IMG/VR virus record: IMGVR_UViG_3300045911_000130 | Span: 39,464 to 103,463 of that record | DNA from: a virus | Strand: one strand, 5' to 3' | Length of the DNA stretch: 64,000 bases | Shown: piece by piece, positions 1-64,000 of the stretch | How the letters are laid out: each line of letters begins with the position of its first letter | Numbering within the stretch: position 1 is the first letter of the stretch | Notes under the pieces: generated by a model | What the model was told of the DNA's origin: nothing | Seen by the model: only the letters and a program-made list of their open reading frames with translations | The model's database searches: none | Translations under genes and position numbers: made by a program

Positions 1-1
1 G

Positions 2-427
2 CCAAATAGTTCGATGGAGCGCTCTGCCCATTGGCGCAATTTCAGCATGACGGTCATCCCAGGCTCCCTGCACAGCGGCGCAAAGGATCGAGACAAGCAG
101 ACGGCGATGGCCCTGTACAAGATGCAGGCAATCAGCCGTAAGAAGCTTCTCGAAACGCTGGACATCAACGACGTTGAAGGCGTGGAGCGTGAGATTTACG
201 AGGAAGTTGCGCAGATGAAAGCTGCAATGGCTCCGCCGCCGCCGGAACAAGCGATGTCGGGCGCGGGCGCTATCCCGCCTGAAGTCGCTCAACTCCTGCA
301 AGCCATGCAAGCCGGAGGCGGTGCGCCGTCTCCGGGAGGCGGAGCGGGAGGGCCAGCGCCAGCCGGAGCGCCTCCGGGCGAAAGCGAGCGTATGACTCGC
401 GGACAGCGTAACGGGCGGCCGATCTAA
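2..427 (+). CDS. C-terminal end of probable portal protein (5' truncated)
   Basis: The reading frame is open from the left edge, so only the C-terminal ~141 residues are visible. The visible part starts with a short folded segment containing PGSLHSGAKDRD and a helical stretch ending ISRKKLLETLDI. It ends in a low-complexity tail rich in Gly, Pro and Ala, followed by TRGQRNGRPI. Portal proteins of podovirus- and siphovirus-like phages often end in such flexible tails, and portal normally precedes scaffold and capsid genes, as here. The portal call therefore rests mainly on gene order. No catalytic motif is expected. The terminase and the portal core should lie just upstream of the window. An alternative is another head protein encoded just before the scaffold. 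Confidence 0.55.
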   Translation, partial: PNSSMERSAHWRNFSMTVIPGSLHSGAKDRDKQTAMALYKMQAISRKKLLETLDINDVEGVEREIYEEVAQMKAAMAPPPPEQAMSGAGAIPPEVAQLLQAMQAGGGAPSPGGGAGGPAPAGAPPGESERMTRGQRNGRPI

Positions 428-484
428 AGTCAATAGGCCAATTCACAATCAGTACTGTTTTGCATCTTGACTTGTACTGATGGG

Positions 485-513
485 TTGACAGATACTTGTG
501 ACGGAACTATATG
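485..513 (+). promoter_or_regulatory. Sigma70-type promoter in front of the head gene cluster
   Basis: TTGACA at 485-490 is separated by exactly 17 nt from TATATG at 508-513, which is a near-consensus vegetative promoter. It lies in the 133-nt gap after the portal gene and points into the scaffold and capsid genes. Upstream are an AGTACT box (451-456) and a second TTGACT (467-472). These resemble the AGTACT-associated promoters elsewhere in the window, but the spacing differs. Confidence 0.6.
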
Positions 514-560
514 GCGTACACCCATTACAGGGTAGAGCCGTAACGAAAGAAAGGCGAAGC

Positions 561-677
561 ATGAAACGGAATTCCAAACATGCCGATGCCGCTCAGGACC
601 GAAAGCTGATTCGGGAAATGATGAATGAGCGCGGAACCAAACGCCCCGCAAAGGGCAAGCGAGTTCCGAAGCGCTAA
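561..677 (+). CDS. Small basic protein, 38 aa
   Basis: This short ORF encodes 38 residues rich in Lys and Arg, beginning MKRNSKHADAAQ and ending AKGKRVPKR. A purine-rich AAAGG stretch lies about 6 nt before the ATG. It follows the promoter at 485-513 and precedes the next gene by 27 nt, so it would be the first gene of that transcript. The charge suggests nucleic-acid or capsid association, but no family is recognised. It could also be a chance ORF; the ribosome-binding site and codon use favour a real gene. Confidence 0.5.
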   Translation: MKRNSKHADAAQDRKLIREMMNERGTKRPAKGKRVPKR

Positions 678-704
678 TCATCGATCAAGACCAAGGAGGT
701 CCAT

Positions 705-983
705 GTGGCTGACAACAATATGCAAGTCATCGGTGACAAGGAAAAGTTGAAAAACGAACCGCGCACCGTAACCCCGACGCCGTTCAGCGGCGGCAAAATG
801 CAGGCGGTTGGTGACACGATCTCGCAGATGAAGGATACGCCGGTGAGTATGGCTCCAAAGGCGTTTGCCGGTGGGACCATTCAGAAGGTCGGCAGCGACG
901 TTGCGTTGAAAGACACTCCTCGTCACGGCTGGCAAAGCTTTGACACGCCAATGTCTCAGCGAGCAATCAAACAGAGCAAGTAA
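705..983 (+). CDS. Hypothetical protein in head cluster, 92 aa
   Basis: The gene starts with GTG at 705. A full Shine-Dalgarno AAGGAGGT at 693-700 decides the start over the out-of-frame ATG at 703. The protein contains three imperfect internal repeats of about 30 residues, each with a Q.(V/I)G core (MQVIGDKEKLK, MQAVGDTISQMKDTP, IQKVGSDVALKDTP). It has no signal peptide or membrane segment. Position between portal and scaffold suggests a minor head or head-maturation role. I do not recognise the family. Confidence 0.7.
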   Translation: MADNNMQVIGDKEKLKNEPRTVTPTPFSGGKMQAVGDTISQMKDTPVSMAPKAFAGGTIQKVGSDVALKDTPRHGWQSFDTPMSQRAIKQSK

Positions 984-999
984 GCCTCAGGGGTGATTT

Positions 1000-1389
1000 A
1001 TGGCGATGAATGATTTTGGCGCAACCGGCCCAAACCCTCCCCAGCCTCCGAATCTGCGTCAGGGCATGAGCGCAATGGGACAATTTGCGGCTGGGATGCC
1101 CGCCGCCGGTAGTGGCATTGCTGGAGCGGCCCCCGCAGAGACGCTGCAATTTGCAATGGCCTCCCTTGCCAATGTCGAAAGCGAACTAAGCAAGGTAGCT
1201 CAAATTTTGGTAGTAGAAAAACCGGAAGTAATTCCGTTGCTGAAGATGATGGCGCAAGCGGGCCAGCAGCTTAAGCAAGCGTTGGGTGGTCAACAAACAC
1301 AAGGCGGCATTGGGCAAGGCGCGTCGGCTCCGGCGGGATCTCCAGGTGAGGCTCCGGCGGGCGCGGCTTCTTCCATGCAAATGGCGTAG
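1000..1389 (+). CDS. Hypothetical head-cluster protein, 129 aa
   Basis: The protein has a Pro/Asn-rich N-terminus, a central helix (about residues 45-95, heptad-like, with ESELSKVAQILVVEKPEV) and an Ala/Gly-rich C-terminal tail. The central part resembles an oligomerising helical hairpin. The gene sits 16 nt after its upstream neighbour and just before the scaffold-like gene, so it is likely co-transcribed with the head genes. The function is unknown; a scaffold or portal accessory role is plausible from position only. Confidence 0.65.
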   Translation: MAMNDFGATGPNPPQPPNLRQGMSAMGQFAAGMPAAGSGIAGAAPAETLQFAMASLANVESELSKVAQILVVEKPEVIPLLKMMAQAGQQLKQALGGQQTQGGIGQGASAPAGSPGEAPAGAASSMQMA

Positions 1390-1434
1390 GCGCAAGAGCG
1401 TTTGCCTTAGCCGTGTCCGCCGGAGGTGGAGACG

Positions 1435-2283
1435 TTGGCAGGAAATGGATTCGCAGACATCCTAGGTTTGATTGCAGACGAAAGCGAAAGGGTTCAATTC
1501 GAGCAAATCGTAAGCAAGTATCCGCAGGTCAAGGAAGGTTTTCTACGGCAAGAAGATTACAGCCGTAAGTTGGCCGAAACCGAAGAGCAGCGGAAATACG
1601 CTGAGGCGTGGGACATCTGGAAGCAGAACAACTGGCTTGCAGATCATAACATGACAAAGCAGCAATACGAAGCATTGCTGGAGAATGAGGCCCTGAGGCA
1701 ACAATTACAGAAAGCGGGAGAACCAATGGATTTTGCACAACTTGACAAGTACCTTGGCGAGAAAGGGTACGTTGCGAAGAAAGACGTAGAAGAGTTACTG
1801 GCGACTAAGGAGCCTGAGGTGGAGCAACTGGTGGACGGTCGATATGCGGCGCTGAGCGCGGTCATGTCGAAAACGATGCCTCTCGTTGTGAAGCATTTGA
1901 AGGAATTCGACGAAGCGCTCGATGTGGACGCGATGTACGCAAATGCGGTGAAGCTGGGTATCAATGATCCTGACGCAGCCTACAATGCGTATGTGTCCGA
2001 CCGCCGTGCTGAACGCATGAAGCAGGATCACGAGAAAGCCGTCAACGAAGCATTTGAGCGCGGTAAGCAGACCGTGCAGCAGCAGATCGCAATGGGCGCG
2101 GAAGGCCGGATGCCTGTCGATCTCAATGGTCCCGAAATGGGCCACTTGCAGAACTCCTTAAGTCAGACCCCGACCGACGCTGAAAAAGCGGCGAACGTGG
2201 TTCCTGAGAACGTCGAGCTTGGCAAAGGCGTGTCGCGTTTTGTGGCCGCTCATTTCCGCCAAAAAGAAGCCGGAGCCAGCTAA
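1435..2283 (+). CDS. Probable capsid scaffolding protein
   Basis: A charged, almost entirely helical protein of ~282 aa lies directly upstream of the major capsid gene, the usual place for a scaffold. It is rich in Glu, Lys and Gln with long coiled-coil-prone stretches (residues ~20-130 and 180-220), and it has a basic C-terminal end near RFVAAHFRQKEAG. Such basic tails bind coat protein in known scaffolds. I place the start at TTG 1435, because GGAGGT (1422-1427) sits 7 nt upstream. The longer GTG at 1426 would lie inside that Shine-Dalgarno. No protease motif is visible. Scaffold function is inferred from position and composition. Confidence 0.65.
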   Translation: MAGNGFADILGLIADESERVQFEQIVSKYPQVKEGFLRQEDYSRKLAETEEQRKYAEAWDIWKQNNWLADHNMTKQQYEALLENEALRQQLQKAGEPMDFAQLDKYLGEKGYVAKKDVEELLATKEPEVEQLVDGRYAALSAVMSKTMPLVVKHLKEFDEALDVDAMYANAVKLGINDPDAAYNAYVSDRRAERMKQDHEKAVNEAFERGKQTVQQQIAMGAEGRMPVDLNGPEMGHLQNSLSQTPTDAEKAANVVPENVELGKGVSRFVAAHFRQKEAGAS

Positions 2284-2351
2284 GCTTACGCAAGGCGTAG
2301 CTTCGGTCTTCACCGCCGTAATTGGCGGAATTGAACAAATAGGAGAATACG

Positions 2352-3419
2352 ATGCCTCTGGCTATCACCGAAGTGAACGCCTTGACAAATCTGTATATTG
2401 TCCCCCGGACAACGGATTTGATTTTCAAGAACGATCCTCTCCTGACTCGCTTGATGAACCGCCGTATGGTGCGCTTCGATGGCGGTCAGTTGATCCAACG
2501 CCCACTGATCTACGCCGAACTCAACGGCGATTTCTTTCTCCGCGGCGACACCTTCAATATCGCCTACGTGCCCACCGACACGGCACTGCAAGTGCCGATG
2601 AAGTATGCGTATGTCAACATTACGCTGTACGGCACCGATGACGTGTTGAATCGTGGCCCCGAAGCGGTCTTTTCTCAGGTTGAGACGAAGATGCTCAATG
2701 CCTCCTTGCGGATGGCGAAGGTGCTCTCGACTAACCTGTACAAAGACGGTCAATCCGATGCTGCCGCTGTGACCGCCTCCGGCGGTGTGCTCAGCACCTC
2801 CAATGCCTTCGCCGGGCTCTTGGCCTGGGTCGATGACGGTAACTCCGGTTCGGGCTACCCGACCGCTACCGGCGTCACCAAGTCCTTCCCCTCTGTGGGT
2901 GGCATTACCCGCAACGACATTACGGCGACACCCTCATCCGGCACTGCCACTCCGAACGCCAACATTGGCGGTCTTAATGCATATACCAACCGTGCGTTTA
3001 CGACCTTCCAGCTTTCGGAAGTGCAAAACGCCTACGGGAAAGCATGGTTTGGCAACGACTTCCCCGACTTGCTGATCGGGCAGCAAAATGGTTGGGACAA
3101 GTTCTGGCAGAGCACTCAGCCACTCCAGCGCTACATGGACGACAAATCCGACGTGGCGAAGGTGGGTTTCCAGACGCTCCGATTCAACAGCAGCGAAGTG
3201 GTCATCTCCAAGTACGCTCCTGAGCAGGTCATGTTTGGCCTGAACACGAATTACCTGGAGTTTTACGTCACCACGAATCCGAAGTTCCAGTTCGGCTTCA
3301 CCGGCTTCAAGGAAGCGCAGAACTCGGTTGACGTGTCGGGCCAGTTCTTGTTCTCGGGCAACCTTGTTGTCCCCAACCCGCGCACCTGCTTCAAGCTAAT
3401 CGGGAGTGCGCTCGCCTAA
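2352..3419 (+). CDS. Major capsid protein
   Basis: At 355 aa this is typical for an HK97-fold coat protein. The N-terminal part reads like phage coat proteins (LTNLYIVPRTTDLIFKNDP, then DGGQLIQRPLIY). A spine-helix region VETKMLNASLRMAKVL lies near residues 115-130. The C-terminus, with VVISKYAPEQVMFGLNT and a closing beta segment, resembles capsid axial domains. There is no N-terminal delta domain or protease, so the separate upstream scaffold fits. It would form the icosahedral shell. The start codon lies 9 nt after a GGAG-type ribosome-binding site. The fold assignment is from family resemblance; the position between scaffold and adaptor genes supports it strongly. Confidence 0.85.
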   Translation: MPLAITEVNALTNLYIVPRTTDLIFKNDPLLTRLMNRRMVRFDGGQLIQRPLIYAELNGDFFLRGDTFNIAYVPTDTALQVPMKYAYVNITLYGTDDVLNRGPEAVFSQVETKMLNASLRMAKVLSTNLYKDGQSDAAAVTASGGVLSTSNAFAGLLAWVDDGNSGSGYPTATGVTKSFPSVGGITRNDITATPSSGTATPNANIGGLNAYTNRAFTTFQLSEVQNAYGKAWFGNDFPDLLIGQQNGWDKFWQSTQPLQRYMDDKSDVAKVGFQTLRFNSSEVVISKYAPEQVMFGLNTNYLEFYVTTNPKFQFGFTGFKEAQNSVDVSGQFLFSGNLVVPNPRTCFKLIGSALA

Positions 3420-3459
3420 GGGCGGCAGCTAACCAAGCAAGGAAAGAGAGAAAACAGAA

Positions 3460-3927
3460 ATGGCACTTCCCACCAATCCCCCACTCCCGGCAATCAACTA
3501 TGGCAGCGGCGTGCCGACAGAGGGTTACTGGGCGCAGGGGCAAATCATCATCAATGTTCAAGCCGAAGCGGGCGATGCAATTGGATGGGTCTGCACGGCA
3601 GCCGGTACTCCCGGCTCCTGGGTAGCTCTCGGATTTGCTCAGCCCACGACGCTCACTACGGTTTCCAGTTCGGGCTCGACGCTGGCGTCCGGTTCGCGCT
3701 ACAACTTGCTGACATCCACCACGGCATCTTCGTACACGCTCCCGGCGGCTGGCTCGCAGGGCGCAGGCACAGTGCTTACTGTGCTGAACGCCGGTGGCGC
3801 ATCGGCAGTCACGTTGGCGGCTCCATCCGGCAACACGATTGTTGGTGGCCCTGTGTTGACGACCGTTGCGAATGCTCGCTTGAGCGTTCTCAGTGACGGC
3901 AACACGACTTGGTACAACGTCAGCTAA
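3460..3927 (+). CDS. Beta-rich head decoration-like protein, copy 1
   Basis: This 155-aa protein is Gly/Ser/Thr-rich and predicted all-beta. It is a paralogue of the next gene. The two share a G.IIIN segment, then AIGW.CT, then V-T-L-x-APSG-x-x-IVG, and end with a Tyr/Trp-rich strand. Position directly after the capsid gene, small size and beta-rich composition suggest a decoration or head-fibre protein that binds the capsid surface. An alternative is a small tail adhesin. The start is the ATG after GGAAAGAGAG at about 3440-3449. Confidence 0.7.
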   Translation: MALPTNPPLPAINYGSGVPTEGYWAQGQIIINVQAEAGDAIGWVCTAAGTPGSWVALGFAQPTTLTTVSSSGSTLASGSRYNLLTSTTASSYTLPAAGSQGAGTVLTVLNAGGASAVTLAAPSGNTIVGGPVLTTVANARLSVLSDGNTTWYNVS

Positions 3928-3942
3928 CAAAGGAGTTGAGCG

Positions 3943-3972
3943 CCTGAGGTGGGGCTTAGGCCCCGCCTCAGG
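3943..3972 (+). terminator. Stable hairpin between the two decoration-like genes
   Basis: CCTGAGG-T-GGGGC (3943-3955) pairs with GCCCC-G-CCTCAGG (3960-3972) across a TTAG loop, with one G-U pair in a 13-bp stem. There is no U-run after it, so it is probably not a full terminator. It more likely works as an attenuator, RNA-processing site or 3'-end stabiliser that keeps capsid-region mRNA abundant relative to downstream genes. Confidence 0.5.
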
Positions 3973-3986
3973 TCTCGCAAAGAAAC

Positions 3987-4463
3987 ATGGCACTCAACGT
4001 CTTTAATCTTCCACTCACTCCGAATCAGCCGACGCCGGTAATCCGGTTCGCTGATTCGACGCCAACCGAGACTGGGCTGAACCTTGGCGACATCATCATC
4101 AATACGGCTTGCGGTCCTGGTGAAGCAATCGGCTGGATTTGCACCGATCCCGCTTCCCCTAGTTTCACGCCTATCGCCGTAGGTGGACTTACCGGTCCAG
4201 TGCAAGCAAAAACGGCGGCGGGAACGATAACGGATTTTCCGGGCATCGTTACCGTGTCGGGTTTTGCGGGGAACCTAACCTTGGCTTCTCCGACTGTTTT
4301 TTCTGGTGGCTTTCAGCAGGCCATCTTGGCTTTAACGACGCATTCGGTTACGTTGGTGGCACCATCCGGCGCTTCTATTGTTGGCCTGAATGCGGCCATA
4401 ACAAGCAACACGGCTGCCGCAAAGGTTGTTCCGGTCGGCACCATTTGGTATCGGCTTCAGTAA
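3987..4463 (+). CDS. Beta-rich head decoration-like protein, copy 2
   Basis: At 158 aa, this paralogue of the gene 60 nt upstream keeps the same landmarks: GDIIIN, GEAIGWICT, VTLVAPSG followed by SIVG, and a final IWYRLQ strand. The first 35 residues diverge from copy 1. Tandem duplication followed by divergence is seen directly. A decoration or fibre role is inferred from the location after the capsid gene. The ribosome-binding site is weak (AAAG), and a hairpin separates the copies, so copy 2 is probably made at a lower level. Confidence 0.7.
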   Translation: MALNVFNLPLTPNQPTPVIRFADSTPTETGLNLGDIIINTACGPGEAIGWICTDPASPSFTPIAVGGLTGPVQAKTAAGTITDFPGIVTVSGFAGNLTLASPTVFSGGFQQAILALTTHSVTLVAPSGASIVGLNAAITSNTAAAKVVPVGTIWYRLQ

Positions 4464-4490
4464 TCAGCAGTAAGGATATGGGAGGCGCAT

Positions 4491-5639
4491 TTGCAATACC
4501 AGGAAACATTGGCAAGCATGGTCGGACACGTCCGGCGTTTCAAGCCAAATGCGCCTCCTGATCTAACCCGCGATTGGCTAAATTACAGCCAGCGAACCAT
4601 TATCAACCGCCGCCCGCAATGGGCTGGTCTTTTCAAGCACGCAACAATTTACCTGCCAAACGTCTACGACACCGGGCAAGTCGAACTTATCACGAACTCG
4701 AACTTGATGCTCGGCACCAATACGGATTGGCCGGTAACAGACTACATTTCCACGTCTATTCCGGCTGGTGTAGCGCAGCCCGGCGGCCAGTGGGTGACAC
4801 CGGCTTCGATGGACAACATCGACGATAATTCATGCCTGTATGTTGGTGACGGCGAGACGTACCCGGAAATCGTTCCGGTCCGCAAAGTCAACCAAACTCA
4901 GTTCTACGCTGTTTTTAAGTATCCGAAAAATCAAAACACTCTTGTTTGGCAAAGCAGCTTGGTTCATCGCCAACTTCGCATGACTGAGCGCAATCCGATT
5001 TACAACATTATTGCGGTAACATCGGATTCTATCGCCGTTTTGGATAAGCCCTGGAGTGGCGCATCCGGTGCTGCAATGTCTTACCAAATCGTGAAAATGT
5101 ATATCACGATTGCGAGCGATTGCAAGTCGGTTATGTCTTGCATTGATCCCATTCGTGGTATCCAGATGGAAGTCAACGTCCCTCAGGCTCGCGTCAATGC
5201 GGCGGACCCTTGGCGGCAAAGCGTCAACACGCCTATCTGGCTGTGCAATAACTACCCCAATATCAACGGCAACGAAACCCAAGAAGTCTATCCTCCGCCG
5301 ACGACTTCACGCCAACTGAACATCATGTACCAGCAGGAATGGCCGGACATGAGGGCGCAGAGCGATATCCCGTTGCCTTTTGTCGCGCCAAATGTTTTGG
5401 TTTGGGGTGCACTTTCGCACGCCTTACGGCACAAGGCTGAAGTCAACGACCCCTACTATGATCCGCGCATGGCAGCGGAATATGAGCGCCAATTTGAAAA
5501 CGGCATCAAGGATGCCATGTACGCCGATGATTACAAGGCGCAAATGGCCTATTCCTGGCAGTATGAATCGCTGTATGGATTTGGAGGCGCTGATTGGTGG
5601 CGAGCCCATGATGCCGATGTCTATTACGGAAACGTCTAA
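4491..5639 (+). CDS. Putative head-to-tail adaptor (P22 gp4-like position)
   Basis: A 382-aa protein starts with TTG at 4491, five nt after GGAGG, which fixes the start. The N-terminal ~45 residues are helical with a DWLNYSQRTIINRRP segment, as in gp4-type adaptors. The middle is beta-rich, and the C-terminus has a long helical Tyr-rich end (MAAEYERQFENGIKDAMYADD). It follows the capsid block and precedes two more proteins with similar helical N-termini, so I infer a connector stacked under the portal. A role as another minor virion protein cannot be excluded. Confidence 0.55.
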   Translation: MQYQETLASMVGHVRRFKPNAPPDLTRDWLNYSQRTIINRRPQWAGLFKHATIYLPNVYDTGQVELITNSNLMLGTNTDWPVTDYISTSIPAGVAQPGGQWVTPASMDNIDDNSCLYVGDGETYPEIVPVRKVNQTQFYAVFKYPKNQNTLVWQSSLVHRQLRMTERNPIYNIIAVTSDSIAVLDKPWSGASGAAMSYQIVKMYITIASDCKSVMSCIDPIRGIQMEVNVPQARVNAADPWRQSVNTPIWLCNNYPNINGNETQEVYPPPTTSRQLNIMYQQEWPDMRAQSDIPLPFVAPNVLVWGALSHALRHKAEVNDPYYDPRMAAEYERQFENGIKDAMYADDYKAQMAYSWQYESLYGFGGADWWRAHDADVYYGNV

Positions 5640-5666
5640 GAGGTAACCAGAGGTAACGAGGTAACA

Positions 5667-5930
5667 ATGCGAAAAGCCGAAAAACCATGTCCTGATGATC
5701 TTCGCTCGAAGGCGATGACGCCGATTTTTACACCTGACAATGCGTTGAATGACGCGGCCAAGATTCCTCAGATGCGGGAGGCAAGGCGCAACGAAATGGA
5801 TTTGTGCGAGCCTATTCCCAATTCCATTTGGGAAAACCGGTGTGACTTCAATCGCCGATTTGGCGGGGATGGGGGGGGTATGACGTTGGCGAAAGACAAG
5901 GATGACCCGAATGACCCCGGCTGTTGGTAA
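5667..5930 (+). CDS. Small hypothetical virion-operon protein, 87 aa
   Basis: This hydrophilic protein has four Cys residues dispersed through it (near positions 8, 48, 59 and 86) and a Gly/Asp-rich C-terminus. It starts with ATG after GAGGTAAC. Its 3' end overlaps the start of the next gene by 29 nt in a different frame. No family is recognised. Operon position suggests a minor role in connector or tail assembly. Confidence 0.55.
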   Translation: MRKAEKPCPDDLRSKAMTPIFTPDNALNDAAKIPQMREARRNEMDLCEPIPNSIWENRCDFNRRFGGDGGGMTLAKDKDDPNDPGCW

Positions 5931-6246
5931 GCTGTTCGCAGCAATTATCGAGGAAGTTCTAAAAAACAATTACAAGCCAGAGGATCTTCGGGCTTGGTCG
6001 AAGGCATTGGCTTTTGCCATGCTGGGCGGTTTCATTTCTGCTTTCATCACTGGCTTGAGTGATTATTCTGCTATTATCATGGGCGATTCGCACGCTTGGC
6101 AGCGACTTTTCCATATCGGGGTGGGTGGCGCGGTTGGAAGCGGCTGGGCATACTTAAAGAATCCAGTGCCAAGGCAACCCATAAAGGAGCAGGACGAGCC
6201 CGAAGATAAGGACGCGCAATGCCCCAAGTTACCCTTGAAGAACTGA
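5902..6246 (+). CDS. Small membrane protein, candidate holin
   Basis: This 114-aa protein has two hydrophobic stretches, about residues 34-54 (ALAFAMLGGFISAFITGL) and 70-87 (LFHIGVGGAVGSGWAYL). A short loop separates them, and the tail is strongly charged and acidic (KEQDEPEDKD). Two membrane spans with a charged tail fit class II holins, but the gene lies in the adaptor cluster away from the amidase at 38.2 kb. The start may be either ATG 5902 or ATG 5911. Its 3' end overlaps the next gene by 28 nt. It could instead be a membrane-interacting virion protein. Confidence 0.5.
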   Translation: MTRMTPAVGKLFAAIIEEVLKNNYKPEDLRAWSKALAFAMLGGFISAFITGLSDYSAIIMGDSHAWQRLFHIGVGGAVGSGWAYLKNPVPRQPIKEQDEPEDKDAQCPKLPLKN

Positions 6247-6866
6247 TAGAAGAAGTATATGACCGCGTTGAAAATAATCGAATCTTTTATCCTCGCGATG
6301 AAGTTGTCGATGTTATCAATGAGGGCATTTGCATTTTCAATTTGTTCATCGGGTTTCTTCAGGCCACAGTCGATCTTCCAGGATTGACCGTCGCCGGTCG
6401 CGTCATCTACGACGTTCCGGCTCCCATCATCATTCCCATCCGCATCCAATACGAAGGGCGCATGTTGGAGCCATGGGCTACTGGCAATATCGGATATACC
6501 ATCCCGGACTGGATGCAAAAAACCTCGGCAATGGAAGGGTATCCGCCTCAGCATTGGGTTCCAATCGGCATCAATAAGTTTGGGTTGCATCCCGCAGATT
6601 CGGAGGGCGGGCGAGTAGTCAGCATTACTGGCATCATCGAGCCCACTCCGCTTGTCGATGATGATGACGTGATTCAGTTCCCGATAGAAGTAGGTAATAG
6701 CTTCTCGGACTATTGCGCTCATGTGCTGCAATTGGACGAAGGCGGAATGACATTCAAAACATCGGAGGCTATTTACGATTCTTTCCTGGCTGATGTTTCG
6801 GCGCAGAGCTATCTTGCGACTTTGCGGCAACCTTACAAGAATTCTGTGATAAGGAATCCTAAGTGA
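6219..6866 (+). CDS. Putative adaptor or head-completion protein, 215 aa
   Basis: The N-terminus is helical, with TLEELIEEVYDRVENN then DEVVDVINEGICIFN, the pattern of phage adaptor proteins that begin with an alpha-helical bundle ending in an 'INEA'-like segment. A beta-rich middle follows (about residues 55-150). A final helix (SEAIYDSFLADVSAQSYL) closes the protein. It overlaps the next gene by four nt (ATGA), so translation is coupled. Connector function is inferred from this architecture and the gene order. Confidence 0.55.
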   Translation: MPQVTLEELIEEVYDRVENNRIFYPRDEVVDVINEGICIFNLFIGFLQATVDLPGLTVAGRVIYDVPAPIIIPIRIQYEGRMLEPWATGNIGYTIPDWMQKTSAMEGYPPQHWVPIGINKFGLHPADSEGGRVVSITGIIEPTPLVDDDDVIQFPIEVGNSFSDYCAHVLQLDEGGMTFKTSEAIYDSFLADVSAQSYLATLRQPYKNSVIRNPK

Positions 6867-7681
6867 TGGCAACGCGAATTCGGTCTATCTATGTTTCAGT
6901 AATCCGGCCATTGCTTGAGCCCGATGGTTTGAATCTTGGCCTAATCTCCGAATCCAATATCATCAATCAAATTGGAATCGTTATCCAGGACTTTGTAGAA
7001 AAGGCTGGCCTCGTTAAGGGAATAGCGTGCCAGCAGGCGCGTTTGAATCAGGGGGTTTACACCGGTCCCAACAAGCTGAGTAACGTTGATGAAGTGTTCT
7101 ACGACCAAAGCCAGTTGTTTGAAGATAACACGTTCCAAATCAGCAATGCGGATTACGATTGGGACCAAATGCTACCATCCAATCCTGAAAAGTACAGGGA
7201 GGATGAATTACTTCCAAAGCGGTTCGGCATTTATCCAAAGCCGCAAATGACAGGCCCGCAGTTCGCCACGAATCTCGGCAATCCCTTCTATGGGACTGTT
7301 GCAAATTTTGTTGCGGGATCTGAATTAACCTTGACGCCGCCTACGTCTGGATATGGCGTTATATCTAGAATCGCCGGTCCTTGTTACTTCGACACGCTTG
7401 GCGGAGGGTTTGGCACGTTGAGCGGCCTCAGCCTCAATCGTCAAAACATCATGCAAGTTGGTACTGTGCAACCAACTTTTCAGGTGGCTCAACTTGAAGA
7501 CATCATCACACAGATACCGGATTCGTTTTTGAAATACATACGGTACGGTGTGCTCCAACGTATCTTTGAGAATGACGCGGAACTCAAGGATACGATGCGG
7601 GCGAAGTATTGCGCTCGCCGCTACCGCGAAGGGATTGCGATTGCCTCGGCGGTTAATCGCGAGATCGTTGGCAACCAATGA
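6863..7681 (+). CDS. Putative connector or tail-completion protein, 272 aa
   Basis: The protein starts within the stop codon of its upstream neighbour and ends overlapping the giant tail gene by four nt. It thus sits in a tightly coupled three-gene set. It begins with a helical domain (about residues 1-60, ESNIINQIGIVIQDFVEKAG). It then has an acidic beta-rich central part and a C-terminal helical end containing RAKYCARRYREG. The layout resembles the preceding adaptor-like proteins. No family is recognised with certainty. Confidence 0.5.
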   Translation: MMATRIRSIYVSVIRPLLEPDGLNLGLISESNIINQIGIVIQDFVEKAGLVKGIACQQARLNQGVYTGPNKLSNVDEVFYDQSQLFEDNTFQISNADYDWDQMLPSNPEKYREDELLPKRFGIYPKPQMTGPQFATNLGNPFYGTVANFVAGSELTLTPPTSGYGVISRIAGPCYFDTLGGGFGTLSGLSLNRQNIMQVGTVQPTFQVAQLEDIITQIPDSFLKYIRYGVLQRIFENDAELKDTMRAKYCARRYREGIAIASAVNREIVGNQ

Positions 7682-10600
7682 AACCGCAAAGCACTGTAAC
7701 CAGTAAATTTCTTAATCGTGGTCTCATTCTGAGAAAGGACCAGGATTCCCTAGAGCCCGGAGAGTATTACGAACTGCTGAACATGCAGAGCGTGCAAGAG
7801 GGCGCAATGACTTTGCGTCTGGGCAATGCCGATCTTGCTCCGACGCTTGCTGCTTCTCTGTGGCCTAACACGTCTGGCAACCGCCTGCACACGATCACCA
7901 AGCTCACGCTTTCTCCTGACAATACGCAAAATCCAAGGTACATCGGATATGGGAACCTAATTTACAGAACCACGCCACAGGCAAATGGGGAATACACCAG
8001 CGCCACTTCTATTGCCCTAGACGGCTCTGAAGTGGCGGGTGCGCCCCCGGTCCCGAATCCGCAGCCGTACTTGCAGAAAAATGAGCGATGGGGAAGCGCT
8101 GTCTACAATACCGGAACGCAAGGACAGAGCAGCCAGTATTTTGCGACTTCCAAAGGATTGGCGCGGCATGACGGTGGCACCGGCAAGCTGCAATTGTGGG
8201 GTGTTCCGGCTCCACTTGCGCCCGCCGTAGCGGTCGTTGGCGCGGCATCCATCGTCAATGTCCTGACTCCAAATAGTGGTCCATTCCGCATCCAGATACA
8301 GATTACCGGATCGACGCCGATCAGCGTCATTGGCACGGCTGGATACTACCGCTACAGCTACAACGTTGTAAGCGGGCAGCCTCCGGCGGAGAACATGATT
8401 CTCTACAATGGCTCGGAAACGATCCAAGTAGCAGCAATCGATCCCGCAAGCAACTCATTCTTCGCTTACACCAACACAGCCAAAACCGGTGTCTGGTATG
8501 ATCGCGGAACGTCGCTGCAACCTTCGACGGCTGGCGTTGTGCAGGCAACCGTATCTTTTTTCGCGGCGAAAAATCTCAGCCTAAATGGAGATCCAAAAGA
8601 CCAATTTGATACGGTCGATCCGGTTTATATCTCGATCTATGTTGACCAGCCGCAGGTGATTCAGGATCTTCGTATACGGCTCGGAGTGGGAGAAACAGCA
8701 GATCCGGGGGGCAATCCGACTAATTTTTACGAAACGGTTGTTACTCCGTCTACCATTGCGCCGGTCGTCACGGCAGCGACGGACCCAGCCAATCAGGCGA
8801 ACGTTTACGACTATGCACGGCAACGCGCCGATTTGGTGAATCAGGGTATTGTAGGCGATTTCATCAATGAGAACGACTATCTCTTGCAGCAGACGCGCCC
8901 GCAGGAATTTCCTCCAACGATCTTTGGTGAACCAGTCTGGGTGCAAATCGGGCCGCAGAAGCGCGAATTTGTGACTGTGGGCAAAGCTGGACAGCCCGGT
9001 TTTGACTGGCGCTCAATTACGTCCGTCACGATCATCGCCCGGTCGCAGAATTCGGCCATAACAACGCCGTTCAATGTCGCCTTGGGCAACGTGGCGGCGG
9101 TCGGTGGCGGTGGCCCAGATGCCGCGCAGCCGGGCTATTTCCCGTACAACTACCTGTACCGTTATCGCAACGCCAAGTCGAATGCGCCGGGCAATCCATG
9201 CGTAGATCAGCCGGATAACAGCGGCGTGATCCCCAAGCGCCAGTCGGTTATTGTCCGGGTGCGCGGGACGGAAACCGCCGTGGCGGGGCAGCCGCAACGC
9301 GACGACTTGTATGGCGCTGGAACTCTCCAGGTGTTCCGGCGGGGAGGTCTATTTTCGGACGGCCTCTATCGATTGGTCAAGAACCATTTCAACCCTTTGA
9401 CCATCACCGGAACGATTTCGGGAACGACCCTGACGAAGACGAGCAACGCCAATTGGCAATTTGCATCGTTTTTGGTCGGCGCAAGCGTGACGTACACCAA
9501 CGGCAGCGTGCCGCGCTCGACCACGATTACGGCCATCTTGTCCGGCCAACAGGTGCAACTTGCAGACGCAGACGCCTTTACCGGTGTAATTCAGATTGGC
9601 ACCATTGTCATTGACAACACAGCCGACGAAGATATCCTTGGCGCTGAAGTCATGGAATTCGACAATGACCAGCCAGTCACCAGCACGCTCAAGCAAGCGG
9701 TGTCCGGCGTTATTGGTGCATTCCTATTCGGAGGCGGCGGCATTGGCATCAACCGGATTACGGTGGGCTCACAGCGTGGGGATGCTCCCGCTGTTAGAAT
9801 CGGCTCAATCATTAATATCGGAAGCGGCTCAAGTTATGAGCAAGCTCGAATTATTTTCATCTACGGCAACAATCCGCTCAACATCGAAGTGTACTTCCAG
9901 AAAACTCATACCGTGGGAGAGCAGATCGAAGTCAATGCGGCAGCCGGTCAACCTTGCACGCTTACGTGCGTAGTGGGCGATGCAGCTTTCATCGCGGGCG
10001 ACCCAAATAATGAAGGCCTGTTATACAAAAGCAAACAGGGCAATCCTGAAGCGTTCCCAGTCGTCAATCAGGTAACTCGCAACTTAAATATAGTGCAGGT
10101 TACCGCGCCGTCGCAAAGACTTGTCGAGATCACCGAATGGAATGGCGAGGTTTGCGCTCTTACGTCCGTCGGGATTAAAACCATTCGCATCTGGAATGGG
10201 GATCTTACTCCGCCACAAGAAACTCCAGCCAACCGTGGCTTGATGGATCGCAGATGTTACGCCAAGGGCGACAATCGCCTCTGGTATCTCTCTTATGATG
10301 GTATCTATGCGTGGACTGGCGGCCAAAGCCTAAAGATTTCTGAGGCAGTAAACTGGATCTTCCAAGGGCGAACAGTCAACGGGATTCCTCCTCTCGATTA
10401 CAATAATCTGACTTTTGCCTGCATGGAGTACGCGCAGAACACGCTGTATTTCAGTTATCTTGCACAGAATGGATTGTTCTACCGGCTGCGTTATGAAACG
10501 ATGTTCGACCGGTGGCATTTGGACATCACCAACAGCACGGCTGGGAATACGGATGTTGTCACTGCGTACTATCGAGAACTTGATACTGGACACTTGCTGG

Positions 10601-13600
10601 GCGCTCGATTAAATTCTGATGCGCCATCGCGATTTCAGTTCATTCAGGAACTCGCCTCCGGCACGGTGGGAAGTTCTGACACATTCCCGATCACCGATGC
10701 TACCGGCCTGGGTGGCAACGCGATTAAGTTCAGCATGGCGACTCCGGCATTTACTGGTGGCTCGCCGGAAACGCAGAAGCTCTTCACGCAAGTAATCCTA
10801 GAGCTTTCCAACCCGGATAGCGACGTTGCGGTTGTACCGTATTACGATTTCGCCAGTATCCCAGGCGGGGACAGCTTTATCATTCCGGCTCAGCGTGGGA
10901 CCTGTACGGTTACGGGGACGGCGTGTGCTCGTAATACTGGCGTGCTATTCACTGCCGACATGGTGGGATCAGCAATTCGGTTTTCCAATGGCACGCTGAA
11001 CGTCATAGCGGCTTTCGTCAATGCGAACGCAGTGACGCTACAAACTGCGCAAACTTTTAGCGGTACATTCTATCTTCTCAGGCGTCGGCGTGTTCCGTTG
11101 CCTTTGAATCAGACTCAAATAGTCGGACAAACCCTAGGGCGTGAAGCCTACGCGATATCTTACCAGATCAGCGGCGAAGGCCGCATCGCTCCGACTTTTA
11201 ACAGTCTCACGTTCGACTTTGCTCCGCTTGCTGAGATACAGCGCGGCAAGAATGTTGACTGGGATGATCTTGGATATCCCTATGATAAGTGGCTGAAAAC
11301 CTTAAGCATCGAATACAACATGAACGGGCAAGACGTTCTAATGTATCTCGACACGATCAGCGGGATTGAAGGCGAAACGCAGACGCTCGGAGTAATGCAG
11401 TTTTCTTTAGGAGGCACTGGAACTGGACGCTCCAAGGCGAATATCCCCGTTGTTTCGCAAGCCACGGATCGCGTTATCTGCAAGATGATGCGGCTTCGGC
11501 CAGCGGTTCAAGGTTCTAACATTCAGATTTTTGATTACAATTTAGACTTTGAGCAATACCCGGCTGATATTACGCGCTTCACCGACCCCAGCGACTACGG
11601 CAAGCCATGGGAAAAGTATTTCAATCAGTTGGTCATGGAGGTTGATACTGGCGGCGTGGCTGCGCAGGTTTTCATCTTCATTGACGGTTCGGGCACTCCA
11701 GCGCAAGGTCTGACGGTGACATCCACCAACACCGACCGAATGCGGCTTCTCACGTTGAGAAACGGAATTCGGGGCCGCATGGCGCGGCTTGCTGTGATTC
11801 CAGGTGTGGGCGGGAAGTTCCAGTTATTTAAGCACGACTTCGTGACGACTCCGGCTGACAAAGGGCCAGTTACTCATACCTACGATTGGAGCAATCTTGG
11901 GCATCCAGACGACAAGCGCATGTACCATATGTCGTTTGAGTACGAAGTAACCAATACGATGGAAGTGCAGTTGAGCGGAACTGTCGGTATTGGTAATTCG
12001 CAGGTTCCACAAAACATCACGACGTTTACGCTGACTCCTGGGGGCCGCAAAGAAGTAACGTATCAATTCCCGATTAATTCGGTGTACAAGCTGATCCGCT
12101 TGCAGCCGACGCTGACTAATCCACTTACGGACGCCAAGATCTACGTTCCTCAGTGGCAATTTGAAAAGTATCCACCGGACATTGTGCCTTACACGGAGCC
12201 TTCCAATTGGGGCTCACCATACCGGAAATACTTTCAGCAATTAAATTTGGATGTGGATACTGGCGGCGTCAATGCGACTGTGCAAATCGAAATTGACGGC
12301 AATATAGTGCAATCGCTTACCGTCAACACAACAGCGCTGAATCGTCTAGTCAATCTGACGTTGCTTGGTAACTTACTCGGGAGGCAAGCCCGCATTATCA
12401 ATACTGCGGGGCCGGGCGGCAAGTTCCAACTTTTTAACCACGAATTTATTACGCTTGCAGCCGACAAGGGGCCGGTTCTTCATACCTATGACTGGACCAA
12501 CAACGGCCATCCCTATGACAAACGGTTTTATGAAATAGCATTTGAATATGAAGTTCCAGTGCCGATGAATATGGTACTGGAGGGCCGTTCTGGAATCGGC
12601 GGGAACCAGACGACGACCGTGATTACAACGCTGGCTTTGACGCCGGGCGGTCGCAATATGCAGAATTACGCTTTCCCGAACAATAGCGTATACAAGCAAG
12701 TCCGTCTGAGGCCGGAAGCCGGAGTACCGCCGGAAGGCGCTCGCATCTATCAGCCGGTATTTCAGGCAGAGAACTATCCGCCTGATGTAGTGCCATTCAC
12801 CGAACCATTAGACTACGGCACTCCATACGACAAGTACTTTAATCAATTGGACTTGGACGTGGATACTGGCGGAGTGACCGCTACGGTCCAAGTGGAAATT
12901 GATGGCGCGGTTGTCCAAACCTTGCAGGTGACGACCACTCAATACGACCGTAAGCGTAACTTAACCCTATTGCCGCAGTTGAAAGGCAAGCTTGGCCGCA
13001 TTGTCAACACAGCAGGGCCGGGCGGCAAATTCCAACTATTCAATCAAACTTTTATTGTGGTCCCGGCTGATCCGGGGCCTGTGGTTCATAGTTTCGATTG
13101 GGACAATTTAGGACATCCTTACGATAAGCGCTTAAAGAGTGTAACTCTTGAGTACGACCCAGACGGTGTAAGCGGTGTCAACATGTTGATGGACACTATC
13201 ACCGGCAACGATGGGACCATCCTTACGTTGGACGCATTGACGTTCCCGCTCGCTGGGAGTGACCGCAGCCTACAGACATTTCCGATCCCAGATGGGACCG
13301 TAGTCAAGATGATTCGCTTTCATCCTCAGACTACTGGCGTCAATTGGAAGCATTGGAAGTATACCTTTGACTTTGAGCGGATGCCGCAAGATACGCTTCT
13401 GTTTACGGAGTTCGACGATCTTGGCTATCCATGCGAAAAGATACTTCGCAGCATTAACATTGATGCGGATACGGGCGGAGTGACAGCAGATTTGCACCTT
13501 GAGGTAGACGGACAAATCTCACACACTTTCCAGGTGCAGACGACTGAATTCGACCGAACCAGAGTTTTGACGCCTCCCAGCGACATCATCGGATTCCGGT

Positions 13601-14079
13601 TCCGCATGAAACTTGTACCAGGGCTGGGCGGGAAATTCCAGTTATTCAAGTACCAATACGACCGGCTCTTGGAACCGTGCCGGGTAAACCGATGGGACAG
13701 CTATGAGCAAAGTTTTGGCAGTAATGGGTACAAGTTCATGAAGCAAGTTTGGTTGGAATACACCAGTACTTGCTCATTGGCAATGTTCATCTATCGGGAT
13801 GACGGCGAATTGTTTCACGTGGAACCTCTTCCGGCGCATGACACGCGGTCCGTTTATCGCTTTTTCGTGCCCAAGGTTGGCGACCCTTCTGTCGTTGGTG
13901 CCGAAAAACGTTACAATAAGAGCAAAATTTATAGGTTTGTGATGGTGGCCGACAATACAGACGGCTGGTTTAAGTTCTACCGGGATGCGTCTCGCGTTGA
14001 GACGCTGAACACTGGACAGGATCAGCGGGCTGGATATCAGCAGCACTATCTGTTTACGCAAATGCCAATTCCGGTGTAA
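7678..14079 (+). CDS. Giant nozzle-like tail protein with C-terminal repeats
   Basis: At 2133 aa this is the largest protein in the window. The N-terminal start (STVTSKFLNRGLILRKDQD) and a region near residues 810-960 with blades such as NRLWYLSYDGIYAWTGG resemble the beta-propeller of podoviral tail-nozzle proteins (P22 gp10, T7 gp12). This is family-level inference. From about residue 1190 the protein consists of imperfect repeats with conserved VDTGGV, GGKFQLF and GHPYDKR motifs. I infer a tail tube or nozzle with added beta-sandwich arms. It is far longer than usual nozzles, by about three times. The spike gene follows 2 nt later. Confidence 0.6.
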   Translation: MKPQSTVTSKFLNRGLILRKDQDSLEPGEYYELLNMQSVQEGAMTLRLGNADLAPTLAASLWPNTSGNRLHTITKLTLSPDNTQNPRYIGYGNLIYRTTPQANGEYTSATSIALDGSEVAGAPPVPNPQPYLQKNERWGSAVYNTGTQGQSSQYFATSKGLARHDGGTGKLQLWGVPAPLAPAVAVVGAASIVNVLTPNSGPFRIQIQITGSTPISVIGTAGYYRYSYNVVSGQPPAENMILYNGSETIQVAAIDPASNSFFAYTNTAKTGVWYDRGTSLQPSTAGVVQATVSFFAAKNLSLNGDPKDQFDTVDPVYISIYVDQPQVIQDLRIRLGVGETADPGGNPTNFYETVVTPSTIAPVVTAATDPANQANVYDYARQRADLVNQGIVGDFINENDYLLQQTRPQEFPPTIFGEPVWVQIGPQKREFVTVGKAGQPGFDWRSITSVTIIARSQNSAITTPFNVALGNVAAVGGGGPDAAQPGYFPYNYLYRYRNAKSNAPGNPCVDQPDNSGVIPKRQSVIVRVRGTETAVAGQPQRDDLYGAGTLQVFRRGGLFSDGLYRLVKNHFNPLTITGTISGTTLTKTSNANWQFASFLVGASVTYTNGSVPRSTTITAILSGQQVQLADADAFTGVIQIGTIVIDNTADEDILGAEVMEFDNDQPVTSTLKQAVSGVIGAFLFGGGGIGINRITVGSQRGDAPAVRIGSIINIGSGSSYEQARIIFIYGNNPLNIEVYFQKTHTVGEQIEVNAAAGQPCTLTCVVGDAAFIAGDPNNEGLLYKSKQGNPEAFPVVNQVTRNLNIVQVTAPSQRLVEITEWNGEVCALTSVGIKTIRIWNGDLTPPQETPANRGLMDRRCYAKGDNRLWYLSYDGIYAWTGGQSLKISEAVNWIFQGRTVNGIPPLDYNNLTFACMEYAQNTLYFSYLAQNGLFYRLRYETMFDRWHLDITNSTAGNTDVVTAYYRELDTGHLLGARLNSDAPSRFQFIQELASGTVGSSDTFPITDATGLGGNAIKFSMATPAFTGGSPETQKLFTQVILELSNPDSDVAVVPYYDFASIPGGDSFIIPAQRGTCTVTGTACARNTGVLFTADMVGSAIRFSNGTLNVIAAFVNANAVTLQTAQTFSGTFYLLRRRRVPLPLNQTQIVGQTLGREAYAISYQISGEGRIAPTFNSLTFDFAPLAEIQRGKNVDWDDLGYPYDKWLKTLSIEYNMNGQDVLMYLDTISGIEGETQTLGVMQFSLGGTGTGRSKANIPVVSQATDRVICKMMRLRPAVQGSNIQIFDYNLDFEQYPADITRFTDPSDYGKPWEKYFNQLVMEVDTGGVAAQVFIFIDGSGTPAQGLTVTSTNTDRMRLLTLRNGIRGRMARLAVIPGVGGKFQLFKHDFVTTPADKGPVTHTYDWSNLGHPDDKRMYHMSFEYEVTNTMEVQLSGTVGIGNSQVPQNITTFTLTPGGRKEVTYQFPINSVYKLIRLQPTLTNPLTDAKIYVPQWQFEKYPPDIVPYTEPSNWGSPYRKYFQQLNLDVDTGGVNATVQIEIDGNIVQSLTVNTTALNRLVNLTLLGNLLGRQARIINTAGPGGKFQLFNHEFITLAADKGPVLHTYDWTNNGHPYDKRFYEIAFEYEVPVPMNMVLEGRSGIGGNQTTTVITTLALTPGGRNMQNYAFPNNSVYKQVRLRPEAGVPPEGARIYQPVFQAENYPPDVVPFTEPLDYGTPYDKYFNQLDLDVDTGGVTATVQVEIDGAVVQTLQVTTTQYDRKRNLTLLPQLKGKLGRIVNTAGPGGKFQLFNQTFIVVPADPGPVVHSFDWDNLGHPYDKRLKSVTLEYDPDGVSGVNMLMDTITGNDGTILTLDALTFPLAGSDRSLQTFPIPDGTVVKMIRFHPQTTGVNWKHWKYTFDFERMPQDTLLFTEFDDLGYPCEKILRSINIDADTGGVTADLHLEVDGQISHTFQVQTTEFDRTRVLTPPSDIIGFRFRMKLVPGLGGKFQLFKYQYDRLLEPCRVNRWDSYEQSFGSNGYKFMKQVWLEYTSTCSLAMFIYRDDGELFHVEPLPAHDTRSVYRFFVPKVGDPSVVGAEKRYNKSKIYRFVMVADNTDGWFKFYRDASRVETLNTGQDQRAGYQQHYLFTQMPIPV
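11560..13680 (+). repeat. In-gene tandem repeats, about 606 nt each
   Basis: Units begin near 11561, 12170, 12776 and 13382 (YPxDI-x3-F/Y-TEP, then PY-x-KYFxQL), giving a period of 606-609 nt, about 202 residues. Each unit carries VDTGGV, an EIDG segment, GGKFQLF and a DKGPV.HTYDW then GHPYDKR block. A partial unit precedes the first at about 11254 (DLGYPYDKWLK). Divergence is high enough that these are old protein-level repeats rather than recent DNA duplications. Confidence 0.8.
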
Positions 14080-14081
14080 GC

Positions 14082-17000
14082 ATGGCTAAAAACACCATAA
14101 GCGATTTGACGATTTCGGACCTGCAAGATCCAACACTGTTTCGTCTGAATTCGGTTTTGCGTTTTCTTGCGCAGCAAGTGACAGCCGTTCAAACTGGCAG
14201 TGGACCCTATCGCTTTGTAGACCGCATTACGGCTCCAGCTATGTTTCTGGATACGGATGCCATTCCAACCGATCCGTTGGCTGTGCTGACAAAGGGCGCG
14301 GCGGACAAGCTGTACAGCCCGGAAGCGCTCGGAGCGGCTCTGAGCACTGGTCGCTTTGAGGGCCAACCAATCGGAGGCGGCGGTGTTGGCGGCGGTAGTG
14401 GAACCGGCGGCGGAAGCGGCAGCACTACGCAAGTACAAGTTTCCTACGGCGTGTTTTACGCCAATTCCATACAGCGCCAACTCAATCAGAAGCTTGGCGA
14501 TCAGGTCTCGGTTCTCGACTTTGGCGCGGTCGGAGACGATACCACTGACAGCACAATGGCATTTCAGAATGCGCTGGACGCGGTGCAGGCCGCCGGGCGC
14601 TCGACGGAAATCTTGGTGCCAGCCGGAACGTATCGTCTGCGGCAAGTCAAGATCAATCCAAACACACCGCCGGTGCGCTTTGTGGGGCAGGGGGAAGGTT
14701 CAGTACTGAAGTTCTGGACACGCTACAATACGGCGTCGGAAACCTGGGATGTGCCAGCCGGGGAAGGGCGCATATTCATTCAAAGCTCTAATGTCGCATT
14801 CAAGGATCTTGTATTGGACGGCAATCAAACGGTGCCAGTGCAGTTTAGCTACGATGCTATCCCGAATAGAGACATGCTCTCCAATGTGGTGACGGATCGC
14901 TCGATGATCTGGGTAAAACCCACTTCTGGAAATCCAGTATCCGGTATCAACTTAAGCGGCGTTATCATGCGCCATGTGCTAGGGCATGGTTTGATTCTCG
15001 ATACCTCCTCTGCGGCTATCCGCGATGTATGCGTGGTCAATGTCAGGTGGGAGCAAACACGCTCTGGTCTGTTCGGCGTAACTACCGTCTCAGCGGTGGT
15101 GAATCGGACGGGCGCTTCCGTGGCGCGGGTGTCCGGTGGCGTATTCGTCGGCGGCATGGCTGGGCAGTACGTGGTCATTGGATCGCGAGCCTATCGCGTG
15201 CAGTCTGTTGTGGATGGCAACACGTTGACGCTCGCCAACGACGAGGCCGGGAATCCCCCATTTGGCTCAGAGACCGGGGTGAGCTTCTGGTGGGGCTCAG
15301 ACATGCAGTATGGTGGGCCGATGGCCTGCGTCTACTATCGCGGCAACGGGCAGGCGCAAGGCGACCCGATGCTAAGCAATCTGGTCATCGTGGGCAACAC
15401 TTTCCGGCGCTTCAACGGCGAGTGCGTGAAGGGAGACGCCTTGGGCATCGAGGCGCTTCATTCCGGGATCAGCATATCTGGCAACGTGTTCTGGGAAATC
15501 GGTTACGGAACGGCGTGTCCGGGCTTTAGCGATGGCGTGACGGTAAGCGGCAACGGTGGCCGCCGGATCGGTTACGTGACCACTTCGGACGCGGCGGCGG
15601 CAATTCCCAAGTATCTTGCCAACAACAATGCGTCCGTAATGCGAACTTACGGGCTGGTTCGCTCGTTCTCTGTCACCTGCAATTCTTTCTTGAATTTCAA
15701 CGGCAACGGCATCTGGCTTAGTGGCGCTTCCAATGGTTCTTGCACAGGCAACGCGCTTGCGATTGCCAATCCAGGCACGTCGCTGTTCAATGAAGATAGC
15801 GTCGGAGGATACGGCACCGTTGGAAATAACCTCAGCACTGGAATCTATGTTGATAACTACTTTCAGGAACAAGGCGCGGACCGTGTGGTAGTAGCGGCCA
15901 ACTCTATCACGAATACGGGATTGGGGGGCATACTTCTCCGAAATGCACGTCGGTGCGCAATCAAGACTAATAGCATTTCGTTGAATTCGACTGCCTTGGA
16001 AATTCCTATATTCATCACTAACTTTAAGGGGATTGTCGGCGGCGCACTGCAAACCTATGCGCAGTGGCAAGCGAGCAGCAATCATCGAAGCTACGACAAT
16101 GACATCTGCGACAACGTTCTTTACATGGAAAATGGCGTCAAGGTGGGAATTCAAGAAGTTACGCTAAATGATCCTACAACTAACAATCCTTTTCTGTGGC
16201 AATCGACTGATGTAAACCGCATCTTCGACAACCGGATGCTGGGCACCAACAGGGGAGAGTTTATCAAGGCTGCGCAATCCGGCAGTTATGTTGGCGCAAG
16301 TTGGTCTTCCCCGGACCCGGCGGCTACCGGCATCAGCCGTCTGGATCTCATTCGGGATGGGTTTGCCAGCACAGCGCGAACCACATGGCGCGTCAATGAA
16401 AGTGGCACGGTAAGCGAGATCATGCGGCTGTTGGATGCCAAGCCGCAATTGCAGATAGGTGCGGATACGGCGGCCAAAGGCATGGTGCTGACAGGCAACC
16501 GATCCGGGCTGCAATTCAACGATCTTGTCGGCACCGGCAAAGTGTACCTGGACGGATTTTTGTGGGTGCGGGCAGACACGTATAGCGCCGCTGAAGCCGA
16601 CAGCCTTGACGACACGCAAGGTCTCATTGCATGGGATGCCGCGAACAAAAAGCTTGTGGCAAGCGAAACGACCAACAGCGGCGCTCGCGTTTGGCAGAAT
16701 CTCTTGGGCCAGGATACGGACCCCGGTGGCCCGGATCAGGCGATTCAGTTCAATAACTCTGGAAGCTTTGCGGGCTCTGCAAATTTGCTTTTCGACTCAG
16801 CGACACGCCTAGTTTCTCTCCTGGGGACTATGCACATCGTGGCAGACGCGGCAAACAACGCCGACATCGTGTTAATAGTCCGGGCAGCGGCTGGTCAGAC
16901 TGGCAACTTGCAGGAATGGCGCGATGGCAATGGCAATTCTCTTGTGGCTATCGCTCCGAACGGTGGCTTGTATTTTAGGACGGCGGCGCTTGTTCCAGCC

Positions 17001-17636
17001 GGTGGCGTAGGAGTTATTGGTTATAACACGGCTACCGGGAAAATGCAGGTTTCTAATAATGGGGGTGCCTTTGAAGATATTGTGATCGGACCGGTCATTA
17101 AAAGCATTAACGGCCTGACCAATTCGGCTATCAGCATTGTTCAGGGAGACGGTATCATTGTCAGCAATTCTCCGCCCGGCACAATCTCCATCGCAAACAA
17201 CGGCGTATTATCTTTCAATGGTTCTGTCGGCCCAATTTCGTTAGCGTCGGCTGGACTTCCAAATGGGATAGTTATAAGTCCGGTTGGACCATCTAGTTTT
17301 GTAATATCGTTGCCTCAGCCTCTTGGGACGACCGCTGGGCCTCAATTCGATACACTCCTGCTTGTGAATCAATCCCAATCCATACAGGCGTTTGGTAGTA
17401 TCGTAATCCTTCCATTTGACCCAAATGTAGGGTATTTTATGGGAGGCACCAAAGTCATCGACAACGCAGGAAGATTTGTTGGTAGCGCGATTCTGACGCC
17501 GGGGCAGGCGCAGGCCGGCTCGTTCGTAGCTCCTCAATACTTCAGCAGTGCATCCGGTACGCCGATTCCGGGAAGAACAGGCAACATTGTTATAAGTGGA
17601 ACGACTATTACTTGTTCCGGCGGCTTGATTATATGA
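14082..17636 (+). CDS. Tail spike with pectate-lyase-like beta-helix
   Basis: This 1184-aa protein has a helical head-binding N-terminus (residues 1-70), then a Gly-rich linker (~100-118). A pectate lyase superfamily entry motif follows (VSVLDFGAVGDDTTD, about residues 138-152, then ALDAVQAAG and ILVPAGTYRLR). The middle (~150-720) has the N/G-rich pattern of a right-handed parallel beta-helix. The C-terminal third is Gly/Ser-rich with short beta repeats, likely a trimerisation or receptor part. Such spikes bind and often cleave capsular or O-antigen polysaccharide. Catalytic residues cannot be assigned by eye. The gene begins two nt after the nozzle-like gene. Confidence 0.8.
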   Translation: MAKNTISDLTISDLQDPTLFRLNSVLRFLAQQVTAVQTGSGPYRFVDRITAPAMFLDTDAIPTDPLAVLTKGAADKLYSPEALGAALSTGRFEGQPIGGGGVGGGSGTGGGSGSTTQVQVSYGVFYANSIQRQLNQKLGDQVSVLDFGAVGDDTTDSTMAFQNALDAVQAAGRSTEILVPAGTYRLRQVKINPNTPPVRFVGQGEGSVLKFWTRYNTASETWDVPAGEGRIFIQSSNVAFKDLVLDGNQTVPVQFSYDAIPNRDMLSNVVTDRSMIWVKPTSGNPVSGINLSGVIMRHVLGHGLILDTSSAAIRDVCVVNVRWEQTRSGLFGVTTVSAVVNRTGASVARVSGGVFVGGMAGQYVVIGSRAYRVQSVVDGNTLTLANDEAGNPPFGSETGVSFWWGSDMQYGGPMACVYYRGNGQAQGDPMLSNLVIVGNTFRRFNGECVKGDALGIEALHSGISISGNVFWEIGYGTACPGFSDGVTVSGNGGRRIGYVTTSDAAAAIPKYLANNNASVMRTYGLVRSFSVTCNSFLNFNGNGIWLSGASNGSCTGNALAIANPGTSLFNEDSVGGYGTVGNNLSTGIYVDNYFQEQGADRVVVAANSITNTGLGGILLRNARRCAIKTNSISLNSTALEIPIFITNFKGIVGGALQTYAQWQASSNHRSYDNDICDNVLYMENGVKVGIQEVTLNDPTTNNPFLWQSTDVNRIFDNRMLGTNRGEFIKAAQSGSYVGASWSSPDPAATGISRLDLIRDGFASTARTTWRVNESGTVSEIMRLLDAKPQLQIGADTAAKGMVLTGNRSGLQFNDLVGTGKVYLDGFLWVRADTYSAAEADSLDDTQGLIAWDAANKKLVASETTNSGARVWQNLLGQDTDPGGPDQAIQFNNSGSFAGSANLLFDSATRLVSLLGTMHIVADAANNADIVLIVRAAAGQTGNLQEWRDGNGNSLVAIAPNGGLYFRTAALVPAGGVGVIGYNTATGKMQVSNNGGAFEDIVIGPVIKSINGLTNSAISIVQGDGIIVSNSPPGTISIANNGVLSFNGSVGPISLASAGLPNGIVISPVGPSSFVISLPQPLGTTAGPQFDTLLLVNQSQSIQAFGSIVILPFDPNVGYFMGGTKVIDNAGRFVGSAILTPGQAQAGSFVAPQYFSSASGTPIPGRTGNIVISGTTITCSGGLII

Positions 17637-17959
17637 AACTACAACTATTCATGAACACGCGAATATCCTTGCATTACATGCTGAGGATGGCAAGCGGAAC
17701 GCTCGCAGAAATGTTAGTTTTGGGGGACATCAATAATAAGATTGCTCCATCCAAGGAAGAGATATCGCAGTACAGCGCGATCACGAACGACGGTCGAATA
17801 GTTATCAAGAATTCCGCCAAAGAATGCGAGCCTCTGATTGTCGAATTGGCCGCAGAGGAAGGCAGGCGATTGGTTAAATTTTTGCAGAACTATCCAACTT
17901 ACAGCATGGAGGATGCCGTATGGGCAAACGAAATAATTCGATTACTCGACCGCCAGTAA
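17633..17959 (+). CDS. Small hypothetical protein, 108 aa
   Basis: I choose ATG 17633 because it overlaps the spike stop codon as ATGA; a longer TTG start at 17612 is possible. The protein is alpha/beta with a hydrophobic N-terminus (MKLQLFMNTRISLHYMLRM) and an acidic middle. It ends in helices and overlaps the next gene by 40 nt. Coupling to the spike gene suggests a spike chaperone or small virion protein. No family is recognised. Confidence 0.55.
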   Translation: MKLQLFMNTRISLHYMLRMASGTLAEMLVLGDINNKIAPSKEEISQYSAITNDGRIVIKNSAKECEPLIVELAAEEGRRLVKFLQNYPTYSMEDAVWANEIIRLLDRQ

Positions 17960-18594
17960 TTCAATACGAACGGATGAGCAAGGATGAATTTGCTTATGCG
18001 TATCGTTACAACGATCTGTATTGTGTTGGTTGCATACCGGATAATGTTGCCCAATATCTTGCTGACAACTTTCATGCGCAGATGGCCGAAAAGCTTTATC
18101 CGGCAACGCAAGATTGGGCTGATTGGGTAAAGCAGCGAACGGCCGATTCATTGATGCGTCCGGCGGTGATGTTTGTGATAAATGGGGCGGATGGGAAAGC
18201 CGAAATAGCCGGTGCATCCTGGATCGAAGATTCCAGAATGATCTCGGATGACAAGTGGGCTGGAGAAATGGCGTTTGCAATTCTACCTGGCTACCGCGAG
18301 TATTCATTCTTGTTCGCACGCATGGCGATTGAATGGGCGTTTCGGGAAACGATTGGCTTGAGCACGCTGTATTCGTTCATCCACGTCGATAATCGCCGGA
18401 GCGTGTGGTTTGCGGGTCAACTCGGCTTTGAAGTGAGCGCACCGATGCCCGGCTTCTTTGGGCGGCGTGGCAGCAGCCATCGGGGTCATTTGGTGAGTCT
18501 CACGCAGAGACATTGGAATCGGCTTGGGACCATTGAAGAGAAAGTGGAACAAGTTGCAGATATGGTGCAGAATGTAAAAGTGGCAGGTGAATAA
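17920..18594 (+). CDS. GNAT-like acetyltransferase-fold protein
   Basis: At 224 aa, residues ~85-175 follow a GNAT pattern. Strand AVMFVINGADGKAEIAGASW is followed by the core EMAFAILPGYREYSFLFARMAIEWAF, and then by a strand and FIHVDNRRSVWFAGQLGFE, which matches the 'N.rS...yeklGF' end of GNAT enzymes. T7 gp13-type internal virion proteins have a similar fold, and here too the gene comes immediately before ejection-type proteins. It may be an assembly protein using the fold structurally, or a true acetyltransferase. The start overlaps its upstream neighbour, and the stop overlaps the next gene in TAATG. Confidence 0.65.
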   Translation: MGKRNNSITRPPVIQYERMSKDEFAYAYRYNDLYCVGCIPDNVAQYLADNFHAQMAEKLYPATQDWADWVKQRTADSLMRPAVMFVINGADGKAEIAGASWIEDSRMISDDKWAGEMAFAILPGYREYSFLFARMAIEWAFRETIGLSTLYSFIHVDNRRSVWFAGQLGFEVSAPMPGFFGRRGSSHRGHLVSLTQRHWNRLGTIEEKVEQVADMVQNVKVAGE

Positions 18595-19154
18595 TGAGCG
18601 GCAAGAGCAATCGTCAAAAGCAACTCGAACAGCAACAAGACAAAACAACGTCGGACCTTTTGAGCATTGCGAAAACCCAGCAAACACAGGGCACACAAGA
18701 ACTGGCTCAGCGCAACGAACTTCGCCAGCCGTTCATCGATCAGCAAAAGGCGCTCGCCAGTGGTAACATGAACGCCATCCGAACCGCCGCTTCGCCAGTG
18801 TTCGGCCAAATCGAAGCCGAAGCTCAGGCGCAGGCCAACCAAGTTCGCAATACGCTTACGGGCGCGAGTCGCGACTTTGCACTGGCCGAAGTCAATCGTG
18901 GCAAGACGAGTTCCATTTACGATTTCATTCGCAAAGCGTATCTTCAGGCTCCTGCTAACTTGGCGGCCTTGGGGACTGAAAATGCTGGAGTTGGACAGGG
19001 TTTGTTACAAGGCGCAACCGGCGCGTTGTCCGGCGGCATAAATGCGATGAGCAATCAGCAGCAATTAGAGGCGCAACGCCGCGCTCAATCGCTTGGTTTG
19101 GTTAGCAACTTATTCAACTTTGCCGGAATGGCGGCAGGAGGGTTTGGTAAATAA
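18594..19154 (+). CDS. Putative internal virion (ejection) protein, small
   Basis: This 186-aa protein is rich in Gln, Ala and Gly, with a helical N-terminal two thirds and a Gly/Ala-rich hydrophobic C-terminus (GLLQGATGALSGGIN, LFNFAGMAAGGFGK). T7 gp14-like ejection proteins share this makeup of Q-rich helix plus amphipathic membrane-interacting end. It is linked to both neighbours by TAATG overlaps. I infer a role in the channel formed during DNA ejection; sequence alone does not prove it. Confidence 0.55.
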   Translation: MSGKSNRQKQLEQQQDKTTSDLLSIAKTQQTQGTQELAQRNELRQPFIDQQKALASGNMNAIRTAASPVFGQIEAEAQAQANQVRNTLTGASRDFALAEVNRGKTSSIYDFIRKAYLQAPANLAALGTENAGVGQGLLQGATGALSGGINAMSNQQQLEAQRRAQSLGLVSNLFNFAGMAAGGFGK

Positions 19155-21343
19155 TGGGAAACATGTTCACACCCCCACGCAGCCAAGATATTCTTGGCCC
19201 TTTTGCATCGCCGTATGAACAGCCTACCGTTCAACGCCTTCAACCGACCGGCAATGAAGGCGAAGGGACGGCCCTGGGGATGTTTGCTACGTCATTTCTG
19301 GAGGGATTCCGGCAGTCCAAATTGCAAAAGATGCAGCAGCAGGAAAACGCACTGATCCGCAATGTCAAACTGGCGGAAGCGGACCTGAATGCCATCATGG
19401 CAGACGAGAACATTGCTCCCGAAGCGAAGGAGCAAGCTCGTCGCGCTTATCAGCAGTACATCGGCAATGCGCTTGCGACAAACACAGCTAAAGGCGCAAA
19501 GAAGAATCCCATTGTGGGATTTATCAATCAATTTGCTCAGGGCCTCACTGGCGGCCAAGTACAAGACAAGGCCGCGCAGAGCGATCCGAATGAATTTTTC
19601 CGGCTAACTTCAGAGCTTCGTACAAATCCCGAATACAGCATCAAGAATCGTCGCGAAATGGCGCGTAAGCAACTTGGCGATGCTTACAGCCAGATCATGA
19701 AGATGGGCGAGGCGGGCCCCTACACCACGCTCAACGATGCGCTGCAAGACGCAAATTTCCGGCAAGCCTACGAGGCCGCGCAAAATGCCGGGCTCGATCC
19801 CACGCAAGACGCTCGATTGGTGTTCGCCGGGCAGCCTCGCACGACAGAAGAGCAAATTCTTCGGCTTCGCGCCATCGACAACTTCAAGCAGATGCGCCAG
19901 TCTCAGCAGCAGGCCGAGCAGCAAGCGCAGCAGCAGCAATTCCAGCAGGGGATGGCGCAGTTGGACCCAGTATCTGCTTCGGCGACTATGATCGGGGCTG
20001 GACCCATGATTGCCGCTGCGCGGGCGGCTACGCAACCGCCTCCGACTCCGCCAAGCATGGCAGCGACTACTCCACCGTCTCCGGCAGCCGGACAGCTGTT
20101 TCGTTCCGGTGGCGTAACACTTCGACCGCTGGCGGCTCCGCAGCCCACCAAACAACAGCTTGAGCAGGCGAAAATGACGGGCCGCTCAACGTTTGAAACC
20201 TTCTATGACCCGACTACCAAGCAGCCGGTTACGCTCATGGTGGTGCAAGACAAACTGGGCCAGTGGGACGGCATCTACGACCCGCAGTCCGGGCAGCGTG
20301 TTGATCCGTCCAATCTCAGCAAGGACGTGCCTAAGGGCGGCGGTCCCCCCGACCCGGAAGATATCGCGTCCAACAAGCAACTTGTGCGAACCATTTTGCA
20401 GGGGGCTCGTGACGCAGGCGTCATTAAGCAATTGGATGCCGACCGCTTGCTGGGGACGGCGGACTCGCAGATTGATCGCGGGCAATTCGACAAGGCTCTT
20501 GGGTTTATCAATCAATTCATCTCGATGCAAGAGGCCGCCGCAAGCCGGAAGGCCGACCGTGAAAGCGCAGCATCGAACGCCAACGCCATGCGTCAATTTG
20601 GACAGCAGATGCAGAGGCTCAATTTTGGCCTTAGCCTAGACAAGGCGTTCGATTCTTCGCCAACGGGCAAAGGCTTCATTGCGGTTGCCGATTCGCTCGG
20701 GCGGGCGAAAAATATGATTGAAATGGCGCTAACGAATCCTAGCCAATATGATACGGCTCAAGTCCATTCGGCCATTTTGACAGCGTTTGCCAAAATGCAA
20801 GACCCTAACTCGGTTGTTCGTCCATCGGAATTCGATGAAGCAGCAAAGACTCTAGGCTACGTCAACTATAACTTTAACCGTCTGAAAGGGGAGCTTGCGG
20901 GGCGTGGGAATACGCGCATGACCCCTCAGGATATGCAGAAGTTTTTGCATGTTATGGAAGTCGCCGCCAAGATCGGTTATAAGAACGCCGAGAAGAAAGC
21001 CGAATCCTACGTCAAGATGGGCCAAGCCGCTGGTTTGCCTACTACACTGGACAGTTTCCCGGCCATTCAAGTTTTCCGTGAGCAGTTCCCTGAAGTTGTG
21101 CAGCAGGTTGAGGCGGAACGTCGCGTCAAATCCGCAACGCCGCCGTCGAGGCCAAACCCGCGCCCGGCTCCAGCAAACAACGCAACTCCGCCAATAGATC
21201 CGAATTCGCCTCAGGCCAAGCAGCGCGTCAATCCTTGGGTGATTCGCGTTCCGCAGCCCACCCCTGACGGTGCAGGCGCGGCTCCGGCTCAACCCACGGC
21301 TCCAGCGCCCGCTCAGCCTGGGAGACAGTTGAGGGCCTTCTAA
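19154..21343 (+). CDS. Putative internal virion or ejection protein, 729 aa
   Basis: The gene is tightly coupled on both sides, by one-nt stop/start overlaps. The protein is helical and rich in Gln and Ala, with a poly-Q/A stretch near residues 250-265. Pro-rich linkers lie at ~290-330 and in the C-terminal 70 residues. The central part (~400-640) is predicted long helices. Large, soluble, helical Q/A-rich proteins in series after the spike are typical of podoviral internal core proteins. No lytic transglycosylase motif is visible. Confidence 0.55.
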   Translation: MGNMFTPPRSQDILGPFASPYEQPTVQRLQPTGNEGEGTALGMFATSFLEGFRQSKLQKMQQQENALIRNVKLAEADLNAIMADENIAPEAKEQARRAYQQYIGNALATNTAKGAKKNPIVGFINQFAQGLTGGQVQDKAAQSDPNEFFRLTSELRTNPEYSIKNRREMARKQLGDAYSQIMKMGEAGPYTTLNDALQDANFRQAYEAAQNAGLDPTQDARLVFAGQPRTTEEQILRLRAIDNFKQMRQSQQQAEQQAQQQQFQQGMAQLDPVSASATMIGAGPMIAAARAATQPPPTPPSMAATTPPSPAAGQLFRSGGVTLRPLAAPQPTKQQLEQAKMTGRSTFETFYDPTTKQPVTLMVVQDKLGQWDGIYDPQSGQRVDPSNLSKDVPKGGGPPDPEDIASNKQLVRTILQGARDAGVIKQLDADRLLGTADSQIDRGQFDKALGFINQFISMQEAAASRKADRESAASNANAMRQFGQQMQRLNFGLSLDKAFDSSPTGKGFIAVADSLGRAKNMIEMALTNPSQYDTAQVHSAILTAFAKMQDPNSVVRPSEFDEAAKTLGYVNYNFNRLKGELAGRGNTRMTPQDMQKFLHVMEVAAKIGYKNAEKKAESYVKMGQAAGLPTTLDSFPAIQVFREQFPEVVQQVEAERRVKSATPPSRPNPRPAPANNATPPIDPNSPQAKQRVNPWVIRVPQPTPDGAGAAPAQPTAPAPAQPGRQLRAF

Positions 21344-23220
21344 TGCCCAAAGTCAAAAGCCTCACGACTGGCAATGTATTGACTGAATTTGAAGCGGCAA
21401 AGAAGTTCCGCGAATCTCCAGATTTGCCGGATACTTACAAGGCGATGTCGAACGCCAATATGCTGCGTGCGATTACTAGGGATTATGGCGACCAATATGA
21501 GATGGTCCCAGATGATCCTCCGGCGCGGCAGACGAATCCGGCGGCATTTACGCGGGAAAGTATTGGTCAAGACATTGCCGAAGGCGGCTGGGGCTATCTT
21601 CGAGCGCCCGCCAAACTTGGCGCAAACATCGTTTCCAGTGTGGGCAATCAGGTGTATCAGGTCGTAAGCGCACTGCCCGATCTTGCCAAATTGCCCATCG
21701 ACAAGAGCCAAGCCCGGATGCGGCATCAATTCCTTACGCAAACGCGCCAAGGTTTGGACCGCAACGATCCGAACTATCAAGCTGTTTTAGCCGAAGAGGC
21801 GCAAGCTCGCAAGGATGCGGCGTTCCCGACCATCGGCGAAATTTGGGATGCACTCTCCGCTGACTACAAGCAAAGATACGGTAGCCTGGATGGCTTCAGC
21901 CGGGCAATCATCGAAGATCCAGCCTCTGTGGCGGCAGACATCGCGACTGTAGCGACCGGCGTGGGCGCGGCAGCCCGAGGCGTGCAATTGGCATCGAAGG
22001 GCGCTGCTGGAATGAAAGCGGCGCAAGTCGCAACTCAGGCCAACCGTATGGCAAGCGCCGTTGATCCGTTCAATGCCGTAGCGGCGGCGGGGAAGTCAGT
22101 GATTCCGTTTCGCAAAGACATAGCGCGTGCTGCGTACAAAACGGCGCTTGACGTTGGATTCCGCGATCCTAGCCGACTCGCTTCGGTGGCCGATACCGGC
22201 CTGGAGCACGGCATTGTCGTCGCCAAACAGGATGAAAGCACGAAGATGAATCCGTTGCGCAGGCTGGTAGGAGATGCTGAAGTGGTTCCGAGCCGGGCAC
22301 GCGCCGAAGGGCGAATCAAAGAACTCACTAAGCAAGTTGACGACATCGTGGCGAACGCTCAACAGGGCGGCGCGTCTATCAATACGCAAGATATGGTTAA
22401 TCGCATCGAAAACGAGCTTGTATCTATGCGTAGAACAATGTCTGGGAGGCAGCAAAGTGATGTTATTTTCAAAAATATCGATAGGTGGCTAGAGGATAAC
22501 AATCTTGTTGGCAGGGATGCGGCTGGAAATGTTGTTCGGGATGCTCAAGGCAGGCCCTTGCAGTATCTTCCTATGTCGCCAGAGCAAGCACTTGATTTGC
22601 GCAGGGCATTGACGGCTGATTTACAGCAGCCCTTGAATCGCGTGGCGCAGAGCAGCCCGATGTCTCCATATGAGATTCGTAGTACGCTTCGCGGCGACGA
22701 AATGGCCCGCCGCGAACTTGTAGGAGAATTGAATAAGATCGATCCGTCTTTGGCTGAAATCGGCATGGAGCAGCGCGATCTTATCGACATCATGAATTCC
22801 ATCGATACGCTGCGTGGCAAGAAGTCGGGCGTCGTAGACTCGCGTGACGTGTATGCCGCTCGTGGTGCGGTTAGTGGTGCCAACACGGTCTACAACACGA
22901 TCACACTGGCAACACGTCTATTACAGCTTCCTGGGGTGCTTAGCACGCTGGCGATTAAGCTGCATCAACGTGGGATTAAGCCAAATACGCGCTTGCAGAA
23001 TATCGTCCGGCAGGCTGGCTTTAACTTGGCGCGATTTAATCAGGCGGCGGAGACGGGTGAAGCAAAGAACCTGGAAGCACTGGAATCCGGGCAAACTTTG
23101 CCTGCCGGTAAAGTCAAAATCGACCTTCTGAAAGCCCGCGAAAATCCGTATGGGGCAGTTACTCAAGTGCCTCCTACGCAAGCGCCTCCAGAAAAACCAG
23201 AGAGGAATCCGTATCGGTAA
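21343..23220 (+). CDS. Putative internal virion or ejection protein, 625 aa
   Basis: The N-terminal ~90 residues form a small alpha/beta unit, beginning MPKVKSLTTG. A Gly/Ala-rich hydrophobic region follows (DIATVATGVGAAARGVQLAS, residues ~200-222). The rest is long helices with several Arg/Asp-rich patches. The N-terminus has the same style as other phage ejection proteins, where a short leader precedes membrane-active helices. It overlaps its neighbours by one nt. Function is inferred from position and composition. Confidence 0.55.
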   Translation: MPKVKSLTTGNVLTEFEAAKKFRESPDLPDTYKAMSNANMLRAITRDYGDQYEMVPDDPPARQTNPAAFTRESIGQDIAEGGWGYLRAPAKLGANIVSSVGNQVYQVVSALPDLAKLPIDKSQARMRHQFLTQTRQGLDRNDPNYQAVLAEEAQARKDAAFPTIGEIWDALSADYKQRYGSLDGFSRAIIEDPASVAADIATVATGVGAAARGVQLASKGAAGMKAAQVATQANRMASAVDPFNAVAAAGKSVIPFRKDIARAAYKTALDVGFRDPSRLASVADTGLEHGIVVAKQDESTKMNPLRRLVGDAEVVPSRARAEGRIKELTKQVDDIVANAQQGGASINTQDMVNRIENELVSMRRTMSGRQQSDVIFKNIDRWLEDNNLVGRDAAGNVVRDAQGRPLQYLPMSPEQALDLRRALTADLQQPLNRVAQSSPMSPYEIRSTLRGDEMARRELVGELNKIDPSLAEIGMEQRDLIDIMNSIDTLRGKKSGVVDSRDVYAARGAVSGANTVYNTITLATRLLQLPGVLSTLAIKLHQRGIKPNTRLQNIVRQAGFNLARFNQAAETGEAKNLEALESGQTLPAGKVKIDLLKARENPYGAVTQVPPTQAPPEKPERNPYR

Positions 23221-26200
23221 TGGCTGACACTACTGCACTGATAAAGGGAACGCCTCTCGATGATACAGGCAAAGCAACCTTATACGATAAGTTCTATGCG
23301 TCTAAAAGTTCGCAGGAATTGACATCGTATCTGGATAGCACGCCTCTGCCCAAAGAGGTTAAGGCACAGCTATGGGATCAATGGAATACGGAAGTCAAGC
23401 CGTATTATGCCAAGCAGTCTGCCGGTGGTGCGGCTCCTGTAGCTCCAGTAAATCCGCCTGAAAAGCCGGGCGTATTGTCTTCATTGGCGCGTGGCGCGGT
23501 GTCCGGTGTCGTTCAGGGCACGATGGGCACTATTGGCGGTCTTGCGCAACTTGCGGGCGATGTTACCGGCATCGAAGGCTTGCAGAAGCTTGGGCAAGAA
23601 TATACCGGAACGGCGGAAACCCTGGGGCGTGAAATCTACGGCCAGCAGGGGGAAAACCGCGTCGGCGGATTTGCCCAGCGTGGCGCGGAAGTGTTCACCG
23701 ATCCTTCCTGGTGGGCTCAGACCGCCGGGGAAGGCATGGGCAACTTGCTGACTATGATCGCCTCCGGTGGCGTCACAAAAGCCGCTATCGATCAGGCCAT
23801 CAAGCGCGGTTTGGTGACAGGGACCGCCGCCAAATTCGCTCAGAGCAATGCGCCTGCCATCGTTGCCGGTGGCGTGGGCGGCGTGCAGGCGGCGGCCAAC
23901 ACGTATGCGCAAGCCAAGGCGTCTGGTGCCGATGATGCAACGGCGCTTAAGGCCGCCGGGATGGACTTTGTGCAGAATGCCGCTTTGGGTGCAGCCGGGG
24001 CGAAAATGGGCATGTTCGGCGGCGGATCGCGTGGAGCCACGGTTGCTCGTACCGCTGTGGCGGAGCCCGCTACCAACGTGGCGCAGGCTGGCTTGTCCAA
24101 TTTGATTGCACAGCAGACGTTCGACCCAAATCGCAGCCTTCAGGAAGGCGTGGTCGAAGGTGTCGTCCAAGGCGCGGCGGCGGCTGTGCCTGGAGGGGTG
24201 GCGGGATCGAAGATTCAAGCCCGCAGGCCGCAGGCGGACGCAATAGTCCAAGAGCTTGCGCCAATTGTCCAGAACGCGGCGACGATGGATGTCGCGGCGG
24301 CTGAAGGTGTCATTGCCAAGGCAATCGACACGCTCGATACACTCGTTCCGGGAACGCCGGAATATCAGGCCGTGGTCGATGCCGCGACTCAGGCTGAGAC
24401 GGCGCTGACCCAACGTGTCCAGACTGAAACCCGCCGGGCGGATCAAGACCGGCTGAAGCAAAGCCTGCAAGCTCGACAGGCGCTTCGCAATGCGAAAGTA
24501 CCCGATGCGCCGCCGGAGCGACCTTCGACCGCATTGGAATCAGCAAGCGTGTTGATGGGAGTGCCGGAAGGCGACCTGCAACGCATGGCAGCCCCTCCGC
24601 CGCCGGAGACGCCGGGGCCGTTGCCGGATAGCGTTCCTCCGATGGCCGGGGCCGTTGGCCCAGCGCCCGCACGTCCAGCGCCGGGCATCCGGGCGACCGG
24701 CGCAGAGGCGATTCCCGTCCGGCCAGAGGCGCAGATTCAGGGCGGACGCATCCCATTGCCGGAGCCCGCGCCGCCGCCGGAGCCTGTCACTTTGCCGCAA
24801 AACGTCCCGCCGATGGCTACGGAAGTCATCATGCCTCGACCGGCCACGCCGGAAGCACGTCTACTGCAAGGCACCGTCGAACCCATCGCGCCGCGCCGCG
24901 CAACGTTTCAAGGTCGGGAAATTGCTGTGCCAGAGCCACCGCCGAGAAGACCAGCGCCTGAGCCGTTGCCGGATAGCGTTCCTCCGATGGCGGGCGTAGT
25001 TATGCCAAAGCCTAAGGCGGCACAAACCGGCATGAAAGCGCCGGAGCCCAAACCTATGGAGTCGGGCCAATCCGCTCGCCTCAAGGGACAAGAGATCCCA
25101 ATACCCAAGCAAGTAAAGAAGACGCCGGAAGATGTTGGGCCGCCTTCCGAAATTGCGCCGCCGCTGGCGCGTGCGATATTGCCCGAGCCGATGAAGGGTA
25201 GCGCGAAGATGAAAGTCACGGAGCCGACTCCGATGGAGACGGCGGCCAAACCAAAAATACCGGATGCTGGTGGCAAACTCGCCAAGCTTACTCCAGCCAA
25301 AGAGGTCAAGCCTTCCGGGGATGATTCCAAGGTCGAAGAGCCTGGGACGGTGAAGCTGAAATCAGAGCCAGTGGAAAAGCCTGTGGGAATTGCGGAAAAA
25401 ACTGACGGCGAGCAACCATTGCGCGACGACCGGACCATGAGCATGTTCGGCGAAGACGAACGAAGCGATGCTGAATTGCAGGCGCAGGATATCGCGCGTA
25501 ACCGGGGCGAAGAACTTAAAGCAGTCCGGGCCGAGGCCGCTGAAAATGTAGCGGGCGTCGGCGGCGTGCCAGGCAGCAAAAGCACGCCATATGCAGAGCC
25601 TTACAAGGCGGCCAGGGTTCCGGTCGCCGATATTGCAGTTCACCCAGAAGACTTCCAGTACAAAGCGATCACCGATATGGAATCGGGGACGGGCGAAGCG
25701 CTGAAAGGCGTGAAGCAATGGGATGAAGACAAGGCCGGTGTCATTTCATTGTGGTATGACCCGGTGCGCAAAGAAAACGTAGTCATTAATGGGCATCATC
25801 GTTTGGCACTTGCCAAGCGTGTCGGGCAAAAAGACGTGCTGGTCAAATACATCCGTGCCGACAGCCCTGCGGAGGCTCGTATCATTGGGGCTCTCATTAA
25901 CATTGCCGACGACAAAGGAACCGCGATGGACGCGGCGCGTATCATGCGCGAGGTCAAGATGGACCCCAAGCTATTTGACATGAATCGCTTGGACATCGAA
26001 GGCCGCGTGGCGAGCGATGGCTTGGGGCTTGCCAATTTGACCGATAGTATGTGGCGGCGCGTAGAGACTGGCGAGATCCCGCCGGACGCTGGCGCTGTGA
26101 TCGGGAAGTACCTGGACGCAGGGAGGCAGGCCGACTTCTGGAACTTTTTACGCAAAGAGAATGAAACGGCGCGTGATATGATTCTCAATAACAGGCGGCG

Positions 26201-27254
26201 GTTGAAGTCGCTTGTAGACCGCGCAAACGCCGCAACCGAGAAGGAGGTAGTAAGCGATCAAGGCAATCTGTTCGGCATGGGCGAGATTCGGAGTTCGTTT
26301 AAGGAAGAAGCCGACCTTGTTGATTATGTCAGTGAACGTTTAAGCACGGACAAAAAGCTATTTTCGATGGTGTCCAATTCGCGCAACGCTCAACAGTTGA
26401 TGGAGAGCGGGAACGTATTGGATATGTCGCAGAATGAGCGCAAGAAGGCGCTGGAAGCTGCAATCAAACGCGGGTTCAATAAGCTTTCTAACTTGTCCGG
26501 GCCGTTAAATCGAATGATCCAACAGAACGCGGTAAAACTGATGGATGAAACGTTGACTCAGAAGCAGGCAGCCGAGATCCGAGAACGCAGTTATGAAGAA
26601 GCCAGACGAATCCTCGTCAAAGAACTTGGCCTCGAACGCGATTCGGGGACTGAGGGAGCACCTGCAATTCAACGACCGGCTGGGGATCAAGGGCAGACCG
26701 GGCGCGGAAATCCGCCTGAGGAAAGACGATCCGAAAGACGATCCGCCGAAGAGCCAGAAGAAATCGTGGAAGGAAGAAGAGTAAAGGGGCCGCCGGTAGA
26801 AGTGGCTCAGCCTGAGATCGAGAAGATCGAAAAAAATATCGACGCCAGACAGCTTGATAGGTCGATGAAGAAGGCGGAGGATGAATTCTCTGAACTTACT
26901 GCATCTGGTCAGGCTGAGTACTTAAAGAAAAAGCTGGAACCGATCTACAAAGACGCGCAGAATCGCATTAAGCTTTATAAGGTTGATACCGCGCTTAGGG
27001 ATAGGGGCTTGCAGTATCTATTAGGCGGCAAGAAGCTTAACGCCAACGAAGTGGCAAAACTGGAACGCGATGCTTTGGTCATGCTTCAGGATTTGACAGA
27101 AGTATATCGGTACAAGCTGTTGGTCGAAAATAAGCAGCCAAGCGATATTATTGCCGAGATGGGTAAGGAAATCGGCAGAAGCTTGAATAAGATAGCCAAG
27201 CAAATCGAAGATTGGGAGCAAACGACTTACCGCAACGTAGTTTTCGGGGGATGA
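23220..27254 (+). CDS. Giant polyvalent-type ejection protein with ParB-like domain
   Basis: The protein is 1344 aa. In order: a helical N-terminus (1-65); Gly/Ala-rich membrane-type segments (~85-330, for example GAVSGVVQGTMGTIGGLAQL); a Pro-rich region with several copies of a PLPDSVPPMAG-like unit (~455-650); and a ParB/Srx-like domain (~795-900). In the last, VPVADIAVHPEDFQYK is followed by VVINGHHRLALAKRVG; the GHHR matches the ParB 'GxRR' motif. A helical C-terminus closes the protein. Polyvalent proteins of phages and plasmids join many domains and are injected with the DNA. I infer that it enters the host and acts on nucleic acid or a nucleotide. Confidence 0.65.
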   Translation: MADTTALIKGTPLDDTGKATLYDKFYASKSSQELTSYLDSTPLPKEVKAQLWDQWNTEVKPYYAKQSAGGAAPVAPVNPPEKPGVLSSLARGAVSGVVQGTMGTIGGLAQLAGDVTGIEGLQKLGQEYTGTAETLGREIYGQQGENRVGGFAQRGAEVFTDPSWWAQTAGEGMGNLLTMIASGGVTKAAIDQAIKRGLVTGTAAKFAQSNAPAIVAGGVGGVQAAANTYAQAKASGADDATALKAAGMDFVQNAALGAAGAKMGMFGGGSRGATVARTAVAEPATNVAQAGLSNLIAQQTFDPNRSLQEGVVEGVVQGAAAAVPGGVAGSKIQARRPQADAIVQELAPIVQNAATMDVAAAEGVIAKAIDTLDTLVPGTPEYQAVVDAATQAETALTQRVQTETRRADQDRLKQSLQARQALRNAKVPDAPPERPSTALESASVLMGVPEGDLQRMAAPPPPETPGPLPDSVPPMAGAVGPAPARPAPGIRATGAEAIPVRPEAQIQGGRIPLPEPAPPPEPVTLPQNVPPMATEVIMPRPATPEARLLQGTVEPIAPRRATFQGREIAVPEPPPRRPAPEPLPDSVPPMAGVVMPKPKAAQTGMKAPEPKPMESGQSARLKGQEIPIPKQVKKTPEDVGPPSEIAPPLARAILPEPMKGSAKMKVTEPTPMETAAKPKIPDAGGKLAKLTPAKEVKPSGDDSKVEEPGTVKLKSEPVEKPVGIAEKTDGEQPLRDDRTMSMFGEDERSDAELQAQDIARNRGEELKAVRAEAAENVAGVGGVPGSKSTPYAEPYKAARVPVADIAVHPEDFQYKAITDMESGTGEALKGVKQWDEDKAGVISLWYDPVRKENVVINGHHRLALAKRVGQKDVLVKYIRADSPAEARIIGALINIADDKGTAMDAARIMREVKMDPKLFDMNRLDIEGRVASDGLGLANLTDSMWRRVETGEIPPDAGAVIGKYLDAGRQADFWNFLRKENETARDMILNNRRRLKSLVDRANAATEKEVVSDQGNLFGMGEIRSSFKEEADLVDYVSERLSTDKKLFSMVSNSRNAQQLMESGNVLDMSQNERKKALEAAIKRGFNKLSNLSGPLNRMIQQNAVKLMDETLTQKQAAEIRERSYEEARRILVKELGLERDSGTEGAPAIQRPAGDQGQTGRGNPPEERRSERRSAEEPEEIVEGRRVKGPPVEVAQPEIEKIEKNIDARQLDRSMKKAEDEFSELTASGQAEYLKKKLEPIYKDAQNRIKLYKVDTALRDRGLQYLLGGKKLNANEVAKLERDALVMLQDLTEVYRYKLLVENKQPSDIIAEMGKEIGRSLNKIAKQIEDWEQTTYRNVVFGG

Positions 27255-27255
27255 T

Positions 27256-27411
27256 ATGCCACTTGGAAGAAAACGCATCCTAAAACCAACCGGCCAACTC
27301 AGCAGCAGCGAATCTGCCAAAGTGCAGGCCATCTTGCAGTATACGCGCAAGATGGGTAAGATCATTTTGCAGACACCGCCGGTAATGCGAAAGACGAAAG
27401 GCAGCCGATGA
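27256..27411 (+). CDS. Small basic protein, 51 aa
   Basis: This short ORF begins MPLGRKRILKPTGQL and ends RKTKGSR. It starts two nt after the preceding stop codon and ends in an ATGA overlap with the next gene, which supports translation. It is basic (many Lys and Arg) with a central helix. No family is recognised. It may be a minor packaged protein, like the other small genes closing this operon. Confidence 0.5.
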   Translation: MPLGRKRILKPTGQLSSSESAKVQAILQYTRKMGKIILQTPPVMRKTKGSR

Positions 27412-27776
27412 CCTTCCAGGACATTATGGGCATGACCGCAAGTGGCCCAGCGAGCGTGCCCATGTACAAAGCGACCATCGTGCCAACACAGCAGGCGGCG
27501 AATCCACAAGTTGATACGATGCAGGTGTCCAATGACGGTGGTTTGGGCCAGTTCGCGCAATCGGCGGTCGGGCTGGGAAGTAGCGTGGCAAACATTATCC
27601 GGCAGAAGTCGGGGATGAAGAACACGCAATCACAGATGGGAAAATTTGCTTTTGACGCGGCGCAGAAGCGCTCGCAGAAGATCAACAAGGGATGGCAGTA
27701 TGGTGGCGACTTGACCGCATCACAGCCATCGCAGAGCCCCACTAGGCAAACAGGAGGAACTTCCAATGGGTTTTGA
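27408..27776 (+). CDS. Hypothetical protein, 122 aa (paired N-terminus, copy 1)
   Basis: The N-terminus MTFQDIMGMTASGPASVP matches the start of the next gene (F-x-DI-x-x-MT-x-x-GP), so the two share a short leader-like motif. The middle is Gly/Ser/Gln-rich and the end is polar. Shared N-termini on neighbouring late proteins may mark virion incorporation, but this is speculation. It overlaps both neighbours slightly. Confidence 0.5.
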   Translation: MTFQDIMGMTASGPASVPMYKATIVPTQQAANPQVDTMQVSNDGGLGQFAQSAVGLGSSVANIIRQKSGMKNTQSQMGKFAFDAAQKRSQKINKGWQYGGDLTASQPSQSPTRQTGGTSNGF

Positions 27777-28194
27777 GGACATCATTAAAATGACCGGCGC
27801 GGGGCCGGTAAACCCGCCAAGTCCGATGGCGCAATTTACGCAGCGAGCCGTCCCGCAGCGTCCAGTGTCTCAGGTCGTCGATCCGTCGATTCCGCCGCAG
27901 CAGCCGCAGCAGCCGCAGCAGGTAGCCGATGCCAGTTTGCTTGATCGGGCGAAGCAAGTATTTCAGGATTTTTTGTTCGGCCAGAAGGCGCTGCGAAAAG
28001 CGTCCGGCCAACCTGAACCCTACAAAACGACGCCACAGCCAGATTTTGCTCCTGGTCAATATGAGCAAAGTGTGCGACAATACCAACAGGACGCGGATCG
28101 AGCGCTTGGAAAGAAGCGAACTCCCAGTCCGGCGGCCAGCCCGAAGCCGAGCGCCGCGCCGAAGAAAACCGTTACGGCGCGACCTACAAAATAG
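27766..28194 (+). CDS. Hypothetical protein, 142 aa (paired N-terminus, copy 2)
   Basis: This gene begins MGFEDIIKMTGAGPVNPP, matching the upstream gene's first residues. A GGAGG ribosome-binding site lies ~8 nt before the ATG. The body is Pro/Gln-rich (a QPQQPQQPQQ run) with one helix (residues ~57-82) and a Lys/Pro/Ser-rich basic end. It is the last gene of the rightward structural operon, 39 nt before the terminator stem. The function is unknown. Confidence 0.5.
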   Translation: MGFEDIIKMTGAGPVNPPSPMAQFTQRAVPQRPVSQVVDPSIPPQQPQQPQQVADASLLDRAKQVFQDFLFGQKALRKASGQPEPYKTTPQPDFAPGQYEQSVRQYQQDADRALGKKRTPSPAASPKPSAAPKKTVTARPTK

Positions 28195-28233
28195 GCACAC
28201 ACAAAACAAGCAGCACTCTGTACTCAACCCCAA

Positions 28234-28277
28234 ACACCAAAAGGCCCACAATCGAAAGACTGTGGGCCTTTTGGTGT
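28234..28277. terminator. Strong bidirectional terminator, 17-bp perfect stem
   Basis: ACACCAAAAGGCCCACA (28234-28250) pairs perfectly with 28261-28277 around a 10-nt loop. The stem contains AAAA/TTTT tracts that supply a U-rich end in both directions. It lies between the last rightward structural gene and the convergent gene at 28292-28450, so it would end both transcripts. Confidence 0.85.
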
Positions 28278-28291
28278 GCGCTAGTGGAGAC

Positions 28292-28450
28292 CTAGCGGCG
28301 AGGCTTGCGTTTGACCTTTTCCGGTAACCGCTTGGTTTTACCCCGGCTGGCTTCAATGAACTCGCGTCCAACGGATCGTTTGATGCCTGGAACACGGCCC
28401 TCAGAGGCGGCGGCCATAAGGCGGAATTGGGCTTTACTTTTGGCGGGCAT
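28292..28450 (-). CDS. Small 'PAKSKAQFRLM' phage protein, 52 aa
   Basis: The start MPAKSKAQFRLMAAASEG is shared by a common family of small phage proteins; the rest is basic, ending KVKRKPRR. I place the start at ATG 28450, where the conserved family N-terminus begins; a TTG at 28474 would add eight residues. The function of the family is unknown. Conserved Lys/Arg and the size suggest nucleic-acid binding. It is convergent with the structural operon. Confidence 0.65.
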   Translation of the reverse strand: MPAKSKAQFRLMAAASEGRVPGIKRSVGREFIEASRGKTKRLPEKVKRKPRR

Positions 28451-28474
28451 GGGTTCACTGTAGCCGAAAAGCAA

Positions 28475-28504
28475 ACCGGCGGCAAGCCAAAGCCTGCCGC
28501 CGGT
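28475..28504 (-). terminator. Leftward hairpin terminator after Ig-like gene
   Basis: ACCGGCGGCA (28475-28484) pairs perfectly with TGCCGCCGGT (28495-28504) across a 10-nt loop. Read on the minus strand, a T-rich TTTGCTTTTC run follows the stem. It sits 20 nt after the stop of the gene ending at 28525. Confidence 0.6.
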
Positions 28505-28524
28505 GAAAATTATGCGGAATTGAG

Positions 28525-28854
28525 TTAAATTGAGGGCGACGGCGCGGATTTGGGGCGCGGAGCGCTGATCGTGATAACCAAGCCGACAGGGGTTTCATCG
28601 ACCGTTACATCCACTTCGATGTGTTCGGAGAGGGAGCCAGAGGCGACGACCAAGCTCGTTTTCCCGGCGCGGATCGCGCGGAGAGTGGCCTTCGCGGTGT
28701 TGTCGGGATCGATGATGAGATCGGCAACCGAAGAATTCAGCAGCGTGAAACTGACGGGGCCGGGCAGTTGAACGGGAGCGCCGGATTGAGAGCGAGCGCC
28801 TTCCACAAGCACATCGATTTCCTCGGTATCCTTGAATGCGGCGATATAAACCAT
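28525..28854 (-). CDS. Ig-like (BIG2-type) small protein, 109 aa
   Basis: The protein shows the repeating beta pattern of bacterial Ig-like domains: VSFTLLNSSVADLIID, then ATLRAIRAGKTSLVVASG, then a closing strand EVDVTVDE. BIG2 domains have the same 'a.a.a.g.t.i.a' centre. I choose ATG 28854 because AAGGAG lies 7 nt upstream; the longer reading frame has no such site. Ig-like domains in phages usually decorate virions or mediate weak surface adhesion. The gene stands apart from the structural operon, so an accessory or secreted-partner role is possible. Confidence 0.6.
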   Translation of the reverse strand: MVYIAAFKDTEEIDVLVEGARSQSGAPVQLPGPVSFTLLNSSVADLIIDPDNTAKATLRAIRAGKTSLVVASGSLSEHIEVDVTVDETPVGLVITISAPRPKSAPSPSI

Positions 28855-28856
28855 AG

Positions 28857-28985
28857 TTACTTCTCCTTGATTGGTCTGGGTTGCCCGATACTGATAATCA
28901 GCCGGGCCGGTTTGCGGTGCCATCTCCAAAGCCCCACGATGGCGGCTATGGCGACGGCGATTGCAATGCTCTTCAAGTATGACAT
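28857..28985 (-). CDS. Very small membrane protein, 42 aa
   Basis: This ORF encodes MSYLKSIAIAVAIAAIVGLW, then RWHRKPARLII and a basic tail. One clear transmembrane helix is followed by positive residues, so the N-terminus would face outward. It ends two nt before the next start, within that gene's Shine-Dalgarno region, which suggests coupling. No family is recognised. A regulator of lysis or a membrane anchor is possible. Confidence 0.45.
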   Translation of the reverse strand: MSYLKSIAIAVAIAAIVGLWRWHRKPARLIISIGQPRPIKEK

Positions 28986-29017
28986 GAGCTACCTATATTC
29001 TATGACGAGACAAAACG

Positions 29018-29051
29018 AAAAGCCGATGAAAATTGCGTTTCACCGGCTTTT
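29018..29051 (-). terminator. Leftward terminator after PEP-CTERM gene
   Basis: AAAAGCCGATGAAA (29018-29031) pairs with TTTCACCGGCTTTT (29038-29051) with one mismatch and a 6-nt loop. On the minus strand the stem ends in TTTT followed by CGTTTTG. It lies 35 nt after the stop of the gene at 29086-29874. Confidence 0.7.
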
Positions 29052-29085
29052 TGGGGACGATTTGGGACGAGAAAAATCAGAACTA

Positions 29086-29874
29086 CTAGCGCTTGCGCCG
29101 CAAGTAGACAAGGCCGACAAGGCCAGCGCCCATCAAAGCATACGTGGACGGTTCGGGGATTTCGCCGCCGGAGTCTTCCGCTTCCGTGTTTTTGATGCGC
29201 AATATAAGGTCGTTTGCGTCGCGGTCGCCTTCCAATGTATCTTCAATCCCGACGTAGTACAGTTGATTAACAAAATCGCGATTGATGACAAACTGCGAAG
29301 CGCCAGAGCCGTTCTGGAAAAATCCGCTGGCTAGTACTTGCGCCCATGTCGGAGTATTAGTGCTGTGGAAATTAGGCATGAAGACCATTGCCCAATCTCC
29401 ATTTACTGTGAAGTTGGCCGTAAGTGGCGTACTTGTGAAGTTTCCATTGGACGGATTAGCCTGTGCTGCGCCATTGAAGATCGTGTAAAGTGTTCCAGGA
29501 TTGTCCACTTCGTAATAGCCAAGCCAGTTGATGTTGCGCCAGCCCGCAATTTCAATCAGCATTGTCGCTTGTCCCTGATTGGGAAAACTATTTTCTGTAA
29601 AATAGCTTCCGTCGCTATCGGGCTTGAAATCGCCACTGGATGTTCCCCAAAAATCAAGCTGTTGGCCGGGAGATTGCGGATGTCCAGTAAAAACACCAGT
29701 TCCCTCAAGAAAATGTCGATATGAACGGCCCGCGCCGTCCGCCGAAGAAAGAAGCGAGTAAATGTTGGAATATGGTTGCCAGCCGTTGTTGACCGAATCG
29801 CTGGTCAGGATGGATGCCATGCCAGAATTCATGAACATGAAAAACATGAACATGATAGAAAAGATGGTTTTCAT
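29086..29874 (-). CDS. Secreted PEP-CTERM surface protein
   Basis: This 262-aa protein has an N-terminal Sec signal peptide (MKTIFSIMFMFFMFMNSGMA). The C-terminal sorting signal is textbook: PEP motif in IPEPSTY (~239-245), hydrophobic helix ALMGAGLVGLVYL, then RRKR. Known PEP-CTERM proteins are cut and exported by an exosortase in Gram-negative bacteria that make exopolysaccharide. The body is beta-rich; GIEDTLEGDRDANDLILRI just before the tail resembles the DUF4114 signature. The protein should end on or near the host surface. It starts inside the stop codon of the HNH-AP2 gene (ATGA), so the two are co-translated. Such a gene in a phage is unusual. Confidence 0.85.
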   Translation of the reverse strand: MKTIFSIMFMFFMFMNSGMASILTSDSVNNGWQPYSNIYSLLSSADGAGRSYRHFLEGTGVFTGHPQSPGQQLDFWGTSSGDFKPDSDGSYFTENSFPNQGQATMLIEIAGWRNINWLGYYEVDNPGTLYTIFNGAAQANPSNGNFTSTPLTANFTVNGDWAMVFMPNFHSTNTPTWAQVLASGFFQNGSGASQFVINRDFVNQLYYVGIEDTLEGDRDANDLILRIKNTEAEDSGGEIPEPSTYALMGAGLVGLVYLRRKR

Positions 29875-30389
29875 TTTAGTGTCCTCGTATTTTTGAATTG
29901 TTGATGAAGTTCAAGGGCCGCAACTTCATAAGCTGCCGCAGCCTCAGAGAGCGTAGTAAATCGACCAAGAAATTGTCTGCGCCTATTTTTCATGATGTGA
30001 ACTTCGTACTTGCGGCGAGACCGTGAGTAACTAACCCCCTTAAAGCCAGAAGTGTTGTTTTTTGGAGGCACACGATTAGCCATGTTTTCGCTTTTGTTTG
30101 CAAGCCGTAAATTATTCCAGGAATTGTTTAGACGATCACCGTCGATGTGGTCAACAAGAGCAGGCGGATCTTCGCCTGTCATAATTTTCCAAATCAATCG
30201 ATGTGTAAGCCACGGTCGATTATTGTAGCTTGTAAGCCTGTAGCCTTGCGCCGAAATTGCTGTATCCGCAAACCTTCCAGGAATGGTGTTCCGATGGGTT
30301 TTTGCGATGCGAATCAATCTTCCAGATTCGATCTCGTATTTGAAAAATTGAACAAGTTCGGATTGCGGCGGTAATGGCCTAGCAAGCAT
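29871..30389 (-). CDS. HNH endonuclease with AP2-type DNA-binding domain
   Basis: This 172-aa protein has an HNH core (LVDHIDGDRLNNSWNNLRLA, residues ~78-97, with the invariant DH and N residues), followed by an AP2-like domain (SGFKGVSYSRSRRKYEVHI, then FLGRFTTLSEAAAAYEVAA). This is the layout of phage homing endonucleases. The ATG at 30389 starts the conserved part; the longer frame upstream overlaps the next gene and lacks support. It sits between two secreted-protein genes and overlaps the PEP-CTERM gene by four nt, so it probably entered as a mobile gene. It would cut DNA at a specific site to spread itself. Confidence 0.85.
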   Translation of the reverse strand: MLARPLPPQSELVQFFKYEIESGRLIRIAKTHRNTIPGRFADTAISAQGYRLTSYNNRPWLTHRLIWKIMTGEDPPALVDHIDGDRLNNSWNNLRLANKSENMANRVPPKNNTSGFKGVSYSRSRRKYEVHIMKNRRRQFLGRFTTLSEAAAAYEVAALELHQQFKNTRTLK

Positions 30390-30396
30390 TGTGGTG

Positions 30397-30774
30397 TTAG
30401 TTGAGCGGAGTGGATTCGTTAAGATTCCACTTGTCGCCGATGATCTTGTACGACCGGCTGTGCAATACGGCATTACCTGAGCGAATAGTCAGGTTATACG
30501 CGCTCGACCGTGACGGCGGGTTGCCGCATTTGATCTTGTCATTGCCCAACACGAAACCAGAGATGTTCCCCTGGGAGTCAGTTGCCAGTCGGAAGTACAA
30601 GCGAACAGCGCGGCCATTAACTTCAGAGACGCGCGGAGAGGGGCAGGCCAACAGATTCAATTCGACATAAGCGCCGGACGGAACGTGTTGGCCGACCAAC
30701 TTGTCGATGTTGCCAGTGATGTCGGTTGCCAAACAGGTGATGGACGCCACCAGAAACAGCATGAGGGTTTTCAT
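30397..30774 (-). CDS. Secreted hypothetical protein, 125 aa
   Basis: A signal peptide (MKTLMLFLVASITCLATD) starts at ATG 30774. The mature part is beta-rich, with RLYFRLATDSQGNISGFVLG and two Cys residues (in ACPSP and KCGNP) that could form a disulphide in the periplasm. It ends KIIGDKWNLNES. The gene leads the HNH-AP2 and PEP-CTERM genes, seven nt apart, so all three may form one operon acting at the envelope. No named family is recognised. Confidence 0.65.
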   Translation of the reverse strand: MKTLMLFLVASITCLATDITGNIDKLVGQHVPSGAYVELNLLACPSPRVSEVNGRAVRLYFRLATDSQGNISGFVLGNDKIKCGNPPSRSSAYNLTIRSGNAVLHSRSYKIIGDKWNLNESTPLN

Positions 30775-30778
30775 GTTT

Positions 30779-30890
30779 AGATGATACCGCAAACCATTGC
30801 ATAGACAAGGTTAATTTGTGGTGGGAATGTACTAGTACGGCTTGACGATGGTTAATTCGGATTGCGATGATATGCTATGAAGTATTTGCG
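30779..30890 (+). repeat. Decayed duplicate of the N6-methyltransferase upstream region
   Basis: The first ~98 bp match 33231-33325 closely, with the last ~53 bp identical (GGAATGTACTAGTACGGC through GATGATATGC). After that, this copy joins directly to TATGAAGTATTTGCGGAT, which in the other copy occurs at 33405-33422 inside the methyltransferase gene. So it is a partial copy with an internal deletion of about 80 bp, left after duplication. Confidence 0.75.
30829..30871 (+). promoter_or_regulatory. Promoter with GTACTAGTAC palindrome, copy A
   Basis: The palindrome GTACTAGTAC (30829-30838) is followed by TTGACG (30842-30847) and GATGAT (30866-30871) with an 18-nt spacer. It would drive the small rightward genes from 30.94 kb on. 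The same block recurs at 33279-33321, where a gene starts 12 nt later. The palindrome-to-minus-35 spacing matches the AGTACT elements of the right arm. Confidence 0.55.
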
Positions 30891-30939
30891 GATGCAGCAA
30901 CTATTGTTTGAGATGAGTGCATAAACATGCGATTCTCAA

Positions 30940-31134
30940 TTGCCGATTGCATTGCCCTGCGTGCATGTTGGCCGGGTCAACACTTGGAAGCGCTGGAACC
31001 AATGTGAGCGAATGGGAGCGGAGAGCGTTGACGGTACAGGCTGGACACTAGGCGACCAGAGGCAGTGGAACGATTTGAAAGCATTCCTTGCTGGAGAGCG
31101 TATCCTGCAACTAGAATTCGAGATGACGACATGA
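30940..31134 (+). CDS. Possible small protein upstream of methylation island
   Basis: A 64-aa ORF has a protein-like C-terminal part (GWTLGDQRQWNDLKAFLAGE, then RILQLEFEM), but its TTG start has no clear ribosome-binding site. It may be a gene whose real start was lost with the nearby duplication and deletion, or a relic. It ends 44 nt before the next well-supported gene. No family is recognised. Confidence 0.3.
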   Translation: MPIALPCVHVGRVNTWKRWNQCERMGAESVDGTGWTLGDQRQWNDLKAFLAGERILQLEFEMTT

Positions 31135-31177
31135 CCCTGAAATCGCCCATAAGCCAAGATATTGTTGGAGGTGAGAA

Positions 31178-31477
31178 GTGAAACCCCGTGACCCCCAGGG
31201 CAAGTTTATTGATCGCGCCGCAATGCTCCAATCCTGGCTCCCGAAAATGCTCGATTGGGTGTATCGCGAGCCCATTGAAACCATGCTCCAATCCGCTGCC
31301 AACTGGTGCCTTTACCGTAGCCGCCGCGAAAGCCAAGAGATGCTGCGTACCGAATCCGATACTAATGACGCCGAGTGGATTCGCTTTAAGCACGCTCGCT
31401 CCCTTAAGTGGCTCGACCGGCGAGACATCCTCTTGCGTGCACTCAACGAATATATAGAAAAGACGCAATTGCCATGA
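31178..31477 (+). CDS. Small hypothetical protein, 99 aa, methylation island
   Basis: GTG at 31178 follows a strong GGAGGTGA (31167-31174). The protein is helical and charged, with two Trp-rich helices (MLDWVYREPIETML, then WIRFKHARSLKWLDRRDILL). It overlaps the next gene in ATGA. Its conserved helical nature fits a small DNA- or protein-binding accessory of the adjacent methyltransferases. That role is a guess from context. Confidence 0.6.
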   Translation: MKPRDPQGKFIDRAAMLQSWLPKMLDWVYREPIETMLQSAANWCLYRSRRESQEMLRTESDTNDAEWIRFKHARSLKWLDRRDILLRALNEYIEKTQLP

Positions 31478-31713
31478 CCCAACCCACCAACAAAGTCACC
31501 ATCACCGCCTGCCACCTCCGCCAATACCAAGCCGCTGAAAATGTCGCCCGCTCCTTCCGCCGACTAATTACCTCACCCGCTTGCGACCTCCACCAAATCG
31601 CCACCCACCAAAACTCAGCCATCCAATGGCTCCTCCACTGGCTCACTTTCTCTCAACGCGAATTCAGCAAACCTCCCATCGTCCCACCAGTCCCAAAAGG
31701 AAAAGGCAGATGA
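31474..31713 (+). CDS. Small protein with LRQYQAAENV motif, copy 1
   Basis: This 79-aa protein starts in the stop of the previous gene. Residues ~15-35 (LRQYQAAENVARSFRRLI) recur in the 48-aa protein at 33084-33230, so the two are paralogues. The rest is His/Pro-rich. The coding strand is strikingly pyrimidine-rich (many CC and ACC runs), unlike neighbours. It ends in ATGA with the short relic at 31710. Confidence 0.5.
   Translation: MTQPTNKVTITACHLRQYQAAENVARSFRRLITSPACDLHQIATHQNSAIQWLLHWLTFSQREFSKPPIVPPVPKGKGR
31506..31583 (+). repeat. Direct repeat B flanking the C5-methyltransferase, left copy
   Basis: A ~78-bp segment with the core CCTCCGCCAATACCAAGCCG, then CTGAAAATGT and CCGCTCCTTCCG, recurs at about 33147-33222 in the same orientation with few changes. 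The two copies flank the methyltransferase gene, consistent with a duplication linked to its acquisition. Confidence 0.65.
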
Positions 31714-31766
31714 AATACATATCATTTTGCAGCGGAATCGAAGCTACGAAAGTCGAGGCGAAATAG
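31710..31766 (+). pseudogene. Relic N-terminus of a different C5 methyltransferase
   Basis: The 18-residue reading frame MKYISFCSGIEATKVEAK starts after AAAAGG, inside the previous gene's stop codon. MKYISFCSGIEA is the typical first dozen residues of one class of phage cytosine methyltransferases (motif I, with F-x-SG-x-E). Here it breaks off after T and reaches a stop codon. The intact methyltransferase starts three nt later with its own, different motif I. I read this as the fossil of an older enzyme replaced by the present one. Confidence 0.5.
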
Positions 31767-33035
31767 GTGTGGCTCTACGTACCCTCAGCTTGTTTACCGG
31801 AGTCGGCGGGCTCGACACCGGACTTAGAATCGCTTGCCCGGACGCTCGCACCGTCTGCTATGTGGAGAGCGGAATCGAAAACGCCAGCGTTCTGGCGGCG
31901 CGTATTGCGGAAGGAAGCATCGACGACGCGCCTATCTGGGCTGACGTGCGAACCTTCGACGGTAGGGCTTGGCGTGGAGCGGTGGATTGCATCGTGGGCG
32001 GATTTCCCTGTCAGGACATCAGTATTGCCGGCCGAGGCGAAGGAATCGTCGAAGGAAACCGCAGCGGCCTCTGGTTTCAGTTCGCGCAAATCATTCGCGA
32101 GGTGGGACCAAGCTTCGTCTTCGTGGAGAACGTCGCAGCTCTCCTTATTCGAGGACTCGATACCGTACTCGCGGACTTGGCCGCGCTCGGGTTCGATGCG
32201 CAATGGATTAGTGTTCGAGCATCCGATTGCGGCGCCAGCCATCGGCGGGAGCGGGTTTTCATTCTGGCCTACCGCAAACACGAGGGATCACCACTCGCAA
32301 GGGCCACGCTTACATCATTCACAGCGGCAGACCACGTTAGTGGATGTGGTGCAGGCATGGGCGAGTCCGCGCGGCGAGGATGCCGAGTCAGCGGGGAATC
32401 ATCCGCGAGCGACGGATTCTTTGACGGGAGCCGCAAGGCTTTGGGCGACACCGAAATCGATTACGGGAGGCGCGAACAGCAAGAGGGAGGAACGCCGAAC
32501 CGGTGGAGCGGATTTACAGGAGATGGCGCACATGTGGCAGACCCCGGCAACGGACAGCTTCAGGAGCCGAGGCGGCGATCGCAAGGAGGAAATGGGCTTG
32601 GACCAGCAGGCGAGGCTGATGTGGCAGACTCCGCACGGCATGGGCAACCGGGATGCGGCGGGGAAGATCGGCAGCGGGCCGGGCGGGGAATTTGCGAAGC
32701 AGGTGAACCACTGGGCGACGCCGACCGCTCGCGACTGGAAGAGCGAAGAATCGCGCCCGGAGAACGGCCACACGGACAACCTGAGTGGGCAAGTCTACCG
32801 CCTTTCCCGCCCGGACCGGGAGACTCAGCAGCTTGGCGAGAAATCCTCGACGTCTGGCCCTACCTCGCTCCAGCCATCTCAGCGGAAGAAACTAAATCCG
32901 CTTTTCACGGCGTGGCTCATGGGTTGGCCGATTTGGTGGTGCTCGAAAGAACCGACGCCCTACGGCAATGCGGCAACGGCGTCGTACCTATCCAGGCAGC
33001 GCTGGCTTTTGCGGCGCTTGCTGAGCGGGCAATGA
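31767..33035 (+). CDS. Overprinted ORF in the +1 frame of the C5 methyltransferase
   Basis: This is an open frame of 422 codons lying entirely inside the methyltransferase gene. GTG at 31767 is two nt before the methyltransferase GTG, under the same GAGG site. Its product has recurrent Trp-rich motifs (ARLWATPKS, AHMWQTPATDS, RLMWQTPHG, NHWATPTARDW) and ends with LNPLFTAWLMGWPIWW. From memory, phages often carry proteins with W-(P/A/Q)-TP and N-P-x-F-x-x-W-(L/M)-MG-x-P motifs next to or fused with Dcm-type enzymes. So the frame looks selected, not random. Whether it is translated separately, or by frameshifting as a target-recognition part, cannot be told here. Confidence 0.5.
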   Translation: MWLYVPSACLPESAGSTPDLESLARTLAPSAMWRAESKTPAFWRRVLRKEASTTRLSGLTCEPSTVGLGVERWIASWADFPVRTSVLPAEAKESSKETAAASGFSSRKSFARWDQASSSWRTSQLSLFEDSIPYSRTWPRSGSMRNGLVFEHPIAAPAIGGSGFSFWPTANTRDHHSQGPRLHHSQRQTTLVDVVQAWASPRGEDAESAGNHPRATDSLTGAARLWATPKSITGGANSKREERRTGGADLQEMAHMWQTPATDSFRSRGGDRKEEMGLDQQARLMWQTPHGMGNRDAAGKIGSGPGGEFAKQVNHWATPTARDWKSEESRPENGHTDNLSGQVYRLSRPDRETQQLGEKSSTSGPTSLQPSQRKKLNPLFTAWLMGWPIWWCSKEPTPYGNAATASYLSRQRWLLRRLLSGQ

Positions 33036-33100
33036 TCGGTCAACGCATCAAACTAGTTTCCACCAGCCCACTCCCCATCCCACATGCCAAAAAAACGTAA
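31769..33100 (+). CDS. DNA cytosine-5 methyltransferase
   Basis: This 443-aa protein (GTG start) has motif I LSLFTGVGGLDTGL (~6-19), motif IV GGFPCQDIS (78-86, catalytic Cys 81), motif VI FVENV (118-122) and motif VIII-like QWISVRASDCGASHRRERVF (~145-164). Motif IX/X is near the end (LRQCGNGVVPIQAA, ~400-412). The enzyme transfers a methyl group from SAM to cytosine C5. The region between motif VIII and the end (~170-380) is low-complexity, rich in Gly/Arg/Glu, and overlaps another open frame, so the usual recognition domain looks displaced. Flanking direct repeats mark it as acquired. It likely protects phage DNA from restriction. Confidence 0.85.
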   Translation: MALRTLSLFTGVGGLDTGLRIACPDARTVCYVESGIENASVLAARIAEGSIDDAPIWADVRTFDGRAWRGAVDCIVGGFPCQDISIAGRGEGIVEGNRSGLWFQFAQIIREVGPSFVFVENVAALLIRGLDTVLADLAALGFDAQWISVRASDCGASHRRERVFILAYRKHEGSPLARATLTSFTAADHVSGCGAGMGESARRGCRVSGESSASDGFFDGSRKALGDTEIDYGRREQQEGGTPNRWSGFTGDGAHVADPGNGQLQEPRRRSQGGNGLGPAGEADVADSARHGQPGCGGEDRQRAGRGICEAGEPLGDADRSRLEERRIAPGERPHGQPEWASLPPFPPGPGDSAAWREILDVWPYLAPAISAEETKSAFHGVAHGLADLVVLERTDALRQCGNGVVPIQAALAFAALAERAMIGQRIKLVSTSPLPIPHAKKT

Positions 33101-33230
33101 AGCCTGCACCCAAAAACTCTACCTCACAAAAGACGCCGCTTTCGCGGCTGCTCGCCGCCTCCGCCAATACCAAGCCGCTGAAAATGTTGGCCGCTCCTTC
33201 CGCTCAATGATTACCCCCCCCGCTTTTTAG
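33084..33230 (+). CDS. Small protein with LRQYQAAENV motif, copy 2
   Basis: This 48-aa protein, MPKKRKACTQKLYL then RRLRQYQAAENVGRSFRSMI, is a paralogue of the 31474-31713 product by its central motif. It overlaps the methyltransferase end by 17 nt. The basic start could be a DNA-binding arm. The 3' half of the gene is the right copy of direct repeat B, so it arose by segment duplication. It may be a decaying copy. Confidence 0.4.
   Translation: MPKKRKACTQKLYLTKDAAFAAARRLRQYQAAENVGRSFRSMITPPAF
33147..33222 (+). repeat. Direct repeat B flanking the C5-methyltransferase, right copy
   Basis: Near-identical to 31506-31583, in direct orientation. Immediately after it comes a second duplicated block (33231 on) that matches 30779-30877. 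The two duplicated blocks are ~630 bp apart on the left and adjacent on the right. Confidence 0.65.
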
Positions 33231-33278
33231 CTGATACCGCAAACTATTGTATAGCCAAGGTTTATTTCTAGTTGGAAT

Positions 33279-33321
33279 GTACTAGTACGGCTTGACGATG
33301 GTTAATTCGGATTGCGATGAT
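33279..33321 (+). promoter_or_regulatory. Promoter with GTACTAGTAC palindrome, copy B
   Basis: GTACTAGTAC (33279-33288), TTGACG (33292-33297) and GATGAT (33316-33321) are arranged as in copy A. The ATG of the next gene is at 33333, only 11 nt after the -10 box, and no Shine-Dalgarno is present. Transcription should begin within about five nt of the ATG, so a nearly leaderless mRNA is predicted. Confidence 0.6.
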
Positions 33322-33332
33322 ATGCTTATAAC

Positions 33333-34070
33333 ATGGTTCCCGCAGAAAGTCGGCGTAGAAATGTTTTGAAGCTACTGAAGCAGGCCGCGTATAATCACAA
33401 CCAATATGAAGTATTTGCGGATTGGATTGCGTGCTCAGCTTTAGCCATTAGTAACGCCGTTGATTGGTCTCAGAAGGAAGAGCGGGAAAAGGAATACGCG
33501 CAAATTCAGGCCAAGTATCGTGCTGAAGATTTTGAGCTATTTCCGCAAATGTTTGCGGAGCTTACTTATGCGCTGGAGGAACGGGAACACGACGCGCTTG
33601 GCGCTATCTTCGGCCAATTAGAGATCCACAATAAGGACGCTGGGCAGTTTTTTACGCCCGCTGGCGTAACCGATTTAATGGCATCCTTGATAAGTGATTT
33701 CGACACGCTTGTCGATGCTATTCACGCAAAGGGATATGTCACCATACAAGAACCGGCGGTCGGGGCTGGCGCTCACGTTATTTCCATGGCGAAGAACATG
33801 AGGAAGTTGGGCTTCAACTATCAACGGCAGATGCACTGTGTTGCAATCGACATTGATAGCCGCTGCGTTCACATGGCTTACTTGCAGTTTTCTTTATTGG
33901 GGATTCCGGCGGTCATTTACCAGGGGAACACGTTGAGTATGAAAATGCGGAATGTTTGGTACACACCGCAGCATATTTTGGGAGGATGGGGATACAAGCT
34001 GAACAAATCGCAAGAATCTCAAACTGAGACTATTTCGCCGGAGTTGGCCGCAGAAATTCTTCAAATTTGA
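33333..34070 (+). CDS. N6-adenine methyltransferase-like protein without NPPY motif
   Basis: At 245 aa, residues ~90-205 match HsdM/N6-methylase cores: LGAIFGQLEI, GQFFTPAGVTDLM (~104-116), motif I in IQEPAVGAGAHV (138-149), then CVAIDIDSRCVHMAYLQFSL, LGIPAVIYQGNTL. The catalytic motif IV (D/N-PP-Y/F) that should follow is missing; the protein goes on with MRNVWYTPQHILGGWGY. So SAM binding looks intact, but adenine methylation is doubtful unless YTPQ substitutes. Possible roles are a SAM-binding decoy or a partner subunit. It overlaps the convergent FkbM gene by 41 nt. No Shine-Dalgarno is present. Confidence 0.7.
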   Translation: MVPAESRRRNVLKLLKQAAYNHNQYEVFADWIACSALAISNAVDWSQKEEREKEYAQIQAKYRAEDFELFPQMFAELTYALEEREHDALGAIFGQLEIHNKDAGQFFTPAGVTDLMASLISDFDTLVDAIHAKGYVTIQEPAVGAGAHVISMAKNMRKLGFNYQRQMHCVAIDIDSRCVHMAYLQFSLLGIPAVIYQGNTLSMKMRNVWYTPQHILGGWGYKLNKSQESQTETISPELAAEILQI

Positions 34071-34965
34071 TGTCAAGAGCCGTTGCGGGCATGAAGGTTT
34101 CGATACCGTTTTCAACGGCGTAGCATTTGCCATCCTTGACAATAGCCTCCGCAAATCCTTGAAGTTGCAATGGCCGGTCTGGATGATAGCAGATCATATT
34201 CTGCGTGCAAGCCGGGCTTCCCCAAGGATTTGTAGGATTCTCGAAGTAATTGTTCTCAGTGTAGAGAAACGGCAGGTGCCAAAAGCATTTGTAGCCCAAG
34301 CCGATTATGTATTCCAAAAGCGGAACTTGCTTCCCCTCCTGGTTGTTTTCGACGTAGAGAACCGGGCGGCTTTCGATGAACTGCTTACAGTTCGCCAAGT
34401 CCGCCAAAACCTCTTGTTCCATGCCTTCGATATCAAGCTTGATGAGATCCATCCGGCTCAAGCCCAATTCACTGAGTCGCACCCGGCGCACCGGCATTCC
34501 GCTAAGCTTCTTGCGGCCTTCTCCCCACATTGATACGGCATAACCGCCAAAGTTTTGCGGCTGGGACGGGTCCAGCATGGGAATCCATTCCGGGCTGGAG
34601 GTATCCGCGTCCGGGCCGACGGCAACGGCGTGAACAGCGCGAACGTTGTGCAGTTCATTGAGGACGGTATTGGCGCAGAGCGTGTAGAAGGCGTGCGGCT
34701 GTGGCTCAATGGCGACGACGTAGCCGGACGGCCCGACGTGCTTTGCGAGGGGCACCGTGAGCGCTCCAAGGTTGGCTCCCACGTCGATGACGCAAGCTCC
34801 CGGTTGTAGCATTTGGGTCATCAATTCAAGTTCACCAGGGCAGTATTCGCCCAATTGATCGATGGAACGTCCAACGTAGATGTCGTTGGGGTTGAAGGCC
34901 ATCAGCCCGTATTTGGTCGGCTTCATGGCAATCGTCGGTTTCTTGTAAATCGTGGGATGTATCAT
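34030..34965 (-). CDS. FkbM-family SAM-dependent methyltransferase
   Basis: This 311-aa protein has motif I VIDVGANLGALTVPLAKHVG (~60-79), acidic EPQPHAFYTLCANTVLNE (~87-104) and LIKLDIEGMEQEVLADL (~173-189), the hallmark D-x-EG-x-E of FkbM enzymes. These methylate hydroxyls, often on sugars or polyketides. Two glycosyltransferases lie upstream in the same direction, so surface glycan methylation is likely, either on host polysaccharide or on virion glycans. A GAGG ribosome-binding site lies five nt before the ATG, and twin hairpins separate it from the preceding gene. Confidence 0.8.
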   Translation of the reverse strand: MIHPTIYKKPTIAMKPTKYGLMAFNPNDIYVGRSIDQLGEYCPGELELMTQMLQPGACVIDVGANLGALTVPLAKHVGPSGYVVAIEPQPHAFYTLCANTVLNELHNVRAVHAVAVGPDADTSSPEWIPMLDPSQPQNFGGYAVSMWGEGRKKLSGMPVRRVRLSELGLSRMDLIKLDIEGMEQEVLADLANCKQFIESRPVLYVENNQEGKQVPLLEYIIGLGYKCFWHLPFLYTENNYFENPTNPWGSPACTQNMICYHPDRPLQLQGFAEAIVKDGKCYAVENGIETFMPATALDIKFEEFLRPTPAK

Positions 34966-34982
34966 AAGTCCTCATAAAGTAA

Positions 34983-35041
34983 AACCCGGCAGACACCACT
35001 CTGCCGGGTTATGTTATCTCGCCAGACACCACTCTGGCGAG
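34983..35041 (-). terminator. Tandem hairpins with identical CACCAC loops
   Basis: AACCCGGCAGA (34983-34993) pairs with TCTGCCGGGTT (35000-35010). CTCGCCAGA (35018-35026) pairs with TCTGGCGAG (35033-35041). Both enclose CACCAC, and both stems begin with the same CAGA/TCTG closing pairs. On the minus strand the second stem ends in TTTT then ACTTTATG, so it can terminate transcription before the FkbM gene. Confidence 0.65.
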
Positions 35042-35051
35042 CACCACAGGA

Positions 35052-35258
35052 TCAGAGGCCGTTCTGTTTGCGCCACGCCTCTATTAATAGCAGCGTTTCG
35101 TCATTGACAGCAACGGCCTCTTGCGCCATTTCTCGGATTTCGACGCGATAGTCGTTACCCTGCTCTAAGAGTAACTTGATCTTCAGGGCCGCGTCAATAG
35201 CCAAAGGTACTAGTGTTCCTATTAGCTGGGCACCTTGGTAGATCATTACTGCGTTCAT
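35052..35258 (-). CDS. Small membrane-associated protein, possible holin
   Basis: This 68-aa protein has one hydrophobic N-terminal helix (IGTLVPLAIDAALKIKLLL, ~12-30) and then a charged helix. It overlaps the lipoprotein gene in ATGA. The pairing of a small membrane protein with a lipoprotein in the same operon as an amidase suggests a lysis role (holin or inner-membrane spanin), although the single span is short and amphipathic. Confidence 0.45.
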   Translation of the reverse strand: MNAVMIYQGAQLIGTLVPLAIDAALKIKLLLEQGNDYRVEIREMAQEAVAVNDETLLLIEAWRKQNGL

Positions 35259-35722
35259 TTGCTTACCTCGATCTTCAGCAACGTCACGGCGGATTCCAGG
35301 GCGCTGACTGCGCTTTCAAGCTCGGCAAGCTTGGCATCGGTGAGGGTCAAGTACTTGGAGTAGAAAGAGCGCGGCGTAATGGCCTTCAGGATCTCCAAGA
35401 TCATGCCTTTCTGCTCGGCAAGCGGGCGATCCTTGGTTTGGATCATGGCGATGCCTCGGCTGGCGCGGGCGATCCGCTCGTTATAGACCAGGACTTCGGC
35501 GGTGACAGTGCCGCTGATAAGCTTGGCCTGGGCAAGCTTGATTGTGACCTTGGCGGCGGAGTTGTTGGCTTGGGCGAGAATGCCGTTGGCGACCGCGATG
35601 CGCCGGGCCGGATCTTCCGGCAATTTGACCTTCGCGCCGGTACGGCAACCGGCCAGAAGCAAGACGACAGCGATTAAGGAATAAGCTGCGCGGCGCGAAG
35701 CTCTTTGATGATGGTGCGGCAT
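35255..35722 (-). CDS. Lipoprotein, candidate outer-membrane spanin
   Basis: The N-terminus has a basic start, a hydrophobic stretch AYSLIAVVLLLAGC and a lipobox (LLAG-C, Cys ~26). The mature protein (~130 aa) is helical with LESAVSALESAVTLL at the end. I choose ATG 35722 because GGGAG lies ~8 nt upstream. Lipoproteins near an endolysin can be o-spanins that fuse outer and inner membranes, but this one is longer than usual for Rz1. It overlaps the glycosyltransferase gene by 49 nt. A host-surface lipoprotein is an alternative. Confidence 0.55.
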   Translation of the reverse strand: MPHHHQRASRRAAYSLIAVVLLLAGCRTGAKVKLPEDPARRIAVANGILAQANNSAAKVTIKLAQAKLISGTVTAEVLVYNERIARASRGIAMIQTKDRPLAEQKGMILEILKAITPRSFYSKYLTLTDAKLAELESAVSALESAVTLLKIEVSK

Positions 35723-36816
35723 GTGTTCTCCCATGTGAATCGTTCACGAAACTCTTTGGCGGCCTTCAATGCTCTTTCCTGGCGATTGGGATAATCAGAA
35801 GCAACGGTACGAATCATTGATGCAAGCGTGTGAGGATTTTGGTCACACAACGCTACGGCGTAATCGATAAGATCGCTTTGGCCGGTTGCTGGATTCAAGA
35901 TAGTCGGAACGCCACTAGCAATGCACTCCATTGCCACCAAGTTAGTTCCTCCCTCGGATCGATTCGGGAACACGGCGATATCCGCGTACTGGCGAATAAA
36001 CGTGCTTTGCTTGACTTGTGAGCTAGCGGGAACGGGCGTGGCTTTCAGCATTGATATCCCGTTGGGCTCAAAGATGTCGTAAAGAGCGTGCAGATGGGAG
36101 TCGCTGTACTTGAATTGAATCAAGTTAGATTGCTCCATCGTCTTCAGGGATTCCGGCCACGCATTCTTCCATGCGTACAGCAAATGGGCGTTAGGATACT
36201 TTTCTCGATACAGCTTGAAAGCAGCCATAACGATATCTTGTCCCTTGCGGTACTCGAACTTTCCGCCACTAAAGATATAGGGGTCGGTCAATGGCCCATC
36301 AATGACGCGCCGGGTAGACGGGTTGCGCAATTGGAACAAATCCGTATCGACGCCTTGAAAGACGCATGGGCAGTTTCGCCCTAACACTTCAGAGGCAATC
36401 TTGGAATTCCAGGTGCTTCCACCAAACAAGATATCCCACCTGCCAAGCTTGGCGTGTTCGCGGCAAGCTTGCTCGTCTTCAAAAAAGAAGTAACCCGCAT
36501 TGATGTCGCCATGCGCCATAGCCAATCGTTGCATGGTGGGATTGCCAGCCGGGGCGAGTAACACGCCGTCAACTAGAATGGTTTCCCCAGCCCAAGGGGG
36601 CCGTGCAAACGCATTGCAGTAATCGATGTCGATGTTGAAGCGCTCGATGTCGCTGAGCGTGAGGCTCCCTTTGATCTCATGCCAATTAGTCGGCAGGATA
36701 AATGTCTCGCCGCCGGTATTTTCCTTCCAGATGGCAGGCATGACGCGGCTTATGTTACTGCCGCAAATTCCCCAGCCGTAGTTGAGTCCGATGGGAAGGG
36801 CGATGGTTAGACGCAT
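35674..36816 (-). CDS. Glycosyltransferase, GT-B type (family 4-like)
   Basis: At 380 aa, the N-terminal half begins with a Rossmann-like strand RLTIALPIGLNYGWG. The C-terminal half has the donor-binding pattern: PYIFSGGKFEYRKGQDIVMAAF (~185-206), then ADIAVFPNRSEGGTNLVAME followed by CIASGVPTI (~290-318). The E-x7-E (E301...E309) is characteristic of GT4 retaining enzymes. It would transfer a sugar from a nucleotide donor. Neighbours are a second glycosyltransferase and an FkbM methyltransferase, so a complete glycan-modifying set is likely. The acceptor is unknown. Confidence 0.75.
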   Translation of the reverse strand: MRLTIALPIGLNYGWGICGSNISRVMPAIWKENTGGETFILPTNWHEIKGSLTLSDIERFNIDIDYCNAFARPPWAGETILVDGVLLAPAGNPTMQRLAMAHGDINAGYFFFEDEQACREHAKLGRWDILFGGSTWNSKIASEVLGRNCPCVFQGVDTDLFQLRNPSTRRVIDGPLTDPYIFSGGKFEYRKGQDIVMAAFKLYREKYPNAHLLYAWKNAWPESLKTMEQSNLIQFKYSDSHLHALYDIFEPNGISMLKATPVPASSQVKQSTFIRQYADIAVFPNRSEGGTNLVAMECIASGVPTILNPATGQSDLIDYAVALCDQNPHTLASMIRTVASDYPNRQERALKAAKEFRERFTWENTCRTIIKELRAAQLIP

Positions 36817-38204
36817 AGATCCACAATCGCTTGGATTTCCTCAGGCGTCCAAACTCCGACTTTCTTTTGTCGAACGACTTGGAAATTCTGCATGAGGTAG
36901 GCCACGTCCTTGACGGTATCATTGAGGCCCCAGCGGAAGTCTGGATTCGCTGCGCTCATCATGATCGTTTTCGTATTGACGCCTGCCGCGACATGGGCGC
37001 AAAGCGTGTCCACGGTGATGATGCAATCCATTTGATGAGCAATCGACGATAGGCATACCAGATCCGGGATATCCGGCGTTTCGAGCCCGGCGGCCACAAT
37101 TGCCGGATCGGCGGGGCGATTGTCCATCAGGAACACGCGACACCCTTTGGCCTTCAATGCCTGCACAAGAGCCAAAGCTTGAGGCGGGGTCAAGGAACGA
37201 AAGCGGTCGTTCAAGTGACTCGGATTGCCGTTGAAGCAGACGCCGACGTAAAGTTCCGGCCTGTCAAGTTTGTGGTGTAAATCAGGCCAGAAGTTCAAAT
37301 TCAATTCGTCCAGGAAATTCACTTCACTAACGCCTTGCGGTACAGCGTAGAAGACCGGCATTTTGTTCTTCAGCCGGAACTTGAAGAGACTCATGAGCGG
37401 CAGGTGGAAGGTGTGCGGATCAATTTGCTCGCCCGGCGTGGCTATCTTCAGAAACGCATTGTCTTTCCTGACGACGTTCTGCACGCGGAAGAGCGCCGCC
37501 AAGCGCGGATCAGTGACGAGAGTGACCTGCTTGATTTGTGGGTACTTGCTCCAGAAGGACTCGTCACGCAGGAAAGAAAACATCCAAACGCCGTCACCCA
37601 AACCCTGCTCATGATAGAGCACCAGATGCTCGGTCGCCTCACCCTGCCAAAGCTTCGTGCCGTTGCGCGGCAAAGCGCAATCATGGAGCATCCGGCATTC
37701 GTAGTTCTCCAGGCCGATATGCACTTGCCGGACGGTCAATTGAGCGAGAGCAAGCCACGTCCGGGTCCGAATGTTCATCGGCTCTTCTTCGACGGCAACC
37801 GTGTAACAGGAAATTGCTTGCTTGTATTTGCCGCGTATTTGGTTCAGGTATGCAAGATTGAGCAAAGGCGCGGTAAAAGGCTTCATCGTCTGCCGAAGAC
37901 CTTCCTGGCGCGATTGGGCGATGTAACGCTCGGCGGCTGGGAAGTGCTGAAGCTCGGTTTCGATGACCGCCATCCGGTTCAAGGAAATGTAGTCCTTGGG
38001 GTTCATCTTCAGGCTGGCAAGCTGCAATTTCTTGGCCTTCTGGTACTGCTTCAAGGCGATGCAGCATTCGGCCATCAAACCAAGGTCGTTGGCTTGTAAG
38101 TCCTTCTTCGGGATGGCCGAAAAGAGTTCGTAGGCAGACGCGGGATCGGGCAGGCGCAAAGCCGCCACGCCGCCGGTACGGAGAGCATTAGCCGAAATGG
38201 GCAC
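36807..38204 (-). CDS. TPR protein with GT9/GT41-like glycosyltransferase domain
   Basis: This 465-aa protein starts with TPR-type helices (~1-165, e.g. ALKQYQKAKKLQLASLKMNP and GKYKQAISCYTVAVEEEPMN). It then has a GT-B domain with YHEQGLGDGVWMFSFL (~197-212), VGVCFNGNPSHLNDRFRSL (~318-336) and DCIITVDTLCAHVAAGV (~405-421). The same motifs occur in heptosyltransferase-like domains fused to TPRs in bacteria. Start is GTG, overlapping the amidase stop as TAGTG. The TPR part may recruit a protein acceptor, so glycosylation of a phage or host protein is possible. Confidence 0.75.
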   Translation of the reverse strand: MPISANALRTGGVAALRLPDPASAYELFSAIPKKDLQANDLGLMAECCIALKQYQKAKKLQLASLKMNPKDYISLNRMAVIETELQHFPAAERYIAQSRQEGLRQTMKPFTAPLLNLAYLNQIRGKYKQAISCYTVAVEEEPMNIRTRTWLALAQLTVRQVHIGLENYECRMLHDCALPRNGTKLWQGEATEHLVLYHEQGLGDGVWMFSFLRDESFWSKYPQIKQVTLVTDPRLAALFRVQNVVRKDNAFLKIATPGEQIDPHTFHLPLMSLFKFRLKNKMPVFYAVPQGVSEVNFLDELNLNFWPDLHHKLDRPELYVGVCFNGNPSHLNDRFRSLTPPQALALVQALKAKGCRVFLMDNRPADPAIVAAGLETPDIPDLVCLSSIAHQMDCIITVDTLCAHVAAGVNTKTIMMSAANPDFRWGLNDTVKDVAYLMQNFQVVRQKKVGVWTPEEIQAIVDLCV

Positions 38205-38848
38205 TAGAGAAGGTTTTCCTTGAAAATTTGATAGGGGAAGGCCGGGCCAACGTCAAACTTGTCGGATCGGAAATTGTGATGAGCGGCAATGCCAGTGAAC
38301 GTGTTGCGCCAACCTTGGTTAAGAGGCTCAAGCGACTCCCAAACCTCGTTCACAATTCCAAAACGATTCATCAGGTACTTGCATAACTTAGCAGTTGCAA
38401 CCACTTGCTCTTTTGAGAATTGATGCCAGTACCGATAACCTCGATATGGACTTGGTTGATGCAAAGAATCGAAAACTTCGTCGGGTTGAATCTTCACGCG
38501 GCTGTAGTTTTCGGGCCAAGCAAAATGAAAGCCGCCCGGTTGTGGTTCCGAAAGCGGCCCCCAATTGACAAGCTCGATGCCAATGCTGCGATAGTCGTTG
38601 GCTTGAGTATCTTTGAGCCCAAGGTGAAAAGCGCTGTACTTGGGATCAAAGACCTCAAACACAATCCCGCCACGATCAACGATGTATGCCGTTGCTATTC
38701 GTTCCGGCGTTGCCTGCCACCAATCAAAAGCGCCCTTGACGGAGCCTCCGGCGGTGCTGTGCAACACAATCAAGTCTTTCCGATCAGCTTCTTTCTGGAT
38801 AAACTGGTTCGGGGATAGACGCAAAGAGCGGTCGATTTGCAACGGCAT
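38204..38848 (-). CDS. N-acetylmuramoyl-L-alanine amidase endolysin (Amidase_2 fold)
   Basis: This 214-aa protein has zinc-ligand motifs: LIVLHSTAGGSV (His ~30), IVDRGGIVFEV, then AAHHNFRSDKFDVGPAFP (His ~189 with the K..D.GP ending). These are the Amidase_2/PGRP landmarks. It cleaves the bond between muramic acid and the stem peptide to lyse the cell. No signal peptide is visible, so a holin is needed. A strong AAGGAG sits seven nt before the ATG. The lysis-type small genes lie 3 kb downstream, separated by glycosyltransferases, which is unusual. Confidence 0.85.
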   Translation of the reverse strand: MPLQIDRSLRLSPNQFIQKEADRKDLIVLHSTAGGSVKGAFDWWQATPERIATAYIVDRGGIVFEVFDPKYSAFHLGLKDTQANDYRSIGIELVNWGPLSEPQPGGFHFAWPENYSRVKIQPDEVFDSLHQPSPYRGYRYWHQFSKEQVVATAKLCKYLMNRFGIVNEVWESLEPLNQGWRNTFTGIAAHHNFRSDKFDVGPAFPYQIFKENLL

Positions 38849-38874
38849 AAAATCTCCTTCGACGATTCTACAGC

Positions 38875-39435
38875 TTACTGCTGCGGAGTGGTATCGAGAG
38901 CGGTCCCGGAAACCAGGCCGTCAAACTCGCGCGTGAACGCATCGTCTTGGGGTGGAGCCACAATTCCGTCAATCGGTTCGGGAGCCTGGGCGGCGGGGGG
39001 AGCCTCAGCAACCGGAGTCGCAGCGCTTTTGGCGGCGCGGGGCTTCCGGGCGGGTGCTTCCTTACCGGCCTTGGCATCCTTGCGATACTTGGCCCAACGA
39101 CGCTTCTGAGCTTCCGCAATGCGTTCTCGCGCTTCATCGCTGATATTGCGAGTGCGCTTGCCGGTCGCGGGGGCGGCAGGCTTGGCAGCTTTGGCCGCCT
39201 TGGCTTCCTTGGTTGACTTTTCCTTGGACTCAACAGCCCGGATGGGCTTCGATTCGCGTTGTGCCGATTGAACCGGGCCGCCATAACTAGGGTCGATGGC
39301 AGCAAAGCCGAACGCGCCAAGCGTAACGTCAATTCCAACCTTGATCGAGTCCAGCGTGTGACTGACGGCGATAAATCCGTATGTCATGCAAAGCGCCTCG
39401 ACGGATTGGCGGAGGCGCGTTTCGTTCGTTTCCAT
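38875..39435 (-). CDS. Lys/Ala-rich protein with putative DNA-binding motif
   Basis: At 186 aa, residues 1-60 form a small fold (METNETRLRQSVEALCMTYG). The middle is a Lys/Ala/Pro-rich linker, then ISDEARERIAEAQKRRWAKY (~100-119), a compact basic motif seen in several bacterial nucleic-acid-binding proteins. It ends with a long Ala/Pro-rich acidic tail. ATG 39435 is chosen because the longer frame overlaps the nuclease gene for no reason. It may be a histone-like or regulatory protein of the replication operon. Confidence 0.55.
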   Translation of the reverse strand: METNETRLRQSVEALCMTYGFIAVSHTLDSIKVGIDVTLGAFGFAAIDPSYGGPVQSAQRESKPIRAVESKEKSTKEAKAAKAAKPAAPATGKRTRNISDEARERIAEAQKRRWAKYRKDAKAGKEAPARKPRAAKSAATPVAEAPPAAQAPEPIDGIVAPPQDDAFTREFDGLVSGTALDTTPQQ

Positions 39436-39455
39436 AATAGTTCCTATCTTTGGGA

Positions 39456-39863
39456 TCATTCCCAATTTGGCACTATCATAGCCCAAGTATCTGCAAGATG
39501 TCCATAGACCTTTTTATCTATGACCTTAATTTCGATATCAGGATAGTACTTTGCCATGCGTTTTAGAGCCGTCTTGCTCTTAGGGTCCATGTATCCCTTC
39601 ACTTCGATGTGATAGAATTTTCCGCCTTCTTTTTCCCAGACGGTGAAGTCGGGCTTGTAAAATCGGGTGCCTCGTTTCACCGGGAACTGATACTCGCGCT
39701 CTTCGTAGGCAAACGCAAATACCTCTTGTAAGGTCTTTCTCCACAACAACATGCGATAAATATTGGCTTCCCAAGCGCTGCGCACATAGATGTCAATATC
39801 GGGGCGCTTACCGGAATCGGCGGCCTTCGGGGGCAGGAATGACTTTCGCTTGTTATCCGCCAT
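39456..39863 (-). CDS. PD-(D/E)XK nuclease-like protein
   Basis: At 135 aa from ATG 39863, SAWEANIYRMLLWRK is followed by RFYKPDFTVWEKE (~76-88) and YHIEVKGYMDPKSKTALKRM (~92-111). PDF, then E-V-K after a strand, is the PD-(D/E)XK pattern; the preceding Glu in SAWEAN matches DUF1064-like phage enzymes. It would be a small endonuclease or Holliday-junction-type enzyme. It overlaps the HNH gene by 11 nt, so two nucleases are made together. The start is supported by AGGGA upstream. Confidence 0.75.
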   Translation of the reverse strand: MADNKRKSFLPPKAADSGKRPDIDIYVRSAWEANIYRMLLWRKTLQEVFAFAYEEREYQFPVKRGTRFYKPDFTVWEKEGGKFYHIEVKGYMDPKSKTALKRMAKYYPDIEIKVIDKKVYGHLADTWAMIVPNWE

Positions 39864-40254
39864 GTTCCCTAGCATGGCATTCGTTGCAGAGGGTTTCAAG
39901 ATTGCTGACTCGATCATCGCGCCAACCGCCACCCATGCCTCGATGCACTTTATGATGACATTGGAGATTCGACCGGCTGGAGCAATTCACGCATTGGTAG
40001 CGGTCGCGCTGCATCGCCAGTTGCCGATTGCGGTCATACACCCAATCGACAATTTCTTTCTTGGGCTTGCGCGTGGATGCGGGAAACACTTGCAAGGGTG
40101 TTTCCCCTTCTACTACCAAGAAATTGCCGGACTTGTCAGTGTAGACCTTGCAGCCGTTGATGCGCTCAACGGCGTCCGAAAATGGGGCGAGTGCCAACCG
40201 GGCCTTCCTTTCCAACGGGTCGGGGAAAACTGTACCGAATGGATCGAACGACAT
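39853..40254 (-). CDS. HNH endonuclease
   Basis: The C-terminal half of this 133-aa protein is a classical zinc-HNH: CVNCSSRSNLQCHHKVHRGM (~87-106), with the two HH residues, then DDRVSNLETLCNECHAREHG (~110-129). C-x2-C pairs bind zinc, H-H...N...H form the catalytic core. The N-terminal half is a small unrelated domain. No terminase small-subunit gene lies nearby, so packaging function is not indicated. Co-translated with the PD-(D/E)XK protein, it may process recombination intermediates or attack host DNA. Confidence 0.85.
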   Translation of the reverse strand: MSFDPFGTVFPDPLERKARLALAPFSDAVERINGCKVYTDKSGNFLVVEGETPLQVFPASTRKPKKEIVDWVYDRNRQLAMQRDRYQCVNCSSRSNLQCHHKVHRGMGGGWRDDRVSNLETLCNECHAREHGG

Positions 40255-40322
40255 CTACTTCAAGATGCCGCAATAATTATGGTTTTATGCTGTTTCTATG
40301 AAAAACAGTAATACCAGTACGG

Positions 40323-41189
40323 CTAATCCCGCATGAAGGCTTCCATGTCAATTGGAGGAATATCGGAAGCTCCGGTCGGATTTTTGCGCTGTTCTACGAT
40401 CTGACGCACCCATTCTCCCTCACATTCGTCAATCATGCGCTTGAGGATATATCCCGGTATCTCCGTTTCGCAATATACCTGGATATCGGGGTCCTCTATG
40501 AAGCGCTTCCACATCCCAGCGATTTCCGGCGTGGTGCGGATAATCAAAACGGGGTCGCCCTTCTCGGTGGTGCCATCATCGACGCGGAAAACCTCGCGGA
40601 ATTGGGCGCGGAATTCCTCTTCGGGCATTGACCGGCTGTTCTCGATAAGCTCTTTGGCCGCCGGGTTCTCTTCGTTTCCGAACACTTTGCTCATGACGTA
40701 GACGTTCGCGGTGCCGATCCGGCCAACGTCGGCAGGCGTCAAGCTGGGGAAGTTATTGACCATTTGCATGGCGCGATAGGCGGTTGCCCGGCTCATCCCC
40801 AAGGATTCCTGAATGCCTTTGTCGATAAATTCTCGAAAGGATTCGTAGCCCATCTCCTTGAAGACGATGGGGTTATTTTGAATCCATAGGAAAATTCGTC
40901 CCAAGATGGGGTAAAGCTTGCCTTGGGCGCGGGTGAGGCCGTTCATTGCTCCTGACAGAATCTCGATCTGCCGCCAAACTCCATTCGGCGTTCTGTAGAT
41001 CGCATCCATGTCGATCTGGATGTCCATGTCGCGGGCGAGCGCGGCGCGAAGCACTTGGCGCACGCCATCATTGAGGCTGTCCAGGGTGAGCGTCGATTCC
41101 ATGTCGAAGATTTGGACCGGCGGCGGCGCGGCGGGAATCTCAGGCAATTCGGGGGCGTATTGCGGTTCTGGTGGGTATTCTGGGGACAT
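40323..41189 (-). CDS. Helix-turn-helix protein of the replication operon
   Basis: This 288-aa protein begins with a Pro-rich 30-residue start, then a helical body. ESLGMSRATAYRAMQMVNNF (~130-149) reads as a helix-turn-helix, followed by LTPADVGRIGTANVYVMSKV, as in phage ParB/RepA-type or DUF3102-like regulators. The C-terminal part is alpha/beta. The gene lies ten nt after the DnaB-like gene, so it belongs to the replication operon and may bind origin DNA or regulate replication. No specific family can be named. Confidence 0.6.
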   Translation of the reverse strand: MSPEYPPEPQYAPELPEIPAAPPPVQIFDMESTLTLDSLNDGVRQVLRAALARDMDIQIDMDAIYRTPNGVWRQIEILSGAMNGLTRAQGKLYPILGRIFLWIQNNPIVFKEMGYESFREFIDKGIQESLGMSRATAYRAMQMVNNFPSLTPADVGRIGTANVYVMSKVFGNEENPAAKELIENSRSMPEEEFRAQFREVFRVDDGTTEKGDPVLIIRTTPEIAGMWKRFIEDPDIQVYCETEIPGYILKRMIDECEGEWVRQIVEQRKNPTGASDIPPIDMEAFMRD

Positions 41190-41198
41190 AGTAGGCTC

Positions 41199-42761
41199 CT
41201 AAACGATATCTGCCATCTCTGGCGGTTCATTCTCTCTGGTTGCGCTCGGGTCGCGGCGGACGGCATCAAGGTCGCTGAGCGGGCGCGGGATCAAAAGCGA
41301 GTCGCCGCCGCGTAGCGGGTCCTCGAAGCGGGCGAAGTTGCGATTCCAGCGGATTGTTTCCATGCCTGGGGCACCGTCGCGATTCTTCTCGACCAGGAAT
41401 TCCGCCACGCCTTTCACGTCATCCGGCGTCATCTCTGAGCCTTTCCAGTAATACTCGGGGCGGTGGATCATGATGATGCTGTCGGCGTCCTGTTCGAGCG
41501 ATCCTGACTCGCGTAAGTCGGATTGGACGGGGCGCTTAATTTTCTTCGGGTCTTCGTCTTGGGGGCGTCTCAATTGAGACAAGGCAAGTACACAGCATTT
41601 GCGGTCGATGCTCAAGCGCTTGAGGCCGCCGGATATCTCCGTCAATTCAGATAGGCGGTTATTGCGGTGGTCCTTGTCGGCTTTCATCAATTGCATGTGG
41701 TCGATTACGACAAGTCCTATTTGTCCCATGCGTTGCTCAAGCACGTCCATGTAGCGGCTGATCTGGTTGACCGTCTCGACTTTCTTCAGGCGTCCGTCGC
41801 AGATTTCCAGGTAGCCAACGGTGGGACGTAAAAACCCGTTGATGTATTCTTCCAGGAAAGAATCATAGTCTGAAAGATCGGGCTGCGCAAGTTGGGATAG
41901 CCGGATCTCGACCGACTGAGAGATATGGCGGCGCATTAGTTGGCGCTCGGGCATTTCCAGGGTTACAAGCAACGTGGGAAGCTTCCGGCTGGCCGCATAG
42001 AAGCATTGATCGACGACAAAGCTTGTCTTGCCCATGCCGGGCCGGGCTCCCACGATGATGAGTTGTTCCCGCATAAATGGGCAACGGCTTTGGATGGTTG
42101 GGAAGGGCGACGGTATCAGGTAGTTGGCCGGAATGGTAATTGTGCTCTTCAGGTTCTCAACGTCGCCAGTCAGCTTGTCGCTGTAGATTTCATCGCTGCG
42201 AACCAACAGGGAAGTCGCCTTCTCGTAATCCTTGGCCGCTCCCATGATGATGCCAAGGGTGTCCAGCATGTTGGGCGCTTCGGCGTTCTTGTAGAACGTA
42301 ACTTCGTTGACGATCTTGGCCGTGGCTTCACGCATGGCGGCCTTGCGGCGCAATTCATACATGATGCTGATAACATCGACCGTTTCGTCTGCGCTGAAAC
42401 TCAGGATTTCGCGAACGTTGTCCGGGCCGCCTGCGGCGTCGATGAGGTTGCGTTCGGAGAGGAAGTTCGCGACAAGAAACCAGTTGACCATTGAAGGCGA
42501 ATAGCCTTCCTTCTGGATCATGGCGCTCACAGCGGAATAGATCACGCGGTATTGTGGCACTGTGAAGTCGCCGGGCTCCAGAAAATCCAGTAGCTTGGAT
42601 TTCTCGAAGTCCGCACGGCCAAGCCATGACATGACCTGCCGTTCTCCAAGCTCGTCGAAGAGTTGCTGGCGAAGGTCGGCAAGGCGCTCGTCGCTAGTGC
42701 CTACCAGGGCACGCATTGCCGCGTTGAGGTCGCTGCGCTGGCCGGATGCGCGTTTCTTCAT
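41199..42761 (-). CDS. dnaB: DnaB-like replicative helicase
   Basis: At 520 aa, the N-terminal domain (~40-150) has the DnaB pattern (DFLEPGDFTVPQYRVIYSAV). The RecA-like domain contains Walker A GARPGMGKTS (238-247), TLLVTLEMPERQLMRRH (~263-279), Walker B LVVIDHMQLM (~347-356) and the DnaB4 loop KRLSIDRKCCVLALSQLRRP. Near the end, RESGSLEQDADSIIMIHRP is the conserved arginine-finger region. It unwinds DNA at the fork as a hexamer. It overlaps the primase-like gene in ATGA, the usual helicase/primase pairing. Confidence 0.9.
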   Translation of the reverse strand: MKKRASGQRSDLNAAMRALVGTSDERLADLRQQLFDELGERQVMSWLGRADFEKSKLLDFLEPGDFTVPQYRVIYSAVSAMIQKEGYSPSMVNWFLVANFLSERNLIDAAGGPDNVREILSFSADETVDVISIMYELRRKAAMREATAKIVNEVTFYKNAEAPNMLDTLGIIMGAAKDYEKATSLLVRSDEIYSDKLTGDVENLKSTITIPANYLIPSPFPTIQSRCPFMREQLIIVGARPGMGKTSFVVDQCFYAASRKLPTLLVTLEMPERQLMRRHISQSVEIRLSQLAQPDLSDYDSFLEEYINGFLRPTVGYLEICDGRLKKVETVNQISRYMDVLEQRMGQIGLVVIDHMQLMKADKDHRNNRLSELTEISGGLKRLSIDRKCCVLALSQLRRPQDEDPKKIKRPVQSDLRESGSLEQDADSIIMIHRPEYYWKGSEMTPDDVKGVAEFLVEKNRDGAPGMETIRWNRNFARFEDPLRGGDSLLIPRPLSDLDAVRRDPSATRENEPPEMADIV

Positions 42762-43555
42762 AGTTGCTCCTTGGAGACAAGGATTTCAAACTCATCTGGA
42801 TCGGTCATAGTCCGTAGATCCTCTATCAAAGCATGAACCTTTCCAAGCTGGGCGAAGGCGCTTGAGAGATCGCGAGCGTCAAGGGCGGATTGGCGTAGGC
42901 GGCGAAGGCGCTCCCAAACCGGTTGCCACGGATGCGGCTTCCAGTTGTTTCGGGCCTCTTTCCACAATTCAGCAAACCGCTCCAGGGGGGTTCGCTCAAA
43001 TTGTTCCAGGGCCTCTTCGATAACAGGAAGCCGCATCGCAACACCCATCGCGGTATCTACCGCACGAGACCAGCGTTTCTCTTGCTCGGACGAACTAAAC
43101 GGCGGGCGCGTCTCAAGCTCGATTTTTGTACAGCAACGGTCCAATTTTATGAGACGGTTGCGCTGGGCAAGTAATGCAAGCTTCAGGCTGTCCCTCCACC
43201 ACAAGAAATGCAGGCGCTCTTTCAGGGCGCGTTCGCGGGCCGCCTTCATGCGCGGTGTCTCACGCTGAGTATCTAGGCGAACTCCGTAGCGTTCCGCCAG
43301 TGCCTTTATCGCTTCCTTGAATGGCAAGCCACCAATTTCTTGCTCGAACTTAATCACGTCGCCGGATGCACCGCACCCAAAGCACTTGAAGAAACCGCGA
43401 TCCTTATGGACAACGAAGCTAGGTGTCTTCTCATGGTGGAAGGGGCACAGCCCAAGATAGTCCTGTGTGCCGCCTTTGCGCTTCAGTTGCACCACGTCTC
43501 CGATAACCTGCACGATATCGACGGATCGCTTGATGAGGTCGGCGTGGTCGGTCAT
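42758..43555 (-). CDS. CHC2 zinc-finger primase-like protein lacking TOPRIM
   Basis: At 265 aa, residues 1-100 match DnaG's zinc domain: IKRSVDIVQVIGDVVQLKRK, then YLGLCPFHHEKTPSFVV and RGFFKCFGCGASGDVIKF, with C-x2-H...C-x2-C ligands. After ~105 the sequence is helical and charged, without the TOPRIM E-G and D-x-D motifs required for RNA synthesis. It is thus a stand-alone primase zinc-finger protein that may recruit a host primase to the phage helicase. It overlaps both neighbours in ATGA. No catalytic primase is seen in the window. Confidence 0.75.
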   Translation of the reverse strand: MTDHADLIKRSVDIVQVIGDVVQLKRKGGTQDYLGLCPFHHEKTPSFVVHKDRGFFKCFGCGASGDVIKFEQEIGGLPFKEAIKALAERYGVRLDTQRETPRMKAARERALKERLHFLWWRDSLKLALLAQRNRLIKLDRCCTKIELETRPPFSSSEQEKRWSRAVDTAMGVAMRLPVIEEALEQFERTPLERFAELWKEARNNWKPHPWQPVWERLRRLRQSALDARDLSSAFAQLGKVHALIEDLRTMTDPDEFEILVSKEQL

Positions 43556-45267
43556 ACGAATAGGCTTCCGAACTCGCCGAACTTGCCTGCCTTCAGGTCG
43601 CGCTCAACAGGTTCCCATTTGTCGCTCCACAGCTTACCGGATACGCGGGGGTCGGTTTCGCCGTTCATGTAGCTCCAGTAGCGCTCGCGCAAGAATTCCG
43701 CTGAGCATCCAAGATAGGTGAGAGTTTGGGAAGCTCGCTCGGCGCTCAATTCTGGCTGCTGCGAAAACGACTTCAGAACTTCCATCTCGATTGCCAGCCA
43801 AGCATCCAGGTTGCCCATCCGGGCGGCGGCGCGGCGGGAATCCCAGCGAAAGAACGTGTGAACCACGATGGCGCGGTGGATGGGCTTCATGGTGCTCCAA
43901 TCACGATCCTCGTACAGATAGGGCTTTTCTGGCTCGATATTCGGCGCGATCTGCTCTTCCTCTTCGGGAACGTCGTTGAGCCATGAGTTGTATTTGCCGT
44001 TGAGGATGTCGGCGTAACGGTCTTCCTTCAGTAGCCAATCCAGGCTCACATTGCCGCCAAACTTCGGATGCCGGGCAAGCCGGGCGCATTTGCCAAGGAT
44101 GTCGTCACGGTGCTCGCGGAAAACCGGGTTCGCGTCCAGGGCGGCGCAAGCTTGGCGCAATTTGGCGGTGGGCACGATGATCCGGGCGGAGTCCGGCATG
44201 ATGCGATTCCAGGCGTCTATGACGGCTTCGGGGCGGCTCCGGGGGATCTCCTGATCGACGATCACCTTGTCGAACACGATGGCCGGGCGCGGGTCCTCTG
44301 GGTCGGTCGAAGGAACGATCTTCAAGTCGAAGTCGATGGCCTTCTCGACGAAGGGCTCGCCTTTGACGGACGGGTCGTAATCAATGATCCACTTTTTGAA
44401 GTAGCCAAGTCCGTAGGGGCCGCCGGAGCGGGCCATCATGGCATCGCCAAACGCTTCCACGGCTGCGACTGCCTCATCCTCCCCGTACTTGTCCAGGATC
44501 TCTTGGATGTCGGCCAAAACTGGCTTGCTGGTGCCAAGCTTCTGAAGGTTAGAGCGGCGCGGCTGCGCGTTCCATCGGGAACGAAATAGGCGGTCTGGAC
44601 TCATATCGTTTGATTCTCCGTGTGATTCATGTGGGGCGGGGGGCGCGGCGCAATTGGGGGGCGGGGTTTCCGGTTGTCTGGGACTGTCAGAAAAAGCACA
44701 ATCACCAAACATTTCGGCCTTCGAGGGGTGGATTTCAAGGGGGAGAGGCGAAGGGCCTTCTTGCCTTCCTTCTCTACTTCTCTTTATTACCGTCGTCGAT
44801 CTAAGGCGACGTAAATGGGCCATCTGAGGCGACGGATAACGCGCCAAACAACGGCGAACGCGCTCGATTACGGCGTCCAAGTCTCCGTCTACCCAGCGCT
44901 CGTTTGGGGTGCCGTGTCCCTTGGAAACGCGATGCACCAAGCCCCAAAGCTCCATTTTCTCGCCGATGCGCTGGAACTGCCGGAGACTCACAGCCGGGCG
45001 CTTGCAGGTAGGCGATACTTCAAGCACTTTCTTTGGGAATGCCTTGAGAAGCGTATCAACGCGGGCCATGCACGTCCCTTGGCGGAAAGAGTACTCCAGG
45101 ATCAGCAATAGATATGCCTTCTCTTTCGGCTTGAGTAATGGCAGCTTGCAGATAGCATTGATGCGTTCCCGGCGGGGGACTGCTGATAGTGTATGTTGCG
45201 GGAGTAGGGTAGCGGAGGGAAAAAGTGCTACAGGAAATGACGACTCAGTAACGGTACTCGATAACAC
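43552..45267 (-). CDS. Putative replication initiator or helicase loader
   Basis: This 571-aa protein has a GTG start. Residues ~30-160 are winged-helix-like (RINAICKLPLLKPKEKAYLLL, then FQRIGEKMELWGLVHRVSKG), typical of phage replication initiators. A poly-basic linker follows, then a Pro-rich spacer (~190-235). The C-terminal half is helical. It is the first gene of the operon containing the primase zinc finger and DnaB, which fits an initiator/loader role. The divergent region just upstream is full of inverted repeats. No AAA+ motif is seen. Confidence 0.6.
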   Translation of the reverse strand: MLSSTVTESSFPVALFPSATLLPQHTLSAVPRRERINAICKLPLLKPKEKAYLLLILEYSFRQGTCMARVDTLLKAFPKKVLEVSPTCKRPAVSLRQFQRIGEKMELWGLVHRVSKGHGTPNERWVDGDLDAVIERVRRCLARYPSPQMAHLRRLRSTTVIKRSREGRQEGPSPLPLEIHPSKAEMFGDCAFSDSPRQPETPPPNCAAPPAPHESHGESNDMSPDRLFRSRWNAQPRRSNLQKLGTSKPVLADIQEILDKYGEDEAVAAVEAFGDAMMARSGGPYGLGYFKKWIIDYDPSVKGEPFVEKAIDFDLKIVPSTDPEDPRPAIVFDKVIVDQEIPRSRPEAVIDAWNRIMPDSARIIVPTAKLRQACAALDANPVFREHRDDILGKCARLARHPKFGGNVSLDWLLKEDRYADILNGKYNSWLNDVPEEEEQIAPNIEPEKPYLYEDRDWSTMKPIHRAIVVHTFFRWDSRRAAARMGNLDAWLAIEMEVLKSFSQQPELSAERASQTLTYLGCSAEFLRERYWSYMNGETDPRVSGKLWSDKWEPVERDLKAGKFGEFGSLFV

Positions 45268-45529
45268 TAAAAAAACTCGTCTTTCTTGAACGCGAGTCGA
45301 TCTTGTGTTATTCTTGACTCACGTTCTGCTATCGGTCTATCCCGTTGGAAGCGGGTGGGCCAAAACTTCAGCCCGTATGACCGTGAGAACATCATAGTCA
45401 TACGGGCTAAAATTTTGCAAGAGTGAAAATCTTGCGCAATTCGACCGCATAGCCACAACATCTTGGGGTTTTGTTGAAGAAAAGCCGGAAAATCTAGACT
45501 CATGGGCTATTCCGGTGTAGCATTGGGGC
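45268..45529. promoter_or_regulatory. Divergent control region with inverted repeats, possible origin
   Basis: The region separates the leftward replication operon from a lone rightward gene. It contains a perfect 12-bp inverted repeat, AGCCCGTATGAC / GTCATACGGGCT, with a 15-nt spacer near 45370-45408. A TTGCAAGA...TCTTGCGCAA pair lies at about 45415-45440, and a GAGTC...GACTC pair at about 45294-45319. These would suit operators or initiator-binding iterons. AAAATTTT lies next to the main repeat. No gene is present. Confidence 0.5.
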
Positions 45530-45949
45530 ATGAACGCTCAACAGCAACCCAAGTTCGATCCCCGCGATGGCACGGTCTATCGCTTCAATCAGACGATTCA
45601 GGACTACGAGGCCGCTCCGTACCGCTACCTGGACACTGACTATCTCATGTGGCCGAAGCATGTTCATCCGCTCAGCTTCCCCGCGTTTAAGGCTCGCATC
45701 ACTGCCTTCCTTGAACGCTACAAGCAGCAAAGCGGCCTGCCCTTTCAGTACCGCTTCGCTGAGACCGGCCAGGGCGCGAATGATCGCGGCGTGGTCATCC
45801 TGATTTCGTTGGGGTCGTCCCAGCCGCGCGAACTGCATTGCGGCTACTTGGCGAACCTCTACAACACGGAGACGGCGACGGAAGGGCCGACCGGCGGCGT
45901 GTATTCGGCGGTTGACCAAGCCGTCAAAGGTGTGCAACAATCGTTTTAA
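45530..45949 (+). CDS. Lone rightward hypothetical protein, 139 aa
   Basis: The gene is transcribed opposite to everything around it, divergent from the replication initiator-like gene. The protein is alpha/beta with FPAFKARITAFLERYKQQSG (~50-69) and GVVILISLGSSQP, and ends helical (VYSAVDQAVKGVQQSF). It has no signal peptide or helix-turn-helix that I can recognise. Opposite orientation at a control region is typical of regulators or early takeover genes. No good Shine-Dalgarno is seen before ATG 45530; a GGGG run is the only candidate. Confidence 0.65.
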   Translation: MNAQQQPKFDPRDGTVYRFNQTIQDYEAAPYRYLDTDYLMWPKHVHPLSFPAFKARITAFLERYKQQSGLPFQYRFAETGQGANDRGVVILISLGSSQPRELHCGYLANLYNTETATEGPTGGVYSAVDQAVKGVQQSF

Positions 45950-46022
45950 GCCACCGCGTCTCCCTCAGCAAGTGCGCGGAAGTCAACGATTAGGTATCAA
46001 GGACATTCTTCATGCGGCGGCG

Positions 46023-46059
46023 GTAAGGCCCCGGCGGTTAGAACCCGCTGGGGCCTTAC
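46023..46059. terminator. Terminator hairpin between convergent genes
   Basis: GTAAGGCCCCGGCGG (46023-46037) pairs with CCGCTGGGGCCTTAC (46045-46059), a 15-bp stem with a single G-U pair and a 7-nt loop. It lies between the rightward gene ending at 45949 and the leftward gene ending at 46060, so it probably serves both. There is no long U-run on either side. Confidence 0.6.
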
Positions 46060-46338
46060 TCATTTGGAGGGTGCTTTGATGGGGGCCAACACGTTGGGGA
46101 TGATCTCAGCGCCGATCATGTTGCGGGCTCGGAGGCGTTCGGCGACGTTGGCCGGAATCGAGACAAGGCACATCTGGCTTTCGTGCGCCTGCATGGCCTT
46201 CAGCCAAGTGACAATGCCGGTGCGAACAAGCTCGCTGCGACTGATACCGTATCGCATGGCGATTTCCTCGATAGCTGCATGAACGTCGTCTGTGAGATAG
46301 ACGGCAAACTGCTTACCTGCTGGAACGTTTTTTGGCAT
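46060..46338 (-). CDS. Ribbon-helix-helix DNA-binding protein
   Basis: At 92 aa, residues ~8-50 have the RHH layout: strand KQFAVYLTDD, helix VHAAIEEIAMRYG, then ISRSELVRTGIVTWLKAM. The C-terminal half is unique. RHH proteins dimerise and insert the ribbon into the major groove as repressors. It overlaps the helicase gene by 26 nt and ends at a terminator. No toxin gene follows, so an antitoxin role is not supported. It may autoregulate the recombination operon. Confidence 0.75.
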   Translation of the reverse strand: MPKNVPAGKQFAVYLTDDVHAAIEEIAMRYGISRSELVRTGIVTWLKAMQAHESQMCLVSIPANVAERLRARNMIGAEIIPNVLAPIKAPSK

Positions 46339-48205
46339 CGGTCCTCCTTTTGATGGCGTTCATAACCTTGGGCGAACGGCGCTTGATGCGCTGCGATATC
46401 AAGGTGCTAACGTCTCCCTTGGTGTACTTAGAGCGCATGAATTCTCTGAAGGCATCGAAGTCCTTAAAGGCTCTGCGCTCATCCGGGTAAAGCTGTCCGA
46501 ATAACTTCAATTGGGCATCGCTGATTTCGCCAGTGCGCCATTCGGAATTCATGGCTCCCACCAACTTCTCGGCGGGAGTCATGTAGCTCTCGGCGATCTT
46601 GAATGTTTCGCCTAAATTGCGTCCCATCTGTAACGGTGATCGGATGCCCTTGATGGATCGAAAGACCTGCCAAACTCCTGCCGTATTCTTGGCGACGATG
46701 TAACTCTTGAAGTCCGGCAAGGAAAGCTCAAAGCCTCCGCCGGGCGCGGCCAGCCAAGCCATATTGCTGAATGCTCGAACTTCCGTAGGTGTGGATTGCT
46801 TGGCGAATAAGTCGATGCGCTCGGAAATGGCTTGAAGATCAAACATGCTTTTGGCGTCTGAAAGATCAAGCTTCGGTTGCTTCGCCTGTAATCGCGCAAC
46901 CTCAGCCACAACTTCTGTCATGCGCTTGCCGCGTGTGTCGAACTTGGGGTTAAGACCGAATAAGCTGGGAACCGATGTTAGATTGTGGCGTGTGCTCACG
47001 TCCACAAAATCCAGAACGATGGCGGCTTTTTTGACGTAGCCGATCTCTAATTGTTGCGCCTGCCGATAGGCGACTTCCTCAGGGCTCGGATGGGGCCGGA
47101 GAACGCGGCCAAACATCTGGCGGTACAGCGTCTCGCTCTTGGTCGGCCTGCCCATGAGGGCGACCGTCGCGATAGTGGCGTCAAACCCTTCCGTGAGAAG
47201 CGTGGCGCTGCATAGGACGGGGATCTTGCCAGCCTTGAACTCGGCGATGATGCGTTCGCGCTCATCTTCTGGGGTCTTGTAGTTCAGGGCGACCGCTTGG
47301 ATGCCGCGCTCCTGGAACTTGGCGGCAAGATCCACGCCATGCTGGATATCGACGCAGAATGCCAGTGCGGGGAGACCTGCGCCGTGTTCGAGATACTTGC
47401 GGACGATCAAATCGTTGCGCTCGGGGGTGTTGACCGTCTTTTCAAGTTGGGCGATGTTAAAGTCGCCTGCGGTGGTTTTGACGGAATCAAGCTCAATGGT
47501 CGTATTGATGCGATAGCTTTCCACGTCGGCAAGATAGTTGTTCTGGATGTACCAAAGCAAGTCTCGCTGTGAGACAATCTCATCGAAATACAAGTCCAAG
47601 CCTTTGTTGTCGGCTCGCTTGGGCGTGGCGGTGAATCCTATCAGAAGCTTTTCAGGGTTGTTATACCTGGGGTCGTTCTTGAATACGTCGAAGTAGCGGC
47701 ATACATTGGCGTAAGTCTCGCCGTGAATGTGGTGCGCCTCGTCGATGATGATAATAGGGAAGTCTGCGGGATTGAATCGCTTGATGCGGTCATTCCACTG
47801 GTCGGCAAGCTCGTCGCTAAAGTCGAATACTTCAGGATCAAACAAGCTGCTCTGCTTGTCTTCTTCCTCAGGTGCGCTCTTGAGTCTGCCGATAGATGGG
47901 ATGCTGGCGACAATGATATCCGCGAATTGAGTAGCGCGTTCCTCGGCGCGTTCTACCTGCACGTTCAGTTGTGGGTTGTAACGTGCAAGCCGGGCGGCCA
48001 AGTCCTCAACAAGCTCTTTCCTGTGAACCAGGACAAGAACCTTCTTTCCGGGTCCAAGTAGCTTTTTGTAAACCTTGGGTATGTATGCAATCACGTTGCC
48101 TTTGCCGGTGCCAGTTGGCATGACAATAAGTTGCCGTTTCACTCCCGCTTCAAAGCGATTGAGCGAATTGACAAAGACTTCGCGTTGATACTCCCGAAGT
48201 GGCAT
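46313..48205 (-). CDS. DEAH-type SF2 helicase
   Basis: At 630 aa, the start MPLREYQREVFVNSLNRFE is the Q-motif-like region, then motif I MPTGTGKGN (29-37), motif Ia VLVHRKELVEDL, motif II IIIIDEAHH (~152-160), motif III LIGFTATPKRAD, motif V SATLLTEGFDATIA (~335-348) and motif VI YRQMFGRVLRPHP (~362-374). It matches the HsdR/Rad25-like helicases. The C-terminal 200 residues are unrelated and perhaps bind DNA. It probably translocates on DNA during recombination or replication. TAATG overlap couples it to the preceding gene. Confidence 0.85.
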   Translation of the reverse strand: MPLREYQREVFVNSLNRFEAGVKRQLIVMPTGTGKGNVIAYIPKVYKKLLGPGKKVLVLVHRKELVEDLAARLARYNPQLNVQVERAEERATQFADIIVASIPSIGRLKSAPEEEDKQSSLFDPEVFDFSDELADQWNDRIKRFNPADFPIIIIDEAHHIHGETYANVCRYFDVFKNDPRYNNPEKLLIGFTATPKRADNKGLDLYFDEIVSQRDLLWYIQNNYLADVESYRINTTIELDSVKTTAGDFNIAQLEKTVNTPERNDLIVRKYLEHGAGLPALAFCVDIQHGVDLAAKFQERGIQAVALNYKTPEDERERIIAEFKAGKIPVLCSATLLTEGFDATIATVALMGRPTKSETLYRQMFGRVLRPHPSPEEVAYRQAQQLEIGYVKKAAIVLDFVDVSTRHNLTSVPSLFGLNPKFDTRGKRMTEVVAEVARLQAKQPKLDLSDAKSMFDLQAISERIDLFAKQSTPTEVRAFSNMAWLAAPGGGFELSLPDFKSYIVAKNTAGVWQVFRSIKGIRSPLQMGRNLGETFKIAESYMTPAEKLVGAMNSEWRTGEISDAQLKLFGQLYPDERRAFKDFDAFREFMRSKYTKGDVSTLISQRIKRRSPKVMNAIKRRTDAKKRSSR

Positions 48206-48960
48206 TAGGTGCGGAACACTACGCGATCATGAGGGACGGCTGTGATGCCGGGGTACATATCGCCAACCTTGTCGCCATACGTGGTTACGGCTCCACGGCA
48301 AGCTTGGTCGTTGGCTATCAAGAATGGGACCATCGACTTGTCGCCGCGCTCCAGGCGCTTGGCGCATTCGATGATAAGCTTTTCCAAGTCCACTTGCGGA
48401 ACAAGCCTATCGGTTACAGAAGCTTTTGCGCCGCTGATAGATTGCTTGGCGACCGCCTCATTGCTCACCATAGGCATTGGGATGTTCATGCCGGACGGGG
48501 GCGCGTCGTCCAGGCTGAAAGAGTTAAGCGCTTCGGCTTCCTGAAGGGCCTTGCGCTGCTTCTCTTCGGCCTCGCGCACTTGCGCGACATAGCCGCGTAT
48601 CTCATCGGCTGCATGTTTCTTGACGGCTTCGGCTTCCTTGACATAGGAAGCTTCGGCGTTGGTCCAAGTCTTCCATACCTCATGCCAGCGAGTCTTGCCT
48701 GCTTCAAACGTAGACTTGGCAAGCTTGATGAGTTTCTGGGCCGCGACTCCGGCAATCTCCGCCTGTGCCTTAGTATTCAGGTCAGTCACCTTGAGCGACT
48801 TGTACCCAACTACTTCGGCTAGTAGCATGTTAAGGGCATCGCGTTCGGCCTTGTCAATGCCGGTGCTGGGGTCCATCGTGGCAACGATGGCGGCAAGCCG
48901 GGCGGCGTCTATTGATTCAACCTGCGTCCCATCATCAAACATCATTGGTCTTTCGGGCAT
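48205..48960 (-). CDS. Coiled-coil protein of the recombination operon, 251 aa
   Basis: I place the start at ATG 48960, where it overlaps the nuclease stop codon as TAATG; a longer frame exists. The protein has a long helical coiled coil (~85-165: FEAGKTRWHEVWKTWTNAEA, then AVKKHAADEIRGYVAQVREA). A folded end with VDLEKLIIECAKRLERGDKS follows. It is located between the exonuclease and the helicase. Similar coiled-coil proteins are common near RecT-type systems, but no function can be assigned. Confidence 0.6.
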   Translation of the reverse strand: MPERPMMFDDGTQVESIDAARLAAIVATMDPSTGIDKAERDALNMLLAEVVGYKSLKVTDLNTKAQAEIAGVAAQKLIKLAKSTFEAGKTRWHEVWKTWTNAEASYVKEAEAVKKHAADEIRGYVAQVREAEEKQRKALQEAEALNSFSLDDAPPSGMNIPMPMVSNEAVAKQSISGAKASVTDRLVPQVDLEKLIIECAKRLERGDKSMVPFLIANDQACRGAVTTYGDKVGDMYPGITAVPHDRVVFRT

Positions 48961-49622
48961 TAGCGGCGGCCTTTCTTCGCATGGTTCAGGGTTAGGGCTG
49001 CTCTCCATACGTTGTAATCGTGATCGCTGTTATATGGAGTCAGCTTGTAACATATATCATAGCCTTGGTCGTCGGGCCAAAGCAATAACCCAAAGCGTTT
49101 AACTTTGGGTAATATTAAGTCAATTGGGGGAAGATTTGCAAACTCTCCTATCTTCTGATACTTCATCATGGCGGCCATGAGTGCATAGGCTGCGGTCTGA
49201 TAGGCGGTGCTCTTGGCGGGGGCGTTGGCGGTATCGCTGGACTTGGCATCGACGATTGCCAAAGAACCATCGCGCCATTCGGTAACTTGGTCTATCGTTC
49301 CGGCATACCAGCCGGGCTCGTGGTATCCCGCCTTTTCCACTACCAGCATCTTTGGCATTTCCGTCTCAAGATACTGGACAATGCCGCGATGGAATCTGCG
49401 AACGGCGGGGGCCGTCGCATCGAAATCGAATTGACCAGCGATAGTCAATTGCAGCATCTTATGAATAGCGCTGCCTCGTCGCCGGTGAAAATCGTTCTTC
49501 TGGTGGTATGCCGGGGTCAAGCCTTCCTCTGTGAGAACGGTGGTAACGCTCGGCATTTGCGCCATTCCTAGGAAATACTGGTGCTGCCTTTCCAGGAATC
49601 GGAATTCGCGATTGTTGGTCAT
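48960..49622 (-). CDS. PD-(D/E)XK exonuclease (RecB/Cas4-like)
   Basis: At 220 aa, the N-terminal signature PSVTTVLTEEGLTPAY and GSAIHKMLQLTIAG (with the conserved H) is typical of RecB-like phage exonucleases. The core is GWYAGTIDQVTEWRDGSLA then IVDAKSSDTANAPAKSTAYQ (~115-152), giving G-x-x-D, D-x-K and a Q-x3-Y motif. It would resect DNA ends for the RecT/Bet-like annealing protein two genes upstream. It overlaps the KTSC gene in TAATG. Confidence 0.8.
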   Translation of the reverse strand: MTNNREFRFLERQHQYFLGMAQMPSVTTVLTEEGLTPAYHQKNDFHRRRGSAIHKMLQLTIAGQFDFDATAPAVRRFHRGIVQYLETEMPKMLVVEKAGYHEPGWYAGTIDQVTEWRDGSLAIVDAKSSDTANAPAKSTAYQTAAYALMAAMMKYQKIGEFANLPPIDLILPKVKRFGLLLWPDDQGYDICYKLTPYNSDHDYNVWRAALTLNHAKKGRR

Positions 49623-49849
49623 TACTCGTCGGGCGTCACCTTGACCGATGGATATTTGTTTTTGATGTGGGCGTGAAAATGCTTTCCGGGGCTTGAAGCC
49701 TCCATGAACTCTTTCGCATCCTGGGGCGTGATTGTGCTGTAATCGAACACTGCGCCATTACTGAATTCAATGCGTAGCGTGTTGCTTTTTTCGTCGTAGC
49801 CTGCCTTGCTCGTAAAGCTGCTACTGAGGTCTTTCATGCTAAAGCTCAT
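49622..49849 (-). CDS. KTSC-domain protein
   Basis: This 75-aa protein matches the KTSC domain: SSFTSKAGYDEKSNTLRIEF, then NGAVFDYSTITPQDAKEFME and GKHFHAHIKNKYPSVKV. The YxY-like centre (here FDYS) is diagnostic. Pfam describes the domain as a possible RNA-binding unit also found at the C-terminus of some lysyl-tRNA synthetases. ATG 49849 is only six nt after a TATGTT -10-like box, so a leaderless mRNA is likely. It is co-translated with the downstream exonuclease. Confidence 0.75.
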   Translation of the reverse strand: MSFSMKDLSSSFTSKAGYDEKSNTLRIEFSNGAVFDYSTITPQDAKEFMEASSPGKHFHAHIKNKYPSVKVTPDE

Positions 49850-49854
49850 GGCAA

Positions 49855-49884
49855 TAACATAGCATGATGAAGGGGTAAAAACAA
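49855..49884 (-). promoter_or_regulatory. Promoter for the KTSC-exonuclease operon
   Basis: On the minus strand, TTGTTT (49884-49879) is followed after 18 nt by TATGTT (49860-49855), six nt from the ATG at 49849. The segment CATAGCATGATGAAGGGG on the plus strand (49858-49875) recurs almost exactly at 55987-56003, also upstream of a leftward operon, which suggests a shared control site. Confidence 0.45.
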
Positions 49885-49910
49885 GGCCCAAACGTTGCGG
49901 TTTGGGCCTT
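49883..49910 (-). terminator. Leftward terminator after the RecT/Bet-like gene
   Basis: AAGGCCCAAAC (49883-49893) pairs perfectly with GTTTGGGCCTT (49900-49910) across a 6-nt loop. On the minus strand it is followed by GTTTTTACC. It ends the transcript of the annealing-protein gene before the KTSC operon begins. Confidence 0.8.
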
Positions 49911-49913
49911 TTG

Positions 49914-49957
49914 AGTTGAGGATTGAAAAAGATAGGGGCGTCTAGCGCTAAGTTAAA
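49914..49957. repeat. 44-bp duplicate of an in-gene segment, at the recT-like 3' end
   Basis: The stretch from TGAGGATTG through GTCTAGCGCTAA nearly repeats at 50652-50695 inside the same gene. In the gene it encodes LALDAPTFSNPQ; here it straddles the stop codon and lies out of frame. The palindrome TAGCGCTA (49943-49950 and 50682-50689) is in both copies and again at 62743-62750. Confidence 0.6.
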
Positions 49958-51851
49958 CCAAGTCGAATTCGCTCGTACCCTGGGGCTGCTCGGCGACGAT
50001 CTGCGCGATAGTCGCATCCACGTTTTCGTCGGAGATTTGAGCGATGGGTAAATTACCGTTTCGCTTGCTGATCTCCGCTTCCAGTACGGGGAGCGGCGTG
50101 CCGGTGGCCTTGGAATTCTCGATCAACTTGTATGCGCTATCGCTCTTGATGGCGACTCGCAAGTAAGACTGCATCGATTCGGCCTCATTCGCATTGATTC
50201 CGGTCTTTGCCAGGAATTTGACCGTATCTAGGCTGTTCATGCCTTTTACGGTGCCGAACTCTGCGGCAAGCGTGGCGGTTGCCTCGGTGAACATGGGGAG
50301 TAAGCCACGGATTTCCACGGCGTCCGCCATTGAGTTGGCAAGGGGTGGCAACGCCTTGAGGCGGTCGGCCAGGAATCGGCCAAGCGCCAAAGCGTCTTCT
50401 TTGAAGTAGCGATAGAGATAGGCGCGTCGATCCGGGGGAGTCAGGGCTATCTCAAACTTGTCTAGGCATGTTGCGTACAAGTCGGCGCGTGCGCTGCTGG
50501 ATGGGATTTCGCGGGCGCTTTGGAGGCCCAAGAAACCCATCATGAGATACGCAACGTTGTTCTTGTCTGTGCCGCTGCGGGCGAAGTGCTTCTGCCAACG
50601 TTCGCCAATCGTGCCGCTCGTGGCGACCTGTGGATCGACTACGGCGGATTGAGTTTGAGGATTGGAAAAAGTAGGGGCGTCTAGCGCTAATGGCTGGGCC
50701 GGTGGGGGCGGCGGCGCTGGGGCCGGGGCGGGACTCGGCGCGGGCGGCGGCTGGGCGGCGGTCGGTTGCGGCGCGGCGTTTTCCTGCGTCGATTTCGGCG
50801 GTACGGGGTCGGGTAGGATGGGCGTTACCGGGGCGGGCGGCGCTGGGGCTGCTGCGGGCGCGGGCGCGGGTTCTGCTGGTGGCGGGGCCGGGGCCGGGGG
50901 CGGTGCTGGGGCTGCTGCTGGGGCGGCGCTGGGCGGTTCCTCCGGGGGTGGCGGCGCAAGTGGCGGCGGTTCGCTCGGGGCGGCGGCGTTGGCTGCTGGC
51001 TTGCGGCCTCGCTTGGTTGCCGGGGGCGCGGCCTCTTCTGTGGGGGCCGGGGCCGGTGCTGGCGCGGGTTGGGCCGGTGCTGCGGTTGCCGGTGCTGGCT
51101 GCGTGACGGGGGCGGCCTGGGCGGGCGCGGGCATGGTTACAACTTTCGACTCTGGGGCCGGGCCGGGCGCTGGCTTGCTTCCCACTTTGAAAGCGTCATC
51201 GGGTGGGGCATCGGCGGGGGCGTTGGCGTCTTCGGCGCTGTATGCAAGCTCGTCGGCGGTGATGGTTCCCACTAAGATTCCAGCTTTGCGCCATGCTAAA
51301 GCCTCGGAACATTTCCCGGTCATGAAATACTGACCTTGAAACCATATCGGGCTGTTCCCTCGGTACTCTTCATAGTAAGCGCGGGCGGTGGTCGGGTGGT
51401 CGTCTCCTTTGATATAGAGCGTGGTATCGACATAGTAACCGTGGTCGTCGATGCCGGGCGTTTGCAAGGGCATACCGTTGTAAAGCCCATTCTTCCGGGC
51501 TGCGCTCCTGTATGCGTCTATGTGGACAACATACGCGGCCTTCTGGCGGTTGGCGAACTTATCGAATCTGAATTCGATATGCACTTCGTTCGTCAACGGG
51601 TCCAACTTGCGGCGGTGACAGAACACGATAAACTTGGCGAATTCTGAGCGGCTAGTATGCTTGGGCGGGCAATCCCGGTGCAATAATAGTAGCTCTTCTG
51701 GCTTCCAGGTGTTCTCCGTGAGTCTGGATAGGTTGTTAAGGAATTCGCTGTAAGGAATTCCCTGGCTTTGTTGTTCGGCCTCGCTGGGCGGCGTTGGCTG
51801 CTCGGGCTGGCCTGGGGTTGGCTTTTGGTCGTTGGTCTCATCCTGAGACAT
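49953..51851 (-). CDS. RecT/Bet-like single-strand annealing protein with long Pro/Ala linker
   Basis: At 632 aa, residues ~35-200 match the Red-beta/Bet fold: FAKFIVFCHRRKLDPLTNEV, then AAYVVHIDAYRSAARKNGLY and YFMTGKCSEALAWRKAGIL. A linker of about 170 residues (~225-400), almost only Pro, Ala and Glu, separates this from a helical C-terminal domain (~410-632). The enzyme anneals complementary single strands after resection by the exonuclease. The long linker and extra domain are unusual; the C-terminal part could contact SSB or the replisome. The start follows AAGGAG. Confidence 0.8.
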   Translation of the reverse strand: MSQDETNDQKPTPGQPEQPTPPSEAEQQSQGIPYSEFLNNLSRLTENTWKPEELLLLHRDCPPKHTSRSEFAKFIVFCHRRKLDPLTNEVHIEFRFDKFANRQKAAYVVHIDAYRSAARKNGLYNGMPLQTPGIDDHGYYVDTTLYIKGDDHPTTARAYYEEYRGNSPIWFQGQYFMTGKCSEALAWRKAGILVGTITADELAYSAEDANAPADAPPDDAFKVGSKPAPGPAPESKVVTMPAPAQAAPVTQPAPATAAPAQPAPAPAPAPTEEAAPPATKRGRKPAANAAAPSEPPPLAPPPPEEPPSAAPAAAPAPPPAPAPPPAEPAPAPAAAPAPPAPVTPILPDPVPPKSTQENAAPQPTAAQPPPAPSPAPAPAPPPPPAQPLALDAPTFSNPQTQSAVVDPQVATSGTIGERWQKHFARSGTDKNNVAYLMMGFLGLQSAREIPSSSARADLYATCLDKFEIALTPPDRRAYLYRYFKEDALALGRFLADRLKALPPLANSMADAVEIRGLLPMFTEATATLAAEFGTVKGMNSLDTVKFLAKTGINANEAESMQSYLRVAIKSDSAYKLIENSKATGTPLPVLEAEISKRNGNLPIAQISDENVDATIAQIVAEQPQGTSEFDLV

Positions 51852-51875
51852 AGTTAGGCTCCTTTGAAAATAGAA

Positions 51876-51901
51876 ACGCGGCGGCCTTGCGGCTGCCGCG
51901 T
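51876..51901 (-). terminator. Leftward hairpin terminator before the recT-like gene
   Basis: ACGCGGCGGCC (51876-51886) pairs with GGCTGCCGCGT (51891-51901), one G-U pair, TTGC loop. On the minus strand TTCTATTTTC follows. It lies between the small membrane gene at 51915 and the annealing-protein gene. Confidence 0.6.
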
Positions 51902-51914
51902 GGGTGTGCGCTTG

Positions 51915-52166
51915 TTAGGCGCGGATACGAAACGCTAGTCCTTCGGCGGGCTGCTCGCCTGTTACTGCCCAATAGGCGCGGCGCGTGATGGTCAAGGCGG
52001 CGACATACCAGAAGGGAATCGCTAATAGCTCTGGGTGGAATACCAGAACGATTAGGGCAACGGCAATAAAGGCGCATCCTGTCAAGAGAACACGGATAAG
52101 ATCCCATATCCCGTATTGGAAAAGCAAGTAGAGAAGTAGGGCGGCGGCGCAAGCGGCGACAATCAA
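51915..52166 (-). CDS. Small multi-span membrane protein, 83 aa
   Basis: Two or three hydrophobic segments are visible: MIVAACAAALLLYLLFQYG (1-19), LLTGCAFIAVALIVLVF (~27-43) and ELLAIPFWYVAALTITRRAY (~46-65). The tail is short and basic. It overlaps its upstream partner in ATGA. No family is recognised; small early phage membrane proteins often modify the host envelope or block superinfection. Confidence 0.6.
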   Translation of the reverse strand: MIVAACAAALLLYLLFQYGIWDLIRVLLTGCAFIAVALIVLVFHPELLAIPFWYVAALTITRRAYWAVTGEQPAEGLAFRIRA

Positions 52167-52462
52167 AGCGGCCTCCTGTATACAAGATTCGTGCGCGTGC
52201 TTGCCATGTAGCGGAGTAGTTTACAGGTGTCCAGCCTCATCAGGCTATAGCCTGTTTCTGGGTCTCGTTCGTCCATGCGGCGCATCATGGCGTTAATGGC
52301 GGCGTCTTGGTCCTGTATCGGCCATTGGCTAAACGTGCGTTCCAGGTGGGCGGCGTTGTCGCATCCTAAAGCCTGGGCGGCGGCGTCGGGGCTGAGTGCG
52401 GCGATATCGATGCTGGCGATATCGGGCCGGGCGGCGGTGGTCTGGGCGGTGGTCTGGGTCAT
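52163..52462 (-). CDS. Small hypothetical protein, 99 aa
   Basis: ATG 52462 is chosen because AGGAGG lies nine nt upstream. The N-terminal 25 residues are polar and Thr/Ala-rich. The remainder is a helical domain (DIAALSPDAAAQALGCDNAA, then AINAMMRRMDERDPETGYSL) with a basic end. It is linked to the membrane gene by ATGA. No family is recognised. Confidence 0.55.
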   Translation of the reverse strand: MTQTTAQTTAARPDIASIDIAALSPDAAAQALGCDNAAHLERTFSQWPIQDQDAAINAMMRRMDERDPETGYSLMRLDTCKLLRYMASTRTNLVYRRPL

Positions 52463-52531
52463 GTGGGCGGGCCTCCTGGGCGCTGGCGGGCGGTAGCGGC
52501 TGGGGGCCACTACCGCCGGGCCGGGCGGCTG

Positions 52532-53572
52532 CTATTCCTCGAAGTTGAATGCGCGGGTGGGCGCGTCCTGGGTCATGGTCTCCAGCGTGGCGGAGATTTG
52601 CGCCATCTGGCGGGCGACTACTTCGCGCAAGGGTTCCTGTTTGCGCAAGTCCTCCGGGGTGACTCCCTTGAGGATGTCGCGGGCCTGGGCTGCAATCTTT
52701 TCGAGTTCCACGTCGTTGCAGAGATTCCGGGCGCTGAATGCGTCAAGGAAGTCTGTAATGTTGGTGATGGCGGAATCCCTGAAAATTTTGGGTTTGCCGT
52801 TCTCGCGTTCGCCTGTCAGGCGTTCGGCCAAATTGCTGACAAGTTGCTTTAGGCTTTCACGTAGGGCGAAAGTGATCTCTTCGGCGGCGGTGTTGAGTTT
52901 GGCGTTAAGCTTGGCCGATTCACGCTTCAGTAACTCGGGGTTGACGTTCTCGGCGTCGTTGGGGGTGCTGATTCGCACGAATTCCCAATCGAAGTAAAAC
53001 GTCCTGCGGGCGTCGGCGGTGTTGGGGTAGTCGGCATCGGCGAACACTCCGCGCAAGCGAAGTGCGGCGTCCTCGCGGGCGGCGGCATAGGTTGCCATGA
53101 ATGCGTTAACAAGTTCCTCGCGGCGGCGCTGGTATGCCTGTAATTGCTCGTCGATGGCTTCCACGCTCACGATGGGCGCAAGATACATTCCGTCCTTAAG
53201 CCATGACGTGCGCAAGGTCTGGGAGTAAAGCCACTGGCGGATTTCTCCGTCTAGCTTGGCGATGGCGTCGTATTCCTTGCTGTCGATCAACTTTTTGCTG
53301 GCGGCGATAAGTTCCTTATCGGCGTCAACGTCAATCTGGTCTTTGCGCAAGGTGCGGCGAATTCCAAGCTTGCCGCTTGAAACGGACAATACCCAAGCTT
53401 TAGCTAGGATATCTTCGCTGGTCTTCTTGCTGACAACGGGGCGCGGCGTGGCGGCCTCGCCTGGGAGAATGATATCCTCCAGGGCGGGTATGTCGCGGGG
53501 GGCGGTTGCGATGGTGATGTCGTCGAAGTTGAATTCTTCGGCGGCGGCGGGTGCTTCTAATGTGGTGTTCAT
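52532..53572 (-). CDS. DUF3150-like partner of the AAA+ ATPase
   Basis: This 346-aa helical protein contains WVLSVSSGKLGIRRTLRKDQ (~60-79), AASKKLIDSKEYDAIAKLDG (~90-109), LRTSWLKDGMYLAPIVSVEA (~119-138) and then YPNTADARRTFYFDWEFVRI (~183-202). From memory this series matches DUF3150 proteins, which sit next to AAA+ ATPases in phages and plasmids. It probably is the adaptor or substrate that the ATPase remodels. The upstream region carries an AGTACT-type promoter. Confidence 0.65.
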   Translation of the reverse strand: MNTTLEAPAAAEEFNFDDITIATAPRDIPALEDIILPGEAATPRPVVSKKTSEDILAKAWVLSVSSGKLGIRRTLRKDQIDVDADKELIAASKKLIDSKEYDAIAKLDGEIRQWLYSQTLRTSWLKDGMYLAPIVSVEAIDEQLQAYQRRREELVNAFMATYAAAREDAALRLRGVFADADYPNTADARRTFYFDWEFVRISTPNDAENVNPELLKRESAKLNAKLNTAAEEITFALRESLKQLVSNLAERLTGERENGKPKIFRDSAITNITDFLDAFSARNLCNDVELEKIAAQARDILKGVTPEDLRKQEPLREVVARQMAQISATLETMTQDAPTRAFNFEE

Positions 53573-53595
53573 GGTGGTGTTAACTCCTGTGATCT

Positions 53596-53638
53596 AGTTT
53601 ATGTGGTGTTGGTGTTGGGTGCAAGTATCTTTAGTACT
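53596..53638 (-). promoter_or_regulatory. AGTACT-type promoter, copy C
   Basis: On the minus strand AGTACTAAAGATAC abuts TTGCAC (-35, 53624-53619); after 17 nt comes TAAACT (-10, 53601-53596). It serves the DUF3150-like gene. The upstream 14-mer is nearly identical in copies D-F. Confidence 0.6.
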
Positions 53639-53666
53639 AGCACCCTGAAATATTGCGGCGGCGGTG

Positions 53667-53867
53667 TTAGTGGCGCTGTTCGACCTTGGCGGCCTGTGTT
53701 AATGGGCGGGATTGCTTCCGGGTGATCTTCTCAGTACCTCCAGCTAAGCGGGACATTGCCGTAATGAATTCGGCGGCGTTCTGGTGGTTAGCGGCGCTAA
53801 CCTTATCGGTTTCGGTCTTGATGGTGCCATCTTCCAGGATTGTGATTTTGAACGTATCGCGGGCCAT
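53667..53867 (-). CDS. DUF2997-like small protein, 66 aa
   Basis: The protein MARDTFKITILEDGTIKTET (1-20) continues with a helix NAAEFITAMSRLAGG. A beta hairpin with 'G-x-(I/T)-x-x-E-T' and then a helix 'A-x-x-F-I/L' is the DUF2997 pattern. In bacteria DUF2997 genes lie next to DUF1257 (Ycf35-like) and AAA+ genes, and the same neighbours occur here. It is coupled to the upstream gene by TAATG. Assignment is by resemblance. Confidence 0.55.
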   Translation of the reverse strand: MARDTFKITILEDGTIKTETDKVSAANHQNAAEFITAMSRLAGGTEKITRKQSRPLTQAAKVEQRH

Positions 53868-54226
53868 TACTTCGTTACCTCGTATTGGGTGAGTCCCTGT
53901 TTCGTTGTGCTCTTCTTTAGGCTCCATCCGAACTTCTTAGCCTGGGTCAAAACTACTCCATTGGAGTAGGCGCGTTTGATGCGCTTGGCGACTTCCTGCG
54001 CTTCCTCGTCTTCCTGATCGTTGGTGAGACTCGCTTTGTATGTGCGGGTCGTGGTGTTGAATGCGCCAAGATAGCGGCGCGTTTGCTGGTCGTAAAGTTT
54101 CAGCGTATCGGGCTGATAGCTGAGCGCGTTGGCTGTGATCTGGGCATCGGCTAATCCTACTTTCAGGGTTGCCGGGTCCATCTTGTCAAGTACGATTGAT
54201 ACTTCGCGTATCGAGTCACATGGCAT
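53867..54226 (-). CDS. DUF1257/Ycf35-like protein, 119 aa
   Basis: ATG 54226 follows a strong AGGAGG. The C-terminal half has AQEVAKRIKRAYSNGVVLTQ, then AKKFGWSLKKSTTKQGLTQY, which matches the Ycf35 ending of 'I-x-Q-x-Y-x-x-x-x-(V/L)-x-x-x-x-(K)-(F/L)-G' plus a closing strand. The N-terminal half is a small alpha/beta unit. Neighbours are the Ycf46-like ATPase and the DUF2997-like protein, the same set found in bacteria and cyanobacterial plastid relatives. The function of the set is unsettled. Confidence 0.55.
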   Translation of the reverse strand: MPCDSIREVSIVLDKMDPATLKVGLADAQITANALSYQPDTLKLYDQQTRRYLGAFNTTTRTYKASLTNDQEDEEAQEVAKRIKRAYSNGVVLTQAKKFGWSLKKSTTKQGLTQYEVTK

Positions 54227-54256
54227 AGGTTTTTCCTCCTGTTTGAAATTATATAA

Positions 54257-54288
54257 GATACAGGGCATAGAATCCTATACCCTGTATC
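54257..54288 (-). terminator. Hairpin between ATPase and DUF1257-like gene
   Basis: GATACAGGGCATAG (54257-54270) pairs with CTATACCCTGTATC (54275-54288), one mismatch and a 4-nt loop. On the minus strand it is followed by TTATATAATTTC, a weak U-rich end. It lies 11 nt after the ATPase stop, so partial termination could set the ratio between ATPase and partners. Confidence 0.55.
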
Positions 54289-54299
54289 ATTTTTAGGTG

Positions 54300-55964
54300 T
54301 TACTCGTCGCGGTCGATGGCGCGGGTGCCGCTGGGGTCATCGCCGATACTTGGGCGCGTGCTGGTCGTGCGGTGGTGGTACGTTCCAGCATAGCTTGCGC
54401 TTACATACTTCCCGCTGCATTCCTGGCGTAGCTTCTCGATCTTGTTCCCGCTGCTCTGGGTGACGTTAACAACGAATTCGGCGGCCTCCATCAGCGTGAA
54501 TCCCATGATGGCGGCGTTCTCGGCGCATTTCTGAATGTCGCGGCCTGCCCATCCTTCGCTATCGGGGATTTGTTGGTCTGGGTCAAGCTTGTACTTGCGA
54601 ATGTACAGGTCCCAAATTACGGCGCGTTCGTCGGCGTTGGGTAGGTCAAAAAAGAACGTGGGCAAGCGAAAGCGGCCTAACAGTTCTGGCGGCATACCTG
54701 CGATCTGGTTGCACGTCGCGATAGCAAGGATCTTGCCTTTCTTTCCGGCGATGGCTGAGACGGTCTTGAGCGCGGCGGCTAGTTGCTGATTGCTCTGGCC
54801 TACAATTCCGGCCTTCATGTCGGCAATGTTGCACGCTACGGTGGGAACTTGGGCCTGGTTTCCGGCGGCCTTCGCCATCATGCTCTTGCCTGATCCGGGC
54901 GGGCCGATTAGGATGCTGCCCGTAACTTCCTCGTCCTGCATCCAGGTTAGGATTTTCCCTAACATTTCCTGCGTTACTCCGCTGCTGTCTCCGGTCGATC
55001 CTCCGAACATCTTTTCGATTTCGTCAAGCCACAATACTACGCGGGTTTCGTTGCGTTCCAGGTAGCGGGCCATGAAGCGCTTGCAGTTGTCGCTGCCTCC
55101 AATGCTGGCGAAGTCCTCGCCACCTCTCCAAACACTCAAGCCGGGTACTTGCTCAATGGTGCGGCGTTTGCGTTCCCATACTGCCTGCACGTCGATGCTG
55201 GTTTGCTTCGTGGCGGCGTCCTGGCTCACGCTCATCGCGATAACTTGCTCGGCGCTGAATGCGGATAAACCCGTCGTGGCGCTGATAATCGCCTTCGTGA
55301 TTTCGGGCGTGGGCGTGATGCCTCCAGAATTCAGGATGCTGTTAGCAATTGCGCCTAGCTCGTCTTCGTTGGGTAGCGGTTCATCGATGACTAGCAAGTC
55401 TTGGGACAATGAGGCGGGCGGCGTGAGACTCGGCGCAAGTAACACTAGGGTCCTCCAAGGGATTTGCGCACCCTTGTATAGATCGCGCAAGTTCCATGCG
55501 GCCTGTTGAACGTCGGGCGCGTCGGGGCTGAGATACAGGTGCGCGTTCATCACAATAACAATGGTCTGCTGGGGCGCATAGCGGGCTACGTGCATAGCCT
55601 CGGCGGGGTTGGTCTTCATGCTGCCTACCTCGATAATCGCGGCGGCGCGTTTCTCCGGCTCCTTCGGGAGATTCTTCGCCTCTTCCTCGGTCATGCACAT
55701 GGCGACAATGGCCTCGTATCCCTTGGGCGTGATGGGCCGAATACCTTGCATGATATCCCAGCAAACAATGGGCGGTACTCCGAATTTCTTGGTAGTCGCG
55801 GCGGCTCGGATGTTCTGAATCGTCGCGGTAGGGTCGGGCGTGGTGATCGCGATTAGCGGCGTTGATACTTGCCGGGCGGCGCGAAATTGTTTCATGCAAG
55901 CGCTAAGCTGCTCTATTGGGGTAACTTGCGCTTCGTTCTTGGGTGCTTCTGTGGTGGCGGTCAT
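54300..55964 (-). CDS. Ycf46-like AAA+ ATPase with Walker B placed before Walker A
   Basis: At 554 aa, the N-terminal ~280 residues resemble Ycf46: STPLIAITTPDPTATIQNIR (34-53), PPIVCWDIMQGI (64-75), QTIVIVMNAHLYLSPD (133-148), PWRTLVLLAP and VIDEPLPNEDEL. The AAA+ domain follows SIGGSDNCKRFM. The Walker B-like VVLWLDEIEKMFGG (309-322) and ILTWMQD (338-344) come first, then Walker A IGPPGSGKSM (353-362), GIVGQSN (386-392), sensor 1 ILAIATCN (412-419), PPELLGRFR (425-433) and sensor 2 GWAGRDI (471-477). Normally Walker A precedes Walker B, so the domain is rearranged. It probably remodels a protein complex with its small partners. Confidence 0.8.
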   Translation of the reverse strand: MTATTEAPKNEAQVTPIEQLSACMKQFRAARQVSTPLIAITTPDPTATIQNIRAAATTKKFGVPPIVCWDIMQGIRPITPKGYEAIVAMCMTEEEAKNLPKEPEKRAAAIIEVGSMKTNPAEAMHVARYAPQQTIVIVMNAHLYLSPDAPDVQQAAWNLRDLYKGAQIPWRTLVLLAPSLTPPASLSQDLLVIDEPLPNEDELGAIANSILNSGGITPTPEITKAIISATTGLSAFSAEQVIAMSVSQDAATKQTSIDVQAVWERKRRTIEQVPGLSVWRGGEDFASIGGSDNCKRFMARYLERNETRVVLWLDEIEKMFGGSTGDSSGVTQEMLGKILTWMQDEEVTGSILIGPPGSGKSMMAKAAGNQAQVPTVACNIADMKAGIVGQSNQQLAAALKTVSAIAGKKGKILAIATCNQIAGMPPELLGRFRLPTFFFDLPNADERAVIWDLYIRKYKLDPDQQIPDSEGWAGRDIQKCAENAAIMGFTLMEAAEFVVNVTQSSGNKIEKLRQECSGKYVSASYAGTYHHRTTSTRPSIGDDPSGTRAIDRDE

Positions 55965-56078
55965 TAGGTGATCTCCTGTCTAGTATCATAGCATGATAAA
56001 GGGTATCGTTTGCAATAGGGGAATGCAAATAATAGGTGATTTTTTGCCGGGCTGGGTACTTCGTGGTACGCTGGCGGC
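55965..56078. promoter_or_regulatory. Divergent promoter region of the AAA+ operon
   Basis: On the minus strand, TATGAT lies within TATCATGCTATGATAC and a TTGCAA box lies 19 nt upstream; AGGAG precedes the ATG at 55964. The CATAGCATGATAAAGGG segment (55987-56003) repeats the KTSC promoter. On the plus strand TTGCCG (56044-56049) and TACGCT (56067-56072) are spaced 17 nt and lead to ATG 56079 without a leader. Confidence 0.45.
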
Positions 56079-56540
56079 ATGACATTAAAGGCGCGGCGCG
56101 GCGAGATACTGCGCCTATTGGCTTCTGGCCTATCGCCTCATGATACAGCTTTGCGGGTGTTCGGTGCTCCGTCTCAAGGTGAGATAGAGTATTGCGTTAG
56201 GGCATCGCATGATGCTAGGGGCATAGCGCGGGCGCGGGTTGTGCTGGGTGTGGCGTCGCCTGAGGCGGTTCCTAAACCTGAGCGGCCTAAGCTGATCGAT
56301 CCTGAGGCGGCGGGCGATGGGCGCAAGGTTGCCGGGCTGAGTAGGCGGCTAGATGCGGCGCTGGCGCGTGTCGATCAATTAGAGCGGCTGGTTGCTGCCT
56401 TGGTCGGCATCAGGGCGGATAGTCCAGCATTGCGGGCGGCCTCGCTGGCGGCGCGGCTGCGTGAGTTTGAGCGCGGTGTTACTGATTCCCTTGCGCGGCG
56501 TGCGGGGCCGGGGTCTCGGGTTGGTTCGGGCGGTCGATAG
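56079..56540 (+). CDS. Rightward hypothetical protein with HTH-like start, 153 aa
   Basis: The N-terminal ~45 residues, ARRGEILRLLASGLSPHDTA then LRVFGAPSQGEIEYCVR, look like a helix-turn-helix. The C-terminal half is a coiled coil (LSRRLDAALARVDQLERLVA). It has no Shine-Dalgarno and could be leaderless. The 3' end overlaps the convergent leftward gene by 62 nt. Being divergent from the ATPase, it may regulate that operon. The high Arg/Ala content makes chance coding possible, but the helix pattern argues for a gene. Confidence 0.5.
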   Translation: MTLKARRGEILRLLASGLSPHDTALRVFGAPSQGEIEYCVRASHDARGIARARVVLGVASPEAVPKPERPKLIDPEAAGDGRKVAGLSRRLDAALARVDQLERLVAALVGIRADSPALRAASLAARLREFERGVTDSLARRAGPGSRVGSGGR

Positions 56541-56763
56541 CTAGCATGATATACGCGGCGGATAGATAGGGCTCCATCTGGCGGGCGGCGGTATCTGCTA
56601 TGTTGATTTTCTTTTGCATGTCTTCCAGGTTCGTAACGGCGGCCATGTTGGGCCAATCTTTGAGCGTGTCTCGTAGCTCGGTTTTCATGGCGTCGATTTC
56701 GGCCAATAGGTGCGCGTGCTGGTGGTTGATGCGGTTAAGGCGTTCGGTGATGGTCGGTTTCAT
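56479..56763 (-). CDS. Small helical hypothetical protein, 94 aa
   Basis: The protein is a helical hairpin: ITERLNRINHQHAHLLAEID, AMKTELRDTLKDWPNM, then NLEDMQKKINIADTAARQME. The end is Pro-rich. It overlaps its upstream neighbour in ATGA and the convergent gene 56079-56540. No family is recognised. The coiled-coil pattern suggests a protein partner. Confidence 0.6.
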   Translation of the reverse strand: MKPTITERLNRINHQHAHLLAEIDAMKTELRDTLKDWPNMAAVTNLEDMQKKINIADTAARQMEPYLSAAYIMLAIDRPNQPETPAPHAAQGNQ

Positions 56764-57074
56764 GCGGCAATTCTCCGGGGTTGGGGGTTGTTGGTTCGCA
56801 CATAGTACGGCTGGGCCGGGATGCGCGTATTGACGGCGGGCAAGTCCAGGTAGAGCGCATAAAGTCCATCGCGCATCTTGAGCGGGCGCGGGCGCTGGTC
56901 TGGGCGGTGTTGCCGGGCGGCGGCATAGATCCGGGCGGCGCTGGCGCGGGTCAAGGCTTCAAGCTCTCCAGCTTGGACGGCGGCGGCGATGATGGGGGCG
57001 GGGCCTGCGATGATAGTCAAGCCGTCGAAGCGGTCGCGTTTCGTTGCGCCATAGGCGCGGGCGGTGGTGTTCAT
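56760..57074 (-). CDS. Small hypothetical protein, 104 aa
   Basis: This alpha/beta protein begins MNTTARAYGATKRDRFDGLT and has a Tyr/Pro-rich end (LYALYLDLPAVNTRIPAQPY). The start follows AGGAGACACCCC, a variant of the shared translation-start cassette of this region. Couplings (ATGA) on both sides place it in one operon. No family is recognised. Confidence 0.6.
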   Translation of the reverse strand: MNTTARAYGATKRDRFDGLTIIAGPAPIIAAAVQAGELEALTRASAARIYAAARQHRPDQRPRPLKMRDGLYALYLDLPAVNTRIPAQPYYVRTNNPQPRRIAA

Positions 57075-57421
57075 TGGGGTGTCTCCTGGGGTTTGATCTG
57101 TTCAACACAATAGCGTATATTGGCGGCGGTGATCTTTGCTACAGTGTCGGCGTAGGTGGGTAAATCGGTGATGGCAAGCTCGGCGGCTGAAAGCTCTGTC
57201 CAGGTGCGGGACAAATAGCGCCATTTCTTGCCGGGGGTATCGATGATGGCTTCGACCTCGATGTAATGATCCTGGGCCGGGCGGTCGAATACTTCCACGC
57301 GGGCCATAATCCACGCTTCGGGCGTGAATGGGTGGGGGACGTGGGCGCGGTATACGGCGGCGCTGGTGGCGTCGGCGGGGCGGTGGGCCGGGGGCGGTTC
57401 GTGTGGCTTGAATGGGGCCAT
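57071..57421 (-). CDS. Small hypothetical protein, 116 aa
   Basis: ATG 57421 starts MAPFKPHEPPPAHRP, a Pro-rich leader. A beta-rich middle follows (ARVEVFDRPAQDHYIEVEAI, then KKWRYLSRTWTELSAAEL), with a final helix. A later in-frame ATG (MARVEV) could be the true start. It is part of the same operon as its neighbours, and no family is recognised. Confidence 0.55.
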   Translation of the reverse strand: MAPFKPHEPPPAHRPADATSAAVYRAHVPHPFTPEAWIMARVEVFDRPAQDHYIEVEAIIDTPGKKWRYLSRTWTELSAAELAITDLPTYADTVAKITAANIRYCVEQIKPQETPQ

Positions 57422-57426
57422 ATGCG

Positions 57427-57627
57427 TTACTTCTGGGCGAATAGCTCGGGCTGGGCCTCGCCAAACAAGGGGCCGAAAATTTCGCCTTGGCGGCGGCGTG
57501 AGTACTTCCAATCGAGTGTCAGGGCGGCGGCCACGTCGGCGGCGCGGGTAGCGCGGGCCTCTTCCTCGGCGCGGTTGATTTCGTCTTCGATGGGTGCAAG
57601 CAAGCTTGTCTGGTAGGGGCGGCGCAT
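57427..57627 (-). CDS. Small hypothetical protein, 66 aa
   Basis: An N-terminal helix (PIEDEINRAEEEARATRAAD) is followed by a basic turn and RRRQGEIFGPLFGEAQPELF. It lies five nt upstream of the next gene in the operon. The FGPLFG region is unusual, but I do not recognise it. Confidence 0.5.
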   Translation of the reverse strand: MRRPYQTSLLAPIEDEINRAEEEARATRAADVAAALTLDWKYSRRRQGEIFGPLFGEAQPELFAQK

Positions 57628-57636
57628 TGGTGACTC

Positions 57637-57996
57637 CTAGGCGATGATGGCGGCGCGGGTGGCGTCTTGTTTGGCAAGTACCAGGGCGGCCACGTTGGCA
57701 TAGGTGGCGCGGGCGGCGTCGATGGCGTAAGCGATATGCTTAGCGGCGGCGGCGGGGTCTTCGCTGACCATGAGGGCGGCGCGGGTGATGGCGGCGCGGG
57801 TATCGGCCAAAGCGATATAACGGGCGTGCTGGCCTTCAGTGTAGGCGGCCTGGGCCTGGGTCTCGAATTGGAGCGCGGCGTGCTGTAACGTGACGGCGGC
57901 GCGGTGCTTCAGTTGGCTGGCTTCGATGATAGCGGCGCGGTGGGCGGCGGCGCGTTCGGTTTGCGTGGTGTGGTGTGTGGTGTGCATGGCTTGCAT
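57637..57996 (-). CDS. Ala-rich helical protein, 119 aa, leaderless start
   Basis: The protein is nearly all helix with Ala every few residues (AAIIEASQLKHRAAVTLQHA, ARYIALADTRAAITRAALMV). ATG 57996 lies six nt after the GATAAT -10 box of promoter copy D, so its mRNA probably begins at the ATG itself; a second in-frame ATG follows three codons later. No function is evident. Confidence 0.6.
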   Translation of the reverse strand: MQAMHTTHHTTQTERAAAHRAAIIEASQLKHRAAVTLQHAALQFETQAQAAYTEGQHARYIALADTRAAITRAALMVSEDPAAAAKHIAYAIDAARATYANVAALVLAKQDATRAAIIA

Positions 57997-58002
57997 ACTT
58001 GT

Positions 58003-58045
58003 ATTATCGGCGTGGTGTGTGTTGGTGAATAGTGACTTTAGTACT
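58003..58045 (-). promoter_or_regulatory. AGTACT-type promoter, copy D
   Basis: On the minus strand AGTACTAAAGTCAC (58045-58032) abuts TATTCA (58031-58026); after 17 nt comes GATAAT (58008-58003). The ACGCCGATAATA block around the -10 is identical to copy E. The first gene starts six nt later. Confidence 0.65.
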
Positions 58046-58065
58046 GTTTTGAGGGGGAAAATACC

Positions 58066-58290
58066 TTAGGGGGTGTTTCGTGCTTTCTTGGCGGCTAGCT
58101 TCTCGGCGCGGGCGGCCTGGGCGGCCTGTTTGCAAGCTAGGCTATAGATAGCGGCGGCATCGACGGTTAGGCGCTGGCGCGTTCCCTTTAGCCTCACGCT
58201 AACATAGCTTGCGTGAATGGTTAGCACTATCGGGCGGCCTCGATAGGTGCTGTAAGTTTCGCGCGTGGTGGGTTTGTCGGCCTTGGTCAT
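58066..58290 (-). CDS. Small hypothetical protein, 74 aa
   Basis: Beta strands (YSTYRGRPIVLTIHASYVSV, then RLKGTRQRLTVDAAAIYSLA) are followed by a Lys/Ala-rich basic tail (RAEKLAAKKARNTP). ATG 58290 overlaps the upstream stop in ATGA. A basic tail suggests nucleic-acid contact. No family is recognised. Confidence 0.6.
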   Translation of the reverse strand: MTKADKPTTRETYSTYRGRPIVLTIHASYVSVRLKGTRQRLTVDAAAIYSLACKQAAQAARAEKLAAKKARNTP

Positions 58291-58817
58291 ACTGGCCTCC
58301 GGGCCGGGCGTTCGGTTGCCAGTTGTGCTCCTGTGGCGGTGGCGTTGATGGCGATGAGAAGCGCAAGGGCGGCATAACTGAGGTAGTTGTTCCAGGTGGC
58401 TAGCATGGTTCCCTCGGTCAAGATACAGAACGCGGCGGCCTTGGCGGCGCTGCCGAATGCGCGGCGGGTCCAATCGAATACACTCAAGGCGGAGAATACC
58501 AGGGCGGCGGCGACAAGTAGCCAAAGCATCGGGCGGGCCTGGGTTTCGTGGTGCGCGATGATATAGGCGGCCACTGGCACAAATGCGCCTAGGATAATTC
58601 CCACAATGAGGGCGGCGGGGCGGCGGGCGGCGGCGCTGATTTGCGCCATTACGCTCATGTCTTGGGCCGGGCGTGCGGGCCGGGCGGCGCGGGCCTTCTT
58701 TGCCTTGGGCGCTGGGGTGTTGGGGGCCTCGCCTTTGGGGTAGCGGCGGCGGCTGGCTCCTGTGTGCGCGTCACGCTCGATGATGGCGGGCGCGGTGGTG
58801 TATTCGGTGGCGTTCAT
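58287..58817 (-). CDS. Membrane protein with basic N-terminal domain, 176 aa
   Basis: Residues 1-65 are polar and basic (PKAKKARAARPARPAQ). Three or four membrane spans follow: AALIVGIILGAFVPVAAYII (~68-87), PMLWLLVAAALVFSALSV (~96-113), FCILTEGTMLATWNNYLSYA and LALLIAINATATGAQLA. The start follows GGAGACACCACC. It is an early-type phage membrane protein of unknown role; topology predicts the N-terminus inside. Confidence 0.65.
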   Translation of the reverse strand: MNATEYTTAPAIIERDAHTGASRRRYPKGEAPNTPAPKAKKARAARPARPAQDMSVMAQISAAARRPAALIVGIILGAFVPVAAYIIAHHETQARPMLWLLVAAALVFSALSVFDWTRRAFGSAAKAAAFCILTEGTMLATWNNYLSYAALALLIAINATATGAQLATERPARRPV

Positions 58818-58832
58818 GGTGGTGTCTCCAGG

Positions 58833-59087
58833 TTAGATTAGTTCGACGGTGCCATTGATGGCGCTGGCTATGCGCTGGGCGATAACTTCCGTCATCTTCT
58901 CGGCATAGGTGGCGCTGGTGGTGTAAATGCTATCGCCAATAGCGCGGAACGTGCCGATGGGTTCGCGGCGAATGTACTCGATAGTCTTGGCGTGTATCTG
59001 AGCGTAGTACATGGGGCCATAATAGAAGAGTCCATCGCGGGATACCCAATAGAGTTTGGTGCGTTCGGGTTGCTGTTGGCGGCGCAT
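58833..59087 (-). CDS. Small hypothetical protein, 84 aa, near-leaderless
   Basis: The protein starts MRRQQQPERTKLYWVSRDGL and is alpha/beta with Tyr-rich strands (FYYGPMYYAQIHAKTIEYIR) and a closing helix. ATG 59087 lies eight nt downstream of the -10 of promoter copy E, leaving a leader of one or two nt, and no Shine-Dalgarno is present. No family is recognised. Confidence 0.6.
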   Translation of the reverse strand: MRRQQQPERTKLYWVSRDGLFYYGPMYYAQIHAKTIEYIRREPIGTFRAIGDSIYTTSATYAEKMTEVIAQRIASAINGTVELI

Positions 59088-59095
59088 CTTTATCT

Positions 59096-59138
59096 ATTAT
59101 CGGCGTGTGCTGTGATGATGGGAAGTTATTTTGGTACT
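59096..59138 (-). promoter_or_regulatory. AGTACT-type promoter, copy E
   Basis: On the minus strand AGTACCAAAATAAC (59138-59125) abuts TTCCCA (59124-59119), and GATAAT (59101-59096) follows after 17 nt. Just upstream is a CTAGGGT...ACCCTAG inverted repeat (59146-59163) that may be an additional operator. Confidence 0.65.
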
Positions 59139-59159
59139 GATTTCTCTAGGGTGAGTACC

Positions 59160-59456
59160 CTAGATGGGCAATATGGGGGCAAGTCTGAGGCAAGCAATAA
59201 GTTTTTGCTTGATGCGTGCCTGAGTCATGGCGGCGGTGATCTGCTCGGCGGTGGCAAGCTCGAAACCTTCGGGGGCGTCGTCTGCCTCGGCGACTAATAC
59301 GGCGGCGCTGGGCTGGCCTGGGGCTGAGCGGCGAATGTACAGATAGCTTACGCGGCTATACGGTTCCTTCGCATAGGCTTTGGTGAGTTGGTCGGCTAGT
59401 AACTCGACTAGGGCGGCTGGCGTGGTCTGGGCGTTGGGGAAGTCGATAGGGGCCAT
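59160..59456 (-). CDS. Small hypothetical protein, 98 aa
   Basis: The protein begins MAPIDFPNAQTTPAALVELL, followed by strands RVSYLYIRRSAPGQP and AAVLVAEADDAPEGFELATA, and a basic helix. It ends next to the inverted repeat of promoter E. A hairpin lies just upstream of its start. No family is recognised. Confidence 0.55.
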   Translation of the reverse strand: MAPIDFPNAQTTPAALVELLADQLTKAYAKEPYSRVSYLYIRRSAPGQPSAAVLVAEADDAPEGFELATAEQITAAMTQARIKQKLIACLRLAPILPI

Positions 59457-59472
59457 GTGATATTCTCCAGGT

Positions 59473-59503
59473 GCTCAAGGCAAGCGGGGTGCTTGCCTTG
59501 AGC
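59473..59503 (-). terminator. Perfect 13-bp hairpin upstream of the 98-aa gene
   Basis: GCTCAAGGCAAGC (59473-59485) and GCTTGCCTTGAGC (59491-59503) pair perfectly around GGGGT. On the minus strand no U-run follows; the next bases are ACCTGGAG, which contain the downstream ribosome-binding site. It is therefore more likely an RNA-processing or attenuation element than a full terminator. Confidence 0.5.
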
Positions 59504-59513
59504 GGTCGAAGTG

Positions 59514-59690
59514 CTAGCTAGTGAATACGTTCACTCCGATTTTGACTTCCGGGTTTCCAGGTACGGGGACGTTTCCGGCGGTGCTGGCGACAATGGTTGT
59601 CTTACCGGACTTGGAACGCTCAAGGCGTTGTTTCGGGTCAATGCGGATAACTAAGATTCCGTCTTCGATGGTCATTTTCACATTCTTCAT
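59514..59690 (-). CDS. Small conserved-type phage protein, 58 aa
   Basis: The protein MKNVKMTIEDGILVIRIDPK continues RLERSKSGKTTIVASTAGNV and ends VKIGVNVFTS. It is a compact beta protein, and similar short phage proteins with 'R-x-x-SxSGKT-x-x-(I/V)AST-x-G' are common, though I cannot name the family. The ribosome-binding site ATAGGAGACACCACC is the shared cassette, and promoter copy F drives it. Confidence 0.7.
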   Translation of the reverse strand: MKNVKMTIEDGILVIRIDPKQRLERSKSGKTTIVASTAGNVPVPGNPEVKIGVNVFTS

Positions 59691-59751
59691 GGTGGTGTCT
59701 CCTATGGTTTGCGGTTGTTATTTGCCGTTGTTACGCGGCGGGGTTGATTTC

Positions 59752-59794
59752 AGTATGAGGCCGGGCGTGTGGCGTTGCAAGTAACTTTAGTACT
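59752..59794 (-). promoter_or_regulatory. AGTACT-type promoter, copy F
   Basis: On the minus strand AGTACTAAAGTTAC (59794-59781) abuts TTGCAA (59780-59775), and CATACT (59757-59752) follows after 17 nt. This is the best -35 of the set. The 5' leader of the next gene is about 55 nt and includes the shared GGAGACACCACC cassette. Confidence 0.7.
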
Positions 59795-59808
59795 GTTCTG
59801 GTCTGGTC

Positions 59809-60321
59809 TCACACTGAGACGGGCGCGGCCTGGGCGGTCTTCCTGTCGGCGCGGAATTCAAGTATGTCACTCCACCACGTTGGGCGGTAGTAAGCTTTGG
59901 TCTGAATTGGCGGGTTGTCTCGCTTGGGGCGGAATATCAGTTTTCCGTCAAGGCTGGCAAGCTTCCAGTCTGGGCCGGGGCTGACAACGTAGTAGCTTCG
60001 GCCTTTGTAGTCGGCGCGGCCATATAGGCGGGTGTTCGGTTGCAGTCCTTCAGCGTCGGCGGCGCGTTCGGCCTCGCGTTCGCGTGTGATGCGGTCGGCG
60101 GCGCTAATGATGCGCTGGGCGATGGCGGCGGCGCTGGCCTCAAAGCATACATACCATTGCTTGCGCTGGGCGTCCCATCTGTCGTTGCAGTCCTTGATGG
60201 TCTCCCTGTACGGGTAGGTGTTCCCGGTGATGTAATAGCGCGTTCCTGCCGTGGTGGTGACGGGTTCTATGTCGATGGGCGGCGCGGCTGGGCGTGGCGT
60301 GGTGGGTGCTGTGGTGTTCAT
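59809..60321 (-). CDS. Hypothetical protein, 170 aa
   Basis: A Thr/Pro-rich start leads to TTTAGTRYYITGNTYPYRET (~22-41), then DRWDAQRKQWYVCFEASAAA, a helix, and strands GRSYYVVSPGPDWKLASLDG. The 'Y-x-I-x-G-x-T-Y-P-x-(K/R)-x-x-(L/I)-K/R-x-x-(G/N)-x-x-W-(D/N)-x-x-x-K-x-W' pattern occurs in small phage and bacterial proteins of unknown role. It lies in the operon after the 104-aa gene. Confidence 0.65.
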   Translation of the reverse strand: MNTTAPTTPRPAAPPIDIEPVTTTAGTRYYITGNTYPYRETIKDCNDRWDAQRKQWYVCFEASAAAIAQRIISAADRITREREAERAADAEGLQPNTRLYGRADYKGRSYYVVSPGPDWKLASLDGKLIFRPKRDNPPIQTKAYYRPTWWSDILEFRADRKTAQAAPVSV

Positions 60322-60326
60322 GGTGG

Positions 60327-60641
60327 TTAGGCTCTCTCGGTGACAATGTGGACGGGTTTTCCCTTGAATTCGATTCCAGGGATTTGTGGATCTTCGGGTA
60401 AGTACGGCGCAAGCGCAAGCTTCAATGTGTCCAGGTCCGATTTAATCCGTTCGGTTTTTTCGTTGTACTTGAGTCCTGCGCCTTTGGCGACAATGGGGGT
60501 TAGCCAATGGGGCGGGGTGCTTTGGTCGGCGTCGATGCCATAGACGGCGATTTCTTTGCCGAACTTAAACAGGATGATGCTTTGACAGTAGCTCAAAAGC
60601 TTCTTTAAGTGATCCTGATAGCTTTTCTGGGTGCGGTTCAT
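60327..60641 (-). CDS. Hypothetical protein, 104 aa
   Basis: A helical N-terminus (QKSYQDHLKKLLSYCQSIIL) is followed by a strand FKFGKEIAVYGID, more helix and a final strand GKPVHIVTERA. It starts with the shared AGGAGACACCACC cassette. No family is recognised. Confidence 0.6.
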   Translation of the reverse strand: MNRTQKSYQDHLKKLLSYCQSIILFKFGKEIAVYGIDADQSTPPHWLTPIVAKGAGLKYNEKTERIKSDLDTLKLALAPYLPEDPQIPGIEFKGKPVHIVTERA

Positions 60642-60659
60642 GGTGGTGTCTCCTGGGTG

Positions 60660-60896
60660 TTAGGCTAGGTTGGTGGAATACCGTACAAACGCGGCGAAGT
60701 TGCGGGCCTTGCGTGGGCTGAAACCTTTCGCAATTGACCAACCTAATGTCAGGCTGTGCCAGTCCTCCTCTTCGTTCGGGTCGATTCGCTTCTGGTGCTG
60801 CGAAACATTCCGGGCAAAGTCTTACAATAGCGCCATAGGGTACGGTGCTTTCTTCCCGGTGTTAATGGTGATGGTAAATTCAGTTTTGCGTTTCAT
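60660..60896 (-). pseudogene. Gene interrupted by an in-frame TAA
   Basis: From ATG 60896, MKRKTEFTITINTGKKAPYP then MALL ends at TAA (60824-60822). The same frame continues without another stop for 53 codons with protein-like sequence: DFARNVSQHQKRIDPNEEED, WHSLTLGWSIAKGFSPRKA, RNFAAFVRYSTNLA. Nothing suggests that TAA is read as sense elsewhere, since other genes end normally with it. This is best explained by a nonsense mutation or a sequence error. The second part could also be a separate gene with no clear start. Confidence 0.45.
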
Positions 60897-60901
60897 GGGT
60901 G

Positions 60902-61213
60902 TTAGCTCCTGGGCGATTTGAGAAGTTCGGGCGCGGGCGCGAATTCGCTAACGGGCCGGGCGCGTTCCCGTACAGCGATGATTGGGAGTGTGTTGTTTTC
61001 CTGCCATACGAGAATGGGGCGGCCATACGGGGCGGCGTGGATGGGCTGGAACTGGCGGTGCTGGAATTCGGCTAACAGGGCGGCGGCCATGTCCGCATAC
61101 TTGGCTTTGCCCCATTCCTGTACTCGGTCCCATTCCAGGGCGAAGTCTCCAGACTCATGAAGGATTTGCGCGTATGGCTTGGCGGCGGGCTGGGGGTCGG
61201 CGTGGGTGCTCAT
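60902..61213 (-). CDS. Hypothetical protein, 103 aa
   Basis: A helical N-terminus (KPYAQILHESGDFALEWDRV, then GKAKYADMAAALLAEFQHRQ) leads to the strand-rich AAPYGRPILVWQENNTLPII. The gene is two nt from its neighbour. No family is recognised. Confidence 0.6.
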   Translation of the reverse strand: MSTHADPQPAAKPYAQILHESGDFALEWDRVQEWGKAKYADMAAALLAEFQHRQFQPIHAAPYGRPILVWQENNTLPIIAVRERARPVSEFAPAPELLKSPRS

Positions 61214-61215
61214 GG

Positions 61216-61488
61216 CTAATTGGTCCCTTCGCTGGGTCGGTTGGCGCGGGGGCTAAGCGGGTTAGTATTCACCCAAACGATTCCAGCGTCGGTATGACCG
61301 CCGATAAGTTCGTCGGTCCATCCTAGGGCGGCTGCAAGCTTTTCGGCGGCGGCGCGGTGGCCTTCGTGCATGGTCATGAAGGCGTCGGCGCTAACGATAA
61401 CCTGCTTGGCTTGGCCTGAGTGGGTAGCCTTGATGCGCGTGGGCTTCGTGGCGGTGGTCGGTAGAATCTTGGTGGTGATGGTCTGCAT
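61216..61488 (-). CDS. Hypothetical protein, 90 aa
   Basis: From ATG 61488 (MQTITTKILPTTATKPTRIK), the strand RIKATHSGQAKQVIVSADA is followed by a helix HEGHRAAAEKLAAALGWTDE and a strand GIVWVNTN. This reads as a compact alpha/beta protein. Similar 90-residue proteins with 'T-K-I-x-(A/V)' starts occur in phages, but I cannot name the family. A hairpin precedes it. Confidence 0.6.
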   Translation of the reverse strand: MQTITTKILPTTATKPTRIKATHSGQAKQVIVSADAFMTMHEGHRAAAEKLAAALGWTDELIGGHTDAGIVWVNTNPLSPRANRPSEGTN

Positions 61489-61521
61489 AGTGGTTTCCTG
61501 TGGTTTGAATCGGTGGGTGTT

Positions 61522-61547
61522 GCGTGGTGGGGGTGAGTCCACCACGC
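61522..61547 (-). terminator. Hairpin upstream of the 90-aa gene
   Basis: GCGTGGTGG (61522-61530) pairs with CCACCACGC (61539-61547) around an 8-nt loop. On the minus strand it is followed by AACACCCACCG, with no U-run. Its sequence overlaps the CACCACC theme of the shared ribosome-binding cassette, so it may hide or mimic that site. Confidence 0.35.
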
Positions 61548-61562
61548 GGGCCGGGCGATGGG

Positions 61563-61916
61563 TTAGGCTCCGATGGCTGCCCATTCGGTCATGGCGCGGG
61601 TAGCGTCTTCGACCTGTGCGGCGGGGGTGCGTACCTCGAACTTGGGCGGGGGCAAGCGGCGGTTAGTCCATGCGGGTTGATAGACCTGGGCGGGGACTTG
61701 GGCGCGGGTCAAGTAGTCCAGTAGGCTATGGGCGCGAATGGCGGTTGCGAACTTGGCGATGGTGACAGGCTGGGCGGCGTTGGTGGGGTCGGCGAGAATT
61801 TGCCGGGCGTTGTCGAGTTCCTGGCGTTCGGCGGTCGAAAGCATGTGCTCGCCTCCCTGGCGGCCTGCAAGCGCTTCTAATTGAGTTTTGACGTATTGGG
61901 CGGTTGATGCGGTCAT
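61563..61916 (-). CDS. Hypothetical protein, 117 aa
   Basis: The protein is helical (TASTAQYVKTQLEALAGRQG, then STAERQELDNARQILADP and ATAIRAHSLLDYLTRAQVPA) with a Pro-rich middle and an acidic helix at the end. The start carries AGGAGACACCACC. No family is recognised. Confidence 0.6.
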   Translation of the reverse strand: MTASTAQYVKTQLEALAGRQGGEHMLSTAERQELDNARQILADPTNAAQPVTIAKFATAIRAHSLLDYLTRAQVPAQVYQPAWTNRRLPPPKFEVRTPAAQVEDATRAMTEWAAIGA

Positions 61917-61958
61917 GGTGGTGTCTCCTGTGGTTTGCTTCGTGGTGTGGTGGGCGGC

Positions 61959-62216
61959 CTAGGCGTGCTGGCTGCAAAGATCCATCATGGCGGCCTCGGC
62001 GGCGGGGTCGGCCATGACTTCGGCGGGGATTTCCACTGCCCAACCTTCCGGGGTGCGCATAGACATTAACAGATAAGCTATTGCCGGGCGGTGGCGTTGA
62101 ATCCATCGGGAGCAATCCAGGGCGGCGGCGCGGGCGGCGTTGCGCTTGCCAATCACATATAGGTAGCTCTCGGCGTTGTTGGTTTCGCTGTTGGTGTTAT
62201 TAGCGGTGGTGTTCAT
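61959..62216 (-). CDS. Hypothetical protein, 85 aa
   Basis: An Asn/Thr-rich leader (MNTTANNTNSETNNAESY) is followed by LYVIGKRNAARAAALDCSRW and a helix-strand ending in AEAAMMDLCSQHA. It is the first gene of the leftward early operon. AAGGAG lies 13 nt before the ATG. Upstream lies the 550-nt intergenic region with an AGTACT box. No family is recognised. Confidence 0.6.
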   Translation of the reverse strand: MNTTANNTNSETNNAESYLYVIGKRNAARAAALDCSRWIQRHRPAIAYLLMSMRTPEGWAVEIPAEVMADPAAEAAMMDLCSQHA

Positions 62217-62773
62217 GGTGTCTAACTCCTTGCTTGCTGAGTGGCTTAGCGGCCATATGCGGCGCGTGTCACTCTCTATAGATAGAATAATGCGTCATCT
62301 TGCATTCTGAACTATACGAAAGTACCAATTTCGGTAGGGCTGATAACCTAGTACTCGCAATACGTGGTACTGTGCGCGTGGTGTGAAAGATGCGGCGCAT
62401 ATGCGCGTTGTCGCAAGGTGAGACGGCGGGCGGCCTGGGGCGCAAGTCGGCGCGGGTCGGTCCTCGGGCCGTGGCTGCTTTGTCGCTGGGTGGCGATGAT
62501 GCCGGGGGAACGGGACGGGCCGGGCGACAAGGTTGGCGGCGTAGGTGGGAAGCAAATAGAGAGACAAGAGAAGAGACTATAGAAGCAAGCCCAGGGAATC
62601 CAGGTGCATAGTAGGCTTCCAGGTGGCGCGGCGTGGCGCGGGCCTAAGTCCATTCGTTGCAGTGCTTCGCCTTCCCTATCCCCTCCTCTCGCATCCTTCG
62701 CCATGCGGCGGAATCCAGGGGGGAAGTTTAACTTTCTCCGTCTAGCGCTAAGGGGCGGCGCTTCCCGGCGTGG
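62217..62773. other. Intergenic region with AGTACT and TAGCGCTA sites
   Basis: I see no convincing gene here. On the minus strand AGTACTAGGTTATC (62355-62342) is followed by a poor -35 (AGCCCT) and CGTATA at 62318-62313, so it may be another member of the promoter family. The palindrome TAGCGCTA (62743-62750) is the third copy in the window. ORFs of 60-118 codons on both strands look like composition artefacts. Confidence 0.4.
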
Positions 62774-62881
62774 TTAATACCAGTTGCGTCTTTCTTCGTC
62801 GGTGGTGGGCGGTATCGGGTCGGCGGGCCTGAGGGCGGCGATAATCCAGGTGATGAGGGCGGCGGCGATGAGTAGGTACAT
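62774..62881 (-). CDS. Very small membrane protein, 35 aa
   Basis: The frame MYLLIAAALITWIIAALRPA continues DPIPPTTDEERRNWY. One membrane helix is followed by an acidic/basic tail, so the C-terminus would face the cytoplasm. The codon use is regular and the segment is otherwise empty. No strong ribosome-binding site is seen. It may be a membrane regulator made early. Confidence 0.4.
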   Translation of the reverse strand: MYLLIAAALITWIIAALRPADPIPPTTDEERRNWY

Positions 62882-63618
62882 GGCTCGATTGTAGGGGAGT
62901 TGGCGGCGGGTTGGAATCGGGTTAATACCCTAGATTGACTCTAGGTGTGTTTTTGTGCTTCTGGCGACATAATACGGGTTATCAGAAGCATTTTTTCTGA
63001 GGCACATCCGGCGGCGGAAGTCAAGCGATTTCAGTACTTTGGCGCGGTTTCTGGTACTCGGGGGCGGGTTTCGGGTTGCGGGGGCCTATGTTGGGGGTGT
63101 TGCGGGTGTTTGCTGTATACGTGATGGGGCGGGGCGGTGTATTGCTGTTCATGGGGTCGGCGGTAGCCTGGGGCGGGGCGGCGGCGGTAGTGCTGCGGCG
63201 GCGCGGCGGGCTAGCTGGGACGTTCGGAATCGCGGGCCGGGCCAGGCTAACTCGCACAGCGGGGCCGCCTCTGCGCCGCGCCGAAGCTGCGGCTTGGGCT
63301 TAACTTCACCCATCTCTCCAAAAAAAATGTAAACCAAAGAAAACAAAGGGTCACAACACGTATAAACACAAACTAAAAATAAAAAAAACAAATCAGGCGT
63401 GAATAAAAATGCAGAGAAGGCGGGTCTCAAGCCGGGGAAACGGCTATCAGGACGGGTTGGAGTGAATAAATATGCAAGAAAAGAGGGGTGGGAGTGAATA
63501 AGTATGCAGGATTGCTGGGAGAGGGAGAATTTGGGGGAAGCTGGTAGGATGGGGGAGCCTGGAGAGGCAGCACAGGGCCTCCGAGGCAGAGAAAATCGAG
63601 AATGAGAGGACAGCCGCA
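62882..63618. other. Right-end control region with sharp base-composition change
   Basis: No reliable gene is seen. The left part contains ACCCTAG and a CTAGAGTCAATCTAG palindrome (~62929-62943), and on the minus strand AGTACTGAAATCGC abutting TTGACT (63038-63019), although the -10 is poor. From about 63305 to 63395 the plus strand is A-rich with hardly any G, after a GC-rich stretch. From ~63400 it is A/G-rich with three direct repeats. It may hold early promoters, an origin or a genome-end structure. Confidence 0.4.
63397..63512 (+). repeat. Three direct repeats of a GTGAATAA(N)ATGCA motif
   Basis: GTGAATAAAAATGCAGAGA (~63399-63417), GTGAATAAATATGCAAGAA (~63462-63480) and GTGAATAAGTATGCAGGAT (~63494-63512) share 15 or more of 19 bases, at spacings of 63 and 32 nt. 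They precede the rightward gene at 63619. They could be early promoters, iterons or operators. Confidence 0.7.
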
Positions 63619-64000
63619 ATGAATCAAGAGACGAGAGCGAGGATCGAGAGCATCATGGAGTACTTGAGAAAAACGAGTGTATGTGTGTTCCTGGGAGTAG
63701 CAATATGGGTGTTTGTGGAGCTTGCATTATGCGTGAGGCAGATTAGGAGAGAAGTGAGAGGGGTAGCAGGGCTTGGCGAGAGAGTCGAGAGGCAAGTGGG
63801 GGTAGCGAGTAAGGATGTGCAGTTTGAAGTACAGGAAGTTGCGCGAGAGTTAAAGGATACCCTACGGCAAGCAGGGGGATTAGCAAAGACGGGCCGGTTG
63901 GTGGTGGCGGGGGCGGGGCGGAGTATGAAGAGGCAGGAAGAGTATTGGGAGAGGTTGAGCCGGGAGAGCAGTCAGGTGGCTGGGGACATGAGGGTATTGG
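63619..64000 (+). CDS. Rightward membrane/coiled-coil protein, runs off the right edge
   Basis: The frame is open to the end of the window (127 residues seen, no stop). MNQETRARIESIMEYLRKTS precedes one membrane helix (VCVFLGVAIWVFVELALCV, ~22-40). A long charged coiled coil follows (IRREVRGVAGLGERVERQVG, VQFEVQEVARELKDTLRQAG). Arg codons here are mostly AGA or AGG, quite unlike the CGN codons elsewhere, so the gene may be foreign or belong to a different transcription strand with other base bias. It is the first gene of a rightward operon. The function is unknown. Confidence 0.6.
   Translation, partial: MNQETRARIESIMEYLRKTSVCVFLGVAIWVFVELALCVRQIRREVRGVAGLGERVERQVGVASKDVQFEVQEVARELKDTLRQAGGLAKTGRLVVAGAGRSMKRQEEYWERLSRESSQVAGDMRVL

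Follow-up and report, generated by a model that had tools for sequence, protein, structure and literature searches.

AAA+ proteins are among the largest protein classes, and to our knowledge motif definitions and profile models take the order Walker A, Walker B and sensor 1 as fixed. A 554-aa protein encoded in a 64,000-nucleotide stretch of a virus record (IMGVR_UViG_3300045911_000130, positions 39,464 to 103,463; hereafter the window) carries its Walker B ahead of its Walker A, raising the question of whether a AAA+ domain has truly been rewired in nature and, if so, whether it would still fold and work as an ATPase. Because genes for a major head protein, a portal, a DnaB-like helicase, a primase and an endolysin are found on the same 103,463-base record, the window is the DNA of a tailed phage. 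The C-terminal part of a 1344-aa protein (window 23220-27254) matches phage portal proteins (phrog_21), and a 2133-aa open reading frame (7678-14079) has no assigned role.

Two transposed blocks in a Ycf46-like ATPase

All AAA+ features, namely Walker A, Walker B, sensor 1, a candidate arginine finger and the helical lid, are present in the window protein (Table 1). The segment VVLWLDEIEKMF occupies residues 309-320 and is followed by a helix up to LTWMQ (339-343), both ahead of Walker A; after Walker A, VGQSN, IATCN (N419), PPELLGRFR (R431) and the lid are read in the usual order, as the original prediction had described. Its numbering was right for the Walker A lysine (K360) and one residue short for the Walker B acids, which are D314 and E315 rather than D313 and E314. 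We also looked for a normal Walker B after residue 392, where none had been expected, and found none: downstream of Walker A the alpha2 block of the window protein passes directly into the sensor-1 strand AIAGKKGKILAIATCN, and the hypothesis of a second Walker B was rejected.

Table 1. Location of the permuted ATPase, its parts and its neighbours in the window.
Feature	Position	Strand	Residues and evidence
Permuted Ycf46-like tandem AAA+ ATPase	54300..55964	minus	554 aa; profile matches, motif order, AlphaFold2 model
N-terminal degenerate AAA-like half, without P-loop	55326..55901	minus	residues 22-213
Relocated block B: beta3 (Walker B) + alpha3	54933..55046	minus	residues 307-344; profile 99-139; model
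Walker B VVLWLDE	55020..55040	minus	residues 309-315 (D314, E315); both acids invariant, 52/52
Block A: beta1 (P-loop) + alpha1 + beta2 + alpha2	54747..54923	minus	residues 348-406; profile 40-98
Walker A GPPGSGKS	54882..54905	minus	residues 354-361; K360 invariant, 52/52
beta4 with sensor 1	54708..54734	minus	residues 411-419 (N419 invariant, 52/52); model strand 411-418
Candidate arginine finger R431	54672..54674	minus	invariant, 52/52; role suggested by place after sensor 1
C-terminal helical lid with sensor-2 region	54417..54635	minus	residues 444-516; model helices
Small partner starting MPC...	53867..54268	minus	133 aa; 7-member family adjoining permuted ATPases
DUF2997-like small protein	53667..53927	minus	profile E 1.4e-17, seeded with relatives including itself
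DUF3150 partner, long-helix protein	52532..53572	minus	346 aa; Pfam DUF3150 E 1.5e-6

From 52 canonical phage Ycf46-like ATPases, in each of which Walker B comes 52-54 residues after Walker A, we constructed a profile. The window protein matched it in three non-colinear pieces (E 1.2e-13, 5.3e-14 and 1.5e-13): residues 289-346 correspond to profile positions 81-139 (the Walker B portion to 99-139), residues 348-406 to positions 40-98, and residues 408-490 to positions 138-226. Along the chain the pieces run 99-139, 40-98, 138-226, with breakpoints at profile positions 98/99 and about 139 and with neither gap nor duplication. Beginning with the P-loop strand, the matches cover essentially every profile position once, and therefore two neighbouring blocks were swapped at element boundaries. 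We show that beta1-alpha1-beta2-alpha2 and beta3-alpha3 are exactly transposed: beta3 precedes beta1, strands beta1 to beta5 are out of numerical order, and the helix ahead of the P-loop, the sensor-1 half and the lid are unmoved. The proposal that the Walker B strand and its helix were moved before the P-loop is thus borne out by profile positions 99-139 lying ahead of 40-98. Its description as circular-permutation-like holds for the fact of a rearrangement but not for its kind, which is an exchange of two adjacent blocks within one domain, the domain as a whole not being circularly permuted.

Profile libraries match the window protein in fragments only, the best family matches being AAA and Ycf46/CDC48. 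Positions 7-287 of the phrog_8638 profile align with residues 9-299 (E 3.9e-49), and a degenerate AAA-like N-terminal domain of the phrog_8638 type is present. Over the phrog_8638 profile, the window protein, its counterpart in phage Tunturi_3 and the relative L059 match in four separate stretches and L085 in three, whereas canonical proteins match in one. Because the colinear match fails, we regard the permuted proteins as a sister lineage of the Ycf46-like phage ATPases rather than as canonical members. The window protein is clearly derived from such ATPases, and the predicted Ycf46-type ancestry agrees with its matches to the canonical Ycf46-like profile and to phage Ycf46 models. Both forms (canonical phrog_8638 examples are L338C_050 of Rhizobium phage L338C and Ycf46 of Pseudomonas phage SM1) share the degenerate N-terminal half, the motifs and the lid, and their gene partners DUF2997 and DUF3150 overlap. 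The permuted clade differs in its B-A order (A-B in the canonical proteins), in a shorter stretch ahead of the first strand and in the frequent use of GAAKS for GxGKS.

Breadth and origin of the permuted clade

The closest protein from a phage isolate is ORF103 of Tunturi_3, a cultured phage of Tunturiibacter psychrotolerans X5P2; it is 38% identical to the window protein and has the B-A order too. Searching with a DNA pattern for the clade signature RFxLxTFFFDxP, which lies downstream of sensor 1, gave 70 further relatives, some in viral contigs and some in bacterial genomes. The permuted order occurs in about 30 viral (IMG/VR) and about 40 bacterial contigs, the viral ones and Tunturi_3 bearing out the similar phage proteins mentioned in the original prediction. 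Bacterial relatives are mostly Acidobacteriota, especially Bryobacterales, with single relatives labelled Planctomycetaceae, Phycisphaerae, Deltaproteobacteria and Actinobacteria. The permuted set comprises 72 sequences including the window protein and Tunturi_3, four of them short fragments without both motifs. The order Walker B, Walker A, sensor 1, Arg region, first noted in the window protein, was found in all 68 permuted proteins with both motifs resolved, and A before B, followed by sensor 1 and the Arg region, in 52/52 canonical proteins.

In a tree based on order-free columns, the permuted and canonical sets split cleanly (supports of 0.79 and 1.0 on either side of the midpoint root), a split that signature-based sampling partly favours; for the same set, the breadth is a lower bound. 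Among the other searches, viral contigs searched with a pattern from a single sequence yielded nothing, an alignment of two permuted proteins retrieved 50 loci, of which the 48 resolved by motif scan were all canonical, and a DNA pattern spanning the new junction (WMQ to P-loop) had zero matches. The permuted proteins are one clade. Since about 70 related proteins of other phages and soil bacteria carry exactly the same swap, it is a real natural rewiring and no accident. An artefact of assembly or annotation, for which we found nothing in favour, is ruled out by the same order in the isolate genome and in the viral and bacterial contigs, and its probability is vanishingly small.

The B-A order would most simply have arisen from one event, a tandem duplication of the beta1-alpha3 unit (ABAB), after which the first A and the last B would have been lost, leaving B-A between unchanged ends. 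Duplication and trimming is the usual route to permuted proteins. Among the loci read, we found no intermediate with both Walker B copies.

Several permuted copies are found in single Bryobacterales assemblies, namely JALHNH01 (L096, L113, L131, L145), JAIEPW01 (L092, L097, L133, L148) and JAFKEE010000023 (L102, L132). These multicopy genes stand near phage-like genes (Sipho_Gp157, SSB-like), which suggests repeated mobile-element insertion. Two further permuted ATPase genes are apparently interrupted by inteins, one (L072, 540-3218) by about 370 aa placed at the Ser of VGxS or ahead of it and the other (L082, 1438-3396) by about 157 aa ahead of the sensor-1 Cys; both putative sites are conserved active-site points.

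Predicted fold and active site

The AlphaFold2 model of the window protein, for which a 52-sequence alignment served as input, has a mean pLDDT of 90.9 and a pTM of 0.84, with pLDDT of about 94-97 across the relocated strand. In the model, the relocated segment forms a strand (307-313) and a helix (330-344). Next along the chain are the P-loop strand (348-353), a helix (360-371), a strand (375-378), a further helix (390-406), the sensor-1 strand (411-418) and the lid helices (444-457, 474-487, 491-495 and 501-516). Foldseek returned whole-length matches to the tandem AAA proteins p97, Cdc48 and Rix7 (E about 1e-13, about 600 alignment columns) and to phage Ycf46 models (TM about 0.6). The two-AAA layout of p97/Cdc48 and Rix7 is overall that of the window protein, but both of their domains are canonical in order and they are only distant relatives in sequence.

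The rewired connections are close in length to those that they replace. GxS to the sensor-1 Asn spans 28 residues, compared with 24 from GxS to the Walker B Asp in canonical proteins, and the Walker B Asp to the Walker A Lys spans 46, compared with 44 from that Asp to the sensor-1 Asn. These near-canonical lengths support the place of beta3 in the sheet as most likely. The normal AAA+ sheet order is 5-1-4-3-2, and the window protein would most likely adopt it, with alpha3 running into beta1 rather than beta4 and alpha2 into beta4 rather than beta3; under the right-handed crossover rule, the helices of both rewired connections should stay on their old face. At Neff of about 37, strand-strand coevolution gave no signal in the permuted set. 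Alternatively, the relocated Walker B strand might complete the sheet of a neighbouring subunit, so that active sites would form between chains only. AAA+ proteins form rings, and on such general grounds the relocated segment could reach a neighbour. However, the monomer model is confident across this segment and the flanking linkers are near the lengths of canonical intrachain connections, which makes such a strand swap very improbable.

With a normal intrachain sheet, the two Walker motifs, sensor 1 and the arginine finger would converge at the usual site, and ATP would be hydrolysed there, probably by a ring of subunits. All 52 canonical proteins and the window copy keep Gly at the position equivalent to residue 359, ahead of the P-loop Lys; 56 of 68 permuted proteins have Ala or Ser there, mostly as GPPGAAKS. 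Ala or Ser at this position is unusual in an active P-loop ATPase. The substitution in most relatives would favour a pseudo-ATPase, in which the rearrangement broke the active site and left a domain that only binds nucleotide or acts as a scaffold. Unlike decaying sites, however, the Walker A Lys (K360), both Walker B acids (D314, E315), the sensor-1 Asn (N419) and the candidate arginine finger (R431) are invariant in all 52 aligned permuted proteins, and we consider a pseudo-ATPase improbable. Overall, we think it likely that the clade represents a conserved, working topological isomer of the AAA+ fold, of single origin, carried through phages and the mobile elements of Acidobacteriota and tolerant of Ala or Ser where the P-loop Gly before Lys would stand.

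Gene partners and possible role

The ATPase gene in the window is followed by genes for the small MPC-type protein, the DUF2997-like protein and the DUF3150 protein, and farther on by RecT, a PD-(D/E)XK exonuclease and a helicase. A DUF1257/Ycf35 likeness of the MPC-type protein is weak, the Pfam DUF1257 match being E 0.064 in one relative. Pfam DUF2997 matches 6 of 12 relatives of the next small protein, the window copy itself being unmatched, and the start of this gene is likely an internal Met near 53867. The AlphaFold2 model of the DUF3150 partner consists of long helices (pLDDT 85.8) and found no PDB fold match at E 0.001; a VWA domain was not matched by Pfam, and the open-access literature searched gave no paper on DUF3150. 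ORF96 of Tunturi_3 (L002, 11567-12526), annotated as an HNH endonuclease, is the DUF3150 homologue of the window gene (30.7% identity over 85%, E 1e-30) and is probably misnamed. The RecT-like annealing protein (window 49953-51851) carries a long Pro/Ala-rich low-complexity stretch in its middle.

We counted neighbours at loci with at least 3.5 kb downstream (30 permuted, 49 canonical). DUF2997-like genes are near 26/30 permuted versus 19/49 canonical ATPases, DUF3150 near 25/30 versus 8/49, and an NrdG-like radical-SAM protein near 14/30 versus 3/49. Near the ATPase gene of the window we found no radical-SAM gene, and the genes downstream of this ATPase gene are recombination genes. Since both forms have the same kinds of partner, the permuted protein presumably has largely the function of its canonical relatives. 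DUF2997-like neighbours at five loci (L060, L062, L067, L080 and L082) end in His-rich tails, such as HHHHHHHHHNHNHN, suggesting that these partners may bind metal. In cyanobacteria, DUF2997 and ycf35 are clustered with the fed7 ferredoxin (PMC4284462). Based on this gene company, namely DUF2997, DUF3150, the frequent radical-SAM partners, the Fed7 cluster and the His-rich tails, we tentatively favour a role in which ATP is used to remodel or activate a metal- or radical-dependent enzyme, a guess that is at best evenly balanced. NorQD (PMC13036017), a MoxR-type AAA+ protein with a VWA partner, is a works-like analogy for metal-enzyme handling and likewise pairs a AAA+ protein with a constant non-ATPase partner, although the partner here is DUF3150, with no VWA domain seen, and the core order differs too.

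The main rival is that the fold is as proposed but the module acts in the recombination or replication of phage DNA instead of on a metal or radical enzyme. The recombination genes that follow the ATPase and DUF3150 genes in the window would fit such a role, as would the Sipho_Gp157 and SSB-like genes near some relatives. Yet recombination genes are few among the flanking-gene families common to the loci, and the neighbours that recur most steadily, by a wide margin and also at canonical loci, are DUF2997 and DUF3150; we regard a recombination role as possible but rather doubtful. Taken as a whole, our reading of descent from Ycf46-like ATPases, a degenerate N-terminal half, a swapped core in a normal sheet, an active ATPase, a single origin and a guessed part in remodelling metal or radical enzymes seems quite likely.

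Reordered catalytic motifs in a kept fold are known from other P-loop NTPases, the circularly permuted GTPases YjeQ/RsgA and YloQ, as far as these are cited in PMC2213659 and PMC3179968. Those are GTPases with a circular permutation, whereas the window protein is a AAA+ protein with an internal block transposition; its best matches are AAA and Ycf46/CDC48, not a TRAFAC GTPase core. We found no description of a permuted AAA+ domain in the open-access literature searched, and we call the lineage undescribed only provisionally. Order-dependent annotation splits or underscores block-swapped AAA+ proteins. The presence of a permuted ATPase in the cultured phage Tunturi_3 makes it directly testable. 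A conserved block-swapped clade means that the order of catalytic blocks in AAA+ proteins is not essential, and offers a natural test case for the folding of AAA+ domains.
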